Source of the DNA: Desulfobacterales bacterium
GTDB lineage: Bacteria; Desulfobacterota; Desulfobacteria; Desulfobacterales; JAHEIW01
Assembly (NCBI GenBank): GCA_030066985.1
Contig: JASJAN010000004.1
Span: forward strand, 1 to 64,000
Length of the DNA stretch: 64,000 nucleotides
Direction of reading: 5' to 3'
The stretch's first letter is position 1; every line of letters starts with the position of its first letter. Below the pieces are notes generated by a model. The model saw only the letters and a list, made by a program, of their open reading frames with translations. It was not told the origin of the DNA and did no database searches. The position numbers and the translations under genes are program-made. Below are positions 1-64,000 of the stretch, one piece after another.

Positions 1-1010
1 GAGGGACCGATGCCGTGTGTTAATTGAAATTCTTTTGAAAACGGCTTAGCGGTCTGATCCTGGCTTAAAGCAATCATAAGAATCTTCTGGGATTGAGTGG
101 CCGAGCGCCACAGCATTTCATAATGGGGTGAATCTTGGCGGGCAATAATGACCGGTAGTTTTTCAATCAAGGCCGGCTCTATGACCTTGGTCTCCCTGGC
201 AGCGTCCCACATAACATTGCACAAACGCTGGATATTATAAGGGACATTATCACCGATATCAAAAATCCGTTTCAAATCCTCTTGATTTACCGCGTAACCG
301 CCCTTTTTTAACCATTTCTGAATAAACCTGGTATAGACTTTGAGAGCAATCGGCCCCAGCTCCATGATGCGGCCCAACTTATAAAAAGCGCGCGTGCGGC
401 CGCCGGTCATGGCCAGCATAACCGATTGCTCGGAACCGGAGAAAATATAGCCGATATGCGCGTGTTTCTGTATTTCAGACCGCAACGCTTTCTCAACTGT
501 CTGGCCATTGAATTTTTCAAGATCGGAAAATTCATCAATGATGACCACCAGTTTATTTTTCTTTTTGGCGGCCAGATTTTCAGCGTGACGCAAACCTTCA
601 AGCAGCGCCGAAAGGGCTTCTTTTTCGGCGATTGCAAGCTCAAGACCTGCGGTGATGTTTCCGTTCTGATCCACGCTGACTTTGGGTCGTAGCTTTTGAA
701 AACCGGCAAACATCTTAAGGAGTTTGTCGGTATTCGTTTCCAGTGCTTTAGCGGTCAGGCCTGTCAGAGCTGTTGCAAAGCTTTTGACATCCGGATAGGC
801 ATTCAGGTCGATGTACACACAAGCGATGGCGTTGCGCTCCAACCTTTCGATGAGATTGAAAAGCAGGCACGTTTTGCCAAATCGGCGGGGAGACACCAAA
901 AAGACCCGATTTAAGTTCAGCATTTCCCGCTTGAGCTCATTCATCTCAGTTCTGCGGTCCGCAAAGTAAGGTCCGCGAACGAGGCCGCCGTATTTAAAGG
1001 GGTTTTCCAC
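1..1010 (-). CDS. AAA/STAND-like ATPase, 3' end outside window
   Basis: The minus-strand frame is open from 1010 to the window edge, so the C-terminus is missing. The GTG at 1010 is chosen because GGAG lies 6 nt upstream and a stop (TGA at 1025-1023) lies just above it. The protein begins VENPFKYGGLVRGPYF and carries a P-loop of the archaeal-ATPase type (SPRRFGKTCL) and a Walker B (KLVVIIDEFSD). The text after it (SGSEQSVM, a predicted sensor strand) fits single-protein AAA ATPases that often occur alone as mobile accessory genes. Function and substrate are unknown. It is transcribed away from the inverted repeat at 1025-1069 and in the same direction as the dsr operon, from which a terminator separates it. 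Confidence 0.8.
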   Translation of the reverse strand, partial: MENPFKYGGLVRGPYFADRRTEMNELKREMLNLNRVFLVSPRRFGKTCLLFNLIERLERNAIACVYIDLNAYPDVKSFATALTGLTAKALETNTDKLLKMFAGFQKLRPKVSVDQNGNITAGLELAIAEKEALSALLEGLRHAENLAAKKKNKLVVIIDEFSDLEKFNGQTVEKALRSEIQKHAHIGYIFSGSEQSVMLAMTGGRTRAFYKLGRIMELGPIALKVYTRFIQKWLKKGGYAVNQEDLKRIFDIGDNVPYNIQRLCNVMWDAARETKVIEPALIEKLPVIIARQDSPHYEMLWRSATQSQKILMIALSQDQTAKPFSKEFQLTHGIGP

Positions 1011-1024
1011 CAAATGCTCCAATC

Positions 1025-1091
1025 ATACGGTATTTACGATACGTTATTTACGTTTCGTAAAAACCGTATCATTAAATATGATTTTCGTCAA
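1025..1091 (-). promoter_or_regulatory. Putative promoter with overlapping 15-bp inverted-repeat operator
   Basis: Arms ATACGGTATTTACGA (1025-1039) and its reverse complement with one mismatch (1055-1069) flank a 15-nt AT-rich centre. On the minus strand TTGACG (1091-1086) and TACGGT (1068-1063) are 17 nt apart. The candidate -10 therefore lies inside one arm, as expected for a repressor site controlling the ATPase gene. Promoter strength is weak by consensus. Confidence 0.45.
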
Positions 1092-1133
1092 GAAGGTTTA
1101 GGGATGGAAAATTGCGCTAAGGGGGACAAAACA

Positions 1134-1162
1134 AGGAGGGCTCCTAGCGAGAAAGCCCTCCT
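1134..1162 (-). terminator. Rho-independent-type terminator after dsrP
   Basis: Perfect 9-bp stem AGGAGGGCT / AGCCCTCCT with an 11-nt loop, 27 nt beyond the dsrP stop. It is followed on the minus strand by the T-rich run TTGTTTTGT. It ends the dsr operon. Confidence 0.65.
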
Positions 1163-1188
1163 AAATATGATCAGATTAAGTGAAGTGA

Positions 1189-2346
1189 TTAGCTGCGGGT
1201 TTCTTCTTTGACCGAAACCGCAATTTTAAACAGCGCGGTCAAAACCAGAAAACCCATGGCCCACACGCCCAGAGCGATCACAACTTCCTGCCATGAGGGG
1301 ATGTACTCGTTGACTTCATGCAGCGGTGAGGGGGTAAAACCGCCGGCGATCATTCCCAGCCCCTTGTCAATCCAGGTTCCCAGAAAAATAACCACACAGG
1401 CCACGGCCAGCACACCTTCATTTTTGCGGGTAGTAGGAACGACGGTCAAAATAATGCCGACGGTCATCAGGATAAACGAGGCCCACATCCAGGGTACATA
1501 GGCCCCATGGCCGTGCAGACCGACAAACAGGTATTTGATGTGATCCATGTGCTCGGGAATCTGGCTGTAAAACACCACAAAGACTTCACACAGGAAAAAG
1601 AACACATTGATGCAGATCGCATAGGCCACGATTTTGGCCAGAGATTGAATCTGCTCCCGCCCGGGATCAAAGCTACTTACGCGGCGAATGATCAGGCAGC
1701 ACAAAATCAGCAGCGCCGGACCGGCCGCAAAGGCGGAAGACAAAAAGCGCGGCGCCAGAATAGCGGTCATCCAGAAGCCTCTACCCGGAAGGCCAGCGTA
1801 AAGATAAGCGGTTACGGTGTGAATGCTGATGGCCCAGGGAATGGACAGGTAGATCAGAGGCTTTAACCAGGGTTGGTAATGGACTCCGTTGCGCTCAGCC
1901 TCGAGCACATTCCAGCCGATGACAATGTTTAGAAACAGATAGCCGTTGAGAACGATAGCATCCCAAAACAGCACGGAGTTGGGTGTCGGGTAGAGCAAGA
2001 CATTAAATGCCCGCATGGGCTGGCCCAAATCGATTAGGATAAAGGTCAAACACATCAGGACCGAAGCGATGGCCAAAAATTCGCCCAAAATGGTGACCTT
2101 ACCGAATGCTTTGTAATCATGCAGATAATAGGGAAGTACCACCATCACCCCTCCGGCGGCCACACCCACCAGAAAGGTAAAATTGGCGATATAAAATCCC
2201 CAGGACGCATCCCGGGTTAGGCCGGTAATCCCCAGACCGAAATCAAGCTGTCTGAGGTACAGCAGAAAGCCGATGCCGACGATCACCATTAAAAGGGTCA
2301 TCCAGCCGTAGTATTTTTTGCCGCCTTTAAGCGCTAATTCAAGCAT
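1189..2346 (-). CDS. dsrP: DsrP, NrfD-family membrane subunit of DsrMKJOP
   Basis: A 385-aa polytopic membrane protein with about ten hydrophobic segments, of the NrfD/PsrC family. In the DsrMKJOP complex it is the quinone-interacting integral subunit, paired with the iron-sulfur protein DsrO. The start is supported by GAGGTG 7 nt upstream of ATG 2346. It is the last gene of the operon, 8 nt after dsrO, and is followed by a terminator hairpin at 1134-1162. Family length (about 380-410 aa) is normal, and the order M-K-J-O-P is the one known from sulfate reducers. Identification rests on the gene order together with the NrfD-like profile. Confidence 0.93.
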   Translation of the reverse strand: MLELALKGGKKYYGWMTLLMVIVGIGFLLYLRQLDFGLGITGLTRDASWGFYIANFTFLVGVAAGGVMVVLPYYLHDYKAFGKVTILGEFLAIASVLMCLTFILIDLGQPMRAFNVLLYPTPNSVLFWDAIVLNGYLFLNIVIGWNVLEAERNGVHYQPWLKPLIYLSIPWAISIHTVTAYLYAGLPGRGFWMTAILAPRFLSSAFAAGPALLILCCLIIRRVSSFDPGREQIQSLAKIVAYAICINVFFFLCEVFVVFYSQIPEHMDHIKYLFVGLHGHGAYVPWMWASFILMTVGIILTVVPTTRKNEGVLAVACVVIFLGTWIDKGLGMIAGGFTPSPLHEVNEYIPSWQEVVIALGVWAMGFLVLTALFKIAVSVKEETRS

Positions 2347-2354
2347 TGTTCACC

Positions 2355-3143
2355 TCACACGATGTAATAGACACAGGGCTCGGTGCCCAGGGTTTGTTTT
2401 CGACGAATGGTAAAATGGGTTCGAATCAATTCGCGCACCTCCGATGCGGGGTCGTATAAATCACCGAAAGCCAGCGCGCCCTTGGAAACCTCCACACAGG
2501 CCGGTATCTGGCCCACCGCCAGGCGTTCGGCACAGAAATTACATTTTTCGACCACGCCTTTCATGCGGGTCGGAAATTTCTTGTTGGTTTCCTGGATAAA
2601 AGGTCGCGGATCCCGGTAGTTGAAGCTTCTGGCGCCGAACGGGCAGGCCGCCATGCAAAAGCGGCAGCCGATGCAGCGGTGAAAATCCATAAAGACAATG
2701 CCGTCATTGTCGCGTTTCCAGGTCGCCTGGGTCGGACAGGCCCGCACGCAGGGCGGGTTCTCGCAATGGTTACACAGCACCAGAAAGGGGCGATGCTCGA
2801 CCTCTTCGGCTAAAAACCGGGCGGCCTTGCCCGGAAAGGCATTGTGAAAGTGCACATCCCAGATCCATTTGATTTCATGATTTTTGTTCTGCAATTTGGG
2901 GACATTGTGAATCTTGTGGCAAACATCAATCAAAGGCTCCACATCCGCCTCGGATTTTAGTTTGCGGGTATCGATGACCATGGCCCACTGTCTGGCTTTC
3001 AGAACATTGTCCCCTTCTTTAATAATGACTTCAGCCCCGGCTGCCTGCTCTTCTTTGGCGAAGGCATTCAAAACCGGCTTGGTGGTGGCCGCCAGAGCAG
3101 AAATTCCCAGTAATTGTAAAACGCGTCTTCTGCCGCTATCCAT
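2355..3143 (-). CDS. dsrO: DsrO, periplasmic ferredoxin-like iron-sulfur subunit
   Basis: 262 aa. The N-terminus MDSGRRRVLQLLGISALAA is a twin-arginine signal, so the protein should be exported folded. Cysteine clusters of the four-[4Fe-4S] type follow: CNHCENPPCVRACP, then CIGCRFCMAACPFGA, then a CNFC pair followed by a distant C, typical of FdhB/NrfC-like subunits. It passes electrons between the NrfD-type DsrP and the cytochrome DsrJ on the periplasmic face. Its ATG shares one base with the dsrJ stop (TAATG), showing translational coupling. Confidence 0.94.
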   Translation of the reverse strand: MDSGRRRVLQLLGISALAATTKPVLNAFAKEEQAAGAEVIIKEGDNVLKARQWAMVIDTRKLKSEADVEPLIDVCHKIHNVPKLQNKNHEIKWIWDVHFHNAFPGKAARFLAEEVEHRPFLVLCNHCENPPCVRACPTQATWKRDNDGIVFMDFHRCIGCRFCMAACPFGARSFNYRDPRPFIQETNKKFPTRMKGVVEKCNFCAERLAVGQIPACVEVSKGALAFGDLYDPASEVRELIRTHFTIRRKQTLGTEPCVYYIV

Positions 3144-3532
3144 TAGCTCTTCTCCTTCGGGTTATCAATGTGGCAAGTCCAGCAATAGGGCCTGACTGAA
3201 GCAAAATTGTGACAGCGGTCACAAAATTCAGCTTTATTGGAATGACAGTCCAAACAGGTGTTGCTCAGGCTCATGTTAAATTCTTTGCCTTCGGGATTGA
3301 CATAAATGCGTTTGCTTTCGCGCACCACTGAATCCCGCCAGATATCCAGCAACTGCATGTGCTCGGCACGCATGTATTCGGTCGAGCGCACGCATTTTTT
3401 GGCTGCCTTGGCCATGGGTGTCAATTCTACCTCCGGCATCGGGGCGGCTTTACCCCGCATGTACCAGAAGGGAAATAAAACGATGAGCAAAAATACGACC
3501 ACTCCCGTTCCTATGAGTACTTTACTATTCAT
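3143..3532 (-). CDS. dsrJ: DsrJ, membrane-anchored triheme cytochrome c
   Basis: 129 aa from the ATG at 3532. This start is preferred over an upstream one because GGAGG lies 9 nt before it and it overlaps the dsrK stop by 8 nt. One N-terminal transmembrane segment (residues 4-24) is not followed by an obvious cleavage site and is an anchor. Three c-type heme motifs are visible: CLDCH (93-97), CDRCH (104-108) and CWTCH (117-121). Cys47, in the KKCVRS context, sits where the family has the conserved cysteine that ligates one heme in characterised DsrJ. It acts on the periplasmic side of the complex. Confidence 0.95.
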   Translation of the reverse strand: MNSKVLIGTGVVVFLLIVLFPFWYMRGKAAPMPEVELTPMAKAAKKCVRSTEYMRAEHMQLLDIWRDSVVRESKRIYVNPEGKEFNMSLSNTCLDCHSNKAEFCDRCHNFASVRPYCWTCHIDNPKEKS

Positions 3533-5198
3533 CAGCTTGTTCCTCCGACTCAACGTCTGATTCTTCCTCAGGTTCTTCAACGACTTCGCGGCCCGGAATG
3601 TCTTCGCCGCGCAGGTCGGTGGCGCGTTCGTTTTCGCCGGGCATAATCAGGGCATTGGCCACCATTTCATGCAATCCGGTGACATCGACTTCCGGCACCC
3701 AGTATTCCATCAGGGGGGGCAGTGCGGCCCGATCGATGGCGCAAATGCAGGCCAGCATGTTCACCCCATGTCTTTCGTGAACGTGTTTAACCGCGTTGGC
3801 GCGCGGCAACCCGCCGGTTAAGCGCAGTTCCATGTTCTCACCGGCATTCAAACCCGCACCACTGCCGCAGCAGAAGGTATTTTCGCGGATGGTGTTGGCC
3901 GGCATGTCGTAAAAATTGTTGCACACGTTATTAATGACATAACGCGGTTCGTCAAATATGCCCATACCCCGCGAGGGATTGCAGGAATCATGAAAGGTGA
4001 CCTTTAGGTGATCGTTGCGGCTGGGATCCAATTCGAGCTTGTCATGTTTGATCAGATCGGCGGTAAACTCGGCAATATGGACCATTTTATTTGATCGGGC
4101 ATTCTCGAATACGGTGCCGGTAATGGGTGATACCGGTTGCTCCAGAAAATCGGTCGGCCCGTTCATGGTGTCCATGTACTGGTTGATCACCCGCCACATG
4201 TGGCCGCATTCTCCACCCAGGATCCATTTGACCCCCAGGCGCTTTGCTTCGGCATACATCTTGGAGTTGAGCCGTTTCATGGTCTCATGCGAGGTAAAAA
4301 AACCGAAATTGCCGCCCTCGGAGCCATAGGTGCTCCAGGTAACATCCAGCCCGTATTTTTCCTTTAGATAATGAAACAGCATCAAATACCCCATGGCGGT
4401 GTAGGTGCCCGGATCGGCAAACACATCCCCTGAAGGGGTAATAAAAAGAATATCGGCGCCTTTTTTGTTGATATTGTAGTCCAACTGCACGCCGGTGATT
4501 TCTTCGATGTCTTCCACAAAAAAGTCGAGCATGTCTTTAAAGGCATGCGGCTGGATGCCCAGATGGTTGCCGGTGCGGTAACAGTTGGCCACCGGCGTGG
4601 CAATCCAGTCGATGTTGAGCCCCAGCAAGTTGAGCAGCTCGCGGCCCATGATGGTAATTTCGGCCGTATCGATGCCATAGGGGCAAAACAACGAACAGCG
4701 CCGGCACTCGGAACACTGAAACAGGTAGTACCACCATTCCTTGAGCACATCGAGGCTCATCGGCCGCGCCCCGTTGATTTTGCCCAGAATTTTGCCCATA
4801 CGGGTAAAATCGTTGCGGTAAACGGATCGCAGCAGCTCAGCCCTTAAAACCGGCATGTTCTTGGGGTCACCGGTTCCGATATAATAGTGGCATTTGTCGG
4901 AGCAGGCCCCGCAACGCACGCAGATATCCATAAAAACCTTAAACGAGCGAAATTTTTCCAGGCGCTCCTTAAAGCCTTCATGGATGATTTCCTGCCAATT
5001 TTCGGGCAGCTGCCAGTCATCATCCAGCGGGTTCCACTGTCTGGCATTGGGCAGACCGATATATTCGACACTCTTGGGATTGGAGGCATAACAATACATG
5101 CCCTTGCGGATATTAGCCGGAACCTCCATCCAGTCCGTATTGGGCGGACGATGATCGATTTGGATGAGCTCTTCCGGTTTGGGTGTTTCGTCTGACAT
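3525..5198 (-). CDS. dsrK: DsrK, HdrD-like catalytic iron-sulfur subunit
   Basis: 557 aa, cytoplasmic. Two ferredoxin-type cysteine clusters (CVRCGACSDKC from residue 93; CSECRRCSLFC from residue 162) are followed by a CCG-type domain with HDSCNPSRG and NTFCCGSGAG, as in heterodisulfide reductase subunit D. These bind the noncanonical cluster thought to act on the DsrC trisulfide or disulfide. The acidic tail (EEPEEESDVESEEQADE) is a low-complexity extension. The gene lies 3 nt downstream of dsrM and overlaps dsrJ by 8 nt. Family membership is clear from motifs and context. Confidence 0.96.
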   Translation of the reverse strand: MSDETPKPEELIQIDHRPPNTDWMEVPANIRKGMYCYASNPKSVEYIGLPNARQWNPLDDDWQLPENWQEIIHEGFKERLEKFRSFKVFMDICVRCGACSDKCHYYIGTGDPKNMPVLRAELLRSVYRNDFTRMGKILGKINGARPMSLDVLKEWWYYLFQCSECRRCSLFCPYGIDTAEITIMGRELLNLLGLNIDWIATPVANCYRTGNHLGIQPHAFKDMLDFFVEDIEEITGVQLDYNINKKGADILFITPSGDVFADPGTYTAMGYLMLFHYLKEKYGLDVTWSTYGSEGGNFGFFTSHETMKRLNSKMYAEAKRLGVKWILGGECGHMWRVINQYMDTMNGPTDFLEQPVSPITGTVFENARSNKMVHIAEFTADLIKHDKLELDPSRNDHLKVTFHDSCNPSRGMGIFDEPRYVINNVCNNFYDMPANTIRENTFCCGSGAGLNAGENMELRLTGGLPRANAVKHVHERHGVNMLACICAIDRAALPPLMEYWVPEVDVTGLHEMVANALIMPGENERATDLRGEDIPGREVVEEPEEESDVESEEQADE

Positions 5199-5201
5199 AG
5201 T

Positions 5202-6287
5202 TTACTCCTTTTCCTCTGCTGGCTCCGGTTCTGCGGCCGGCTCTTCCGCCGCTGCGGGTTCCGGCATTTTGTCAACCGGCAATCCGGCTTCAACCATTTT
5301 GTCCCTGAATTCGTCCTCGTATTCATCATAAGTATGCACCGACACTGGGTAATTCCAGGGGTTCACGTGCCGACGGGCCCTGGTGTCGGTGGGCAAATTG
5401 CGCGTGGGGCTTAAAAACACACCGCCCAGATGCATTAATTTGCTGAACGGGAAATAGGCAATCAAAATACTGACCAAAAAGACGTGCACATAAAAGATGG
5501 CGCTAATCCCATCCGGAATCGTGGGTCGGAAGGTGACCAGTCCCAGGGTCAGCTCTTTGGCAGCGGCCACATCGGTTTTGGTAAAATAGCGCATCAGAAT
5601 ACCGCTGAGTGCGATTCCGAAAATCAGAAACAGCGGAAAATAATCCGAAGCAATAGAGATGTATTTGACCTGACGCACAAAAAGCCGTCTTAAAAACAGA
5701 TAGCTGACGGCCCCCAGCAGCACAAAGCTTGATAGATAGACTCCGGGCACACCGAATTTAAGCGCCGGATAAATAATCTCGACCCTGAAAAAACTGTCAA
5801 TATTTTCAACTAGTTGAACAAAATATGGCACCGGCTCGGTGAAAAACCGCAAATGACGAATGAGCACCACCAGAAACGCATAGTGGAAAGCCAACGCGCC
5901 CACCCACAGGAAAATTTCAAGCTGGTATGACAGTCGTCCGCCTTGGGTTAATTTCATGTGGGTGTTTCTGAACAGCGAACGAAAGGTCAAAATTTCTAGC
6001 GCCATCCGCCCGACGACCTGCCAGCCCTTTGCCGGGCTGTCGAACTTGGAATGCTTTACCCAGGGCAACGATTTTTGCTGACCGCCCGTCGTGGGGATAC
6101 TGAAGGGCACCGGTGAGCGTGACCAGTTGATCACGCGATAGGCAAATCCCAGCACAAAGGTAAGAATCGCCAGATAGGGGACAACAACCCCGAACACATA
6201 TTGCAATCCTGACACCTGGGCGCCCAAATACGAAATCAGAAAAAGAATGATAACGGCAATCAGCGGAACGATGTACCTTAAATTCAT
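5202..6287 (-). CDS. dsrM: DsrM, NarI-like diheme cytochrome b subunit
   Basis: 361 aa from ATG 6287 (GAGG 9 nt upstream). A GTG five codons higher is possible but overlaps the ribosome-binding site. The protein has two N-terminal hydrophobic segments, then a NarI-like gamma-subunit domain of about five helices with histidines for b-type hemes, and an acidic, alanine- and proline-rich cytoplasmic tail. It exchanges electrons with the menaquinone pool and passes them to DsrK. The 70-nt gap to the upstream regulator gene holds a small hairpin (CTGCCG 6317-6322 / CGGCAG 6330-6335), which could modulate the relative expression of the two parts of the operon. Confidence 0.94.
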   Translation of the reverse strand: MNLRYIVPLIAVIILFLISYLGAQVSGLQYVFGVVVPYLAILTFVLGFAYRVINWSRSPVPFSIPTTGGQQKSLPWVKHSKFDSPAKGWQVVGRMALEILTFRSLFRNTHMKLTQGGRLSYQLEIFLWVGALAFHYAFLVVLIRHLRFFTEPVPYFVQLVENIDSFFRVEIIYPALKFGVPGVYLSSFVLLGAVSYLFLRRLFVRQVKYISIASDYFPLFLIFGIALSGILMRYFTKTDVAAAKELTLGLVTFRPTIPDGISAIFYVHVFLVSILIAYFPFSKLMHLGGVFLSPTRNLPTDTRARRHVNPWNYPVSVHTYDEYEDEFRDKMVEAGLPVDKMPEPAAAEEPAAEPEPAEEKE

Positions 6288-6357
6288 TGAACAGCACCTC
6301 ACTGTTTGGCTTCAGGCTGCCGGCACCGTCGGCAGTCCCGTTGCCGGGTTGTGTATA

Positions 6358-6906
6358 TTATGGTTTAACGCCTTTTTGCTTTCGGGGCGCTTGTGAAGGG
6401 TCTACGATTAAGCCGGCCCGCTTAAAGGCTCGAAAGGTCTGGTTGCGCGTCTCGTTAGCGGCAATCTCGTAAACCTTTTCTCTGCATTCCATGTAAACGT
6501 CAAATGCCACCAGGCCAAGTTGATCAATTCTGGATTCAAAGGCTGCCAGTTCTTTTAGACGGGCGGTATCCTGGAGTTCATCGGCCAGACATTCCCTGAG
6601 AATCTCTTTTAAACCAAAGACAAAGGCAGTGGCCTGGGCGGCCGTAAAATCCTGCACGGCGCGGATGCGGATAATGGGATCCAGATGGGATTTGATTACA
6701 TCCGAATCAAAATCGTTGAGCAATTGATCGAGTATAATGGGGAGGCCGTTAGAGGTGGCGCTACCGACCGGGTTGGCAAATGCGTCTTTCTGATCCTTGT
6801 AGAACCGCACAGTATCGGGTGCATATGTTTGAAGGGTGGCTTCAAACCAACGATGGATGATGTCCTTTTTCTTCTTTTCGATAAGTCCTTTCAGACTGTT
6901 TCCCAT
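6358..6906 (-). CDS. RsbRD N-terminal domain-like protein heading the dsr operon
   Basis: 182 aa from ATG 6906. This start is chosen because AGGAG lies 6 nt upstream and because the mature text MGNSLKGLIEKKKKDIIHRW matches the usual start of RsbRD_N proteins (a helical globin-like sensor domain). A longer frame to 7053 would run through the promoter. The helical domain keeps the DAFANPVG motif seen in homologues that sit directly upstream of dsrM in sulfate reducers. There is no STAS domain after it, so it is a stand-alone sensor domain. A role in sensing redox or energy state for dsr expression is inference from position only. Confidence 0.75.
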   Translation of the reverse strand: MGNSLKGLIEKKKKDIIHRWFEATLQTYAPDTVRFYKDQKDAFANPVGSATSNGLPIILDQLLNDFDSDVIKSHLDPIIRIRAVQDFTAAQATAFVFGLKEILRECLADELQDTARLKELAAFESRIDQLGLVAFDVYMECREKVYEIAANETRNQTFRAFKRAGLIVDPSQAPRKQKGVKP

Positions 6907-6975
6907 AAAAACTCCTGCAGACCCGATCAACATAGGCATTCGGACATAAATTTTTAGGATCAGGTCAAAGGGGTC

Positions 6976-7004
6976 CTTATAGACGACTTGCGAATTTCTG
7001 TCAA
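6976..7004 (-). promoter_or_regulatory. Near-consensus sigma70 promoter of the rsbRD-like/dsr operon
   Basis: On the minus strand TTGACA (7004-6999), a 17-nt spacer, then TATAAG (6981-6976). A start near 6969 leaves a leader of about 60 nt before ATG 6906. This is the best sigma70-type site in the window. Confidence 0.75.
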
Positions 7005-7122
7005 GAATAAATGGAAAAAAAGAGCTGTTAGAACCAAAATGGGGGCATGTCATATTTATCTAAAATAATTGCCTTTTTCGCCATGCTATTTTGGATGCGG
7101 GTTGGTTTCGGCTGGCCGTTAA

Positions 7123-7141
7123 AACCGGTGATCAGCCGGTT
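7123..7141. repeat. Palindrome in the divergent intergenic region
   Basis: AACCGG (7123-7128), 7-nt centre, CCGGTT (7136-7141). It lies between the dsr operon promoter and the sigma54 promoter of the kinase gene. It could be an operator for either gene. No other gene is seen in 6907-7360. Confidence 0.35.
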
Positions 7142-7252
7142 CCAGGGCCGAAAGCCTTAAAAGCGGAAAAAAATACCGGGTCATCTGATACAAGGAGGTG
7201 GTCAAATTAATTATAAGCGTATGAAATTAAACATAAAAAATTTATCTTAGAT

Positions 7253-7269
7253 TTGGCATGAATCCTGCT
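7253..7269 (+). promoter_or_regulatory. Sigma54 promoter of the kinase/NtrC operon
   Basis: TTGGCATGAATCCTGCT has the GG-N10-GC signature (GG 7255-7256, GC 7267-7268) and 5 of 6 bases of the -24 element. It is about 90 nt upstream of the GTG start at 7361. The second gene of the operon encodes a sigma54 activator, so autoregulation is plausible. Confidence 0.65.
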
Positions 7270-7360
7270 AAATTAAGCTGCATTTTAGATCCGCAGCGCC
7301 TTTTTCCCTATGCAAGGTTACCCGGACACCAAAACAAATATACTATTAAAGGAATCGTGA

Positions 7361-9637
7361 GTGCATTTATTGACCGACCAGCATACGCTTTTGATCGTGG
7401 AGGATGATCCCGGTTTTAGCAGCTATCTAAAACGCTTGCTGCGACACAAGGATCTGCACATTTTAACGGCCAACAGCGGCCGACAGGCGATCGAGTGTAT
7501 AGCGGACCACAAGGTTGATCTGGTCCTGCAGGATATCGGACTGCCCGATATTGACGGCTATCAGGTCATGGACCAGACCCTCAAAAACATGCCCGAGGCA
7601 CTGGTGATCGTCATGACCGGTGAAGTCACAGTTGAATCAGCCATTCAGGCCCTTCGTCACGGCGCCTATGATTACCTGCGAAAGCCTTTTGAAGCTACCG
7701 AGCTGGTCAATACGATTGACAATGCCCTGGATCGCATAAAACTGGTGCGCCAGCACAAAGAAGCCCAGCAAAAGCTGCGTGAAAGCGAAGAACGCTATCG
7801 GCAATTGTTTGATAGCGAATCGGATGCGGTGGTCGTATTCGATGCCGAAACCCAGCAATTTGAAGATGCCAACCTGGCGGCACTGAAGTTGTTCGGTTAT
7901 TCGAAAAACGAATTTTTAAAGCTCTGCGTTTTGGATTTATCGGCTGAAAAAGACAAAACAAAAAAATTTCTGCGTCAATTAAACCAAGCAAAACCATCAA
8001 AAAATTTCATCCCGCTGCGCTACTTGATAAACAAAGACGGCAGGGCTTTTCCAACCGAAATCAGTGCGGGTATGTTTATGGCTGACGGGCGCAAAAAAAT
8101 CATTGGTGCCATCCGCGATATCACCGAGCGGCACCGCAAAGATGAAGAGCTGCGTCAGACCAAACAGCGTCTGCAACACATCCTGACATCCAACCCGGCG
8201 GTCATTTATTCCTGCAATCCAACCGGTGACTGCGCCACCACATTCATCAGCAATAATGTCCAGGCTGAGTTGGGCTATGACGCACAGGATTTCATCAATA
8301 ATCGTCACTTTTGGATCGATCACATTCATCCCGATGATGTTCAATTCGTCAAAGCCGAATTTGCCAAACTGGTCGACCAGGGCAGTCATGTTCTTGAATA
8401 CCGCTTCCAGCACAAAGACGGCACTTACCGCTGGATGCGTGACGACCTGCGCCTTTTATTCGGGGAGCAGAGCAATGCTGTGGAAGTGGTGGGTTCCTGG
8501 ACCGATATTACCGACATGAAGCAAACCGAGGAAGCCCTGCGCAAAAGTGAGCAGCAGTTTCGGGATTTAATCGAAAATTCGCCGGTGTGCATTGCCATCT
8601 CCCAGGATGATCGGGTGGTCTATGAAAATCCGGAATTGAAAAAAATATACAGCCTGTCATCAGCAGACAACCTGCTTAAAGTTGTCGATTATGTCAATCC
8701 GGATGACATTGAGAAGGTCAAACACGCATATGCGCGCATGGTCTCAAATGAAACCGATATGGTGGACATCGACTTTCGTTTTCACCCCCCTACCAGCAAT
8801 GGCGACAAAGGCGAATTGCGCTGGTTTCAGTGCCGGGTAACCCGCTTTTTGTATCAGGGGCGCAAAGCGTTATTGTTAAATGCGGTCGATATTACCGAAG
8901 CCAAACAACTCGAGCGTCAGCTGCTGATCAAAAATAAAATGCTCTCCCTGGGGCGCGTAGCTGCCGGCATTGCCCATGAAATTCGCAACCCCCTGACCGG
9001 TATTAACACCTATCTGTATACTATCGAGGATCTTTGCGACTCAGATCAGCTGGGTGCCGAAGATATAGAGATCATCCGGCAGGTCATCAGCCAGGTCCAG
9101 GTGGCCTCTAATAAAATCGAATCGGTTATCAAGCGCGTCATGGATTTTTCCAAGCCCGGTGCCCCCAGAATGGTCCGCACCGATATTAACGCATCACTGG
9201 AAGAAGCCATTGAGCTGTCGCTGGTCGCCATGCGTAAAAACGACATTAAAATTGAAAAATCCCTGGCTTCCGGTTTACCGAAATGCTACGCCGATCCGCA
9301 CCTGATCGAGCAAGTGGTTCTTAATCTAATTACCAACGCCGCCCGAGCCATGGAAAAAACAAACGGTGGACCTAGATTGGTCGAAATCAAATCAACTGCC
9401 CACGATAATACCATCAGCATCCAGGTGGCTGACTCCGGACCCGGGGTGCCCGCCGAAATGCGCGAAAAAATATTTGATCCCTTTTTTACCACCAAAGAAG
9501 ACGGTTCCGGTATCGGGCTGAACATCGCCCAGCGAATCGTTGCAGATCACAACGGCGCCATCACTCTGGGCAGCAGCCGGTGGGGCGGGGCCGAATTCAC
9601 CATAGAACTTCCGATTGAACGAAGGATAAATAACTGA
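7361..9637 (+). CDS. Receiver-PAS-histidine kinase (hybrid sensor)
   Basis: 758 aa, soluble, with no membrane segment. An N-terminal receiver domain (about 8-125, acceptor D58 in LQDIGLP) is followed by three PAS/PAC units (about 145-255, 265-395, 400-510). Then come a HisKA domain with H539 in [12 protein letters not shown] and a HATPase_c domain with the N, G1 and G2 boxes ([24 protein letters not shown]). The GTG start has AAAGGA 7 nt upstream. The stop overlaps the ATG of the NtrC-type gene (TGATG), so the two are co-translated and are very probably cognate. It resembles AtoS/NtrB-class kinases with an added input receiver, suggesting that it is itself controlled by another kinase. The signal is unknown. 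Confidence 0.9.
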
Positions 9638-11031
9638 TGAACCCTTATTGCATATATATTGTCGATGATGAAGCCCTGGCCCGCAACGGCCTCAAACTGG
9701 CTTTGAAGAAAAAGAACTATAACGTCCAGGGATTTGGCTCGGCCGAATCGGCGATTAAAGCCATTGATAAGGACCCGCCGGATCTGGTACTGCTGGATAT
9801 CGGGCTGCCGGGTATGAGCGGTGTCGAAGCCCTAGAAATTATCAAAAAGCGGCACCCAGAAGTGATCATCGTCATGATCACCGCCTACGAAGACGTCCAG
9901 ACGGTGGTGTCTTCCATGAAAAACGGTGCCTATGAATATGTGGTCAAGCCGGTTCAGATGGATGCCCTGCTGGTGATCTTGCGCAACGCTTTTGAAACCA
10001 TCGCCATGCGCAAAGAAATTCAGGCCATGCATGAAAAATATCTCAAAGAGAACCTGCCCTGCTTTATTGGCGAAAGCAATGCCATTCAGGATGTCATGGA
10101 GCTGGTGACCAAGGTTGCCCAGAGCCCGGACACACCCATTTTAATCCTGGGGGAAACCGGCACGGGCAAAGAGCTGATCGCCAAAGCGATTCACTACAAA
10201 AGCCCCAACTTTAAGGGGCCCATGGTGGCCGTCAACTGTGCCGCCATGCCCAAAGAATTGATTGAAAGCGAGCTCTTCGGCTATGAAAAGGGCGCTTTTA
10301 CCGGGGCTGAGCGTTCGGGCAAAGCCGGTCTGGTGGAAAAAGCGGCCCACGGTACCCTGTTCCTGGATGAAGTCGGGGACCTGAGTGCTGAAGCCCAGGT
10401 CAAGCTGCTGCGGTTTTTGGACACCGGCGAGTATTATCGGGTCGGCGGCACCAAAAAGCATGCCGTAAAAACCCGCATCATATCCGCCACCAATCGCGAT
10501 CTGACCGCACTGGTGGCAACAGGCGAATTCAGAAAGGATCTCTACCACCGTTTTGCGGTGGTCAAACTTGAGGTTCCCTCCTTGTGCCAGCGACGTGATG
10601 ATATCATACTGATGGCCAAACATTTCCTGGTGGAATTCAGCCAGAAGTTCGACAAATCATTTAAAGGTATCTCCGCCGAGGCCGAGGCCGCTTTAAAAAA
10701 CTATGACTGGCCCGGCAACGTGCGTGAGCTGAAGAATCTGATCGAGCGCGGTGTGTTGCTGTCCGAGGGGCCGGAGCTGCTACTCGATGATCTGGGCTTA
10801 AAAAACAAAAATGGTCAGCCAAACAACAACCCACTGGTTGACAACCCTCAACTGCCTTCTGTTTCCCCTGAAGGAATTGATTTTAGTGCCATTATCGCCG
10901 ACATCGAAAAAGCCTATTTTGAAGAAGCCCTCAAACTGGCCGACGGCAATGAGAGCAAGGCCGCCCTGCTGCTCAATCTGACCCGCGATAAATTCCGCTA
11001 CCGCCGCCAGAAGCTCGATGCCATGAGTTGA
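9637..11031 (+). CDS. NtrC-family sigma54-dependent response regulator
   Basis: 464 aa. Receiver domain with acceptor D54 ([10 protein letters not shown]), AAA+ central domain with Walker A GETGTGKE (about residue 171) and the sigma54-contact loop GAFTGA (about residue 219), and a C-terminal Fis-type helix-turn-helix ([20 protein letters not shown]). It should bind upstream palindromes and activate sigma54 RNA polymerase after phosphorylation by the adjoining kinase. Sigma54 promoters lie upstream of the operon (7253) and of both giant genes (12905, 21175), making these the nearest candidate targets; that link is inference. In the [13 protein letters not shown] replaces the more common RTLYRKLKE-like end. 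Confidence 0.93.
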
Positions 11032-11040
11032 TATGTCTTA

Positions 11041-11072
11041 ACCACAGAGCTCACAGAGACCTCAGAGAAAAA
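11041..11072 (+). repeat. Degenerate short-period repeat (CACAGAG type)
   Basis: Begins ACCACAGAGCTCACAGAG and continues with a third CTCAGAG unit. It belongs to the class of AC/AG-rich short-period repeats found between many genes in this window. A weaker copy is at 11176-11195. Confidence 0.5.
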
Positions 11073-11220
11073 CATAAAATAAAAATTTCAAAAAACCAAT
11101 TCAATTTGCATATTCAGTCTCTTACCATCACATATGCCTTCACTGCAGACCTAAAACTATCTCACGTCATTTAAACCACGAAAGTTACGGAGAACTCCAA
11201 GGTGCACCTGCCTGAAAAGC

Positions 11221-11269
11221 TTGACATTTTGTATCGATCGTAGTTTTGTAAAACATATATTTTATCGAT
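11221..11269 (+). promoter_or_regulatory. Candidate promoter/operator of the toxin-antitoxin pair
   Basis: TTGACA at 11221-11226 is followed 18 nt later by a weak -10 (TTTGTA). Two TATCGAT copies (11232-11238, 11263-11269) flank an AT-rich near-palindrome (AAAACATATATTTT). Antitoxin autoregulation at such sites is usual for AbrB-type systems. Support is modest. Confidence 0.35.
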
Positions 11270-11283
11270 GGAGAATTTATAAA

Positions 11284-11490
11284 ATGGAAGCCGTAACCAT
11301 TTCCCCAAAATTCCAGATTGTCATTCCGCGTAAGGTCAGGGATTCCTTAAATTTGAAGCCGGGTTTAAAAGTTCAGGTCCTGGCTTACGGGAATCGGATC
11401 GAGCTCATTCCGTTAAAAGAGATTTCTGAAATGCGCGGATTTCTCGAGGGAATCAACACAGAAGTCGAACGGGAGCCGGACCGTATATGA
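11284..11490 (+). CDS. AbrB/MazE-fold antitoxin
   Basis: 68 aa from ATG 11284 (GGAGA about 9 nt upstream); an upstream in-frame extension to 11221 covers the promoter. The N-terminal half (VTISPKFQIVIPRKVRDSLN, then a GxKVQVL strand) is a SpoVT-AbrB swapped-hairpin DNA-binding domain. The short tail (REPDRI) would contact the toxin. The stop overlaps the toxin start by 4 nt (ATGA). It is an antitoxin and probable autorepressor of a type II pair. Whether it should be called VapB or by another family name cannot be settled here. Confidence 0.88.
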   Translation: MEAVTISPKFQIVIPRKVRDSLNLKPGLKVQVLAYGNRIELIPLKEISEMRGFLEGINTEVEREPDRI

Positions 11491-11858
11491 ACATCGTCGA
11501 TTCTTCAGCCTGGCTTGAATATCTTGCAGACGGTCCCAATGCGGAGCATTTTTCTGATCCACTGATAGACGTCGATAAATTAATCGTACCGACGATATGT
11601 ATATACGAAGTCTATAAGGTTGTTTTACGACAACGTGGCGAAGATGCTGCTTTGCAGGCGGTTGCCCTCATGAATCAGGGAATCACCGTTAATCTAACCG
11701 ACGACCTTGCGCTTCAGGCTACCAAGATAAGCCTTGAATATAAAATTCCAATGGCAGATAGCATTATTCTGGCCACTGCACGCGCCCATAAAGCTATCCT
11801 TTGGACACAGGATCGTGATTTTAAAGATATGGAAAACGTTAAATACTTCCTAAAATGA
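11487..11858 (+). CDS. PIN-domain ribonuclease toxin (VapC type)
   Basis: 123 aa. The PIN acidic residues are present: DSSAWLEY near the N-terminus, the E in CIYEVYK, and MADSIILATA plus WTQDRDF near the C-terminus. VapC-type toxins cleave tRNA or rRNA and are held inactive by the antitoxin encoded just upstream with a 4-nt overlap. The length is typical. The pair lies between the NtrC operon and the duplicated giant-gene locus and may simply stabilise this accessory region. Confidence 0.9.
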   Translation: MNIVDSSAWLEYLADGPNAEHFSDPLIDVDKLIVPTICIYEVYKVVLRQRGEDAALQAVALMNQGITVNLTDDLALQATKISLEYKIPMADSIILATARAHKAILWTQDRDFKDMENVKYFLK

Positions 11859-12238
11859 TGGGTTTGTTCAAACGGAACCATATATACCGGCATATTAACA
11901 CCCCAATCAGTTCATAATATTCTCGCCTATAAGCTGCAGGCCGCTCCTTAATTGCGACGCTCATCAATCTGCCGTAGATTTGCTTCGCTCTTCCAGCAAA
12001 GCGACCTAAAAGCTTTTATAAACCAATAATTGAGTATTTTTCCGCAAAATTTTGCGTCAATTTCCACAATATCCTTCGCAGTATTGTCGAGCTATAACCA
12101 CCGTACCTTCTAACCGTCTGATATTTAATGAATTATTTAAATAAATGCTTTTGGCACGCTTCCTCCTAAATAAACCACGGAACTCCTATATTCTAACGTG
12201 TTAACAGAAAAAATATTAATCTTTTCAATTAGTTATAA
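11859..12238 (+). other. Gene-free stretch with palindrome and decayed sigma54 site
   Basis: No plausible gene. A perfect 14-bp palindrome CGCAAAATTTTGCG lies at 12043-12056. At 12151-12167 TTGGCACGCTTCCTCCT matches the sigma54 -24 element exactly, but the -12 GC is CC (GG 12153, N10, CC 12165). It looks like a dead promoter placed before the receiver pseudogene. Confidence 0.5.
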
Positions 12239-12628
12239 AAAGTTAAAACCTTACTAGTCGATGACGATGAGTTCATCCGGGACTCGCTCCGCATGGTATT
12301 TGATGCCAAGGGCTGTTTTATAAAAACCGCTGAAACCGCCGAAGAAGGCCTGCGGGCTTTAGAAAAGGAAAAATTTAACATTATCATCAGCGACTTGCGC
12401 CTGCCGGGCATGAACGGGCTGGACTTTTTAAAGCTGACCGGTGTGACCCACCCCAATGCCATCCGCTTTTTAATCACCGCCTACCGCGACGATCTTATGC
12501 TGTCTAAAGCCATCAGCAGCGGCATCGATCAGTTCATTGACAAGCCCTTTGCGGTTAACGTGCTTATCAATCTGCTGGCTGTAGCGCTCAAACAGCAGGC
12601 CAAAGGTGGACTCACGGAGCTTAATTAA
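12239..12628 (+). pseudogene. 5'-decayed single-domain receiver gene
   Basis: From 12239 the frame reads KVKTLLVDDDEFIRDSL and continues through DLRLPGMNGLDFLKL to a normal end (KGGLTELN). It is colinear with the intact receivers at 20502 and 28568. The segment matching their start codon and first residues is lost: an in-frame TAA is at 12236 and the nearest in-frame ATG is 12293, after the acidic pocket. Translation from 12293 would lack the Asp triad needed for phosphorylation. It is therefore most likely a pseudogene, although a nonstandard start cannot be excluded. The phosphoacceptor Asp (SDLRLP) and the TAYRD and KPF motifs remain intact, so decay is recent. Confidence 0.7.
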
Positions 12629-12808
12629 CGCACAATTTAAAAAAGTTAGCTTCGATCCAACCCATCATTAATTTCCTCTTTGCATTTATTTTCTTCAAAT
12701 TTTCCCCGTGCTTCTTACGCCGTACACATTGTGCCTTAAATACATATCTAACAAATTGATATTATATGGAAAAAACTGCCAGTTTTGAGCCATTTTGCGC
12801 AATTTTTT

Positions 12809-12921
12809 GTGCCAAAAGACTCAAATTTGTCTGTCTCAAATTCAAATCAGAACCCAATTTGATATAAACATCTATAATCATTGAAGATAAAATTTTAATC
12901 CAATTTGGCACAGTGCCTGCA
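12809..12921 (+). promoter_or_regulatory. Upstream palindrome and sigma54 promoter of giant gene 1
   Basis: TTGGCACAGTGCCTGCA (12905-12921) is a near-perfect sigma54 site (GG 12907, N10, GC 12919). Exactly 98 bp upstream of the GG starts GTGCCAAAAGACTC (12809-12822), an imperfect version of the palindrome GTGTCAAAAGACAC found at the same distance upstream of the second sigma54 site. It probably binds an NtrC-type activator. The mRNA leader would be about 140 nt. No gene is seen in 12629-13074. Confidence 0.75.
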
Positions 12922-13074
12922 TTCTAGCTATCGGACCCGTGAGTCCTAAAAACCCGACACAGAAAAAAAACACATATTTATAAAGACTTAATACACATAA
13001 AGACAGTGAAAGCCGATATCCAACGGCAAAAATTATTAAAAACCTAAAAACCCGATTAAAAGTTTAGCAGGCAA

Positions 13075-16000
13075 ATGATCATTCTAAAAACAGCAAAATA
13101 CAGAGCATGCAGTAAAAATCGGCGCTCTGATGCCGGAGGGATTCGGGCGCTTCAGTGCGTGCTTTTGCTGATGGTTGTTTGCGTCGGGATAGCCATGGTT
13201 CAGCCGGGCTGGGCCGCGGACACAGGATGGAAATATGCTGAAAGCGCTTCAAGTGACACTGGTTGGTCCAATTTTACCATAAAATATTTAGCCTCTTCTG
13301 ATGACGCCTATGCAAGTAATACTTCCGGCAGGCCTTATGGATACTTATCGAGCTTTTCTTTTGGAGTTCCAGCCGGGGCAACAATCGATGGTATTGCGGT
13401 CGAGGTGGAAGGAGCCAGTCAGGGAACCACACCGTATTCTATACAGCTTTCCTGGAACTATGGCAATCCAACACCTAGCTGGACGACCGCCAAATCAGAC
13501 AGCTTTACGAGCACAATCGATGCCACCGACACCCTGGGCGGCTCCGCCGATACCTGGGGGCGGACCTGGAACGATTCTGAATTTTCGAATACCAATTTTG
13601 GAATTCGATTATACCGCACAAATACCACCGCTGACTGGCGCATCGATCGCGTTCGAGTAATAATCTACTACACCCTCGTTCCCACATTTGACCAGGACAG
13701 CTTTCGGGCCCGCAATGATGATGGTAGCGAAAGTGCCGCCACCTGGCAGGCACCGGCCAATACCAACTGGACCCAGGCAGTCGATCATAATTTTAGGGTG
13801 CGCTTTGTGGTCCAGGAAACCAGTGGCTTTAGCGCGGCCGACAAAACTTTTCAGCTGGAATATAACCACAACGGCAGTGGTTGGAACGATGCAACCGGCG
13901 CTTCGTCGGTGGTGCGTTCCTGGATTTCTCCCAGTGTAGCCGATGGTGCCGATACCACACAACAAGTTGGTTCGGGCACTTTTGTGACCCCCAACGGCGG
14001 CTTTGATGAAGTTAATGGCCTTGCCGGCGGGGCTTCGCTGGATTTCAGCGGTAGCGATGAGACCGAAGTCGAATATTGCATCCAGATAAGAAGTGCGGAT
14101 GTGTCCAATAATGACACCGTCCAGTTGCGTGTCAAAGGGCTTGACACCTACACCAGCACTCCCACCATCACCGTCAAAGAGACCGGCGTAGGGGGCGGTC
14201 GGGATGTGGCCATCTACCGGGACGCCACCGACACCACCAACTACAACAGCACCAGCGCAACGGATGTAACCTGGGACACTACAGTGCGAGAAGACACCCT
14301 CACCTATTCGCGCACCGGCGACACCGTAACACTTAAGCAGTCAGGTCACTATTTGGTCAACTGGAATTTGTCAGGAAATGAGAGTGGGGCCAACCGAGCC
14401 AAGCTGGAGGGTTTCCTAAATCTGGATGGCACGCCATCGGCGTATGGTCGTGGCTGGGGATATTTGCGCGATACAAGCACTACTACCGAAAGCTATGCCC
14501 AGGGCGCAACGATCATTGAGACAACTGCAGGCAGCGTCAACCTCAAGCTCCAGGTGTTCCGCCAGGATACCAACACAGCCTCTCAGGGCTGGGTGCGCCG
14601 AACCAACCTTTCAGGCATTTCGCTGCTTAAACTTGATGATAGCTGGTCCTATGCGCGTTACCGCAAAACCAGCGGCACACAATATGTAGACGTCATGGAA
14701 GCCACCGCCGTAACGCTGGCCTTAACGGTTACCGACGAGCAGGATACCGGCTTCAGCCGAACGGGCGGCACCATCACCTTGATCAACTCCGGACATTATT
14801 TGATCACCTATAACATCGGCATCGATTCCACCGGGGCTGCAGTGCGTCAGAATTATGTGGGGGCGGTATTTCTGGAGGGAACTGAGGTGCCCGGTACCCG
14901 CACCACGGGCTACATCCGCGAATCCGATGGAGATCTGGAAGGTGGTTTGTCGTTTACCGGCATAATCGTCGCTGATGCCAACGATGACCTGGAAATCAAG
15001 ATCTGGGGTGATGCCAATGACGGCGACCCCACCGCCACGGTTGACCTGGGCACCACAGCGGTGGCCCTTGTCAAATTGCCTGATGATGCTGATTACATCC
15101 GGCTGAGCGGCACGGATGGCACACAGAATTTATCGACCAGTGAGTCCAATATCTCTTTTAACACCGAGGAAGAAGCGGACCCTTCGTTTGAATACAGCAG
15201 CGGCTCACCCGATGAAATCAAGGTTCTAACCGGCGGTGACTACCTGTTTACCTGGTCGGTATTTGCCCGCAAGCCCACCGCTGACGGCACCCGGGAGCAC
15301 ATCTGGACCAAATTGGCCAAAAAAGGGACACCGGATACCATTTATCAATGGGCGCTGGCCGGAAACTACATTCGCGGCAGCCAGGGCACGCCGGCTATCA
15401 ACTGCCCATCGGGCGGCGCATCGGTAGGCGCCATTATTACGGTTGCGGCCGACGATGTTATTTTGCTCAAGCAGCAAAATGAGGCCAGCGATGCCAACGC
15501 TGTAATCGTCTCAGATCGCTACGCTATTCAGGGGGTCAATATCGACAGCCTTTTTGACACCACCTGCCGCTTTACCAAGTACCGCAGCATCACGATTCAA
15601 TCCTCACAGGTGCTGGCGGATCTGACCGATTTTCCGGTGATGGTGACCCTGACCGGCGCCGAATTCCAGGCTGTCGAAGATGATGTCACCGATGCCCAGG
15701 GCGATGACATCATTTTCCGGGATGACCCCAACTACGGCGATCAGCTGTCCCATGAGATCGAAGTCTATGACACCACCAACGACAAACTGGTGGCCTGGGT
15801 CAAGGTACCCAGTGTATCGGGCAGCAGCAACACCACTTTCTATATGGTTTACGGCAACGCCTGCATCACCACATCGTCAGAGGATGCCGCCGGTGTTTGG
15901 ACCGGCTATGAAGCTGTTTATCACATGGACGGCAGTGCCAATACCACCGATTCCACCGGCAACGGTCATACCGGCACTGATAATGATACCGATAGCATCG

Positions 16001-19000
16001 CCGGGCAAATCGCTGATGCCCGGGACTTCACAGCAGCTGATCCGGATCAAATCGATATTGCCAATTCAAATCAGATTAACACGATGACCGTTACCGTCCG
16101 CAGCTTCAGTCTGTGGTTTAAGGCCGAAAGCATGCCCGGTCTAAATTCAAAATATGTCCTTTATGAAGAAGGCGGTGGCACCCATGGATTTAACATATAT
16201 TTGGACGATAGCAACGGAACCACCACCATTAAGTGCGGCCAGTGGGTGAGTTCCGTTGGTGGTTGGCTGTCGACGAGCTTCAGTGATACCAATAATTTGC
16301 ACCACCTAGCCTTCTTATTTGACAGTGCTGGCACGCAAAAGATGATTCTTGACGGCGTCGAAGTCACCGGCTCTTACTCTGGTTCGGTACCCAGCCACTC
16401 CGGTGATATCACCATCGGGCGCTCGGGTGGCAATTCTGATTATCATGATGCCAACAATGATAGCAGCACTTATGCATTTGACGGTGTTATCGATGAATTT
16501 AGAATTGCCAACAGTTTTATCAGTGCCGACTGGATCAAAACCGAGCATAACAACCAGAACGCCCCCGGCAGCTTTTACCAGCTGGGCACCGAAACACTCA
16601 TGGCCACCGCCGTTTCGCTGATATCTTTTACCGCTAAAGGCAAAGACCAGGCAATCAATGTCGAATGGCAGACCGCGCGCGAGTTTGACAATGTGGGGTT
16701 TCACCTGTACCGGGCCACCTCCCCGGCCGGACCCTATGAGCGGCTGACCGACAAGCTCATCTCAGCTACGGTAGTGCCTGGCAAAGGCGGCAGCTACAAT
16801 TATGTGGACAGGCGGGTGAAGGTGGGCAGCCTGTATTATTACAAACTTGAAGACATCGACATCTACGGCAAGCACACCCGGCATGGGCCCATCTGTGTGG
16901 ACTGGGATGCGGATGGGATGCCCGATGACTGGGAGATCACCCACGGGCTGAACCCCTGGGTCAATGATGCCGATTTTGATTATGACGGCGATGGACTTTC
17001 CAACCTGGAAGAATACGAGCGCGGCCTGGACCCGTTTAACGCCGACACCGATGGCGACGGCATCCCCGACGGTGAGGAAGACGGAAGGCTTCCTGCGCGG
17101 GACGATCCCGGTTCGCGGACCATCAGTCGCGGTGTTGAGGTGCTGGCTAAAGATGACAGCGGCATGACCCTTGTGCTGACCACCGGCGGGTTTGAAGCCG
17201 AGGTGATTAACGTCGGTAACGCAGAATATGAGCAGCTAAAAATTGCCGACTATGTGCACGGCTATACCGGCCAGGTGGGCGCACCCCAGCTGCCGCTTAA
17301 AGGGCTGCTGATCGATGTGCCGCCAGGCAAGGTTGTTGAGCTTACCGAGGTGGACAGCCAGGCAGAGCTTCACAGCGGATACCGAATCTATCCGGCGCCA
17401 GAAGCCGTTTTGGATACCGCCGGCGGCATGGCCGCGGTGGGCAGCAGCTTTTACCAGGATGATCTGGCCTACGGCAGCGATGGGTTTTACCCCCAGGCAG
17501 TGGCTGCTTTGGGTGACAGCTATCTTTTTGGCGATCAGCTCAAACAGCAGGTGATCTTTTATCCGACCAGCTTTAACCCGGCCTCCGGTCAGCTGCACCT
17601 GTACCGGCGCATTGAGCTGCGCATCGACTTTGTTGACAGCCTCTACGCCCAGTCAAAGCTCCAAGGCCAATCTCCCTGGCAGCCGCCGTCAAACAATCCC
17701 GGGGTGCTCTCACCGATTGCGCTGGGTCTGGCCGCAGCCCCGGCGCTGGTCAATCCCGCCAGCCCGCTGCTCTCAGCGCTGGGCGCAGCCATTACCGCAT
17801 GGTGGAGCCCGCCGGATGAGGCTGCTGGGGATGTGTATAAGATTATCACCGATACAGAAGGCATTCACCGCCTTACCAAAGACTGGCTTGAAGCAGGCGG
17901 GCTCGACACCAGCACAATGAGCCTAAGTCATCTGCGGCTGTATCACCTGGGTGCCGAAGTGGCCATCGAGGTCTTTGATCAAAACAGCGACGACCAGATG
18001 GACGCAGATGATTATATCCGCTTTTATGCAGCCCCGCTCAGCGCAGCATATAGCAAATACAGCAACCAAAATGTCTACTGGCTCACCTTATCAGGAGGTA
18101 CCGGCTCACCACTGCGCATGGACAGCATCCCAGCAGCGCCGGCCGGTGGAGATCTGGCCGCAGATTTTGCCGACAGCGCCCGGCATGAGCAAAACCAGAC
18201 CATCTGGCTTAAGGCGCCGGGTGAAGATGACATCGAGCGCTGGTTTTTTAACACCTATGTGCAGGGCACAGCGCATGGCGGCGGCGGGCTGCCGGTGGCC
18301 TTTACCATCAATGTGCCCGATCCGACAAGCCTGGGCACCTTAGCGATCTTAATGGCCGGCCAGACCGAAACCTCTCATGAAGTTCGGGTGGCCATCAACG
18401 GGGTGCAGCAAGATTTTAGCTGGACCGGCATCAGCTACTACCAGGCCACGCTGCACAATGTGCCGTTGGTGGATGGCGACAATACCGTCACTTTGCAATG
18501 CTTGAGTGCCGACGGCAATGACTCCATCATTGTTGACTGGTTTAAGGTCGACTATTGGCGTGAGTATGTGACCGCAACCAATACGTTGAAGTTTACGCCC
18601 GACAGCGGCAGCCGCTATGCGATCGACGGCTTTAGCAGCGATACATTGCTGGCCTATGACATCAGCAATCCGGCAGCGGTGGCCATCCTCGATAACGCCG
18701 TGATTACCGGCACCGATCCGTACGCCATTGATTTTGAACCCGGCGTTTATGGCGACACCTATCTGGTGCTCAGCACCGATACGCTCAACATCCCGGTGGG
18801 GCTGATACAGGATACAGCGGCATCCCTGGCCGATGCGGCCAACGGCGCCGACTATATCCTGATCACCCACCGCAATGTGGGCTGGGACGGCAGTGGCGAT
18901 CAACTCAGCTGGCTCACCGACCTGGTGGCTCATCGTGAGGCCCAGGGACTGCGTGTGTTTGTGGCTGACATTGAAGACATCTATGATGAGTTTAGCTTCG

Positions 19001-20424
19001 GTATTCAAAGCCCCCAGGCGCTTAAAGACTTTTTAGCCTATGCTTATGCCAACTGGACAGCCCCAGCACCTCAATACGTCATGTTGGTGGGCGATGCCAC
19101 CTATGATCCCAAAGGCAACTGGAACATGGGCGATGCCACCGCCTATCTGCCCACCTATATGATCTACACCGACTTTAAGGGTGAAACAGTCACCGACCAG
19201 TGGTTTGTAACCTTCAGCGGTGAGGATGCCATCGCTGATATGTATATTGGCCGCCTGCCGGCAGCTGATGCTACCCAGGCGGCGGTGATGGTGGCCAAAA
19301 TCATCGCCTATGAGAGCGCACTCAACACCCAGACCTGGCAAAACAATATGCTGCTGATTGCTGATAACCAGCGCCCGGGCAGCGCCTATGCTTACGAAGC
19401 CGCCTTTGAGGCCATCAACGAAGATGCCGCCGCCCTGATACCCGAAGCCATGGCCGATCCGTTCAGAGGCTATCTCAATGATTATGCCGCTACGGCCTTT
19501 TTAACCGATGACATCATCGATACCCTGAATGACGGGGCGCTGATCGCCAACTATGCCGGCCATGGCGCCACCCAGGTGCTGGCAGAAGAGCATATCTTTG
19601 ATGCCGGTGATGTCTCGGCCTTAACCAACGCCGACCGGCTGCCCTTTTTTGTCTCCATGGCCTGTGAGGCGGGCTTTTTTGCCTATCCGGAAAACTGGGC
19701 CTTCCCCTCGTTGGCCGAAGCGCTGTTGCGTTCTCAAAACGGTGCGGTGGCAGCCCTGATGCCCACCGGCATGACTACCTCTGACGGCCAGCAGATCTTG
19801 GATGCCGCCCTGTTTGAAGCCATTTTTGTAAAAGACATCCGTCAGCTGGGGCCCGCCATTGCCGATGCCAAACAAACCCTTTTGGCCAATGGTGAAAGCG
19901 ACTATGCCCAACTCAGCGATACCTTTTTGCTGTTTGGTGATCCGGCCACCAAGCTGAAGATCCCCTTGCCGCATGTACCTGGCGGAGTAAACGCGGACAA
20001 ACAAGGCAACAAGGTACACCTCAGCTGGGATGCAGTCAAAGACTGCAACGACAGACCTGTGGCCGGCTACAACATCTATCGCGCTGCTTCGGCTGCAGGA
20101 CCCTTTAGCAGAATCAACACGGAGCTGTCCACAGACAACCTCTATGTGGATAGCAGCGCAGTGGGCATGGCCGGCGGCGGCAGTGACAGCAGTTTTTATG
20201 CGGTCAGTGCGGTGGATGACACCGGTTTTGAAAGCGCCCACTCAACGGCAGTTAAACCTGCTTCGTATGCTGCATCTTCTGCATCAGCGATGTCTGGATG
20301 CTTTATATCAGCCACTCAACCGGCAGCGCCGTTACCCTGGATACTCTGGGTGCTGCTGATGGTCGCAGTGGCTACATATGTTTTGAAAAAACTGTCTGAG
20401 CGCTTTGCTATGAGAGCACTGTGA
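13075..20424 (+). CDS. Giant secreted gingipain-like (C25) multidomain surface protein 1
   Basis: 2449 aa. The Sec signal peptide ends near QPGWAA (about residue 48). A weak AGG precedes ATG 13075. Order of parts: beta-sandwich regions (50-390); three jelly-roll repeats marked by GHYLVNW, GHYLITY and GDYLFTW (about 395-825); a DUF2341-like domain (about 832-930) with a LamG-like domain (940-1172); an FN3-like domain (1180-1270); Ca-binding DxDxDG thrombospondin-3-type repeats (about 1280-1335); a gingipain propeptide-like region; and a C25 protease domain (about 1929-2296) with catalytic H2163 (NYAGHG) and C2197 (SMACEAG). A second FN3 domain, then GCFISA, a membrane helix and a basic end follow; this resembles the CFI-box C-terminal sorting signal. 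It is probably a surface-anchored cysteine protease or adhesin. The substrate is unknown. It is paralogous to the protein at 21570-28388. Confidence 0.85.
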   Translation: MIILKTAKYRACSKNRRSDAGGIRALQCVLLLMVVCVGIAMVQPGWAADTGWKYAESASSDTGWSNFTIKYLASSDDAYASNTSGRPYGYLSSFSFGVPAGATIDGIAVEVEGASQGTTPYSIQLSWNYGNPTPSWTTAKSDSFTSTIDATDTLGGSADTWGRTWNDSEFSNTNFGIRLYRTNTTADWRIDRVRVIIYYTLVPTFDQDSFRARNDDGSESAATWQAPANTNWTQAVDHNFRVRFVVQETSGFSAADKTFQLEYNHNGSGWNDATGASSVVRSWISPSVADGADTTQQVGSGTFVTPNGGFDEVNGLAGGASLDFSGSDETEVEYCIQIRSADVSNNDTVQLRVKGLDTYTSTPTITVKETGVGGGRDVAIYRDATDTTNYNSTSATDVTWDTTVREDTLTYSRTGDTVTLKQSGHYLVNWNLSGNESGANRAKLEGFLNLDGTPSAYGRGWGYLRDTSTTTESYAQGATIIETTAGSVNLKLQVFRQDTNTASQGWVRRTNLSGISLLKLDDSWSYARYRKTSGTQYVDVMEATAVTLALTVTDEQDTGFSRTGGTITLINSGHYLITYNIGIDSTGAAVRQNYVGAVFLEGTEVPGTRTTGYIRESDGDLEGGLSFTGIIVADANDDLEIKIWGDANDGDPTATVDLGTTAVALVKLPDDADYIRLSGTDGTQNLSTSESNISFNTEEEADPSFEYSSGSPDEIKVLTGGDYLFTWSVFARKPTADGTREHIWTKLAKKGTPDTIYQWALAGNYIRGSQGTPAINCPSGGASVGAIITVAADDVILLKQQNEASDANAVIVSDRYAIQGVNIDSLFDTTCRFTKYRSITIQSSQVLADLTDFPVMVTLTGAEFQAVEDDVTDAQGDDIIFRDDPNYGDQLSHEIEVYDTTNDKLVAWVKVPSVSGSSNTTFYMVYGNACITTSSEDAAGVWTGYEAVYHMDGSANTTDSTGNGHTGTDNDTDSIAGQIADARDFTAADPDQIDIANSNQINTMTVTVRSFSLWFKAESMPGLNSKYVLYEEGGGTHGFNIYLDDSNGTTTIKCGQWVSSVGGWLSTSFSDTNNLHHLAFLFDSAGTQKMILDGVEVTGSYSGSVPSHSGDITIGRSGGNSDYHDANNDSSTYAFDGVIDEFRIANSFISADWIKTEHNNQNAPGSFYQLGTETLMATAVSLISFTAKGKDQAINVEWQTAREFDNVGFHLYRATSPAGPYERLTDKLISATVVPGKGGSYNYVDRRVKVGSLYYYKLEDIDIYGKHTRHGPICVDWDADGMPDDWEITHGLNPWVNDADFDYDGDGLSNLEEYERGLDPFNADTDGDGIPDGEEDGRLPARDDPGSRTISRGVEVLAKDDSGMTLVLTTGGFEAEVINVGNAEYEQLKIADYVHGYTGQVGAPQLPLKGLLIDVPPGKVVELTEVDSQAELHSGYRIYPAPEAVLDTAGGMAAVGSSFYQDDLAYGSDGFYPQAVAALGDSYLFGDQLKQQVIFYPTSFNPASGQLHLYRRIELRIDFVDSLYAQSKLQGQSPWQPPSNNPGVLSPIALGLAAAPALVNPASPLLSALGAAITAWWSPPDEAAGDVYKIITDTEGIHRLTKDWLEAGGLDTSTMSLSHLRLYHLGAEVAIEVFDQNSDDQMDADDYIRFYAAPLSAAYSKYSNQNVYWLTLSGGTGSPLRMDSIPAAPAGGDLAADFADSARHEQNQTIWLKAPGEDDIERWFFNTYVQGTAHGGGGLPVAFTINVPDPTSLGTLAILMAGQTETSHEVRVAINGVQQDFSWTGISYYQATLHNVPLVDGDNTVTLQCLSADGNDSIIVDWFKVDYWREYVTATNTLKFTPDSGSRYAIDGFSSDTLLAYDISNPAAVAILDNAVITGTDPYAIDFEPGVYGDTYLVLSTDTLNIPVGLIQDTAASLADAANGADYILITHRNVGWDGSGDQLSWLTDLVAHREAQGLRVFVADIEDIYDEFSFGIQSPQALKDFLAYAYANWTAPAPQYVMLVGDATYDPKGNWNMGDATAYLPTYMIYTDFKGETVTDQWFVTFSGEDAIADMYIGRLPAADATQAAVMVAKIIAYESALNTQTWQNNMLLIADNQRPGSAYAYEAAFEAINEDAAALIPEAMADPFRGYLNDYAATAFLTDDIIDTLNDGALIANYAGHGATQVLAEEHIFDAGDVSALTNADRLPFFVSMACEAGFFAYPENWAFPSLAEALLRSQNGAVAALMPTGMTTSDGQQILDAALFEAIFVKDIRQLGPAIADAKQTLLANGESDYAQLSDTFLLFGDPATKLKIPLPHVPGGVNADKQGNKVHLSWDAVKDCNDRPVAGYNIYRAASAAGPFSRINTELSTDNLYVDSSAVGMAGGGSDSSFYAVSAVDDTGFESAHSTAVKPASYAASSASAMSGCFISATQPAAPLPWILWVLLMVAVATYVLKKLSERFAMRAL

Positions 20425-20501
20425 TATAGGAGCGGCGCTTTGCGCCTTGAAGCCCAAAACCCTGAACTTATGAACCCATGAACGCTGAACCGAATAAAAA
20501 G

Positions 20502-20915
20502 ATGGATGCCTTTGATGAATTAAAACAGGTGAAAACCCTGCTGGTCGATGACGATGAGTTTATTAGAAATTCCCTTGAGCTGGCCTTTAAAACCAAGGGC
20601 TGCCCGTTGCAGGTGGCCCAGAGTGCCGAAGAGGGTCTGAAAGCCATCAAGGAACAGCCGTTTGACATCATCATCAGTGATTTAAGGCTGCCGGGGATGA
20701 GTGGCCTGGATTTCTTAAAGCTGACCACCGTCACCCACCCGGATGCCATCCGCTTTTTAATTACCGCCTACCGTGATGAATGCACACTATCAAAAGCCGT
20801 TCGCAGCGGTATCCATCAATTTATTGACAAGCCTTTTTCTGCCAAAGCCTTCATTAATCTGCTGGCCGTCACCTTCAAACTAAAAAGAAAAGGGCGGCAA
20901 CACGCAGTTCATTAA
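20502..20915 (+). CDS. Single-domain response regulator (CheY-like) 1
   Basis: 137 aa from ATG 20502, chosen because MDAFDELKQVKTLL aligns with the start of the paralogue at 28568; an ATG eight codons upstream is also open. It is a pure receiver domain: acidic pocket VDDDEF, phosphoacceptor in IIISDLRLPGM, TAYRD switch and KPFS lysine. There is no output domain. It sits about 75 nt after giant gene 1, probably in the same transcript. It may act as a phosphate sink or shuttle for the kinase at 7361; this is inference. No clear ribosome-binding site is seen. Confidence 0.88.
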   Translation: MDAFDELKQVKTLLVDDDEFIRNSLELAFKTKGCPLQVAQSAEEGLKAIKEQPFDIIISDLRLPGMSGLDFLKLTTVTHPDAIRFLITAYRDECTLSKAVRSGIHQFIDKPFSAKAFINLLAVTFKLKRKGRQHAVH

Positions 20916-21254
20916 TATTTCAATCCAATCGCTTATCTTTTTTGATGGCCCCTCTCTTCTACGCTCACAATCACCTCAATTTTATCTGTAGAACCTTGGA
21001 ATTGACGATATATTTATTTTTAAAGCTATGCTGATGAGGAAGAAATTGCCGCTCGGGCGACTTTTTCCTTTATATTTGGTGTCAAAAGACACAAATTTGC
21101 CTACTTCGATCCCAAAATCAACCTCTCTCCATTTTAACTATTTGTAATTATTATTATTATTAACTTGGCCGAATTTGGCACAATGCCTGCAGAGCTGTTT
21201 TCAGACAATTTCTTTCCAAATAAAAATAGATAAATAAGCAATATTTTCAATAGA
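20916..21254 (+). promoter_or_regulatory. Upstream palindrome and sigma54 promoter of giant gene 2
   Basis: TTGGCACAATGCCTGCA (21175-21191; GG 21177, N10, GC 21189) is a near-perfect sigma54 site. The perfect palindrome GTGTCAAAAGACAC (21079-21092) begins 98 bp upstream of the GG, exactly as in the other copy. Both are followed by the shared text AAATTTG. Unlike copy 1, here the promoter lies before the receiver remnant, which therefore falls in the leader. The rest of the stretch holds no gene. Confidence 0.75.
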
Positions 21255-21553
21255 TTAAAAAAATTAAGGGCCCTGCTGGTCGACGAAGATGAGTTCATCC
21301 GCGATGCACTCAAAATTGTTTTTGTCGCCAAAGGTTGCCCGCTTTAGGTCGCTGAATCTGTTGAAGATGGTCTTCAGCACAGTTTTTGATTACCGCCTAT
21401 CGCGATGATCACATTCGGTCTGAAGCCCTACAAATCGGAATTCGGGGGTTTATCGCAAAACCCTTTTCAGTCAAAAAGCTCGTCAAACAACTGGACCTGG
21501 TCGTCAAAAACCAGGCGAAACATGACGCTGCGGTGGACTGCAGGACCGCATAG
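21255..21553 (+). pseudogene. Receiver-domain pseudogene with stop and internal deletion
   Basis: From 21255 the frame reads LKKLRALLVDEDEFIRDAL, then meets TAG at 21345. Homology resumes, then about 38 residues are missing near 21380, including the phosphoacceptor motif. After a frame change it continues FLITAYRDDHIRSEAL and FIAKPFSVKKL to TAG 21551. It is clearly a dead member of the same receiver family as 12239, 20502 and 28568. It lies wholly inside the untranslated leader of giant gene 2. Confidence 0.88.
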
Positions 21554-21569
21554 AAGGCTCCCGAAACAA

Positions 21570-24500
21570 ATGATGACACTTACACGTACAAAAAAGAAAA
21601 CTCATATACAGGGGCGGGGAGTGGGTAAGTTTGCATGCTTTTTTTTACTGATGGTAATCTGCACCGGACTCACAGCCGTACAGCCAGCCGAGGCTGCTTT
21701 TCCAGTTGTCCAGGCCATAAATACATCATCTGAACCTATCAATACAGCAAATCATACCGTTAATCTGCCCAGCAGTATCAGCTCAGGTGACCTCCTCATT
21801 GTTTTCTTTTCATGCGATGCCAATGAAACCGTAACCTGGCCTGGTGGTTGGACTTCCATTTTTCATCAAACGAATTCAAATACCCTCGATATCGGATATA
21901 AAATTGCTGACGGGGCAGAGGGTGCTGCAGTTACGGTTCTTACAGGCACTAATGAAAAATCGGCTCATCTTTCTTATCGAATAACCGGACATGATAGCGC
22001 ACAGGCACCGCAAGCCTCAACCGGAGCAACCAGTACCAGCACCTCCCCCAATCCGGATTCACTGACACCGACCGGTGGGGCCAAAGATTATTTATGGATC
22101 GCCGTTGAAGGCAATGATGACGGTCGGGATTCGCCCAGCGTATACCCCAGTAGCTATACAAACGGGCAGACTAGTGCTCAGGGTTCTAGAGGTGGTGCCA
22201 ATGTCGCGGTTGCTAGACGGGAGCTCAATGCTGCGAGCGAAGACCCTGGAGCATTCACCATTCCCAGTGAAGAATGGGTTGCCTGTACGGTTGCGGTTCA
22301 TCCGATACTTATCCCCGACCTTAGCTGGACCACAGGGTCAGCCGACTTTAAAATATATCAGTCCTCAAACCTCACCTGGGATTCAGGAACTTTAGTGTGC
22401 TCCGGAAGTCTTAGCGATACGAACGGCGATACCATAGACTGTAATTCGGGAACCATTGCCAACTCCACCCAATACCGGGTGCAATTGGTATTGGATAATA
22501 CCGGAACTGCAGATGCCACCATGGCATCTGGTGACTACGTGGATCACGTGGCGGTCAAAGGCGGCTGGGCCGGGACCTCACCCACCCTGGGCAATTGTGC
22601 ATTTAATGATCTGGACAGCGATAATACTTCAACCACCTGTAGTGCGGCCTGGAATGCCACCAACAACGTGCGCATCACCAACACCGGCACCGAAGTCAAA
22701 ATCGCCTATGCCGGCACCAACAATGCCGAAGGCTTTATGTATCTGATCACCACCGACAACGATGTGCCCGCCGCCCATACGGGCAGCTACATGAACGCCT
22801 CCATCGACACTATCACCGAGGATTCCAGTAAAATCAGCATCAGCGGGCCATCCAACCCTGCGCCCACCTGGGCCACGGGTTCAGCCGATTTTAAAATATA
22901 CCAATCCTCAAACCTTACCTGGGATTCGGGGACCCTGGTGTGTTCCGGAACCCTTAACGACAATAACGCATCCACGATTGACTGTGATTCGGGTACGCTT
23001 GCCAACTCCACCCAATACCGGGTGCAGGTGGTCCTGGAAAATATCGGAACTGCCGATACCGAGATGTCCGGATCGGGTGAATACGTGGATCACGTGGCGG
23101 TCAAAGGCGGCTGGGCCGGGACCTCGCCTACTTTGGGCAATTGTGCGTTTAACGATCTGGACAGCGACAATGGTTCTACAACCTGCAGCGCGGCCTGGAA
23201 CGCCACCAACAATGTGCGCATCACCAACACCGGTGGCGGCACCGTGAAAATCGCCTATGCAGCAACCAACAACGCCGAAGGGTTTATGTATCTGATTACC
23301 ACCGACAGCGATGTGCCCGTTGGTGATTCGGGCAGCTATATGAACACTTCCATCGACAGTGTTACCCAGGATTCCAGCAAAATCAACATCAACGGTCCCC
23401 TGTCTGACCTCAGCTGGTCCATAGGTTCCCCTGAATTTATGATATATGAGTCCTCGAGCCTCACCTGGGATGCAGGGACCCTGGTGTGCGGCGGCATCCT
23501 TACCGATACCAACGGCGACACCATCGACTGCAAGCCCTTTACAATTGCAGACTCTACCCAATACCGGGTGCAGGTGGTCTTAGAAAATAACGGCGTTAAT
23601 GATGCCAGGATGGCTGCCAGTGATTATATGGATCACGTGGCGGTCAAGGGCGGCTGGGCCGGGACCTCGCCCACTTTGGGCAACTGCGCTTTTTATGATC
23701 TGGACAGCGATAATACCTCTGCCACCTGCAGCGCGTCCATGAACGGCAATGATGTGCGCATCACCAATACCGGCACCGAGGTAAAGATCGCCTATGCCGA
23801 TACCAACAATGCCGAAGGGTTTATGTATCTGATCACCACCGACAGTGATGTGCCCACATCAGATACCACCGGCTACATGAACGCCTCCATCGACACCGTC
23901 ACCGAGGATTCCAGTAAAATAAGATTTAGCGGGCCCTCTCCAACTGTTCAGGACACAGCCAATTCTGCTCAAACCAGCAATACAGACACGCATACTGTTA
24001 GTTTGCCTTCAAATATCAGTGCTGGAGATCTCCTCATTGTTTTCTTTGCAGTCGATGCCAATCCAACGATTACCTGGCCTACAGCTGACGGTTGGGGTGT
24101 CATTTTTAGTCAAGCCAATGGAAACGTTAATAAACTCGAAATTGGATATAAAATTGCGGATGGGACAGAAGGTGCTTCAATTACGATTACCACAGACAGT
24201 ACCCAAAATTCGGCGCATATCGCTAATCGCATAACCGGGCATGATCTATATGGGGCTCCGGAAGTTTCAAGCGGAGCAACCGGCAACAGTACCGCTCCCA
24301 ATCCGGATTCACTGACACCCACTGGCGGTGCCAAAGATTACTTGTGGTTCGCCGTTGAAGGCAACGATGACGGCCGGGATCCGGCCAGCGCATACCCCGG
24401 CAGTTACACGGGCGGTCAGACAATGGCTAGTGGCGGGTCTGGCGGCACTAACGTCGCGGTTGCCAGGCGGGAGCTTAATGCTGTAAGCGAAGACCCGGGC

Positions 24501-27500
24501 ACCTTCACCATTCCCAGTGAAACATGGGTCGCTTGCACAGTTGCCGTTCATCCAAGTACCGCGCCCACGGCTGTGGATCTGCTGTCTTTCAGCGCAAAAG
24601 GTGACGGCGCAGCAGTAAATGTGGAATGGCAGACCGCCAGCGAGACCGACAACCTGGGTTTTCACCTGTATCGCGCTACATCACCTTCCAGCCCCTATGA
24701 GCGGCTGACCGATAAGCTGATCTCCGCCACCGTCACCCCGGGCAAAGGCGGCACCTACAGCTACCTGGATACCGACGTTGCCGTCGGCACCCTGTATTAT
24801 TACAAGCTGGAAGACATCGATGCGTATGGCAAGCACACCGAACACGGGCCCATCAGTGTCGACTGGGATGCGGACGGTATGCCCGATGACTGGGAGATCA
24901 CCCACGGGCTCAACCCCTGGATCAACGATGCCGACCTGGACTATGACGGCGATGGGCTCTCCAATTTAGAAGAATACGAATACGACCTAGATCCGTTTAA
25001 TGCGGATACCGATGGCGACGGCATCCCGGACGGCCAAGAAGACGGCCGTCTGCCCGCCAGAGAAGATCGCGGATCGCGCAGCATCGGCCCCGGTGTTGAA
25101 GTGCTGGCTGCTGATAGCAGCGGCATGACCCTGGTGCTCAATACCAGCGGCTTTGAAGCCGAAGTGGTCAACGCCAATAGCCAGGAATACGAGCAGCTGG
25201 CAGTTGCCGACTATGTGCACGGCTATACCGGCCAGGTGGGCGCTCCCCAGCTGCCGCTCAAAGGCCTGCTGATCGATGTGCCCGCTGGCAAAGCCGCTGA
25301 GCTGACCGTCATCAACAGTCAGGTTGAGCCCTACAGCGGCTACCGCATCTATCCGGTGCCTGAAACCGTTTTAGATGCTGCCGGCGGCATGGCGGCTGTG
25401 GGCAGCGCCTTTTACCAGGATGACCTGGCCTACAGCAGCGATGGGATTTACCCGGCTGCCATCGCAGCCCTGGGTGACAGTTATATCTTCCGTGATCAGC
25501 ACAAGCAACAGGTCATTTTTTATCCGATCGGCTTTAACCCGGCCTCCGGCCAGCTGCTTTTGAATCGCAGAATCGAGCTGCGCATCGACTTTGTCGATGG
25601 CCTCTATGCGCAAGAGATTCCCACCGAGCAGATGCCCTGGCAGGTGCCTGATGGCAACCCCGGGGTGCTCTCACCGATTGCGCTGGGTCTGGCCGCAGCC
25701 CCGGCGCTGGTCAATCCCGCCAGCCCGCTGCTCTCAGCGCTGGGCGCAGCCATTACCGCCTGGTGGAGCCCGCCGGATGTGGCCGATAGGGATGTCTATA
25801 AAATCATCACCGACACAGAAGGCATTTACCGCATCTCCAAAGACTGGCTGGAAAGCTACGGGGTGGATACCACCACCATCAGCCTCAGTGCACTGCGGTT
25901 GTACCATCTGGGCGCAGAAGTGGCCATCGAGGTCTATGATCAAAACAGCGACGATCAAATGGATGCGGCCGACACCATCCACTTTTATGCCGCCCCCATC
26001 AGCCCGGTCTATACCAAATACAGCGATCAAAATGTCTACTGGCTCACCCTGTCGGGTGGCAGCGGTGCCCCGCTGCGCATGGCCACCATTGACGGCGACC
26101 GGCGCCGCGGCCGGCTGGCAGATGATTTTGCCGACACCGTCCATCATGAAAAAAACCAGGTCATCTGGCTAAGGGCACCGGGTGAAGATGACATCGAGCG
26201 CTGGTTTTTTAACACCTACGTGCAGGGCACCGAGCACAGTGGCGGCGGGCAGCCCAAATCCTTTACCATCAACGTGCCCGATCCGACCAGCAACGGCACT
26301 TTGACCATTTTAATGGCCGGTCAGACCAACACCAATCATGTGGTCGCTGTGGCCATCAACGGGGTGGAGCAGAGCTTTAGCTGGTCGGGGATCAGCTATT
26401 ATGAGGCGATTGTTGAAGATGTGCCCCTGATGGATGGCGATAACACCGTCACCCTTCAGTGTTTGAGTGCCGATGGCAACGACTCCATTATCGTTGACTG
26501 GTTTAAGGTCAACTACTGGCGCAACTATGTGGCCCAGGGCGACACATTAACGTTTTCACCCGAAAGCGGCAGCCGTTACCGCATTGACGGTTTTAGCAGC
26601 GATACGGTGCTGGTCTATGACATCAGCGACCCGGTCGATGTCGCCAAAATCGAAAACGCCCAGATCAGCGGCAGCAACCCCTATTCAGTGGAGTTTCGAC
26701 CCGACAAAGGCGGTGACACCTATTTGGCGCTCACGGCTGACACTGCCCAGATCCCCGTAGAGCTGATCCAGGATAGGGCGTCAAACCTGGCCGATAACGC
26801 CAACAGCGCCGACTATATTCTGATCACCCACGGTGAAGTGGGTTGGGATGCCAATGGGGATCAGCTCGCCTGGTTAACCGATCTGATCGCTCATCGTGAA
26901 GACCAGGGCTTGCGTGTTTTTGTGGCTGATATTGAAGACATTTATGATGAGTTTAGCTTTGGTATTCAAAGCCCCCGGGCGGTCAAAGACTTTTTGGCCT
27001 ATGCCTACAGCAACTGGACAGCCCCAGCCGCGCAACATGTGGTGCTGGTGGGCGATGCCACCTATGACCCCAAAGATAACTGGAACATGGGTGATGCCAC
27101 CGCCTATCTGCCCACCCATATGATCTACACTGGCCTCAAGGGCGAGACGGTCACCGATCATTGGTTTGTGACCTTCAGCGGCAAGGATGCGATGGCCGAT
27201 ATGCACATTGGCCGCCTGCCGGCCGCCAATGAAGCTCAGGCAGCGGTGATGGTGGCCAAGATTATTGCCTATGAAAATGCCACCACCCCTGAAAGCTGGC
27301 AAAACAACATGCTACTGGTGGCCGACAACCAAAGAGAGGGGTCAGAGTATGCCTATGAAGTCGCCTTTGAAACCATCAACGAAGATGCCGCGGCGCTGAT
27401 TCCTGAGGCCATGGCCGATCCGTTCAGATTCTATCTGAATGATTATACGGCCACCGCCTACTTAACCGATGACATTATTGACGCCATCAATGACGGGGTG

Positions 27501-28388
27501 CTGATGGTCAACTATGCCGGCCACGGCGCCACCCAGATTTTGGCTGAAGAGCACATCTTTGATGCCGGTGATGTCTCGGCACTGAACAACAGCGACCGGC
27601 TGCCTTTTTTTGTCTCCATGGCCTGTGAGACCGGCTTTTTCGCCTACCCGGAAAACTGGTTTTACCCCTCACTGGCCGAAGCCCTGCTGCGCTCGCAAAA
27701 CGGTGCGGTGGCCGCGTTTATGTCCACCGGCATGACCGCTGTCGAAGGCCAGCAAATCCTGGATGCCGCCCTTTTTGAGGCCATCTTTACCAAAGACATC
27801 CGCCACATAGGGCCGGTCATTGCACATGCCAAACAAACCCTTTTGGCCAATGGGGAAAGCGGCTTTACGGAGATCAGTGACACCTTTTTGCTGTTTGGTG
27901 ATCCGGCCACCAAACTGAAGATCCCCTTGCCGCATATGCCCGCCGGGGTCAATGCCACCACCAAACCCAAAGGGGTCGCCATCAGCTGGCAGCCATCGTC
28001 TGACAGCAACCAGGAGCCGGTGGCGGGCTACAACGTCTACCGCGCCGATTCTGCCAGCGGTCCCTACAGCAAAATCAATATCGGGCTGGTCACAGACAGC
28101 GCTTATGTGGATACTGGTAGTAGTATCGCCGCGGCCTCAGGTAATGTCGTCAGCGGCAGCAGCTATTATAAGGTCAGCGCCGTCACTGACAGTGGTTTTG
28201 AAAGTATACAGTCCCTAGCCGTTAAACCCGCATCAGCCGGCGGCTCATCAAGTGGCGGCGGTGGTGGTGGGTGTTTTATATCTTCGGCTACGAGCACCGT
28301 AACGGTGAAAGTATCGTGGATGGTGTTAATAGTGATCGGGGCTGTTGTCATCTTTGGTGTCAGGTTTCAGGAAAAAAAGAAGGACTGA
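21570..28388 (+). CDS. Giant secreted gingipain-like (C25) multidomain surface protein 2
   Basis: About 2272 aa from ATG 21570 (or 21573). The frame stays open to 21405, but that part overlaps the receiver pseudogene and precedes the signal peptide (hydrophobic core FACFFLLMVICTGLTAV, cleavage near AEAA). The N-terminal half differs from paralogue 1: two copies of a beta-rich domain (GDLLIVFF ... CTVAVHP; about 21700-22310 and 23940-24560) bracket three tandem repeats of about 180 aa (beginning SWTTGSADF, TWATGSADF and SWSIGSPEF). From about 24570 it is colinear with paralogue 1: FN3, DxDxDG calcium repeats, propeptide-like region, C25 domain (H1985 in NYAGHG, C2019 in SMACETG), FN3, a Gly-rich GCFISSA motif, membrane helix and KKKD end. 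It is probably a cell-surface cysteine protease. Confidence 0.85.
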   Translation: MMTLTRTKKKTHIQGRGVGKFACFFLLMVICTGLTAVQPAEAAFPVVQAINTSSEPINTANHTVNLPSSISSGDLLIVFFSCDANETVTWPGGWTSIFHQTNSNTLDIGYKIADGAEGAAVTVLTGTNEKSAHLSYRITGHDSAQAPQASTGATSTSTSPNPDSLTPTGGAKDYLWIAVEGNDDGRDSPSVYPSSYTNGQTSAQGSRGGANVAVARRELNAASEDPGAFTIPSEEWVACTVAVHPILIPDLSWTTGSADFKIYQSSNLTWDSGTLVCSGSLSDTNGDTIDCNSGTIANSTQYRVQLVLDNTGTADATMASGDYVDHVAVKGGWAGTSPTLGNCAFNDLDSDNTSTTCSAAWNATNNVRITNTGTEVKIAYAGTNNAEGFMYLITTDNDVPAAHTGSYMNASIDTITEDSSKISISGPSNPAPTWATGSADFKIYQSSNLTWDSGTLVCSGTLNDNNASTIDCDSGTLANSTQYRVQVVLENIGTADTEMSGSGEYVDHVAVKGGWAGTSPTLGNCAFNDLDSDNGSTTCSAAWNATNNVRITNTGGGTVKIAYAATNNAEGFMYLITTDSDVPVGDSGSYMNTSIDSVTQDSSKININGPLSDLSWSIGSPEFMIYESSSLTWDAGTLVCGGILTDTNGDTIDCKPFTIADSTQYRVQVVLENNGVNDARMAASDYMDHVAVKGGWAGTSPTLGNCAFYDLDSDNTSATCSASMNGNDVRITNTGTEVKIAYADTNNAEGFMYLITTDSDVPTSDTTGYMNASIDTVTEDSSKIRFSGPSPTVQDTANSAQTSNTDTHTVSLPSNISAGDLLIVFFAVDANPTITWPTADGWGVIFSQANGNVNKLEIGYKIADGTEGASITITTDSTQNSAHIANRITGHDLYGAPEVSSGATGNSTAPNPDSLTPTGGAKDYLWFAVEGNDDGRDPASAYPGSYTGGQTMASGGSGGTNVAVARRELNAVSEDPGTFTIPSETWVACTVAVHPSTAPTAVDLLSFSAKGDGAAVNVEWQTASETDNLGFHLYRATSPSSPYERLTDKLISATVTPGKGGTYSYLDTDVAVGTLYYYKLEDIDAYGKHTEHGPISVDWDADGMPDDWEITHGLNPWINDADLDYDGDGLSNLEEYEYDLDPFNADTDGDGIPDGQEDGRLPAREDRGSRSIGPGVEVLAADSSGMTLVLNTSGFEAEVVNANSQEYEQLAVADYVHGYTGQVGAPQLPLKGLLIDVPAGKAAELTVINSQVEPYSGYRIYPVPETVLDAAGGMAAVGSAFYQDDLAYSSDGIYPAAIAALGDSYIFRDQHKQQVIFYPIGFNPASGQLLLNRRIELRIDFVDGLYAQEIPTEQMPWQVPDGNPGVLSPIALGLAAAPALVNPASPLLSALGAAITAWWSPPDVADRDVYKIITDTEGIYRISKDWLESYGVDTTTISLSALRLYHLGAEVAIEVYDQNSDDQMDAADTIHFYAAPISPVYTKYSDQNVYWLTLSGGSGAPLRMATIDGDRRRGRLADDFADTVHHEKNQVIWLRAPGEDDIERWFFNTYVQGTEHSGGGQPKSFTINVPDPTSNGTLTILMAGQTNTNHVVAVAINGVEQSFSWSGISYYEAIVEDVPLMDGDNTVTLQCLSADGNDSIIVDWFKVNYWRNYVAQGDTLTFSPESGSRYRIDGFSSDTVLVYDISDPVDVAKIENAQISGSNPYSVEFRPDKGGDTYLALTADTAQIPVELIQDRASNLADNANSADYILITHGEVGWDANGDQLAWLTDLIAHREDQGLRVFVADIEDIYDEFSFGIQSPRAVKDFLAYAYSNWTAPAAQHVVLVGDATYDPKDNWNMGDATAYLPTHMIYTGLKGETVTDHWFVTFSGKDAMADMHIGRLPAANEAQAAVMVAKIIAYENATTPESWQNNMLLVADNQREGSEYAYEVAFETINEDAAALIPEAMADPFRFYLNDYTATAYLTDDIIDAINDGVLMVNYAGHGATQILAEEHIFDAGDVSALNNSDRLPFFVSMACETGFFAYPENWFYPSLAEALLRSQNGAVAAFMSTGMTAVEGQQILDAALFEAIFTKDIRHIGPVIAHAKQTLLANGESGFTEISDTFLLFGDPATKLKIPLPHMPAGVNATTKPKGVAISWQPSSDSNQEPVAGYNVYRADSASGPYSKINIGLVTDSAYVDTGSSIAAASGNVVSGSSYYKVSAVTDSGFESIQSLAVKPASAGGSSSGGGGGGCFISSATSTVTVKVSWMVLIVIGAVVIFGVRFQEKKKD

Positions 28389-28497
28389 GCGTTGAGGACT
28401 GCGGACTGAGCATGTTGCCAAAAGCAAAAAGCCAAGCGCCAGAGGCCAGTAGCCAGAAGCACAAAGGTAATAGCTGATCTACCTGTTCTTAGCACTA

Positions 28498-28563
28498 ACC
28501 TTTGACCCCAGAACCCTTGAACCTTTGAACCCTGAACCTTTGAACCCTGAACCTTTGAACCTT
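28498..28563 (+). repeat. Tandem degenerate repeat, unit CTGAACCTTTGAAC
   Basis: A 14-nt unit is repeated in tandem over about 55 nt (GAACCCTTGAAC variants included), ending 4 nt before the start of the receiver gene. Looser repeats rich in GCCAGAA/GCCAGTA units precede it at 28430-28460. The receiver gene has no ordinary ribosome-binding site after it. Confidence 0.7.
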
Positions 28564-28567
28564 AAAT

Positions 28568-28972
28568 ATGGACCCATTTGAAGAACTGAAAAAAGCGAAG
28601 ACCCTGCTGGTCGATGACGATGAGTTTATTCGCAACTCCGTTGATCTGGCCTTTCGAACCCGTGGCTGTGAGCTGCATGTGGTCGAAAATGCTGAAGACG
28701 GCCTTCAGGCCGTGAAAGACCGGCAGTTTAATATCATCATCAGTGATTTGCGCTTGCCCGGTATCAACGGTTTGGATTTTTTAAAACTGACCTCCGTCAC
28801 CCACCCCAAAGCGATTCGGTTTCTGATCACCGCCTACCGCGACGACCGCTTTGTTTCCGAAGCCATTCGCAGCGGCATTCATCAACTTATAGATAAACCT
28901 TTCACTATTAACGTTCTTGTCAGCATGCTGGCTGTTGAATTGAAACGCCAATCCAAAGACAATTCCAATTAA
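28568..28972 (+). CDS. Single-domain response regulator (CheY-like) 2
   Basis: 134 aa. A receiver domain only: VDDDEF acidic pocket, phosphoacceptor in IIISDLRLPGIN, TAYRDD and KPFT. It is paralogous to 20502-20915 and to the two decayed copies. It follows giant gene 2 as the other intact copy follows giant gene 1, which shows that the duplicated unit is giant protein plus receiver. Its output partner is unknown. The sequence just before the ATG is a tandem repeat, not a Shine-Dalgarno element, so coupling or an atypical start is likely. Confidence 0.88.
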   Translation: MDPFEELKKAKTLLVDDDEFIRNSVDLAFRTRGCELHVVENAEDGLQAVKDRQFNIIISDLRLPGINGLDFLKLTSVTHPKAIRFLITAYRDDRFVSEAIRSGIHQLIDKPFTINVLVSMLAVELKRQSKDNSN

Positions 28973-29333
28973 CACCCATTAAATTGCCAGCATTACACAT
29001 GTAGCGCCCGCCAGATATTCCTTATTCTACTGCCCCTGTTCAACTTTTTTTGTTGTTTTACCGTGCGCCCTGCGCCTTTGGCCGTAGGCTTTAATCGCAT
29101 ATTGACAATGTGGTGTTGAAAAAGTACAAGATACTTAAATAATGATAGATTTTAATTTACTTAGCGCCTGCAGGTTGCACGCGCCCTCCAGAGGCGGTCA
29201 AGTCGGAGGCATTTATTAATTATTGAAATCAATATATTGTTTATTTAGATAATATGCTTAGAGTGATACCAAAACATCGTGTCTAACTTAGCATTCGATT
29301 TCATATAAAATTCAGGGATTAAAGGAGTAGACA
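28973..29333 (+). promoter_or_regulatory. Intergenic region with sigma70-like promoter
   Basis: TTGACA (29102-29107), 17-nt spacer, TACAAG (29125-29130) would give a leader of about 200 nt for the STAS gene. Nothing else is recognised in this stretch. Confidence 0.4.
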
Positions 29334-29672
29334 ATGGAGATTCAAAACAAAGTGGAGAACGGCGTGTTAATCGTTAGCATTGACGGCCGCCTTGACGCTG
29401 CAAATGCACCAGTTGCCGAAGATGAAATCAAAAAAGCGTTGGGAGAAGAACAAAACCGGTTGCTTTTTGACTTAAGCGAACTGGAGTACCTCAGCAGTGG
29501 TGGGTTGCGTGTTATCCTGGGGGCCGCCAAGGAAATCCGGCGCAGAGAAGGCAAAGTAGCACTTGCCGCCCTCAAAGAATACGTTTATGAAATTTTTGAG
29601 ATCAGTGGGTTTAACGCCATGATTCCTATCAAAGATACCCTTGATGAAGGCATGACGGAAGTATCATCATAG
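29334..29672 (+). CDS. STAS-domain anti-sigma factor antagonist (RsbV/SpoIIAA-like)
   Basis: 112 aa, one STAS domain. The conserved phosphorylatable serine is in YLSSGGLRVILGA. RBS AAAGGAG lies 8 nt before the ATG. In partner-switching systems the dephosphorylated antagonist captures an anti-sigma kinase. It is paralogous to the minus-strand STAS protein at 38120-38455 (same YLSS-GLRV core), and the PP2C gene at 36906 could dephosphorylate both. No anti-sigma HATPase kinase is present in the window. Confidence 0.9.
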   Translation: MEIQNKVENGVLIVSIDGRLDAANAPVAEDEIKKALGEEQNRLLFDLSELEYLSSGGLRVILGAAKEIRRREGKVALAALKEYVYEIFEISGFNAMIPIKDTLDEGMTEVSS

Positions 29673-29938
29673 CAAAGTGTTTTAGGAATTGGTTACAAAA
29701 GCTTTGCAGTATACGTTGTTGCAATTGAATTCTTTAGACAACGTAATGCCACTGGCTCCTAGCCACTGGCAAATGATTCGCTGCCTCCTGCCAGCCTGCG
29801 ACGAGCCGTTCGGCCCTGAGCTCACGGCCGAGGGGCTCAGCCGAGTCGAAGCAAGAAGCGAGAAGCCAGGAGCAACAAAAGTTGACACCTGACACCTAAA
29901 GTAAAACCGGCCAGGTTATTTATAATCGGGGCGCATAA
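29673..29938. repeat. Intergenic GC-rich palindromic repeat plus ACCTGAC-type repeat
   Basis: Around 29799-29855 a GC-rich stretch with CCTGAGC and GCTCAGCC arms and a GAGTCGAAGC end resembles dispersed extragenic palindromes of other bacteria. GACACCTGACACCT at 29883-29896 belongs to the short-period class also seen at 41.4 and 42.0 kb. No gene. Confidence 0.4.
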
Positions 29939-31276
29939 ATGATGACCGAAGATAAAAATGCAGAAGAAGCCATCTTGCTGGTGGACGACAACCCCACCAA
30001 TCTTCAGCTGCTGTTTGAAACCCTTGATGGCCGCGGCTATAAACTGCTGATTGCCAAGGACGGCAAATCAGCCCTGTCCATCGCCGGCAAAGCCCAGCCG
30101 AATCTGATATTGCTGGACATTATGATGCCGGAAATCGATGGCTATGAAGTCTGCCGCCAGTTAAAAGCCAATCCGGCCACTGCAGAGATACCCGTTATTT
30201 TTCTTTCAGCGCTGACCGAAACCAAGGACAAGGTGCAGGGGCTGGACCTGGGGGCAGTGGATTATGTGACCAAGCCGTTTCAGCCGGATGAAGTCATCGC
30301 CCGCGTCAACACTCACCTTACGATATACCGGCTTAACAAAAAGCTTCAGGAAGCCAACGATCTACTGGAAGAACGTGTCAAAAAGCGAACAACTCAGTTG
30401 GAAGAGCTCAATCGTGCCTATCAGCGTTTTGTTCCCCGGGAGTTTTTAAACCTGCTGATGAAGGAAAGTATCTTAGACGTTATCCTGGGAGATCAAACCG
30501 CCCAGCAGATGACCGTGTTGTTTTCGGACATCCGGGGCTGGACCACCCTTTCAGAAGACATGACCGCCCAAGAGAGTTTTAACTTTATCAATGCTTTTTT
30601 AAATCGGATCAGCCCGGTCATAACTGCCCACCAGGGATTTATCGACAATTTCCAGGGTGACGGCATGCTGGCGCTGTTCCCGGATTCAGCGGATGACGGT
30701 GTTCAGGCGGCGATTGCCATGCATGCAGCCGTTGCAGAATACAACAACGACCGCCAGAAAAAAGGTTATCAGCCCATCGGCATAGGCGTCGGGCTGCATA
30801 TTGGTGATTTGATGCTGGGTATCATCGGCCACGCAGAGCGCATGCAGGGCACCGTTGTGGCCGATGCGGTCAATCTGGCCTCGCGCCTGGAAGGATTAAC
30901 CCGCGTATATGGATCTTCGATCAGCATCAGTGAGCCCACCCTCAAACAGTTAATAGATCCAGACAAATATAAACATCGTTTTGTCGACAAAGTTCAGGTT
31001 AAAGGCAAAAAAGACCCGGTCTCGGTGCATGAGGTCTTTGACGGTGACCCACCCGCCACCATTGAGCTAAAAGAGCAGACCAAAGACGATTTTGAACAGG
31101 GGCTTTGTCTGTATTATGACCGCAAATTCTCCGAGGCCAGCGTCAAGTTTAACCAGGTTTTGGAGAAACACCCCGAGGATCGCGCCGCCCGCATTTATCT
31201 GAAACGCTCCGCCAACTATATGGTCAACGGGGTGCCGGAGGATTGGACGGGGGTGGAGGTCTTAACGCAGAAGTAA
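29939..31276 (+). CDS. Receiver-class III adenylate/guanylate cyclase
   Basis: 445 aa. Receiver domain 10-130 (acceptor D60, LILLDIMMPE), a short coiled coil (about 135-165), then a class III nucleotide cyclase domain (about 185-360) with the first metal site in FSDIRGWTTLSE and the second in FQGDGMLALF. A C-terminal TPR-like stretch (DFEQGLCLYYDRKFSEASVKF) follows. It converts ATP (or GTP) to a cyclic nucleotide under phosphorylation control. The receiver half closely resembles that of the PP2C protein at 36906, suggesting that one kinase, perhaps 31657, serves both. ATG 29942 is an alternative start. Confidence 0.92.
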   Translation: MMTEDKNAEEAILLVDDNPTNLQLLFETLDGRGYKLLIAKDGKSALSIAGKAQPNLILLDIMMPEIDGYEVCRQLKANPATAEIPVIFLSALTETKDKVQGLDLGAVDYVTKPFQPDEVIARVNTHLTIYRLNKKLQEANDLLEERVKKRTTQLEELNRAYQRFVPREFLNLLMKESILDVILGDQTAQQMTVLFSDIRGWTTLSEDMTAQESFNFINAFLNRISPVITAHQGFIDNFQGDGMLALFPDSADDGVQAAIAMHAAVAEYNNDRQKKGYQPIGIGVGLHIGDLMLGIIGHAERMQGTVVADAVNLASRLEGLTRVYGSSISISEPTLKQLIDPDKYKHRFVDKVQVKGKKDPVSVHEVFDGDPPATIELKEQTKDDFEQGLCLYYDRKFSEASVKFNQVLEKHPEDRAARIYLKRSANYMVNGVPEDWTGVEVLTQK

Positions 31277-31539
31277 TTTAAGTTGAGCGTTTCAAATTTA
31301 AAAATTGAGATAAATCTTTGTTATGAGGAATTCTATCCATCCTTATATTTTTAAATTTGAAAACCTTCGGGATTGCCGATCTTACTCCGCCTCAGGCGGA
31401 TTAGATGCTATTCCGCATAGAAAACTATAGCGGAACAACATCTGCCGTGTAGCTTTGGGCTTCGCTTTCAGCTCTGCCCTAACAGGGCGGCAATCCTCCT
31501 AAGGCGGATCTTTGACCTCGACAATCGCTCAACTTAAAT
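31276..31539. repeat. Nested inverted-repeat element
   Basis: Outer perfect 14-bp arms (31276-31289 / 31526-31539), an inner perfect 16-bp hairpin TTTCAAATTTAAAAAT (31290-31305 / 31347-31362), and a third pair GGATTGCCG (31370-31378) / CGGCAATCC (31488-31496). The element starts in the stop codon of the cyclase gene. It contains TCCGCCTCAGGCGGATTAG, which recurs near 46763. It may be a MITE-like or structured RNA element; it could also terminate transcription. Confidence 0.8.
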
Positions 31540-31656
31540 AAAAGCTATCTTAAAACCCCTGTGAAGCCATTGCCCGTTTGCCGGTTTAAAAAATAAGATT
31601 CGATCCTAGTCCTTTTCCAACGGGCGCAACCGGCAAACCTCTTTTAGGAAAACACC

Positions 31657-34600
31657 ATGAAGCTTAAACACAAATTACTGCTATTGTACGCCGGAGCGGC
31701 GTTGTTTATCATGCTGGTCATCGGCAGCTTTCTGGCAACGGCACTAAAAGATATTACCATTGACCGCATCACCAGGAATTATCAACAACAGCTGAAACAC
31801 ATTGATTTCGGGCTGACCCGTTTAATCAAGGGCATGGAGCATGATCTGGAAGCGATTGCACAAAATGAATTCGTGCGCTCCCGCCAAGATCAAAATTTTA
31901 CTTCTTTTCTGGAAGCGGACGAAAAAACCTTTGAGTACGACTACGGGGATATAGAGCAGCGCATCATTTCGATCTTAAACGGCTATCGCACGACCCATCC
32001 CTATGTCCATTCGGTCTATATGGGCCGTGAAAACGGCAGCTTTGTCCGCTCTCACCCACGCGCCCGGCCCACCCGCTATGATCCTCGTGTCCGGCCCTGG
32101 TATAAACTGGCCAAAGAAAATCCCGGTACGGTTGTGCGCACACCGCCGTTTCGCTCGGTCACCAGTCCCGATATCAGCATTGGATTCGTCAAAGCCCTGG
32201 TTGATGACGCGGACGAATTTTACGGGGTTGTGGGCACTTCAATCACATTAAATGAGCTGACTCAGTATATATCCAATATCAAGCTGGATTATAACGGCTA
32301 CGTGGCGCTGGCGGATGAAAAAGGAACTGTTCTGGCTACCCCCAAACAAGCGCTTCTTTTTACTGACCTAAAAAAGACCGACCCCCAGCTTTTTGAAAAT
32401 CTGTATACCAATATCGATGGACTAGCGGTTTTCGAGAGGGATGGGCAGGAGCTGTATGCATTTTATTATACCTCGCCTTTGATGGAATGGAAGATGGCCG
32501 CCATTGTGCCGGTTACCGAAATCAACAAGGTGATTTGGATATTTGTTTTAAAAATCCTGGCAGCATTATTTGTTTCGCTTTTGCTGCTCAGTATCCTGAC
32601 AATGATGGGTCTGCAGCATTTTGTGATCAAGCCCTTAAAGCTGCTCAACGATGGGACCGACCACATCAAACAGACCGGTGAGCTCGATTACCGGATTGGC
32701 ATAAAATCCAATGACGAACTCGGTAGTCTGGGTCAGTCGTTTAATGAAATGATTGGTTCCATAGACCAGGCCGAATCCGCGTTGAAGAAATCGGAAGCCG
32801 AACTTAAAAAACACCGCGATCACCTCGAAGACCTGGTTGAAGAGCGCACAGCCGAATTACAAGAAAAGCAGGATGCCCTGCGCAAGCAAAAAGATTTTAT
32901 CGAGACCGTCATCGATAGCATCCCGGATTCCATTTCGATCATCGAAATCGACAGCGGCCGCATTGTCGACGCCAACGAAGCGTTTATCGCAGAAGTTGGA
33001 AAGCCACGGGACCAGGTTGTCGGTCAGTTGTGTTATGAGCTCACCCACAGCCTTTCAGAAATGTGTGCCCCGCCCCATCACACATGCCCCATGCTCAAAA
33101 CCAAAGAGACCGGCCAGAAATGCACCGTGGAACACACTCACCAGCATGCCGACGGCCATGAAGTCATTGTGGAAGTTTCCACTTTTCCGATTAAAGATGA
33201 GGCCGGCATCTTTAGCCAGGTGGTCCATGTCGCCCACGACATCACCGAGCGCAAGCAAGCCGAAAGAACGCTGAAAGAAAGCGAAGAGCGAAATCGCATG
33301 CTTCTAGAGCGGCTACCGGAATCAGTTGTTGTTTATGACATGGAGGGTCGGACCATTTTTGTTAACTCAGCTTTTGAAAAAACGTTTGGATGGTCGCGTG
33401 ATGCGGTATTGGGCAAGAAAATCGATTTTGTGCCGCCCGAACTGGTAGCCGAAACCCAGGCGGCAGTTAAAAAATTGCTGGCCGATGGAGAAGAGTCGGT
33501 GTTTTTTGAAACCAAACGACTGACAAAAAACGGCGACACCCTGGATGTGCAGATCAATACCGCACCTTTTCATGACTCCGCCGGTCGAAAAGTGGGCAAT
33601 ATCGTCATCTTAAACGATATCACCGAACGCAAAAAAGCAGAGGAAGCCATCAAAAATTCCGAACAGCGCCTATCCCAGATTATCAACTTTTTGCCGGATC
33701 CAACCATGGTGATTGATAACGATGGGACGGTAGTCACCTGGAACCAGGCCATGGAGAATCTGAGTGGCGCAAAAACAGATGACATGGTGGGCAAGGGAAA
33801 TTACGAATATGCCCTTCCCTTTTACGGTGAAAGACGGCCGCTTTTGATCGATTTAGCTAAAGACTGGGATGAAGAATACGAAAAAAAATACCTGTCTGTT
33901 GAAAAGGTTGGGGAAAAACTTATTGGGGAATCCTATCACTCCAATTTGGGCGGCAAAGAAACATACCTACACGCCACGGCAGGATTAATCTATGACACTG
34001 CCGGTGAGGTGGCCGGTGCCATCGAGTCAGTGCGCGATATCACCGAAAAAAAGAAAGCCGACGACATCATCCGCGAAAATGAGGAGCGGTTGAGCAACAT
34101 CCTTAAAACCACCAGTGAAGGCTTCTGGCTGATCGACACCGAGGACATCACCCTGGATATCAACGAAGCCATGTGCGAGATCCTGCAGCGACCGCGCGAA
34201 GAAGTTGTCGGCAGCAGTATCAGTCAGTACCTGGATGAGGAAAACGTCAAAACCGTTCACCGCCAGGAAGTCAAACGCGGCGAGGACGAAAAAGGTCTTT
34301 ATGAAGTTTCAATAAATCGAGCGGATGGTAGCATTGTTCCCTGCCTGGTCAACGCCGCGCCGCTTTTTGATGCCGACGGTAATAAAATCGGCTCCTTTGG
34401 CATGTTTACCGACATTACTGAACGCAAGCAAATGGAGGATGAACTCATCGATGCCAAACACACCGCGATCGAGGCCAACAAGGCCAAAGGTGATTTTTTG
34501 GCCAATATGAGCCATGAGATTCGCACGCCCATGAATGCGGTCATTGGCATGACCCACCTGGCCCTGAAAACCGAATTGACTTCCAAACAGCAGGATTATC

Positions 34601-36723
34601 TGCACAAGATCCGGTCATCGGCCAACTCCTTGCTGGGCATTATCAACGACATCCTGGACTTTTCCAAAATCGAAGCCGGCAAAATGGATATGGAGTCGGT
34701 GAATTTTACCCTGGATGATGTGCTCGATAACCTGGGCAATCTCATCAGTGTCAAAGCTCAGGAAAAAGAAGATCTCGAGGTGCTATTCGCCACCGACCAG
34801 AACGTGCCGCACTTTTTGGTGGGCGATCCCTTACGCCTGGGGCAGGTGTTGATAAATCTGGCCAATAATGCCGTTAAGTTTACCGACACAGGTGAAATTG
34901 TGGTGTCTACCAAACTACTCCATCAAACCGAGGAAAAAGTCACGTTGCAATTTTCGGTCAGTGATACCGGCATCGGACTGACCGAAGAACAGGCGGGCAA
35001 ACTGTTTCAATCCTTCACCCAGGCCGATACTTCCACCACCCGTAAATATGGCGGCACCGGATTGGGCCTGACCATCAGCAAGCGGCTGGTGGAAATGATG
35101 GGCGGCGAAATCTGGGTGGAGAGCGAGCCCGGCCAGGGCAGTTCCTTTATTTTCACGGCCTCTTTTGGCCCCGGTCAGGAGGATATGAAAAAACGCTTTA
35201 CGCCCACACGCGATTTGCGCGGTATGAAGGTCCTGGTCGTCGATGATAATCCGACCTCCCGGGAGATATTACGGGATATGCTGGAATCATTTTCGTTTGA
35301 AGTTGCTCTGGCTGCGTCCGGCCAGGAAGGCATTGACGAAATTGAAAAGGCCGACAAAAATCAACCCTTTGAAATGGTCATCATGGACTGGAAAATGCCG
35401 GGTATGGACGGCATTGAGGCCTCACGGCGAATCAAGGAAAACAGCCGACTCAGCCATGTTCCCAATATTGTTATGGTCACCGCCTACGGACGGGAAGAAG
35501 TATTGCAAAAATCGCAAAAAATCGGCCTGGATGGTTTTTTACTTAAGCCGGTCAAACCGTCGGTGCTTTTTGACACGGTCATGCAGGCCTGTGGCGAGGA
35601 CGTATCCGCAGCATCCCCGCTGGACCGCCAACAAGACGACGCTGCGGCCTTCGAACAAATCCGCGGCGCCAGAATCCTGCTGGCCGAAGACAACGAAATC
35701 AACCAGCAGGTGGCCAAAGAAATCCTGGAAGGCGCCGGCCTGATCGTCAGTCTGGCAGATGACGGGCAGCAAGCAGTCAATATGCTCAAAGAAAATTCGT
35801 ATGATGTCGTTTTGATGGACATCCAGATGCCGGTCATGGATGGGTACGCGGCTACGAAAGCAATTCGCAAAGATGACCGCTTTAAAGAATTACCGATTAT
35901 CGCCATGACGGCCCATGCCATGGCCGGTGATGAAGAAAAAAGCCTGCAGGCCGGCATGAACGGGCATGTCACCAAACCGATCGATCCGGATCAGTTGTTT
36001 GGTGCCTTGCAAAAATGGATCAAGCCGCCAGATGAGCGCGCACCGACTGAGCCCACGACAGAGGCCGCTCCCAGCGCTGCAGCAGGTGAACCCAAACCGG
36101 ATGCGCCAGAACTTCCCGATACCTTGCCGGGTTTTGAGCTGGCCGAAGGGCTCAACCGGCTGCAGGGCAATCAAAAGCTTTACCGCAAACTGCTGCTGGA
36201 TTTTGGTGTCAAATACACCACCGTAGCGGCCGAAATTAAAGAAGCCGTCACAGCCGGTGATTTTGACGCGGCCCATGGCCTGGTTCACAACATCAAGGGG
36301 CTGGCCGGCAACCTGGCAGCCACAAAGCTTCAGGCCGCCGCCGCGAATTTTGAAAAACTGATCAAAGGGGATCCCAAACCGTCACCTTCTCAACAGCAGC
36401 TTGACGGAAAATTCAGCATCCTGGAAGCGGCCATTAATCGCGCCCTGCAGGCCGTGCAATCCCTGGGCCCCGCTCCTGAGCAAGCTCCCGCAACGCCCTC
36501 CAAAGACGCTATGGCAGCCATTACCCCGCAACTGGCAAAGGAAGCGGCCGATTTACTCAAGGAACCCGTTGAGATGGGAGATGTCACCCAGATTAAAACC
36601 ATTGCGGAGGCGTTAAAATTAAAATCCAGCGCATTTGAAGCATTCAGCGCCCAATGCATTCAACTGGCCGATGATTTTGATTTCGAGGGAATCGCGAAGC
36701 TGGTTGCAAAATTGGAAAAATAG
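31657..36723 (+). CDS. Large hybrid histidine kinase: Cache-HAMP-PAS(4)-HK-REC-REC-Hpt
   Basis: 1688 aa. Membrane helix 1 (about 8-28), an extracytoplasmic Cache sensor domain (about 35-285, with RPWYKLA and PDISIGF motifs), helix 2 (about 288-312), HAMP, coiled coil, then four PAS domains (about 410-925). The first PAS holds a cysteine group (CAPPHHTC). HisKA has H953 ([14 protein letters not shown]), followed by HATPase ([13 protein letters not shown]), receiver 1 (D1244, [10 protein letters not shown]), receiver 2 (D1388, [10 protein letters not shown]) and an Hpt domain (H1544, [10 protein letters not shown]). It contains a full phosphorelay in one chain. It senses small extracellular molecules, identity unknown. 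It is flanked by the cyclase and the PP2C/STAS pair, its likely downstream partners. Confidence 0.94.
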
Positions 36724-36905
36724 GTGGGATCGGTTAACCCGTTGAGCCCGTTGAGCCCATATCATGTATTCGCAAGCGTATTATAAAAAAATTATGTGCC
36801 ACGAATTTGTCAAGTCAATGTTTAGGAAGGCATGATAAGATAAGGTGGGATTCCGACTTTAACGCGCCTAACCGGCAAACGGGAAAACCGGCCAACCGTT
36901 ATTGG
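36724..36905. repeat. Short repeats between convergent genes
   Basis: GTTGAGCCCGTTGAGCCC is a tandem 9-mer at 36743-36760. AACCGGCAAACGGG (36870-36883) is the inverted copy of CCCGTTTGCCGGTT at 31573-31586, so the kinase gene 31657-36723 is bracketed by 14-bp inverted repeats. Confidence 0.5.
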
Positions 36906-38054
36906 CTATTCTACGATGGCCAATAACAACGCCTGATCATCATCCGCCGGACGGCCGTTGGCAAAATCGTTTACATCCTTCATAATTGCGGCAAGCAGTT
37001 CCTGGGGCTCAAGGTTTTCACCGGCTTCAAGCAGCCGCAGCAGCCGATCTTCCCCGTAGGTTTGCCCGTCCGTATTAAACCGTTCGGTAATCCCGTCGGT
37101 ATACATCAGGATGCGATCACCTGGCTGCAGCTCAGCTTCAGTCACCGGCACTTGTTGGTAGGGATCTACTCCCATCGGGAATACCCCGCTGCAGGTATAC
37201 TCGATCGCCTTTTTCTCAGCCGCCTGGTAGATCATCGGCGGCGGGTGCCCGGCCCGTGCAATCTTTAGGGTGCGGCTGCCGGCGTCGTAAACCACGTATA
37301 AAGCCGTGACAAAACTGGGGTCAGCAACCTTACACAAATGTTCATTCAGAAAATACAGCAGTTCACCGGGTTCGGCGGGCGGTTGCGGGTAGGAACGGAA
37401 AAGCGCGCAGGTCATGGCCATCATGACGGCTGCCGGTGCACTATGCCCCTCGGCATCGGCTACCAGAAAACCCCACTGGTCGTTTTCCATCTTGGCAATA
37501 TCGTAATAGTCACCGCCGGCATACAGACTGGTTTCATAGTGAACGGCAAGCTTTAGACCCTCGATCTCGGGCAGATTCTTGGGCAGGAGCCGTCGTTGAA
37601 CGTCGGAGGCGGCTTGCAGTTCATCTTCGAGGGCGTCTTTCTTTTCTTCGACTTCACGTTTGAGTCGATGAATGGTCATGTGGGTGTCCACCCGCGCGAT
37701 AACTTCGTCGGGCTGAAACGGCTTGGAAACATAATCCACCGCGCCCAGTTGAAGGCCCTGGACCTTGTCTTTGGTATCGGTAAGAGCCGACAGAAAGATA
37801 ACGGGTATATTGGCTGTGGCCGGGTCCGCTTTCAAGCGGCGGCAGACCTCAAAACCATCGATTCCGGGCATCATAATATCCAGCAGGATTAAATCCGGCG
37901 AAGCCTTTTGGGCAATGGACAAAGCGGTTTCACCGTTTTTGGCAACCAGAAGTTTACAACCGGTGGTCTCAAGGGTCTGGTAGAGAACTTGCAGATTGGT
38001 GGGGTTATCGTCTACAAGCAATAAAGATTCATTTTCTCTGTTATTTTCTGGCAT
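36906..38054 (-). CDS. Receiver-PP2C (SpoIIE/RsbU-like) phosphatase
   Basis: 382 aa. Receiver domain with D59 (LILLDIMMPG), coiled-coil linker (EVEEKKDALEDELQAASDVQ), then a PP2C-type serine phosphatase domain with the metal ligands in GGDYYDI, VADAEGHSAPAA, YTDGITERF and DDQALL. Such proteins dephosphorylate STAS antagonists and so release sigma factors. The gene directly downstream of the STAS gene 38120-38455 on the same strand is this one, a typical rsbV-rsbU pair. Receiver phosphorylation by the adjacent hybrid kinase is a reasonable inference. Confidence 0.93.
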   Translation of the reverse strand: MPENNRENESLLLVDDNPTNLQVLYQTLETTGCKLLVAKNGETALSIAQKASPDLILLDIMMPGIDGFEVCRRLKADPATANIPVIFLSALTDTKDKVQGLQLGAVDYVSKPFQPDEVIARVDTHMTIHRLKREVEEKKDALEDELQAASDVQRRLLPKNLPEIEGLKLAVHYETSLYAGGDYYDIAKMENDQWGFLVADAEGHSAPAAVMMAMTCALFRSYPQPPAEPGELLYFLNEHLCKVADPSFVTALYVVYDAGSRTLKIARAGHPPPMIYQAAEKKAIEYTCSGVFPMGVDPYQQVPVTEAELQPGDRILMYTDGITERFNTDGQTYGEDRLLRLLEAGENLEPQELLAAIMKDVNDFANGRPADDDQALLLAIVE

Positions 38055-38119
38055 CCGTAATTCCTTCAGCCGATCCTCTTAGATTGCATTTCAAGGGATT
38101 GATATAAAAAGGTAGGGGG

Positions 38120-38455
38120 TTAAGTGACTTCTTCAATACCCGCTTCAACAGAATCGGTAATGGGTATAATAGCGCCGAATCCGCTGACCTCAAAAACTTC
38201 CTTTACATACGCATTAAGCGCACAAAGCACAAATTTGCCCTCTTTGCGTTTTATTTCTTTGGCTGCACCTAAAACGACCCGCAAACCGGCACTGCTCAAA
38301 TATTCAAGATCTGCAAAATCAAAAAGAAGCCGATTATATTCACCTTCCAGAATGCTTTTTACGACCTGTTCAGCTTCCATCGCTGACGACCCATCCAAAC
38401 GCCCTTTAAAGGCCAAAAAAACAATTCCGTTTTCCTCTTTTTGACTGATCTCCAT
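38120..38455 (-). CDS. STAS-domain anti-sigma factor antagonist 2
   Basis: 111 aa from ATG 38455 (AAGGGG 6 nt upstream); the open frame to 38536 lacks such support. A single STAS domain with the phosphorylatable serine in YLSSAGLRVVLGA. It is a close paralogue of 29334-29672. The first gene of a two-gene operon with the PP2C phosphatase, 65 nt apart. Confidence 0.9.
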   Translation of the reverse strand: MEISQKEENGIVFLAFKGRLDGSSAMEAEQVVKSILEGEYNRLLFDFADLEYLSSAGLRVVLGAAKEIKRKEGKFVLCALNAYVKEVFEVSGFGAIIPITDSVEAGIEEVT

Positions 38456-39053
38456 TACCAACCCCTTTTTAAATTGAATCAGGCACCATTGTGCAGCAGC
38501 AAAAGCCTTAATTTTGCAAGCGTCGGTGGCTTCCATCGGGTGAAAATTAATGAGATATACTGGTTTTCATCCATTTTACAAGCAGGTCGTTTGTTGGACC
38601 TCTATAACTTGCATGGCCTAAGGCCCATAATGGTTATCACATCTTCTCATTAATTTTGATGCAATATTTAGGCACAAAGTATTATCATATAACCATTTCC
38701 CCGACTAAATCAATACCTACCGACTGTATTCTGGCACCAGGCCACTATAATAGAAATGGTTACCCCTGCCAATAATTTATTTGCACCGTTTTTCTTTCGC
38801 CCCTCAAAAAGCAGCGACCGCCGGCCAAATGGGACCGAATATAAAGCTTGTGAAGAAAACCGATTAATGATAAACAAATTGAACTAAATGCTTATAAAAT
38901 GTCATTATTGTACACTTTCTGGGATTCATCTTTGATTCAAGATTAAACTGCTTTTTAATTGATTAACTTGTCTGATAAGGGCCTTCTTCATATGTTATGA
39001 AAGCCAGCCCCAAGAAAATCGTACAGATGCTAAAGCACAGGAGGATGTCATAT
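38456..39053. other. Long intergenic region upstream of the cold-shock gene
   Basis: No gene. It contains a 9-bp inverted repeat AATGGTTAT (38629-38637) / ATAACCATT (38689-38697), with a third AATGGTTA copy at 38755-38762. It carries divergent promoters for the STAS operon and the cold-shock gene, whose leader may be long, but I cannot place them with confidence. Confidence 0.35.
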
Positions 39054-39254
39054 ATGGCTGAAGGTCGTATCAAATGGTATAACGAGAAAAAAGGATACGG
39101 ATTTATCGAATCCGAGGAAGAAGGGGATATCTTTGTGCACAAAACCGGCATCGTGGACCATGGATTTTTTACGTTGCGTGCTGATGACCCGGTGTCATTT
39201 GAAACAAAGCAAACCCAGAGAGGAAAACAGGCCGTCAACGTTAAGCGAATTTAG
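39054..39254 (+). CDS. Cold-shock domain protein (CspA family)
   Basis: 66 aa from ATG 39054 (GGAGG 9 nt upstream); ATG 39045 sits right on the Shine-Dalgarno and 38997 has no support. RNP1 (GYGFIES) and RNP2 (DIFVHK) motifs are intact in an OB-fold single-stranded nucleic-acid chaperone of normal family length. It is followed 30 nt later by a terminator hairpin. Confidence 0.93.
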   Translation: MAEGRIKWYNEKKGYGFIESEEEGDIFVHKTGIVDHGFFTLRADDPVSFETKQTQRGKQAVNVKRI

Positions 39255-39284
39255 GCGTTCGCTGCCTAGTGTATAAACCAAAAG

Positions 39285-39313
39285 GCAGGGTCAGAATGGG
39301 CTCTGCTTTTTTA
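39285..39313 (+). terminator. Terminator after the cold-shock gene
   Basis: 8-bp stem with two G-T pairs (39285-39292 / 39299-39306), 6-nt loop, followed by TTTTTTA. Confidence 0.65.
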
Positions 39314-39332
39314 TTTGATGAAATGGAGGATC

Positions 39333-39710
39333 ATGAAACAACGTTATTTTATTTCCCGCGACGAAAAGACAAGTGAATTGACCATTGAGGAATACGCAGT
39401 GGTTGCTGGCAATATTAAACGCCATGAAATCACCGCAATTGCCCCGGATGACTTTACCCTGCTGTGCACTGAAACATACGAGGGAAAAGCCATCAAAAAG
39501 GCGATCTCAGAGGGCAAAGAAGCCCTGGTGACCATCTTGCGGACGGATAATTTGTACCCCATTGGGACTTATGCCAATGTGATTGCCGATTCGGTCATGG
39601 AAATTTACGGCAAAAATGACCATTCCTCAAAAGAGCTTTTGTTTGATGATCTGGATCTGTTCGAAACATTTCAGGAAAAAACTTCGCAGGATAAGGCTGC
39701 CGGTTCTTAG
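39333..39710 (+). CDS. Conserved-looking protein of unknown function
   Basis: 125 aa from ATG 39333 (GGAGG just upstream). Not recognised. It is a soluble, acidic alpha/beta protein (KQRYFISRDEKTSELTIEEY) with no cysteine pair beyond one residue, no signal peptide and no membrane segment. It lies between the cold-shock terminator and a radical SAM gene on the same strand. The end is polar and low complexity. Confidence 0.6.
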   Translation: MKQRYFISRDEKTSELTIEEYAVVAGNIKRHEITAIAPDDFTLLCTETYEGKAIKKAISEGKEALVTILRTDNLYPIGTYANVIADSVMEIYGKNDHSSKELLFDDLDLFETFQEKTSQDKAAGS

Positions 39711-39785
39711 ATCCGTATCAATCATCATATAAAAGCACTTGAGAACTGGCGTGGCGGGCAAAATTTAGGCAATGGATGAGTACCG

Positions 39786-41261
39786 ATGAAAACCTTGCTC
39801 CTATACCCGTCCTTTCCGGATACTTTCTGGAGTTTTAAGCACGCCCTAAAGTTTATTCATAAACGATCTGCTTTCCCACCCCTGGGCCTGCTGACAGTAG
39901 CCGCCATGCTGCCTGTCGACTGGCCCAAGCGTCTGATTGATCTCAATGTAACCCCATTGACTGAAAAAGACCTGACATGGGCTGACGGTGTTTTTGTCAG
40001 CGCTATGGCCGTGCAAAGGGAATCCGCGCGCCAGGTGATTGGGCGTTGCAAAAGCGCCGGTTTGCGTGTCGTTGCCGGTGGCCCGCTTTTTACAGATGAA
40101 CACGAAGCCTTTGAGCAAGTCGATCATTTTGTGTTGAACGAAGGGGAGCTGACGCTGCCGTCTTTTGTGCATGATCTGGAAAAGGGCTGCCCCCGTCGAT
40201 TGTATCAAACCGCTGAATTTGCGGACCTGAGCCAAACACCGCCTCCGCTGTGGCGTCTGATCGATATGAAACGTTACGCCGCAATGAGCGTTCAGTTTTC
40301 GCGCGGGTGCCCGTTTAATTGCGATTTTTGCAATATCACGGCATTGCTCGGACATCGAACGCGCCACAAAACAGCTGTACAAATCATCACCGAACTAGAC
40401 AGCCTCTACAACCTGGATTGGCGTGGAAATATCTTTTTTGTGGACGACAACTTTATCGGCAACAAAAAATATCTAAAGGCCAAACTGCTGCCGGCGTTAA
40501 TCGATTGGCAAAAAGACAAAAACGCCATTCGGTTTAATACAGAGACGTCGGTCAATCTGGCAGACGATCCGCTTTTAATGGAAATGATGGTGGCAGCCGG
40601 CTTTGATGCGGTTTTTGTCGGCATCGAAACACCGGCCGAAGAGGGTCTGGCGGAATGCAACAAAAAGCAGAATAAAAACCGCAATCTGGTCGAAAGCGTC
40701 AAACGAATTCAACGGACCGGATTGCAGGTACAGGGAGGTTTTATCGTCGGTTTCGACAGTGATACAGCTTCCATTTTTCAACGCCAGATTGACTTTATCC
40801 AAAAAAGCGGCATCGTGACCGCCATGGTCGGTTTGCTGAATGCCCCCCCGGGCACGCGGCTTTATAGCCGGCTAAAAAAGGAAAACCGCCTGGCCGGCCT
40901 GGTATCGTGCAATACCGACGGCACCACCAATATCATCCCGCGTATGGATCTCAAAGTATTGAGCGACGGCTATAAGCGTATAATGGAACACATCTATTCA
41001 CCCAAAATCTACTACGAGCGGGTGCGGACTTTCCTGACGGAGTACAAGGCCCCTAAAACAGATCTTTCCTTCAACATCCATGACTTGATGGCTTTTTTCC
41101 GCTCCTGCATCCGTCTGGGCGTTTTCGGCAAAGAGCGTTATCAGTACTGGAAGCTCTTGCTGTGGACGTTGCGTAAACGCCCTCAATTGCTGTCATTGGC
41201 CATTACTTTAGCCATCTACGGTCATCACTTCCGAAGAGTGTGCGAAATACACATTCTTTGA
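39786..41261 (+). CDS. B12-binding-type radical SAM protein with DUF4070-like tail
   Basis: 491 aa. The N-terminal part (MKTLLLYPSFPDTFWSF ... VVAGGPLF) is a cobalamin-binding-like Rossmann domain. The radical SAM core has CPFNCDFCNI (about residue 178) for the [4Fe-4S] cluster, followed by the FVDDNFIGN strand typical of the class. The C-terminal third (YSPKIYYERVRTFL onward) resembles the DUF4070 tail found in hopanoid- and lipid-modifying relatives. The B12-binding DxHxxG motif is not evident. The substrate is unknown; a lipid or cofactor methylase or ring-forming enzyme is possible. Confidence 0.85.
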   Translation: MKTLLLYPSFPDTFWSFKHALKFIHKRSAFPPLGLLTVAAMLPVDWPKRLIDLNVTPLTEKDLTWADGVFVSAMAVQRESARQVIGRCKSAGLRVVAGGPLFTDEHEAFEQVDHFVLNEGELTLPSFVHDLEKGCPRRLYQTAEFADLSQTPPPLWRLIDMKRYAAMSVQFSRGCPFNCDFCNITALLGHRTRHKTAVQIITELDSLYNLDWRGNIFFVDDNFIGNKKYLKAKLLPALIDWQKDKNAIRFNTETSVNLADDPLLMEMMVAAGFDAVFVGIETPAEEGLAECNKKQNKNRNLVESVKRIQRTGLQVQGGFIVGFDSDTASIFQRQIDFIQKSGIVTAMVGLLNAPPGTRLYSRLKKENRLAGLVSCNTDGTTNIIPRMDLKVLSDGYKRIMEHIYSPKIYYERVRTFLTEYKAPKTDLSFNIHDLMAFFRSCIRLGVFGKERYQYWKLLLWTLRKRPQLLSLAITLAIYGHHFRRVCEIHIL

Positions 41262-41384
41262 ACCCGCCTCATCGCACCTGACCATATCTATCCATAGAAA
41301 AAATACCATCATTTACAGATCACTTTCGTTGCCAATGATTGTATTGACTGACACCACAATTTCGATAAAATGCCGTAATCAAGG

Positions 41385-41540
41385 TGTCAGGTGTTCCGTC
41401 GCAGGCGGATTCAGGTGTCAGTAGACACGGGATTGAAATCAGAAGAGATATAATGCGCGGCGACTGTAGTGGCTACTGAATAAAAAGGGCCCGAGACTGG
41501 CCACCGTAGGCCTGACACCCGAAACCTGACTCCTAAAAAT
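41385..41540. repeat. Degenerate ACCTGAC/GTGTCAG repeat region
   Basis: Repeated GTGTCAG, GACACCC and CCTGACTCC units in both orientations (for example GGTGTCAGGTGTTCC at 41383). It fills most of the gap between the radical SAM and zinc-ribbon genes. Confidence 0.6.
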
Positions 41541-41546
41541 TAAACC

Positions 41547-41858
41547 ATGATCTTCATCGCCGGTGTTTCACCCAAAAAAAAGGTATTGGATCAAAATCCG
41601 CGCAGGTGTTCGGTGTGCGGATCCGACCAGGCCTACGAACAGCGCATCGATCACTACCTGAACTTATTTTTTATTCCCATACTCAGAGTCAAAAAAGGCG
41701 AGCCCTTTACCGTGTGTGACCGCTGCGCCCAGACCGGCCAAGGATTTGGACCGGACCCCTCCCGACAGCAAACCGAAGCGCCACGGACCTGCAGAAGCTG
41801 CGGAAAAGTGTTGGATTCAGGTTTTAAATATTGTCCGCAGTGTGGTAAGCGCGTATAA
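41547..41858 (+). CDS. Small double zinc-ribbon protein
   Basis: 103 aa. Two cysteine clusters, CSVCGSD ... CDRC in the first half and CRSCGK ... CPQCGK at the end, give two zinc ribbons. A short hydrophobic stretch (LNLFFIPILRV) lies between. Function is unknown; similar zinc-ribbon proteins are widespread and often uncharacterised. It is flanked on both sides by ACCTGAC-type repeat regions. Confidence 0.75.
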   Translation: MIFIAGVSPKKKVLDQNPRRCSVCGSDQAYEQRIDHYLNLFFIPILRVKKGEPFTVCDRCAQTGQGFGPDPSRQQTEAPRTCRSCGKVLDSGFKYCPQCGKRV

Positions 41859-41864
41859 ATAGGT

Positions 41865-42125
41865 TTCAGGTGTCAGGTTTCGGGTGTCAGGGCATACAGT
41901 TTATGTAGGGATTAGTGCCAGATTAAGCCGGAAAACGGCAAATCCAAATATGGCGCTGGGTTTCAGTCTTTGGCCCGGGGGCCTAACTTTGGCCTTGAAA
42001 CCTGTGGACAAAGAGTATTTCAAGAGAAATTTCATTTCTCGGTTTAATAATCAGAACCCTGACACCTGACACCCGAAACCTGTACCACCTCAGGCGAAAC
42101 TTTTGAATGCTGACACCTGAACACT
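41865..42125. repeat. Degenerate GTGTCAG/ACCTGAC repeat region
   Basis: GGTTTCAGGTGTCAGGTTTC-like units at 41865-41890 and CTGACACCTGACACCCG units at 42058-42080 lie in opposite orientation at the two ends, so the region forms a loose inverted repeat around about 170 nt with no convincing gene. Confidence 0.6.
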
Positions 42126-42144
42126 TAAAAAAGTAGTAACCAAT

Positions 42145-42660
42145 TTGACTCAAAAATCACAAAAAAATGAAGGCAGCACAGTTGAAAGGCATGTGGTTTT
42201 GGTGTCCCCGGAAATCCATTGGAATACCGGCAACGTCGGTCGTACCTGTGTGGCCACCGGATCCTATCTGCACCTGATCAAACCCCTGGGGTTTTCGCTG
42301 GACAGCAAACACCTCAAACGGGCGGGACTGGACTATTGGGAACGTGTCAATCTCACGATTTGGGATGATTTTGACAGTCTGCATTCTACCCTGAGACCAC
42401 AGCCACAAGAGGTGGCGGTTTTTTCAAAAAAAGGCGCAAAACCATTTTGGTCGCTTCCGTCTTCCGCGCGCTTGTTTCTGGTATTTGGCTCCGAAACTCA
42501 AGGGTTACCCCCCGCCATTTTGAACATGTATGCCAATGCCACCTATCACATTCCCATAACCACAGACATCAGATCATTGAATCTTTCCACGGCTGTTGGC
42601 ATTGCCCTGTATGAAAGCCTGCGTTTTGAAAACCCCTTTCATGGTTGGTCGGTGGATTGA
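42145..42660 (+). CDS. trmL: tRNA (cytidine(34)-2'-O)-methyltransferase TrmL-like (SPOUT)
   Basis: 171 aa from TTG 42145; GTG 42193 is an alternative and there is no strong ribosome-binding site. SPOUT/SpoU motifs: motif 1 NTGNVGRTCVATGS, motif 2 LVFGSETQGLP, motif 3 IRSLNLSTAVGIALYE. These match the TrmL/CspR group, which 2'-O-methylates the wobble base of tRNA-Leu. About 190 nt separate it from clpB, so it is a separate unit. Confidence 0.88.
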   Translation: MTQKSQKNEGSTVERHVVLVSPEIHWNTGNVGRTCVATGSYLHLIKPLGFSLDSKHLKRAGLDYWERVNLTIWDDFDSLHSTLRPQPQEVAVFSKKGAKPFWSLPSSARLFLVFGSETQGLPPAILNMYANATYHIPITTDIRSLNLSTAVGIALYESLRFENPFHGWSVD

Positions 42661-42752
42661 ATCCATAATTTAAAGTGTTGGATATTTTAGCAATTCAAGT
42701 ATAATAGGAAAAGAGACAGGCCTATTGATGGCATCATTGTGGGATTGCAGTT

Positions 42753-42788
42753 ACATTACTTTTATGCTATTGACATTTATAGTAATGT
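42753..42788. promoter_or_regulatory. Inverted repeat in the clpB promoter region
   Basis: Perfect 8-bp arms ACATTACT / AGTAATGT separated by 20 nt that include TTGACA (42770-42775). It is not the CIRCE sequence. It is a candidate operator for clpB. Confidence 0.4.
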
Positions 42789-42852
42789 GATTATTTTCAA
42801 ACAAATCAACGAATAGACACCTGATCTGTGTATATAGGAGGATGAGGAATAA

Positions 42853-45441
42853 ATGCGCTTTGATAAATTTACCATTAAATCTCAAGAGCTTATACAAGTT
42901 GCCCAGTCACTGGCGTCCCAGCACAACAACCAGCAGATAGAACCCGAGCACCTGCTGGCCGCCATGTTTGATGAAAGTGATGGAATTGCCAGTGCCATGC
43001 TACGCAAGCTGGGCGCTTCTCCGGGTGAAATTGCACAGAAAATAAAGACTGCAGTTGATCAGCTCCCTAAAGTAAGCGGCAGCACAACTGCGGACGTTTA
43101 TATTTCAACTAGATCCCAGGCGGTATTGGAACAGGCTTTTAGTGAAGCCACCAATATGAAGGATGAATATGTCAGTATCGAACATATTCTGTTGGCCATA
43201 TCCGAAGAAAAGGTCGGTGAGGCGGCCAAGATTTTAACCGGCTCGGGGGTAACAAGAGATTCCATCTTGCAGGCTTTACGGGAAATCAGAGGGAAGCAGC
43301 GCATCACCGATCCCAATCCGGAAGACAAATATCAAGCTCTGGAAAAATTCAGTCGTGACCTGACCGATCTGGCGCGTCAGGGCAAATTGGATCCGGTCAT
43401 CGGCCGGGATGAAGAGATCCGGCGCATCGTTCAGGTGCTTTCCAGGCGCACGAAGAACAACCCGGTGTTGATCGGTGAGCCCGGCGTCGGCAAAACCGCC
43501 ATTATTGAGGGCCTGGCCCGCCGCATTGTGGAAGGGGATGTTTCCGAAACGCTTAAAAATAGACGCTTGGTTGCCCTTGATATGGGGGCCTTGATCGCCG
43601 GCGCCAAATATCGGGGTGAATTTGAAGATCGCCTCAAAGCCGTGTTGAAAGAGGTCGAAGGCGCCGAAGGTGAAATTATTCTGTTTATTGATGAGCTTCA
43701 CACCGTTGTGGGTGCCGGTGCCGCTGAAGGCGCCGTGGATGCCTCCAATATGCTCAAACCCGCACTGGCCAGAGGTACGCTGCGATGCGTCGGGGCCACC
43801 ACGCTCAATGAATATCGCAAATACATTGAAAAAGATGCCGCCCTGGAACGCCGCTTTCAACCGGTTCTTGTGAAAGAGCCCTCGGTGGAAGATACCATCT
43901 CCATCTTAAGGGGCCTGAAAGAAAAATACGAAGTCCATCACGGCGTTCGGATCCAGGATTCGGCTATCGTAGCAGCCGCCACCCTTTCGCATCGCTATAT
44001 TGCCGATCGTTTTTTACCGGATAAAGCCATTGATTTAATTGATGAATGTGCTTCCAAGCTCAGGATCGAAATCGACAGCATGCCGGCTGAAATCGATGAG
44101 GTGCAGCGCAAACTTACCCAGGCCGAAATCGAACGTCAGGCCCTGAAAAAGGAAAAGGACCCGGCATCCAAAGACCGGCTTCAAAAACTGGAAGCTGAGC
44201 TGGCCGACATGAATGACGAGCTGACCAAAATGAAAGGCCACTGGCAAAATGAAAAAGATCTGATTCAGGCAATTCGCAAAATAAAGGAAGAGCAGGAACA
44301 ACTGAGCACCGATGCTCAGCTGGCTGAAAGAGAAGGCGATCTGGCCCGGGTGGCCGAGCTGAGGTACGGCAAAGCCCTTGAGCTTGAAAAACACCTGGAA
44401 GAAGCCAATCAAAAACTGTCTGAGCTTCAGCAATCGAGCAAAATGCTCAAAGAAGAAGTCGATGACGAAGATGTGGCTGAAGTGGTTTCCCGCTGGACCG
44501 GTATCCCGGTCAGCAAAATGCTCGAGGGTGAGCGCGATAAACTCGTGCATATGGAAGAGCGGCTTCACCGGCGGGTGATCGGCCAGGATGAAGCGGTGGC
44601 AGCCGTATCCAATGCCGTGCGACGGGCCCGCTCCGGGCTGCAGGACCCCAACCGGCCAATTGGATCTTTTATTTTCATGGGGCCCACCGGTGTCGGCAAA
44701 ACCGAGCTGGCCAAGGCCCTGGCGGAATTTATATTTGACAGCGAACAGGCCATCGTTCGCATTGACATGTCCGAGTATATGGAAAAGCATTCCGTTGCCC
44801 GGCTGATCGGCGCTCCTCCCGGATACGTGGGATATGAGGAAGGCGGATATCTGACCGAAGCCGTCCGGCGGCGGCCGTATTCGGTGGTTTTGTTTGATGA
44901 AATTGAAAAAGCGCACCCGGAAGTCTTTAATGTTATGCTGCAAATTTTGGATGACGGGCGAATGACCGACGGTCATGGACGCACTGTTGATTTTAAAAAT
45001 ACCATCGTCATCATGACATCCAATGTGGGAAGCCAGTGGATTCATGAGCTGGCAACATCCAACCGGGAAGAAATGGAAAAACGCGTGACCGAAGCCCTGC
45101 GGAGCAGTTTCCGGCCGGAATTTTTAAACCGTATCGATGAAATTATCATCTTTCAGAGCCTGTCCGCCAATGAAATTCTTAAGATTGTGGACATCCAGAT
45201 GGCCCGACTGAGCAACCGTCTTGCTGATAAAAATATCGAGCTTATATTATCGCATGGCGCCAAGGAGCTGATTGCCAAACAGGGTTATGATCCGGTTTAT
45301 GGGGCAAGGCCCCTGAAACGTGTGATCCAGCAATATATCGAAAACCCGCTGTCTTTGGAAATTCTAGAAGGCAAAATTACGGAAGGCGCGCATGTTAGGG
45401 CTGAGGCTAAAGGTGATAAGATCGTATTCAAGACCCCTTAA
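42853..45441 (+). CDS. clpB: ClpB disaggregase
   Basis: 862 aa, full length. Clp-N domain (1-150), AAA-1 with Walker A GEPGVGKT and Walker [10 protein letters not shown], coiled-coil middle domain (about 400-520), AAA-2 with Walker [10 protein letters not shown] and Walker [13 protein letters not shown], and the C-terminal ClpB domain ([15 protein letters not shown]). It threads aggregated protein with DnaK. RBS AGGAGG lies upstream of the ATG. An inverted repeat precedes it and a strong terminator follows at 45456. Confidence 0.97.
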
Positions 45442-45455
45442 CTGCAATTTAAGGT

Positions 45456-45486
45456 AAAAACCCGGCTCTTTGGGAGCCGGGTTTTT
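45456..45486 (+). terminator. Terminator after clpB
   Basis: Stem CCCGGCTC / GAGCCGGG with a 5-nt loop (extended by A-T pairs), followed by TTTTTATTT. A classical rho-independent site. Confidence 0.9.
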
Positions 45487-45575
45487 ATTTACCGCATTAA
45501 ATAATGAAAATCCTATTGTAATCTGGGTTCACCCATCGTAATATCCTTACGTTTATTATAGGAAATCAATTTCTT

Positions 45576-46565
45576 ATGGGTCGATCAATCCCCGAAAAAT
45601 TAAGACGCTTTTACGATCAATTATCCGGCAGCCATCAGGTGCTGATTGTGATTAATGCCGATCCGGATGCCATCGCCAGTGCCATGGCGATACGTCGTCT
45701 GCTTTGGCGTAAGGTGCCCAATGTGACCATATCAAATATCAACACCATCAATCGGCCGGACAATCTGGCCATGATACGGCTGCTGGGCGTCAAATTGATC
45801 CCCTTTGAAGATATCAACGCGGGCCAATTCAGCCGGGTGGTCATCGTTGACTCTCAACCGGACCATAATGAATTCATGGCCAGTTTAAACGTAGATGTCA
45901 TTATCGACCACCACCCGGATTCAGGTTACAAGGCCCCTTTTGTGGATATTAGACCCCAGTACGGGGCCACCGCCACCATCTTAACCGAATATCTGCGTGC
46001 CGCCAAAATAAAGCCATCCGCCAAGTTGGCCACGGGTTTATACCACGGCATCAAGACCGACACCAATGATTTTAAAGGGAAAACCCAGATTGAAGATGTA
46101 CGCGCTTTTCAATATTTATTCCGATACGCCAATATTCATCTGGCTCGCAAAATTGAGCAGGCGGATCTGCGTTTTGATCTTTTAAAATATTTCAAAATTG
46201 CCTTGCAAAACATGCGCCGGCGCAAGGGCAAAGTCTATGTCCATCTGGGCAATGTGGTCAATCCGGATGTTTGTGTATTGGTTGCTGACTTTTTTATGCG
46301 CGTAAATACCGTCACTTGGAGTATCGTATCCGGAATTTGCGACAAGAAATTAACCATCATTTTTCGCAACGATGGTATTCGAAAAAACGCCGGCAAGGTG
46401 GCCAAAGAAGGGTTTGGCATGCTGGGCAACGCGGGGGGCCATAAAAACATGGCCAGAGCAGAAATAGCCCTGAGTGAGCTGAAAGATCGCGTGGATGCCC
46501 GGGATGATAAAAAATTGCTGTCCTGGATTATTGGGAGGACTGCCAGACGCGCTGAACCCAAGTAG
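45576..46565 (+). CDS. DHH-family phosphoesterase (NrnA-like)
   Basis: 329 aa. DHH-superfamily motifs: NADPDAIAS (the first motif has Asn where many members have His), VDSQPDHNE, IIDHHPDSG, and the DHHA1 end LGNAGGHKNMARAE. NrnA-type enzymes degrade nanoRNA or dephosphorylate pAp or cyclic dinucleotides. The precise substrate is uncertain. The stop codon is the left end of a 145-nt inverted repeat. Confidence 0.85.
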   Translation: MGRSIPEKLRRFYDQLSGSHQVLIVINADPDAIASAMAIRRLLWRKVPNVTISNINTINRPDNLAMIRLLGVKLIPFEDINAGQFSRVVIVDSQPDHNEFMASLNVDVIIDHHPDSGYKAPFVDIRPQYGATATILTEYLRAAKIKPSAKLATGLYHGIKTDTNDFKGKTQIEDVRAFQYLFRYANIHLARKIEQADLRFDLLKYFKIALQNMRRRKGKVYVHLGNVVNPDVCVLVADFFMRVNTVTWSIVSGICDKKLTIIFRNDGIRKNAGKVAKEGFGMLGNAGGHKNMARAEIALSELKDRVDARDDKKLLSWIIGRTARRAEPK

Positions 46566-46708
46566 TTTCCAATCCTAAAAGGCCCTTTTTCCGAAGAGCT
46601 GCGTTCTCCGCGGGTTTTTCGTCTGCAACGTACAACACAGTACGCCTTGACGAAAACCCTTGTGCGGCCTGGCTCTTCGAAAAAATTTCTCATTTAGGAT
46701 TGGAAACT
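46564..46708. repeat. 145-nt long imperfect hairpin element
   Basis: Perfect 16-bp terminal arms (46564-46579 / 46693-46708) enclose further paired segments in order: CGAAGAGC / GCTCTTCG (46592 / 46672), GGGTTTTTCGTC / GACGAAAACCC (46612 / 46649) and CGTAC / GTACG (46629 / 46639). The whole folds as one long hairpin. It may be a terminator, a MITE or a structured RNA. Confidence 0.8.
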
Positions 46709-46728
46709 TAGTAATTAATATAAGTAAA

Positions 46729-46800
46729 AGCTATCTCAAAAATAGTAGATCACGTCCAGGGGTCCGCCTCCGGCGGATTAGATGCATTTTTGAGATAGCT
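46729..46800. repeat. 15-bp inverted repeat carrying shared palindromic module
   Basis: Perfect arms AGCTATCTCAAAAAT / ATTTTTGAGATAGCT (46729-46743 / 46786-46800). The loop holds TCCGCCTCCGGCGGATTAG followed by ATGC, almost identical to the module inside the 31.3-kb element. It lies 30 nt upstream of the MBL gene. Confidence 0.75.
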
Positions 46801-46830
46801 GTTAGTTAAATCATAACGGGTGGATAAAAC

Positions 46831-47622
46831 ATGGCGCAAAATCAACCAGGTATAAAGGTCACGATACTGGGTTCGGGGACCTGTGTGCCGTCGCTGGAGC
46901 GCAGTTCGTGTTCGGTGCTGATGCAGACAGGGGCCTCAAAAATGTTGTTTGACAGCGGCCCGGGCACCATGCGGCGGCTTTTGGAAGCCAAGACGACCAT
47001 TTTTGATTTATCCCATATTTTTTACAGCCATTTTCATCCCGACCACTCGGGCGAATTCGTGCCACTTATTTTTGCCACCAAGTATCCGGACGGCAGTCGA
47101 CGGCAAACGCCCCTGACAGTTGCCGGTGGTCGCGGCTTGCTTAACTTTTATGAAGGATTGAAAAGCGTATACGGTCACTGGATTGAACTGCCACCCGGTC
47201 TGTTGGAGGTCATCGAATTCGACAATAAAAATGCCGATGCGATTTCATTTGAAGATTTTGCCGTTTACACTGCTCCCGTCAAGCATAATGAAGAGAGCGT
47301 CGCTTACCGCATAACCAGCTCAGATGGTTACTCCGTGGTTTATACCGGCGATACCGAATACTGTGAAACCATCATCGATCTTGCAAAAGACACCGATTTA
47401 TTAATCTGCGAATGTGCGCTTCCGGACAAATTGCGGTCACCCGGCCACCTGACACCATCGCTGGCGGGGGAATTGGCTGCCAAAGCCGGAGTGGGCAACC
47501 TGGTCCTAACTCATTTTTACCCGGAATGTGAACAGGTCGATATCGCTGCTGAATGCCGCAAAAGCTACAACGGCCACCTGGTTCTGGCCAATGACCTCAT
47601 GGAACTTGAGATTAAAAGTTAA
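46831..47622 (+). CDS. Metallo-beta-lactamase-fold hydrolase (RNase Z-like)
   Basis: 263 aa. HxHxDH motif in YSHFHPDHSGE, further ligands in VVYTGDTEYCE and in LTHFYPEC. The overall form is closest to the RNase Z/arylsulfatase-like branch, but the length is short for RNase Z and the exosite arm is not evident. A hydrolase of unknown substrate is the safe call. Confidence 0.82.
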   Translation: MAQNQPGIKVTILGSGTCVPSLERSSCSVLMQTGASKMLFDSGPGTMRRLLEAKTTIFDLSHIFYSHFHPDHSGEFVPLIFATKYPDGSRRQTPLTVAGGRGLLNFYEGLKSVYGHWIELPPGLLEVIEFDNKNADAISFEDFAVYTAPVKHNEESVAYRITSSDGYSVVYTGDTEYCETIIDLAKDTDLLICECALPDKLRSPGHLTPSLAGELAAKAGVGNLVLTHFYPECEQVDIAAECRKSYNGHLVLANDLMELEIKS

Positions 47623-47624
47623 TG

Positions 47625-47690
47625 GTTATCAGTTATTGGTGAAGATTGAAGCAGACCAATAACCGATAACGAATAACAAATAACGAAACG
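47625..47690. repeat. Degenerate AATAACGA repeat
   Basis: Units of AATAACCG, ATAACGA, AATAACA and AATAACGA follow each other just before the ATG at 47692. The same short-period style occurs in other gaps. Confidence 0.55.
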
Positions 47691-47691
47691 C

Positions 47692-48354
47692 ATGAAGTAT
47701 TATCCGATAAATTTGAATATCAAAAATCGTCCGTGTCTGGTTGTCGGCGGCGGCGCTGTGGGGACCCGTAAAGTGATCACCCTGCTGGACTGCGGTGCCC
47801 GGGTGACCGTTGTCAGTCCCGACCCAACCACCCAGCTAAAAAATCTGGCTGCAGAGGGATCAATCCAATTAAAAGAACGCCCGTACCAGAGCGATGACGT
47901 CAAAAAGATGTTTTTGATCATCGGGGCCACAGATGATGAGCGCTTAAACCGCCAGATTAGCACCGACGCCGAGCGCCTCAGCATCTTGTGCAATATTGCC
48001 GATCGACCTGAGATTTGCAATTTTATCCTGCCGGCAATTGTGCGCCGCGGAGATCTGACGTTTGCGATTTCCACCTCGGGCCAAAGCCCGGCTCTGGCAA
48101 AAAAATTGCGGCTCGAGCTGGAAACACAGTTCGGCAAAGAATACGCTGATTTTCTGAGATTAATGGGCGCCATTCGCGAAAAATTGCTAAGTCAGGCCCA
48201 TGAACCCGAGGCCCATAAACCCTTGTTTAATGAGTTGATCGACAGAGATCTTATCGGGCTGATCAAAGCCAACAACACCAAAGGCATCAATGCCCTTTTG
48301 CATGATGTATTGGGAGAGGGTTTTAAAATTGAGGACCTATTACCTGAATATTGA
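47692..48354 (+). CDS. Precorrin-2 dehydrogenase / sirohydrochlorin ferrochelatase
   Basis: 220 aa. N-terminal NAD-binding motif VVGGGAVGTRKV and the CysG-N/Met8p architecture (ADRPEICNFILPAIVRRGD, then STSGQSPALAKKLR), without the methyltransferase half. It oxidises precorrin-2 and inserts iron to make siroheme. In this organism siroheme is the cofactor of dissimilatory sulfite reductase, which DsrMKJOP serves. It is the first of three linked genes with ccsA and hemA. Confidence 0.92.
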   Translation: MKYYPINLNIKNRPCLVVGGGAVGTRKVITLLDCGARVTVVSPDPTTQLKNLAAEGSIQLKERPYQSDDVKKMFLIIGATDDERLNRQISTDAERLSILCNIADRPEICNFILPAIVRRGDLTFAISTSGQSPALAKKLRLELETQFGKEYADFLRLMGAIREKLLSQAHEPEAHKPLFNELIDRDLIGLIKANNTKGINALLHDVLGEGFKIEDLLPEY

Positions 48355-48422
48355 ATGAAAATTCAGGTTTTGCAGGTAAAGTGGTATAGCATTTTGTTCG
48401 ACAAAGCCTTTATGGAGCATAC

Positions 48423-49244
48423 ATGGAAGCGATAATCCTCGTTAGCATTGTATTGTACTTGCTAAGTTCTGTCTGCTATTTTGCGTATCTCTTTGTTCAA
48501 AAAGATTATCTGCAACGCAGCGGTTTTTTCCTGCTATTGATTGGGTTCTTATTTCATACCTTGACCATTGGTTACGGTTTTTTCAAAAGCGGGCACTTGC
48601 CGGTCAGCAATATGCATGAAACCCTTTCTTTTGCCGGCTGGGCGATTGCCGGCGTATTCTTGGGCATCACCATTAAATTTAATTTAAAAGTTTTGGGTAT
48701 ATTTGCGGCACCGATCCTGACAATCATCATGATCATCGTTTCGCAGCTTCCCAACGAACCGGCTGCGGTTGGCAAAATTTTTAAAAGCTTTTGGCTGATC
48801 AGCCATGTATCGGTTATTTTCATTGGTGAAGCGGCTTTTGCCCTGGCCTGCGGGCTGGGGATCTTGTATCTGCTTCAAGAAAATGAAATTAAAACGAAAA
48901 AACATCGATTCTTTTTCAAACGGTTACCATCCTTAGAAATGCTGGATAACATCGGATACGTCTGTATCTTCGTCGGCTTTGCCATGCTCACCCTGGGCCT
49001 GGTCACCGGCTTTGTCTATGCCAAAGCGGTTTGGGGCCGTTTCTGGAGCTGGGATCCCAAAGAGGTCTGGGCAGGAATTACCTGGCTGTTTTATGCCGTT
49101 TTGCTTCATGGACGCCTGACCGTGGGGTGGCGGGGGCGACGCTCGGCCATCATGGCCATTATCGGTTTTGTGGTGCTGATTTTTACTTTTTTGGGCGTCA
49201 ATCTTTTGATGGAAGGACACCACGAATCCTTTACCAGGTTTTAG
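48423..49244 (+). CDS. ccsA: CcsA-type cytochrome c assembly protein
   Basis: 273 aa with about eight membrane segments and the tryptophan-rich heme-handling motif WGRFWSWDPKEVWAGITWL. A conserved histidine follows in VLLHGRL and another near the C-terminus (EGHHESF). It is a System II heme exporter/ligase partner. It supplies c-type cytochromes such as DsrJ. Its place between precorrin-2 dehydrogenase and hemA is the conserved delta-proteobacterial arrangement; a HemX-like role in stabilising HemA is an alternative. Confidence 0.9.
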   Translation: MEAIILVSIVLYLLSSVCYFAYLFVQKDYLQRSGFFLLLIGFLFHTLTIGYGFFKSGHLPVSNMHETLSFAGWAIAGVFLGITIKFNLKVLGIFAAPILTIIMIIVSQLPNEPAAVGKIFKSFWLISHVSVIFIGEAAFALACGLGILYLLQENEIKTKKHRFFFKRLPSLEMLDNIGYVCIFVGFAMLTLGLVTGFVYAKAVWGRFWSWDPKEVWAGITWLFYAVLLHGRLTVGWRGRRSAIMAIIGFVVLIFTFLGVNLLMEGHHESFTRF

Positions 49245-49264
49245 GCCATTTGATTTGATATGTA

Positions 49265-49455
49265 ATAAACCACAAAGACACAAAGAGCACCAAGTACACA
49301 AAGATATACAAAAAAAACTTTGTGACCTTTGTGCCTTTGTGGTGAAAAAAGCGCTAATTAAAACCACAAAGGGCACGAAGAGCACAAAGACAAGCATTAA
49401 AAATAAAAATTTAATATCCTTCGTGAACTTCGTGTTCTTCGTGGTGCAAACCAAA
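49265..49455. repeat. Degenerate CACAAAG-type repeat region
   Basis: ACCACAAAGACACAAAGAGC-like units at 49267-49310, their inverted counterparts (CTTTGTGCCTTTGTGG) near 49325-49345, then AAGGGCACGAAGAGCACAAA and CTTCGTG units. Both orientations are present. It forms an open frame by chance but no gene. Confidence 0.7.
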
Positions 49456-49484
49456 CGCGATTAAAAACATAAATTTTTCAAGCT

Positions 49485-50750
49485 ATGCTGGATATCATAT
49501 TACTGGGCATAAACCACAACACCGCTCCGATTGAGCTGCGAGAGTGTATCGCCTTTTCAGAGGATCAATCGAAGTCTGCCCTGAATTCGCTCATGCGTAA
49601 AACATTTATCAAAGAGGCCCTGCTTTTTTCAACCTGCAATCGGGTGGAAGTTTTAGTAGTGACAGACGATAACGCCAGGGCAGTGGCTGAAACCAAAGAC
49701 TTTATCGCCGAATTTAACAAAATCCCGCTGGAAGAATTTGAAAGTGCCCTGTACGTCCATGAAGGCAATGAAGCGGTACGACACATTTTTCGCGTCGCAG
49801 CGAGCCTGGATTCAATGGTTGTCGGCGAGCCGCAAATTCTGGGCCAAATTAAAGAAGCATACCGCACGGCAACAGAAGAAAAAACCTCCGGGGTCATTTT
49901 GAATCGCCTGTTGCATCGCACCTTTTTCGTGGCCAAAAAGATTCGTACCGAAACCGGTATCGGTGATCGCGCCGTCTCCATCAGCTATGCTGCCGTTGAG
50001 CTTGCCCGTAAAATTTTCGGTGAGCTAGAGGGTAAAAAAGTGTTGCTCGTCGGTGCCGGAGAAATGGCTGAATTGGCAGTTGAAAACCTCATCCGCGGTA
50101 AGGTCGACAAAGTCTGGGTTGCCAACCGTACATTTGAAAACGGTGTTGAGCTGGCCGAGCAGTTTAACGGTCAGGCCGTTCGATTCGAAGAAATTCCCGA
50201 AAGTTTAGAGACCGTTGATATCATCATCAGCTCGACCGGAGCATCCGATTTTGTCATCCGGCCCGATCAGGTCAAAGGCGTGATTCGCAAAAGAAAAAAT
50301 CGGCCTTTGTTTTTTATCGACATCGCCGTACCCAGGGACATCGATCCGGATGTCAACCGTCTATCCAATTGCTATGTCTACGACATCGATGACCTAAAAG
50401 GGATCATAGATGAAAACATTGAAGATCGCCAAAAAGAGGCGATTAAAGGCGAACGCATTGTTGATGAAGCCGTCATTCGGTTTCGGGAATGGTACGAGAG
50501 CCTGGAGGTGGTTCCAACCATTATTGCGCTACGGAACAAAATGACCGCCATTGCCGAAGCAGAGCTTAAAAAAACCCTGCAGGCGAGCGTGATCTCTGAG
50601 AAGGAGGCCAACGCCATCCGCAAAATGGCTGATTCGCTCATCAACAAAATTTTGCACGATCCCACTCAGTTTTTGAAGCGCAACGGCATGCGTGAAGATA
50701 AATCCTTTTATATTGATTCGGTGAGAAAACTGTTTAAGTTGGATGAATAA
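49485..50750 (+). CDS. hemA: Glutamyl-tRNA reductase
   Basis: 421 aa. N-terminal catalytic domain with LLGINHNTAPIELRE and the catalytic-cysteine motif FSTCNRVEVL, the signature VVGEPQILGQIKEAY, an NADPH-binding domain (LVGAGEMAELAVENL), and the C-terminal dimerisation helices ending KLFKLDE. It makes glutamate-1-semialdehyde, the first committed precursor of heme and siroheme in the C5 pathway. Third gene of the tetrapyrrole group, separated from ccsA by a repeat region. Confidence 0.97.
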   Translation: MLDIILLGINHNTAPIELRECIAFSEDQSKSALNSLMRKTFIKEALLFSTCNRVEVLVVTDDNARAVAETKDFIAEFNKIPLEEFESALYVHEGNEAVRHIFRVAASLDSMVVGEPQILGQIKEAYRTATEEKTSGVILNRLLHRTFFVAKKIRTETGIGDRAVSISYAAVELARKIFGELEGKKVLLVGAGEMAELAVENLIRGKVDKVWVANRTFENGVELAEQFNGQAVRFEEIPESLETVDIIISSTGASDFVIRPDQVKGVIRKRKNRPLFFIDIAVPRDIDPDVNRLSNCYVYDIDDLKGIIDENIEDRQKEAIKGERIVDEAVIRFREWYESLEVVPTIIALRNKMTAIAEAELKKTLQASVISEKEANAIRKMADSLINKILHDPTQFLKRNGMREDKSFYIDSVRKLFKLDE

Positions 50751-50754
50751 ACAT

Positions 50755-50880
50755 CGTCCGTTGTCAGTGGTGAGTCGTCCGTCGAAAGTTTGTATTCAGG
50801 CCTTTGGGGAAAAATCGTCTCGTTTAATATAATTCAACGCATACAATGGACAACAGGCCACGAACAACGGACAATAAATC
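50755..50880. repeat. Short-period repeat upstream of fabD
   Basis: GTTGTCAGTGGTGAGTCGTC and AACAGGCCACGAACAACGGA-type units in opposite orientation at the two ends. No gene. The RBS GGAGG of fabD follows. Confidence 0.4.
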
Positions 50881-50892
50881 CGGAGGGTTTAT

Positions 50893-51831
50893 ATGAGCAA
50901 AACAGCATACCTTTTTCCTGGCCAGGGGTCACAAAGCGTGGGCATGGGTGCCGAATTTTATCAGGAGTACGATTTTGTGCGCGAAATCTTCGACATGGCC
51001 GAAGAGACCGTCAAAATGCACATCTCAAAACTCTGTTTCAAGGGCCCTATGGAAGATTTGACCCAAACGGTCAATCTGCAGCCGGCTGTGACAACAGTAA
51101 ACATGGCATGTCTGGCGGTCTTGAATAAAGAAGGTGTTGCATATGACTTCTGCGCCGGCCACAGTTTGGGAGAATATGGTGCGCTAAATGCAGCCGGTGT
51201 CGTGTCTGCTGAAGACACCATCAGGCTGGTCCACAAAAGGGGCGAACTTATGCATCGGGAGTCTCTAAAAAACAAAGGCGCAATGCATGCCATCGTCGGG
51301 TTGCCCATTGCTGAAGTGGACCAACTGGTTGCCGAAATTCAGCCGCAAGGCATTGTGTCGGTTGCCAACCATAACAGCGAGCTGCAGATTGTCATCACCG
51401 GCTCACCGGAGCCGGTTGAAGCCGTCTCAGCGCTTGCCACCCAAAGAGGTGCCAAATCCATACCGCTCAAAGTCAGCGGTGCCTGGCACAGTGAGCTCAT
51501 AAAAGGTGCCGAAAAAGAGTTCAATGGTGTTTTGGTGGACATCGATTTTCATCCCCCTGAAAAAACTGTGCTGCTAAATGTCACCGGCGATGTGGTCACC
51601 GAAGCAGACGACATCAAAGAATGTATGCAGCGGCAACTGTGCAGCCCGGTCAAATGGTATGATGCCATGGGTCAACTCATCGCACAAGAAATCGAAACCT
51701 TTGTTGAGGTCGGACCGGGAAGGGTCCTTGCCGGCCTATTGAAAAAGATTTTACCATCTGATTATCCGGCTAAAATTTATAATATCAGCAATATGAAACA
51801 ACTTGATAAGTATTTAACCGAAACGGCATAA
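50893..51831 (+). CDS. fabD: Malonyl CoA-ACP transacylase
   Basis: 312 aa. FPGQGSQSVGMG near the N-terminus, nucleophile serine in GHSLGEYGAL, QxV/AxWHS-type motif in SGAWHSELIKG, and VEVGPGRVLAGL near the end. It loads malonate onto acyl carrier protein in fatty-acid synthesis. It stands alone here without other fab genes. RBS GGAGGG lies 8 nt upstream. Confidence 0.94.
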   Translation: MSKTAYLFPGQGSQSVGMGAEFYQEYDFVREIFDMAEETVKMHISKLCFKGPMEDLTQTVNLQPAVTTVNMACLAVLNKEGVAYDFCAGHSLGEYGALNAAGVVSAEDTIRLVHKRGELMHRESLKNKGAMHAIVGLPIAEVDQLVAEIQPQGIVSVANHNSELQIVITGSPEPVEAVSALATQRGAKSIPLKVSGAWHSELIKGAEKEFNGVLVDIDFHPPEKTVLLNVTGDVVTEADDIKECMQRQLCSPVKWYDAMGQLIAQEIETFVEVGPGRVLAGLLKKILPSDYPAKIYNISNMKQLDKYLTETA

Positions 51832-52272
51832 TCCCTAAAATGCCTTCCAGATCATTTTGGGAATAGACGGTAATCAATAGATATTATTAACTTTTTACAT
51901 ATGTGCCGTTTTAAGGCGGGTCAACGTCCTTGGAAACAAGATTGCATAGGGGTAACGGTTTGTGGGCCGGTGATGGGCCACATGACAAAGCCCCGGGATG
52001 GCGGTCAGGAACTGTGTTGACAACTGCCGTTCAATACCAGTAAATTTGGCATAACCTTTTAAAATAGCTAAAGTTTTCGCATCATAAGACCGATGTAAAC
52101 TTGATCTGCGGGAAGAATTAAGGATCATATATTGTCGCCTGTGCGCCAAGATGATATAATCGATAAAAATTAGCGAGGACAGAATTAATACTTTACAGGT
52201 AATTTGAGTTGTGCTAATGAAAGCAATTTTTGAAAGTCCTCAAATGCACGGGGAAAGACTAGGGGTTTGCTT
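51832..52272. other. Gene-free stretch between fabD and the DksA-like gene
   Basis: An imperfect hairpin (CCCTAAAATG / CATTTTGGG, about 51833-51863) may end fabD transcription, though no T-tract follows. An 84-codon minus-strand frame (51895-52149) has no recognisable family, no clear ribosome-binding site and is not called. Nothing else is seen. Confidence 0.4.
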
Positions 52273-52635
52273 ATGAAAAAGAAAGACAAAGACTATTTTA
52301 AAAAATTGCTAACGGACTGGTTGGAAGAACTTTTGGATCAGGCAGGAGACACTGTGTCCGGTATGACCGTACCCAAGGAAAATTTTCCGGATCCCACAGA
52401 TCGTGCTGCGCTTGAAGCTGACCGCAACTTTATGCTGCGCATACGAGATAGAGAACATAAACTGATCAAGAAAATTAAAGAGGCTATTGGCCGCCTGGAA
52501 AATGACACCTATGGTATTTGCGATTCCTGTGGTGAAGATATCTCGTTAAAAAGGCTCAAAGCCCGACCGGTTACAACTCAGTGCATTGATTGTAAATCCA
52601 AAGAGGAGGCGTTAGAAAAGGCTCTTGGATTATAA
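52273..52635 (+). CDS. DksA/TraR-family zinc-finger protein
   Basis: 120 aa from ATG 52273. N-terminal coiled-coil helices (about 1-75), then the C4 zinc finger CDSCGEDISLKRLKARPVTT ending with a second Cys pair (QCIDC). DksA-type proteins bind the RNA polymerase secondary channel. The DxxDxA tip motif of true DksA is not clear (DPTDRAA is the closest), so a stringent-response role is likely but not certain. It overlaps the PHP gene. Confidence 0.88.
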   Translation: MKKKDKDYFKKLLTDWLEELLDQAGDTVSGMTVPKENFPDPTDRAALEADRNFMLRIRDREHKLIKKIKEAIGRLENDTYGICDSCGEDISLKRLKARPVTTQCIDCKSKEEALEKALGL

Positions 52636-53500
52636 CCATCATGTGGGCATAGACCTTCATATACACTCAACTGCCTCAGATGGCTCCTTGACACCAGCTG
52701 CAATCCTCGACCACGCCCAAAATCTCAATCTCGCTGCAATTGCTATAACGGATCACGACTCAATTGATGGATCCAAGGAGGCCCTGCGGAGCGGGATACC
52801 CCCCTCTTTACATTTTTTATCCGGTGTTGAAATCAGTGCCGCCCACCCCCCGTTTCTACCGGGCTCCGGCAGTTTTCATCTTTTGGGTTATGGTTTTCAC
52901 CTTGACGATCCGGAATTGAATCAAGCGCTCAAAAAAATCCAGAAAGCCAGAAAAGGCCGTAATCCTAAAATTATCAAGCGCCTGAATGAACTGGAGATGT
53001 CAGTCTCATTGGAGGAGGTTCAGCAAATCGCGGGCGATGGCCAAATCGGCAGACCCCATATTGCCCAGATGCTGGTGCAAAAAGGGGTTGTGGCTTCCAT
53101 TGGAGAGGCCTTTGATAAATATTTGGGAACCGCAAAACCCGCCTATGTCGACAAAGAGCGCATCGGCTGCCAAGATGCGATCGAAATGATCCGTGGTGCC
53201 GGGGGTATTGCTGCATTGGCCCATCCGGGACTTCTGAATATCACCGACAATTGTCAGATGGAAAAGCTCATTCAAAATTTAATGGGTATCGGAATGGGCG
53301 CAATTGAGGTTTATTATCCACAACACACCACCGAACAAACAGAACAGTTTGCACAGTTATCAAAACGATTTGGCCTGTTAATGACCGGGGGAACAGATTT
53401 TCACGGTTCGTTAACACCGGATACTCAAATGGGCTCCGGCTATGGTACTCTTTTTATTCCGCTCAAAATTTATGACGCTTTAAATAGCGCTCTCGCTTAA
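52625..53500 (+). CDS. PHP-domain phosphoesterase (TrpH/YciV-like)
   Basis: 291 aa from TTG 52625 (overlapping the dksA-like gene by 11 nt); GTG 52643 is a second candidate. PHP motifs: DLHIHSTASDGSLTP, ITDHDSIDG, GVEIS, ALAHPGLL and GGTDFHGS. Relatives are 3',5'-nucleoside bisphosphate phosphatases or 5'-3' RNases. Metal-dependent cytosolic hydrolase. Confidence 0.88.
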   Translation: MDYNHHVGIDLHIHSTASDGSLTPAAILDHAQNLNLAAIAITDHDSIDGSKEALRSGIPPSLHFLSGVEISAAHPPFLPGSGSFHLLGYGFHLDDPELNQALKKIQKARKGRNPKIIKRLNELEMSVSLEEVQQIAGDGQIGRPHIAQMLVQKGVVASIGEAFDKYLGTAKPAYVDKERIGCQDAIEMIRGAGGIAALAHPGLLNITDNCQMEKLIQNLMGIGMGAIEVYYPQHTTEQTEQFAQLSKRFGLLMTGGTDFHGSLTPDTQMGSGYGTLFIPLKIYDALNSALA

Positions 53501-53611
53501 ACGCTGGATAAAATCGATCACAAAATGAAGCCCGCACCGGTCAGTGGAAAGCGTTTGCTGGCTGTCACCTGTCAAATGGATATTGAATATCATTTGGCCA
53601 CAGGACCGCAT

Positions 53612-54310
53612 ATGGATATTGTAAATTCAAACGAAATCGAACAAAATCTTGGCTATCAATTTCAATCAAAAGACTTGCTCGCAGAGGCTTTGAGACACAG
53701 CTCCTATGTTAATGAGCAATCAGAGCCAACCCTGCGGGACAACGAACGTCTTGAGTTTCTCGGCGACGCGGTCTTAAACCTGATTGTCGGCCATATATTG
53801 ATGGAGCGCTATCCGCATTTGAAGGAAGGAGACCTTTCCAGAACCCGCGCCAATTTGGTCAATGAAACCCAGCTGGCCAGCATGGCACGCACCATTAACC
53901 TGGGGTCGCATCTCCAACTGGGCAAAGGAGAGATTCAAACCAAGGGTATGGAAAAGAATTCTATCCTGGCCGGAGCCTATGAAGCGCTAATTGCTGCTCT
54001 TTATCTGGACAGCGGCTATGAGGTCACCTTCAAGATTATCGAAAAAAACTTTGTGCCCATTCTCGATCAGGTTCATTCGGCCAACGACAGCCAGGACTAC
54101 AAAAGTCGCTTGCAAGAATGGGTTCAGGAAAGACATGGTGCCATTCCAAGCTATAAGGTTATCGAAGAAAAGGGTCCGGATCACGATAAAACCTTCTGGG
54201 TGTCTGTGAAAGTTTTTGGCATCGAAGCGCAGGGCACCGGCAAAAATAAAAAAACCGCCGAGCAGGATGCGGCTCATAAAGCGTTGGAGCAGCTAAACGA
54301 GTCGTCGTAG
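53612..54310 (+). CDS. rnc: Ribonuclease III
   Basis: 232 aa from ATG 53612 (AGGA 6 nt upstream); an open extension to 53525 is not typical of the family. Signature NERLEFLGDAVLNLIVGH with catalytic acidic residues, second acidic site near GAYEALIAALYLDSGYE, and a C-terminal double-stranded-RNA-binding domain (YKSRLQEWVQERHG ... AEQDAAHKALEQL). It processes rRNA precursors and structured RNAs. Confidence 0.95.
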   Translation: MDIVNSNEIEQNLGYQFQSKDLLAEALRHSSYVNEQSEPTLRDNERLEFLGDAVLNLIVGHILMERYPHLKEGDLSRTRANLVNETQLASMARTINLGSHLQLGKGEIQTKGMEKNSILAGAYEALIAALYLDSGYEVTFKIIEKNFVPILDQVHSANDSQDYKSRLQEWVQERHGAIPSYKVIEEKGPDHDKTFWVSVKVFGIEAQGTGKNKKTAEQDAAHKALEQLNESS

Positions 54311-54344
54311 TTCCATGTCGCTTAAGCCATTCAATACGTTACCG

Positions 54345-54600
54345 GTTCTTCTTATGGCTGCTGGCTGTTCGTCTCGCGCTGCTGGCCTCTTTACGGATAG
54401 CGCTCAATAGTTAGCGGTGGCACTTCGGTCCGGGTGAAAATGTCTCTTCCTCTAAAGGCATCTTTAAAAATATCGAAAATGTCCAGCAATCAGCAATTAG
54501 CGAAAAAAAGCCAAGTGTCAGTCGCAAGAAGCCAGAAGCCAGAAGCCAGGCATCAGAATCCTGATGCCAGCGGCCAGCGGCCAGACGCCGAAAGTCGTCC
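54345..54600. repeat. GCCAGAA/GCCAGCG repeats entering a coding region
   Basis: CTGCTGGCTGTTCG units near 54355 and the inverted type AAGCCAGAAGCCAGAAGCCA near 54530, followed by GCCAGCGGCCAGCGGCCAG near 54565. The second block lies inside the reading frame of the radical SAM gene, where it encodes a polar N-terminal extension. Confidence 0.7.
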
Positions 54601-55612
54601 GTTCATCGTGCCGGTGTTTCTGCCACATGCCGGCTGCCCCCACCAATGCGCATATTGCAACCAGTCTTCGATTACCGGCACCCATGCAATGCCGGCAAGC
54701 AAGGATGTCCACCGCCAGATCAAGAACTTTTTAGGCTATAGGCGTCAACAACCCCAGAACATTCAGATTGCCTTTTTTGGTGGAAATTTTCTCGGAATTC
54801 AAACGCAGACGCTGCAGCGTTTGCTGGCGGATGCAACTGAATACGTAACAGCCGGCCACGTAAGCAGTATCCGATTTTCAACCCGCCCGGACACCGTCAA
54901 CGGTCAACAGTTGGACTTGATTAAAAAATTTCCCGTATCCACAATTGAACTGGGCGTTCAATCCATGAACAACAGCGTGCTGAAATGCAGCAACCGGGGC
55001 CACACTGCCGAAGATAGCATCAACGCGGCACAGCTTCTCAAAAACAATGAATATGAAGTGGGTGTGCAATTGATGGTGGGTCTGCCGGGCGATAGCGCCC
55101 AGCGGTTGGGCGCCTCTGCCCGAGCGGTTGCCCGGCTAAAACCGGATTTTGTCCGCATCTACCCTACGGTGGTTCTGTCCGGCAGCCCGCTGGCGGCCTG
55201 GTACCAAAAAGGGGATTACGTTCCCTTGAGCCTCGCAGAAGCGGTGAGCCAGGTAAAAGTTCTGTACCTGCTGTTTAAACGTCAGAAAATTAGCGTAATT
55301 CGGATGGGGCTTCAAGCATCAGAGGATCTGCAAAACGCAGCGACCATTTTAGCCGGTCCGTATCATCCAGCGTTTGGGCATTTGGTTTATTCAGAGATCT
55401 TTTTGGATATGGCCATCGCAGCCATAAAATCGGAGAATCTATCGGGAGAGGTGCTTTGCCTGCATGTTCATCCACACAGTGTTTCCAAAATGAGAGGCTT
55501 AAAAAATGGCAATATTAAACAACTCTGCCAAAAATTTGATCTCCAAACAGTAGATATCGTCACGGATGATTCCTTGAGAAAGCATCAATTGAAAATAAGC
55601 GCCCGGCCTTAA
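54434..55612 (+). CDS. Elp3-like radical SAM protein with repeat-derived N-terminus
   Basis: 392 aa if started at ATG 54434 (ATG 54479 also possible). Radical SAM cluster CPHQCAYCNQ, then AFFGGNF and VQSMNNSVL motifs of the ELP3/coproporphyrinogen-oxidase-like group. Relatives start about 10 residues before the cysteine motif, so the first 45-55 residues are extra. They are encoded by GCCAGAA-type repeats (SVARSQKPEARHQNPDASGQ). A GTG start around 54608 would remove them. Enzyme reaction is unknown. A terminator follows. Confidence 0.8.
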   Translation: MKMSLPLKASLKISKMSSNQQLAKKSQVSVARSQKPEARHQNPDASGQRPDAESRPFIVPVFLPHAGCPHQCAYCNQSSITGTHAMPASKDVHRQIKNFLGYRRQQPQNIQIAFFGGNFLGIQTQTLQRLLADATEYVTAGHVSSIRFSTRPDTVNGQQLDLIKKFPVSTIELGVQSMNNSVLKCSNRGHTAEDSINAAQLLKNNEYEVGVQLMVGLPGDSAQRLGASARAVARLKPDFVRIYPTVVLSGSPLAAWYQKGDYVPLSLAEAVSQVKVLYLLFKRQKISVIRMGLQASEDLQNAATILAGPYHPAFGHLVYSEIFLDMAIAAIKSENLSGEVLCLHVHPHSVSKMRGLKNGNIKQLCQKFDLQTVDIVTDDSLRKHQLKISARP

Positions 55613-55646
55613 ATTTAGCAAAGAATGTCCACTTAAAAAAAAGAAA

Positions 55647-55683
55647 GGGCAATCCGGCCATAAAGCTGGATTGCCCTTTTTTG
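55647..55683 (+). terminator. Strong terminator after the radical SAM gene
   Basis: 12-bp stem GGGCAATCCGGC / GCTGGATTGCCC (one G-T pair) with a 6-nt loop and TTTTTTT tail. Confidence 0.92.
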
Positions 55684-55790
55684 TCTTTGTTGATAAGATG
55701 TAGTGTTTTAAGTAAATATTAAGGGCATCAGATCGAGGCTCTTAGACGCAAGTGCCAACATGACAACACTTTCTATCAGGAGGAATGAAA

Positions 55791-56270
55791 ATGGCCGCCA
55801 AATTGGATAAAAGCACCCTGCTGGTTGCAGTCGATTTTACCCTCTTCTCTGCAGAAGCACTCCTTTTTGCAAGTCAATTGGCAGAGAAAATTGATGCTCG
55901 GCTTCTGGTGCTCCATGTTATCCATGATCCGGCAGAAGCGCCGGGATTTTACGCTCAAAAAGGCAAAAAGAAAAAATTCCTCCAATCCATGGAAGAAGTT
56001 GCCGAAGAAATGATGAAAGAATTTTTGGCAAAAATGCAAAAAGATCATCCGGATCAGAAATCGATTAAAAAAGCCGAACCACTATTAGTGGTTGGCACAC
56101 CGGTGACGCGGATCCTGGAAATTGCAGAAAAGAAAAAGGCCCGCATGATTATCATCGGCAGTCATGGACGAACCGGGTTATCCCATTTGCTGATCGGGTC
56201 AAAGGCCGAACGGGTTGTACAACTGTCACCCATCCCGGTATTGGTCGTAAAGGGTTCGATCCAGAAGTAA
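55791..56270 (+). CDS. Universal stress protein (UspA family) 1
   Basis: 159 aa from ATG 55791 (AGGAGG 7 nt upstream; the ATG at 55785 is too close). One Usp domain with the ATP-binding signature IIGSHGRTG ... IGSKAERVV. It directly precedes a phosphate-transporter-like gene (33 nt), with which it is probably co-transcribed. Confidence 0.92.
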   Translation: MAAKLDKSTLLVAVDFTLFSAEALLFASQLAEKIDARLLVLHVIHDPAEAPGFYAQKGKKKKFLQSMEEVAEEMMKEFLAKMQKDHPDQKSIKKAEPLLVVGTPVTRILEIAEKKKARMIIIGSHGRTGLSHLLIGSKAERVVQLSPIPVLVVKGSIQK

Positions 56271-56303
56271 ACGATTATTTTCCCTAGTTCAAGGAGATGA
56301 CAA

Positions 56304-58106
56304 ATGAAAGTGACGCGTTCGGGTCATGCGGTTGTGCTCCTGTTTTTGAGCGCAAGCGCGCTTTTATTGTTCTCACCAGTTGCTGCCAGTGCAGCAGAGA
56401 CCTCACCAGACACTGAAATTAGTTGGTTTTTCCTGGGAATCGGGCTGCTCGGAGGATTATCCCTTTTTCTCTATGGGATGGAGCGAATGAGCGACGCATT
56501 AAAAAATGTAGCCGGCGAAAAAATGAAAGATATCCTGGGAATGCTGTCAAACAACCGTATTATGGGCATGATCACCGGTGCCATCGTAACGGCTGTGATT
56601 CAATCCAGTTCCGTGACCACCGTTATGCTGGTTGGTTTTGTGACGGCGCATTTGATGTCGCTTTCTCAAACCATCGGCGTGATCATGGGCTCAAACATTG
56701 GTACGACCATCACGGCTCAGATTGTGGCCTTTAAAGTCACCAAGTACGCCTTGCTGCTGATGGCCATCGGTTTTGGGATGCTTTTTTCATCTAAAAAAGA
56801 AAAAGTCCAGCAATACGGCTATATGATCATGGGGCTGGGAATGATCTTTTTCGGCATGGGGGTCATGAGCGACGCCATGCGTCCCTTAAGAACCTACCAG
56901 CCCTTTCTGGACTTGATGACCCAGATGTCCAATCCGGTATGGGGCATTTTAGTCGCCGCCCTTTTTACCGCTTTAGTTCAATCCAGTTCCGCCACCACAG
57001 GAGTGATCATTGTGCTGGCGATGCAGGGGCTAATCACCCTGCCGGCCGGCATCGCTTTGTCCTTTGGCGCCAACATCGGAACGTGTGTGACGGCGCTTTT
57101 AGCCTCGATCGGCAAACCCCGTGAAGCGCTGCGCGTATCGGTCGTTCACGTATTGTTTAATATCCTCGGTGTTCTAATTTTTCTGCCTTTTATCGAACCC
57201 TTCGCAAGGTTTGTGGTCACTATCTCTCCTTCACCGGCAGAAGGCCTCACAGGGCTAAAGGCTGCTGCTTCGGTCCTACCGCGGCAGGTCGCCAATGCTC
57301 ACACCTGTTTCAACATAACCTGCGCACTGCTATTTCTTCCGTTCGTTTCCCAAATTGCCCGCTTGGTTTACCGGTTGGTTCCGGATAAGCCCCTGCCGGA
57401 AATTAAAGAAATACAACCCAAATATTTAAATGACATGCTGTTTCATACGCCCAGTCTGGCACTGGATGCGGCACGACATGAAATCAAGCGCATGGGCAAA
57501 CGGGTTGACTTGATGAATGCGGCTATGATGCCGGCCGTCGTCACCGGAAACAAGGAAGCGCTGTTGGCCGTAAGGGATATGGATGAAGAGGTCGATATTC
57601 TCTACAAGCATATCGTCAACTATCTGGCAAGTGTCAGCAAGCTGCAGTTGAATGAATACCAGACGCAAAAAATGCTATTGCTCATGGGGGCCATCAACGA
57701 CCTGGAGCATATTGGCGATGTCATCGAGGTCAATATGGTGAACCTGGGTGAGCAGCGGATTGAAAAGGGGATAACAATAAGCGAAGCGACTCAGAAAGTC
57801 ATCAACACCCTTCATGTCGTCATCTCGGATGCGCTCAAAGCATCTGTGAGAGCAGTGGTTGAAGAAGATAAAGATTATGCCACGCGGGTGCTGTCGATGA
57901 ATGAGGATATCAAGCGGCTGACATTAGAAGCAGAATTGCACCAGGCCCAGCGACTGGTTTGCGAAGACTCAGGTAAATTTGAGGCCTACAGTTTGGAAAT
58001 CGAGATTATCGAAAAACTCAAACGCATTTATTATCACGCCAAGCGAATGGCCAATACGGTCGTGGCATCAGGCGTCGGCGAGGGGGTGCTTGCAAAAGCG
58101 GCCTAA
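56304..58106 (+). CDS. Na/Pi cotransporter family protein with PhoU-like tail
   Basis: 600 aa. An N-terminal signal-like helix ends at AASAAE. Two inverted membrane modules each carry the QSSS motif (AVIQSSSVTT, ALVQSSSATT), the mark of the NptA/YjbB phosphate:sodium symporter family. After about residue 380 a cytoplasmic helical PhoU-like domain follows (MDEEVDILYKHIVNYL, INDLEHIGDVIE). It may import or export phosphate in response to Na+. Neighbours include PPK2 and a phosphoesterase, suggesting a phosphate and stress group. Confidence 0.92.
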   Translation: MKVTRSGHAVVLLFLSASALLLFSPVAASAAETSPDTEISWFFLGIGLLGGLSLFLYGMERMSDALKNVAGEKMKDILGMLSNNRIMGMITGAIVTAVIQSSSVTTVMLVGFVTAHLMSLSQTIGVIMGSNIGTTITAQIVAFKVTKYALLLMAIGFGMLFSSKKEKVQQYGYMIMGLGMIFFGMGVMSDAMRPLRTYQPFLDLMTQMSNPVWGILVAALFTALVQSSSATTGVIIVLAMQGLITLPAGIALSFGANIGTCVTALLASIGKPREALRVSVVHVLFNILGVLIFLPFIEPFARFVVTISPSPAEGLTGLKAAASVLPRQVANAHTCFNITCALLFLPFVSQIARLVYRLVPDKPLPEIKEIQPKYLNDMLFHTPSLALDAARHEIKRMGKRVDLMNAAMMPAVVTGNKEALLAVRDMDEEVDILYKHIVNYLASVSKLQLNEYQTQKMLLLMGAINDLEHIGDVIEVNMVNLGEQRIEKGITISEATQKVINTLHVVISDALKASVRAVVEEDKDYATRVLSMNEDIKRLTLEAELHQAQRLVCEDSGKFEAYSLEIEIIEKLKRIYYHAKRMANTVVASGVGEGVLAKAA

Positions 58107-58195
58107 AAATAGCATCCCGTTAAACCCAGTCGATTGTTTGCTCATCAGCGGGGCTTATTCAATAGTGGAGGCATACGGTTCCTGGCAAATCTTGA

Positions 58196-58570
58196 TCAGG
58201 TGACCACCTTTACATCCTCAATGGAGAGGATGCCGACCAGCTGCTCCTTCTCAAGCACCGGGAGATGACGGAAGTGATGTTTGGTCATCAAGGACAGGCA
58301 TTTTCCGACTTTCTTATCAGGACTGGTATGAATGACCTTGGTGGTCATTATCTCCCGAACCTGTGTTTTCTTTGACGATTTGCCCTTGAGAATAATTTTA
58401 CGGGCATAATCCCGCTCGGATAAAATGCCCACCACCTTCTTATCTTTAACAACCACAAGCGCACCGATCTCTTTTTCGGCCATAAGCTGCAATGCATCGT
58501 AAACGGTGGCATCTGGCGAAATAGTATACACCTCGTGCCCTTTTTTATCCAATAGCTTTTTAACCCGCAT
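58196..58570 (-). CDS. CBS-domain-pair protein 1
   Basis: 124 aa from ATG 58570; the frame extends upstream to 58636 but the family starts here. Two CBS motifs (TISPDATVYDALQLM ... VVGILSERDYA; THTSP-like HTSPDKKVGKC ... LVGILSIEDVKVV). CBS pairs bind adenine nucleotides and can regulate partner enzymes. It lies next to a second CBS gene on the same strand. Confidence 0.88.
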   Translation of the reverse strand: MRVKKLLDKKGHEVYTISPDATVYDALQLMAEKEIGALVVVKDKKVVGILSERDYARKIILKGKSSKKTQVREIMTTKVIHTSPDKKVGKCLSLMTKHHFRHLPVLEKEQLVGILSIEDVKVVT

Positions 58571-58637
58571 AATTATAGAATCCCAGATTTCGTATAAAGG
58601 TTTGGATGCTAACGGCCAAAGGCCAGGTAGCGGCAAA

Positions 58638-59087
58638 TCAATTTTCTTTTTCTAAACTATCTGTAATCGCGAGAAAAATATCTGTATCCCGAACAATGCC
58701 TACCGCTTTATCTCCATCATAAACCGGCAGCACGCTTATCTTTTTTTGAACAATCGTTGTGAGCCCCTCTTCAACGGTAGCGGACACATCAATGGCCCCC
58801 TTGACCTTGAGCATAATATCCTTGACCATTATTTTCTTTCCCAGTCCGCCGATTTGCGGAAAATAATTTTTAAGAAAACTTTTGAAGTCCAGGATTCCCA
58901 TCAATTTTTCATTTTCATCCGTCACCAGAACGGCTCGGGGGCCCGCTACGGTGCGCATTCCGCCATCCAATTCAAAAAACGATTTTCTTAACGATTGGGC
59001 CGCCTTGCGCAGGGTGGCGTCAGGGGTTATGGTTGCGTAATTTTGTATCGGAATCATTCGCTCTTTGATTGGCTGATCTAATGGCAT
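58638..59087 (-). CDS. CBS-domain-pair protein 2
   Basis: 149 aa, strong RBS GAGGAGG upstream of ATG 59087. Two CBS domains (ITPDATLRKAAQSL; ISVLPVYDGDKAVGIVRDTD). The first contains a longer insert (SFFELDGGMRTVAGPRAV). Putative ligand-binding regulator; partner unknown. Probably co-transcribed with CBS protein 1. Confidence 0.88.
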   Translation of the reverse strand: MPLDQPIKERMIPIQNYATITPDATLRKAAQSLRKSFFELDGGMRTVAGPRAVLVTDENEKLMGILDFKSFLKNYFPQIGGLGKKIMVKDIMLKVKGAIDVSATVEEGLTTIVQKKISVLPVYDGDKAVGIVRDTDIFLAITDSLEKEN

Positions 59088-59255
59088 GGCCTTTCCTCCT
59101 CTCTATTAATTAGATAGCTTCTGGATGTATTCCTGATTTAGGTGACTCGCCCGGACCCGATACACAGTGAAGAAATTAAAATAGGTTTCTTTCAAGAAAA
59201 CGACAGAGAATGTTGCGTACGATCTATGCTGCCAGGCCGATAGGAATACCCCGTA

Positions 59256-60260
59256 TTATCCGGGCAGTTCTGTGGGTTTCAATAAGTTTTTTTCGAGCAA
59301 TCTGATTTCCTCAATACCGGTTATCAAAACGTTGGGATCGGTTTTAAGTTCTTTTTTAGGGATTCGATCTTCATAATTGATTTGGGACAGAATATGCTTG
59401 ATGCAATTGAGCCGCGCCATTTTTTTATTGTCGGAGCGAATGATCGTCCAAGGCGCCAGGGTTCGGTTGGTTTCATTAAGCATCTGGAATTTCCTGACGG
59501 TATAATCATCCCAAAGGTCTTGCGCCATTCGGTCCACCGGAGAAATTTTAAAGTGCTTCAATGGATCGGTTTCGCGTGAATCAAAACGGCGCAGCTGTTC
59601 ATCTTTGGAAACCGAAAAGAAAAACTTGAACAATTTAATACCGTCTTTGACAATCATCTCTTCGAGAAAAGGTACATCTTTTAAAAAGCGTTTATTTTGC
59701 TCATCACTGCAGAATCCCATCACTGGTTCAACCATGGCACGGTTGTACCAACTGCGGTCGAAAAGGACGATTTCACCGGCCCCGGGGAAGTGTTGAATAT
59801 AGCGTTGAAAATACCACTGGGTGCGCTCTTTGTCGCTAGGGGCCAAAAGGGCTACGACCCGCGTGCCCCGTGGATTCAGATGTTCGGTGATGCGTTTAAT
59901 GGTACCGCCCTTGCCTGCGGCATCCCGCCCTTCAAATAAGGCGATGATGCGCATACCCTCGTTCTTGACATGCTTTTGCATCTTCAACAGCTCGATCTGC
60001 AGCCTATGGAGTTCCTCTTCATATGCAAGGGTAAATTTTTTAACCCACACAGCTCGACGGCTTGGCTTGTCCGGTTTATCCTTATTTTTAAAGGCGGTGT
60101 GTTCGGACAATTTCTTCTTAAACTTTTTTATTTTCTTCCCATTGTTGGCCTTTATTTTCTTATTCGCTTTAGGCACCGCCTTACCCTTTACCGCAACCGG
60201 CTTCGATTTTTTGGCTTTAGAATTTTTATGTTTGGATTTCTTTTTGTTTGCTTTGGCCAT
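59256..60260 (-). CDS. ppk2: Polyphosphate kinase 2
   Basis: 334 aa from ATG 60260 (GGAGGG 6 nt upstream; an upstream frame start is unsupported). A very Lys-rich N-terminal tail of about 60 residues precedes the kinase domain: Walker A FEGRDAAGKGG, Walker B-like VLFDRSWYNR, lid region SKDEQLRRFDSRETDPLKHF. PPK2 enzymes make or use polyphosphate to phosphorylate nucleotides (NDP or NMP). The basic tail may bind polyphosphate or nucleic acid; inference. Confidence 0.95.
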   Translation of the reverse strand: MAKANKKKSKHKNSKAKKSKPVAVKGKAVPKANKKIKANNGKKIKKFKKKLSEHTAFKNKDKPDKPSRRAVWVKKFTLAYEEELHRLQIELLKMQKHVKNEGMRIIALFEGRDAAGKGGTIKRITEHLNPRGTRVVALLAPSDKERTQWYFQRYIQHFPGAGEIVLFDRSWYNRAMVEPVMGFCSDEQNKRFLKDVPFLEEMIVKDGIKLFKFFFSVSKDEQLRRFDSRETDPLKHFKISPVDRMAQDLWDDYTVRKFQMLNETNRTLAPWTIIRSDNKKMARLNCIKHILSQINYEDRIPKKELKTDPNVLITGIEEIRLLEKNLLKPTELPG

Positions 60261-60469
60261 GTTGTCACCCTCCAGTTTATGGGTCAAAAGAATATCCGCA
60301 AGCTAACAAATCGCTTTTAATAAACCCTTGATCAAGCCAATGCAGGGCTGCATTTTTTCTGCTATTCTACCATAGTTTTCATTTCGGTGTCGATAGGAAT
60401 GACGTGACCCAGGTTAATGTTTGCGCTTTTGGCCACTAGAACGTAACGCCACGCTGATAGTTGCTGGTA

Positions 60470-61192
60470 TCAATTTAACTTTTTTCCTTGCCTGAACATC
60501 TTAGCATAGATATTCGGCAATTTTTGCTTTTTGAGACCACTGACAACATCTTTGACGGCATAGGGAATTCGAAAATGTTCCACGCCTATCTTCCCGGAAG
60601 CAATTTTTAGGATCGCAAAAGAGGTTCGGGGATCACCGTCAAAGGGCCGTCCCACACTGCCGGGATTGATAAAATGCACCCCATTAACGACTTTATAATA
60701 AGGCACATGTGAATGGCCCATAATCTGAATCTGGTAAACGGAGTCCCTGGCCAATTGCTGGAAACGGCTTTCAGGGGCTGTGGGAAACAGTTCTTCATCC
60801 GGGTCTTCCAGGGTCCCGTGGAATATCCCGATGCTGAAGCCGCCAACCTTTATATCCGTCTGCTTGCGTAATGTCTTAAGAAAGGTGATATTTTCGGGAT
60901 CCAGATTTTCAGACGTCCAAAAATACATCACTCGCTTTTCATTTTTTCCAGGCTTCTTAAGTTTTTTGCCCTTCAATATTCTTAAGACTTTTCGATCCGT
61001 ATTACCCCGTATACAGATGGCGTCTTTGCGCTCGCGAAACCATTGGATCGTTTCGTTGGGGAAAGTGCTGTACACCGTAAAGTCACCGGTATTAATGATC
61101 CAATCGAAGCGCTCCGGCTGGACATACCTGATAATTGCGTCTAAGGCCGGATAATTTGCGTGAATATCTCCCAGTAAGAGTATTTTTGTCAT
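60470..61192 (-). CDS. Calcineurin-like metallophosphoesterase (YfcE family)
   Basis: 240 aa. Binuclear-metal motifs: LLLGDIHANYPAL, NTGDFTVYS, IRGNTDRK, MGHSHVPY and NPGSVGRP. YfcE-like enzymes are metal-dependent phosphodiesterases of broad substrate range. The start is adjacent to the stop of the HhH gene on the same strand, showing a two-gene unit. Confidence 0.92.
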   Translation of the reverse strand: MTKILLLGDIHANYPALDAIIRYVQPERFDWIINTGDFTVYSTFPNETIQWFRERKDAICIRGNTDRKVLRILKGKKLKKPGKNEKRVMYFWTSENLDPENITFLKTLRKQTDIKVGGFSIGIFHGTLEDPDEELFPTAPESRFQQLARDSVYQIQIMGHSHVPYYKVVNGVHFINPGSVGRPFDGDPRTSFAILKIASGKIGVEHFRIPYAVKDVVSGLKKQKLPNIYAKMFRQGKKLN

Positions 61193-61771
61193 TTATTCGA
61201 GCGCTCTCTTGACTATTCTGGAAAATGACTGAATTTCCTCTAATACTTTTAAATAATTTTTCTTTTTGGGCTTTTTGCCCGCAATTTTCAGGGTAGCGCT
61301 CAACGCATTGGCTTTTTTTATGATATTTTTGGTCTTCTTTTTGGATAGCGTGCCCGCGTTGGTATTTAATCTATTCAAATGAACTTTGAGCTTTTTGGCT
61401 TTTTTCTTATACTCGATATAAAGTTCCAGATACTTCTTTTTGTCCAGGGGCTTTAATTTTTCATTGGCTTGCTTTAAGCGTTTTTTGAGCACCGTCATTC
61501 TGTTTTTAAAAATCGGATCAACGGCAGCCGTTTTCTTTTTTTTGGCAGAAGTGGTCTTTGGATCTGATCTAACCGATTTTTTCTCATAGAATTTCGCCGC
61601 TGCAGCCTTGATCTGTTTTGCATACTGATCACCAATGCTATTGATCCGCGTCAGCTTCTCGAGCGGTATCTTAGAAAGCTGTTTAATGGTCAGGATACCG
61701 GCATCGTTGAGCTTCTTCATCCGTAGCGGCCCGACATGTTTCACCTGGGTAAGATCCTCTTTTTTCATCAT
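61193..61771 (-). CDS. Lysine-rich helix-hairpin-helix protein
   Basis: 192 aa. The N-terminus (VKHVGPLRMKKLNDAGILTI; then LTRINSIGDQYAKQI) is a helix-hairpin-helix DNA-binding pair. The remainder is very basic, helical and lysine-rich, with no catalytic motif. It may be a small nucleoid-like or DNA-repair accessory protein. RBS AAGGA is 5 nt upstream of ATG 61771. Co-oriented and abutting with the phosphoesterase. Confidence 0.75.
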   Translation of the reverse strand: MMKKEDLTQVKHVGPLRMKKLNDAGILTIKQLSKIPLEKLTRINSIGDQYAKQIKAAAAKFYEKKSVRSDPKTTSAKKKKTAAVDPIFKNRMTVLKKRLKQANEKLKPLDKKKYLELYIEYKKKAKKLKVHLNRLNTNAGTLSKKKTKNIIKKANALSATLKIAGKKPKKKNYLKVLEEIQSFSRIVKRALE

Positions 61772-61986
61772 GTTTTCCTTAATTTACGATCATATTCAAG
61801 GTCGATTGGCATGCAAAATTAAACCGCGTTGCGGGTCAGTATCCGGTTTAACAGATCATTGATAAGATGGTTAAGAGGCTGAAATAGGAGCAGAATAGAT
61901 CGCCGGGCAGTGTCCTCTAAATTTATATAGCGATATGGACAAAAAGTTGTCAAGCTGAAATAACAAATCGATTTTGTTAAAAAAAA

Positions 61987-62310
61987 CTAAACGCTTTTCA
62001 AAACATTTAGATTTTGGTTCAGGGCATCGCATAAATGCGGGATTTCACATCTTGATTTTATGAATTAAGGTGTTCAACACGCACAAGGATTAAAGTAAAA
62101 CCGGCCTTTAGGGCGTTAGATCTTGTTCGAGGGCCCCTCCAGCCGGCGGGATTTCACGTCTTGATTTTTATAAACACTAAGGTGTTCAACAAGGCTCAAC
62201 TAAAATAAACCTAAACGCGTTTCTAAATGCTCGGGTTTTGGTTCAGGGCTCGGCGCGAGGATTGAAATAACCAAAACCGGCTTTTAGGGCGTTAGATCTT
62301 GTTCGAGGGC
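61987..62310. repeat. Two mosaic repeat units (attC-like shape)
   Basis: Both units begin CTAAACGC (61987, 62211), share TTTTGGTTCAGGGC (62012, 62236) and end with a 28-nt block identical in 62107-62134 and 62283-62310 that contains GCGTTAGAT. CGGGATTTCAC (62038, 62147) and AAGGTGTTCAACA (62067, 62179) also recur. In unit 2 GGTTTTGGTT can pair with AACCAAAACC. GTTAGAT fits the integron R' box but the R'' box does not match. There is no gene in 61772-62417. Confidence 0.6.
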
Positions 62311-62419
62311 AAGGCTTGAGCCGGTTCGAAAGTGGAGCGTACACGATCGTACGTGAGCATTTCGAACCGGCTTGTAACGCAGCCATCGGGCAAGAGATGA
62401 TGCCCTAAAAGCCGGTTTT
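62273..62419. repeat. Nested inverted repeat abutting the uspA stop
   Basis: Perfect 18-bp arms (62273-62290 / 62402-62419) enclose perfect 13-bp arms AGCCGGTTCGAAA / TTTCGAACCGGCT (62319-62331 / 62360-62372). The outer right arm overlaps the stop codon of the minus-strand Usp gene. It may act as its terminator or be a mobile MITE-like element; it overlaps the second mosaic repeat unit. Confidence 0.8.
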
Positions 62420-62942
62420 AGGGGAGGCGAACGACTAACACCGGCACCTTCGACCGTCTAATCACCCGCCGTGCGGTGCTGCCCAGCATGACATCTTCCA
62501 GCGTACTCTGCCCGTGGGTTCCCATGACAATCAGATCGCATTTAATCTCTTCGGCGCTTTTGATAATCTCCTCGACCGGATTACCCCGCTGGACAATAAT
62601 ATCATCGGTGGTAAACCCATCACCCGCCTGCTGCTGCTTTACATCCTCACTGAATTGATGCAGGGCTTCTTTGATGGCCAGATGATCTCGCCTTTTGCCG
62701 ATCAGGGCCTCTTTGGCCTCATCCACCTGCTGGGATTTAATTTCCTTCCAGCGATCCTCGCTGATATAACCGATAACACTCTGGTCCAAAAGCGCCGGCA
62801 CTTCGGGCAGCACATGAATCATGGTGACAGAGGCCTTGTAAAGGTCGGCCAGGCTGACCGCGTAGGCAAAGGCATAGCGGGCATTTTCGGAAAGATCGGT
62901 GGCATATAATATCTTTTTGACATCAACTTTAGGAAGGTCCAT
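62418..62942 (-). CDS. Universal stress protein (UspA family) 2
   Basis: 174 aa. Usp domain with LYATDLSENARYAFAYAVSL at the start and the ATP signature VMGTHGQST ... MLGSTARRVIRRS near the end. It lies 32 nt after the TRAP permease gene on the same strand and is probably in its operon. Small Usp proteins accompany TRAP transporters in other bacteria and regulate them by nucleotide binding (established for TeaD). Confidence 0.92.
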   Translation of the reverse strand: MDLPKVDVKKILYATDLSENARYAFAYAVSLADLYKASVTMIHVLPEVPALLDQSVIGYISEDRWKEIKSQQVDEAKEALIGKRRDHLAIKEALHQFSEDVKQQQAGDGFTTDDIIVQRGNPVEEIIKSAEEIKCDLIVMGTHGQSTLEDVMLGSTARRVIRRSKVPVLVVRLP

Positions 62943-62974
62943 TTTTTGCCTCTAAATATATTAAAGAGTACATT

Positions 62975-64000
62975 TTAGCTGGCCGGCGCTTTTGTAAACA
63001 TGCCTTTTAAGGACTTAAACCAGATGCCGCTCAAAATCCAGGAATACGCATATGTGCCAAACAAAATCAGCACAAATGCTTTGATGATATCCCAGGCGCT
63101 GCCGTTTAAGGAAAAGCCCGGCACATATCCGAATAAAAAGGGTCCCAGATACAGAAATTTGGCAAATTTAAAGGAGGTAAAAGCCGTTTTCCACATATTG
63201 GCCTTGGCAATTGTAGCGCCGGCAAAGGCGGCGATACACACCGGTGGTGTGATGTTGGAGTCCTGCGACAGCCAGTAAACGATCATATGGGCCGCGATTT
63301 CATTGACCCCCAGATGGATCAGGGCCGGTACAGCCACCACCGCTGTAATCAGATAAGCGGCGGTCACCGGGACCCCCATCCCCAGCACCAGGGAAGCCAG
63401 GGCAACAAACAAAATCGTTAACACCAGGGAGCCGCCGGCCAGCTCGATCACAATATCGGCAAAGGTCAGCACCAGCCCGCTGTAAGTGAGCACCCCGATA
63501 ATAATACCGATGACCCCCACGGTGGCACCGATCTTGAGGCTGTTTTCAGCACCGGCCCGAGAGGCTTCCACAAAGCTCATCAGTTCGGTTTTGACATCCG
63601 CTCCTCTGGATTTGCGGTAAACGAGCATAATGGCGGAAAAAATCAAGCCATAGAGCACTAAAAGCTTTGCCGAAAAGACTTTTTCCATAAAAGCTGTACC
63701 GGACTCACCCATTATGGGCGTGAGTATCCAGGGTAAAATCGTCCCGCCCAGGAGCAAAAAGGCGGCTATCCAAAATACCGTTAGGTCGATTCGCGTTTCT
63801 TTGGTTTTGAAGCTGACCGCAACACAGGTGGCCAATCCCAGGATGGCGGAGTAGGCCGGCGAATAACCGGTCAGCATAAAAATCGTAATAACGATTAAGG
63901 GCAATGTATACGGCCATTGTGTTTTTAGAATTTCAGAGGCGCTGTGTTCGCTTTTTTCGCCCCTGATATTGTGCATCTTGGCTTCATAGTGCACCATGAC
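62975..64000 (-). CDS. TRAP transporter fused permease, 5' part outside window
   Basis: 341 visible codons; an ATG at 63997 is the first methionine but the frame runs through it to the edge, and the text (VHYEAKMHNI) is an interior loop of 4TM/12TM fused TRAP permeases. About eight hydrophobic segments remain, with motifs GMGVPVTAAYLI and SNITPPVCIAAFAGA typical of DctM/TAXI-type large permeases. It takes up carboxylates or related substrates with a periplasmic binding protein (not in the window), driven by ion gradients. Confidence 0.9.
   Translation of the reverse strand, partial: VMVHYEAKMHNIRGEKSEHSASEILKTQWPYTLPLIVITIFMLTGYSPAYSAILGLATCVAVSFKTKETRIDLTVFWIAAFLLLGGTILPWILTPIMGESGTAFMEKVFSAKLLVLYGLIFSAIMLVYRKSRGADVKTELMSFVEASRAGAENSLKIGATVGVIGIIIGVLTYSGLVLTFADIVIELAGGSLVLTILFVALASLVLGMGVPVTAAYLITAVVAVPALIHLGVNEIAAHMIVYWLSQDSNITPPVCIAAFAGATIAKANMWKTAFTSFKFAKFLYLGPFLFGYVPGFSLNGSAWDIIKAFVLILFGTYAYSWILSGIWFKSLKGMFTKAPAS

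Follow-up and report, generated by a model that had tools for sequence, protein, structure and literature searches.

The gene at 6358-6906 on the minus strand of the window (the whole stretch of 64,000 nucleotides of DNA that was analysed) is almost certainly dsrT, a name that for this copy rests on the domain of the product, the position of the gene and its co-distribution with dsrM. Taking the results as a whole, we lean towards the explanation that dsrT is the operon leader behind a conserved promoter and that its product acts locally on DsrMKJOP. The mechanism we infer is more tentative, namely that DsrT could be a local sensor or an allosteric or assembly partner of DsrMKJOP. dsrT is an already named gene with a literature and is not new; what is added here is the promoter footprint and an RsbR-like globin model of DsrT, and no description of either was found in the open-access literature, subscription papers lying mostly outside that search.

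dsrT leads the dsrMKJOP operon

The reading frame of dsrT starts at ATG 6906 and ends at 6358 on the minus strand, encoding a protein of 182 aa with an RsbRD_N domain at residues 6-107 and, in the predicted model, a long C-terminal helix at residues 114-163. A longer frame from ATG 7053 begins ahead of the promoter and reaches beyond the conserved protein, so ATG 6906 was preferred. Direct reading gave a likely ribosome-binding site, GGAG (6912-6915, minus strand), ahead of ATG 6906, and the GGAG-like site was similar in most of eight aligned sequences, the window and seven relatives. The Pfam search assigned the domain to PF14361, RsbRD_N (E 2.6e-18, 67.1 bits against a cut-off of 24.3), with no second family for the 182 aa at E 0.001, and no NCBIfam model matched the protein. 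The product had been described as a stand-alone stressosome-type sensor; the first part of this stands, as an RsbRD_N domain without STAS, while the word sensor applies at the level of the domain only.

Downstream of dsrT, also on the minus strand, are dsrM (5202-6287; NF038037, 539 bits), dsrK (3525-5198; NF045796, 731 bits), dsrJ (3143-3580; NF038038, 173 bits), dsrO (2355-3143; NF045797, 302 bits) and dsrP (1189-2346; NF045798, 485 bits), and all five products exceeded the NCBIfam equivalog cut-offs. The start of dsrM at ATG 6287 was set by reading, and the searches used 5205-6281. The true start of dsrJ probably lies within its open frame, the NF038038 model beginning at residue 17. Between dsrT and dsrM lies a gap (6288-6357, minus strand) which, counted to ATG 6287, is 70 nt long as previously noted, and which holds a G+C-rich hairpin of -26.7 kcal/mol (z -2.2), a stability matched by 5 of 200 shuffles. 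A role as terminator or attenuator was rejected, since the hairpin has no U-tract and was only partly kept in three relatives.

Published surveys place dsrT just upstream of dsrM and co-distributed with DsrMKJOP (PMC10504309, PMC13047784, PMC6338057, PMC5812927), and in PMC10504309 it adjoins dsrM in several lineages. The same paper states that DsrT may regulate dsrMKJOP expression 'based on homology', and in PMC12948486 and PMC13047784 the authors favour a role in dsrMKJOP expression. The function is still termed unknown in two 2024 papers (PMC11451228, PMC11406059), in agreement with the preliminary description, which had called the role not established and had missed the existing gene name. 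No mention of DVU1291 was found in the open-access literature.

DsrT is conserved beside dsrM

Among 58 genomes (the own genome and relatives), a DsrT match was present in 55 and DsrM over the cut-off in 52. All 52 DsrM genomes had DsrT, and dsrT was directly upstream on the same strand in 50 of them; in the two others DsrT is at a contig edge (G054) or the locus is rearranged (G011). In each of the three DsrT genomes without DsrM, no more than about 170 bases separate DsrT from the end of its contig. Likewise, in the named loci, which are the best 80 of 563 relatives, DsrM followed DsrT in 76, and three of the remaining four lie less than 300 bases from a contig end. The fourth (L110 / L032, the counterpart of G011:C883) has dsrT and the conserved promoter, but the genes after dsrT, the one for an EcoRI-type methylase among them, replace dsrM, which in this genome is on a separate contig; this looks like an insertion or rearrangement.

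The wider sample of 198 genomes of the phylum showed both proteins in 92, DsrM only in 3, DsrT only in 5 and neither in 98, so that DsrT was found in 92 of 95 DsrM genomes, and the genes were adjacent in 89 of 92. The Fisher p of 6e-46 for this co-distribution treats the 198 genomes as independent, and they are related. Of the DsrT-only genomes, G207 has its copy at a contig edge and G134 has a fragment, while in G061 and G221 the copy adjoins a partial DsrM below the cut-off; the match in G075 is a longer RsbR-like protein whose STAS part was read by eye. One DsrM-only genome (G168) has a partial DsrM and is 76% complete. The other two, G087 and G124, belong to one family, have dsrMKJOP without a recognisable DsrT and are real exceptions, indicating that DsrT is not indispensable for having the complex. 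In both (G087:C25, L246; G124:C94, L247), a dsrMK-like paralogue pair directly before dsrM occupies the usual place of dsrT. In G124 the two members match the NarI-like and iron-sulfur families, and a DsrC gene lies ahead of them; for G087, reading of the locus gave the same order of the pair. The check proposed in the preliminary description, conservation next to dsrM across genomes, thus turned out in favour of the gene, which was present there in relatives rather than absent, and the proposal was not refuted.

A conserved promoter stands before dsrT

The promoter of dsrT (6976-7004, minus strand) consists of TTGACA (7004-6999), a 17-nt spacer and TATAAG (6981-6976), with an expected transcription start at about 6969 judging from the spacing. 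TTGACA-N17-TATAAG matches 11 of 12 consensus positions, and two sites reach this score in the whole window, this one and one at 262. Markov simulation of one strand of the 454-base intergenic region, at its own base make-up, gave 11/12 by chance in 0.7% and at least 10/12 in 11.7%. A scan demanding T at the end of the -10 element left the dsrT site unlisted and showed promoter-like sites to be no more frequent than expected (14 found, 14.1 expected). Conservation in relatives is stronger evidence for this promoter than the chance estimate, as far as sequence can tell.

TTGACA and the 17-nt spacer were kept in 8/8 aligned sequences (the window and seven relatives). Two of the 80 named loci (L084, L085) were dropped, which left 78 with sufficient clean sequence upstream. 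Within 220 nt before dsrT, TTGACA was present in 76/78 and TTGACA-N17-TA in 74/78, compared with 1/78 for the latter in the reverse complements. The best promoter score was 10 or 11 of 12 before dsrT in 72/78 and in the reverse complements in 10/78, and in the 150 nt before dsrM in 6/74, and the shuffle mean was 8.5; all these counts are over related loci and are not independent events. Alignment of 66 dereplicated sequences on TTGACA-N17-TA showed that the promoter lies within a longer conserved footprint, which extends from about 15 bases upstream of the first base of the -35 element to 40 bases downstream of it. The footprint includes TTTATYC ahead of the -35, AA-TTG within the spacer and CTTAAA close to the expected transcription start, and there is little signal beyond its limits. 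The -10 consensus of the dsrT promoters is TATARR and lacks the T that closes TATAAT. The footprint and the counts across relatives indicate that the conserved promoter of the operon stands before dsrT in this order, and by this conservation the dsrT promoter was shown to be real and sigma-70-like at the sequence level. The earlier claims of a near-consensus promoter and of an RsbRD_N gene leading dsrMKJOP were therefore borne out. Among 41 loci (the own locus and 40 from the phylum, mostly outside the order and with weak or paralogous hits included), 14 scored 10 or 11 of 12, against 1/41 in the reverse complements, and farther outside the order the promoter, on these matches, is not general.

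The promoter pattern and regulators around dsrT

A 27-base pattern derived from the promoter gave 23 matches with 0 mismatches in the 58 genomes, falling within 21 genomes, and was absent from 37, while the reversed control gave 3. Positions compared by eye placed 22 of the 23 at dsrT and one at G003:C143, which rules out the idea of a regulon; as the pattern was taken from dsrT promoters, it is informative only by its absence elsewhere. This pattern is slightly looser than TTGACA-N9-AARTYGWYTATA, which in the own genome, allowing up to 2 mismatches, gave 10 matches compared with 5 for the reversed control. The sole site with 1 mismatch is directly before a tRNA-Leu gene, suggesting an ordinary strong promoter type. 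One genome carries two dsrT promoters and dsrT starts (G003:C109 and G003:C184); the former holds no more of dsrT than 75 bases next to a contig end, so that it would be a second copy or contamination.

Divergent from dsrT, a receiver-PAS-histidine kinase and a sigma-54 response regulator are encoded at 7361-11031 (plus strand). As a conserved neighbour of dsrT this pair was rejected, because no divergent regulator was found within 1500 nt of dsrT in the 80 loci (the best 80 of 563 relatives); one weak kinase match was found near dsrT in these loci (L042, 62 bits). In 14/80 loci (e.g. L058, L067, L068, L075 and L103, of which L103 was checked), the dsrT strand also encodes a sigma-54-type response regulator that has 36-39% identity to that of the window and ends 193-1000 nt ahead of dsrT, so transcriptional control by other means is possible. 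Farther along the plus strand, 11221-11858 encodes overlapping MazE-type antitoxin domain and PIN-domain proteins, likely a toxin-antitoxin pair, and 13075-20424 is an ORF of 2449 aa for an apparently secreted multidomain protein.

Partner-switching genes

The window also encodes a receiver-SpoIIE phosphatase (36906-38054), a STAS protein (38120-38536) and a lone STAS protein (29334-29672), and homology search showed no tie between these genes and dsrT. In the own genome, which is 97.8% complete, there were 10 STAS and 14 HATPase_c_2 matches, DsrT was the one RsbRD_N match, and Rsbr_N, the other RsbR sensor family, had no match. The open frames at the 10 STAS matches were 110-148, 558 and 754 aa, none of RsbR length. 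No RsbR-type protein was found there by homology search, which novel sensor families could escape. As to an RsbR-RsbS-RsbT set, the genome does hold STAS and HATPase_c_2 genes, of which a single cluster was read; RsbS and RsbT were not found beside dsrT, whose neighbours are dsrM and the divergent histidine kinase. Since neither an RsbR-type protein nor a STAS frame of RsbR length was found, a stressosome route in this organism appears unlikely. Regulatory contact between partner switching and sulfite reduction, which the preliminary description had raised, is thus unsupported. A true RsbR, with RsbRD_N and STAS and followed by STAS and HATPase_c_2 genes, was found at L204 802-2523 (G236:C50), and the DsrT profile matched it at E 5e-12. 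This genome has both DsrT and the true RsbR-STAS-HATPase set, so the two are different proteins. The RsbR of L204 is a useful outgroup for DsrT.

Predicted structure and conserved residues of DsrT

The AlphaFold2 model of DsrT (45 sequences) has seven helices, the last of them at 114-163, with a mean pLDDT of 85.8. No PDB entry reached E 0.001 in Foldseek, whose list consisted largely of globins and had the stressosome N-domain 3zta in second place. In VIA-align 2 the top rows were 3pmc (Z 11.6, 126 aligned, 3.0 A), 2bnl, the RsbR N-domain (Z 11.0, 126 aligned, 3.2 A), and 3pmd (Z 10.6, 142 aligned, 4.2 A), all above globins and phycobiliproteins. Against RsbR-type and pXO-type domains in general Z was 9.7-11.6, with no Foldseek E below 0.001, and a helical Z under about 13 may reflect a common helix arrangement, which applies to all the top rows. 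No PDB chain was related by sequence at E 1 or better. The structural order of the model agrees with the independent Pfam match, and the fold of DsrT is predicted to be globin-like, nearest to the RsbR N-domain and stand-alone non-haem globin sensors.

Ten residues were identical in 108/108 rows (W20, Y28, N45, P46, R82, Q85, F95, K100, D128 and F135), some of which vary in more distant copies. The columns conserved at 85% or more in the 108 rows contained no histidine, hence no conserved haem-ligand His. The NP motif (N45 P46) was present in 39/41 phylum-locus rows, and the two exceptions are the longer proteins L203 and L204. C141 was kept in 107/108 rows, and a universal redox-cysteine mechanism was dropped because distant copies have R, A, S, D, N, Y, V or T instead.

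Discussion

In the mechanism proposed here, DsrT would be a small RsbRD_N-only protein, predicted to be globin-like and without a conserved haem-ligand His, which could use its helical pocket to bind a small molecule and could touch the DsrM/DsrK side of the complex. It would not feed into a transcription-changing stressosome, and its action would be on DsrMKJOP itself. Given that DsrT lacks an output domain, that no stressosome was found and that dsrM constantly accompanies the gene, the most parsimonious interpretation is a local role on the complex, as ligand-gated modulation or assembly. Against it, published authors favour control of dsrMKJOP expression (PMC10504309, PMC12948486 and PMC13047784), the same-strand sigma-54-type regulator of 14/80 loci leaves room for transcriptional control, G087 and G124 speak against strict necessity, and the Foldseek result and the Z under about 13 weigh on its globin-like basis.

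DsrT could instead be a dedicated assembly chaperone of DsrMK, doing for these proteins what NarJ does for NarGHI. NarJ, a chaperone, is helical and the DsrT prediction is all-helical; DsrM matches PF02665, the nitrate reductase gamma subunit, and the first position in the operon and the tight co-distribution fit a maturation factor. However, Pfam at E 0.001 gave PF14361 with no NarJ/TorD family match, RsbR-type and globin-like rows head the structural list, and two genomes have dsrMKJOP without dsrT, so we regard this function as unlikely, though deserving of consideration.

We find it rather improbable that DsrT is a stressosome-type regulator altering transcription of dsrMKJOP or a wider regulon through STAS and RsbT/RsbW-like kinases. 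Its RsbRD_N homology, the match of its profile to the RsbR of L204 in a genome that has DsrT too, the STAS and HATPase_c_2 genes of the own genome and the expression control suggested by the above authors all point in this direction, but DsrT lacks STAS, the search of its genome yielded no RsbR-type protein, and the distribution of exact promoter matches reveals no regulon. That dsrT is an inert leader gene, conserved for its promoter and leader RNA and not for its protein, is hardly credible, for despite the strongly conserved footprint the protein keeps its ten identical residues, albeit some varying in distant copies, and dsrT keeps its place where the promoter is not found.

Returning to the local role, we also offer, as speculation with a small chance of being right, that DsrT is a non-haem globin-fold sensor which, freed from the stressosome, now serves a respiratory complex as an integrated gauge. 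It might bind a quinone, fatty-acid or sulfur-anion ligand and allosterically set the electron flow of DsrMKJOP, while the conserved, nearly genome-unique promoter might fix the dose of sensor to complex. Sulfite reduction is a globally important respiration, and DsrT, so widespread among the DsrM genomes of the phylum and yet of a function called unknown as recently as 2024, gives testable handles on a control point of this process. These are one conserved promoter at dsrT in the order, an RsbR-like protein with no stressosome set found, and genomes without dsrT.

Compared with the DsrT of sulfate reducers and green sulfur bacteria (dsrTMKJOP), the window copy has the same position and the same co-distribution with DsrMKJOP, and no difference was found in this comparison by position and co-distribution rather than sequence. 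The named loci, as the best 80 of 563 relatives, included no published copy such as those from C. tepidum and T. yellowstonii. RsbR/RsbRD of the stressosome share the RsbRD_N domain with DsrT, whose predicted fold is near 2bnl and 3zta, whereas DsrT is without STAS and RsbS/RsbT neighbours and has the NP motif. The stand-alone non-haem globin sensors pXO1-118 and pXO2-61 (3pmd, 3pmc), among the top three structural rows, have domains that bind fatty acid and halide. They are likewise a lone globin-like sensor module, but their pathway is unrelated and the likeness comes from the predicted fold, with no PDB sequence match at E 1 or lower.
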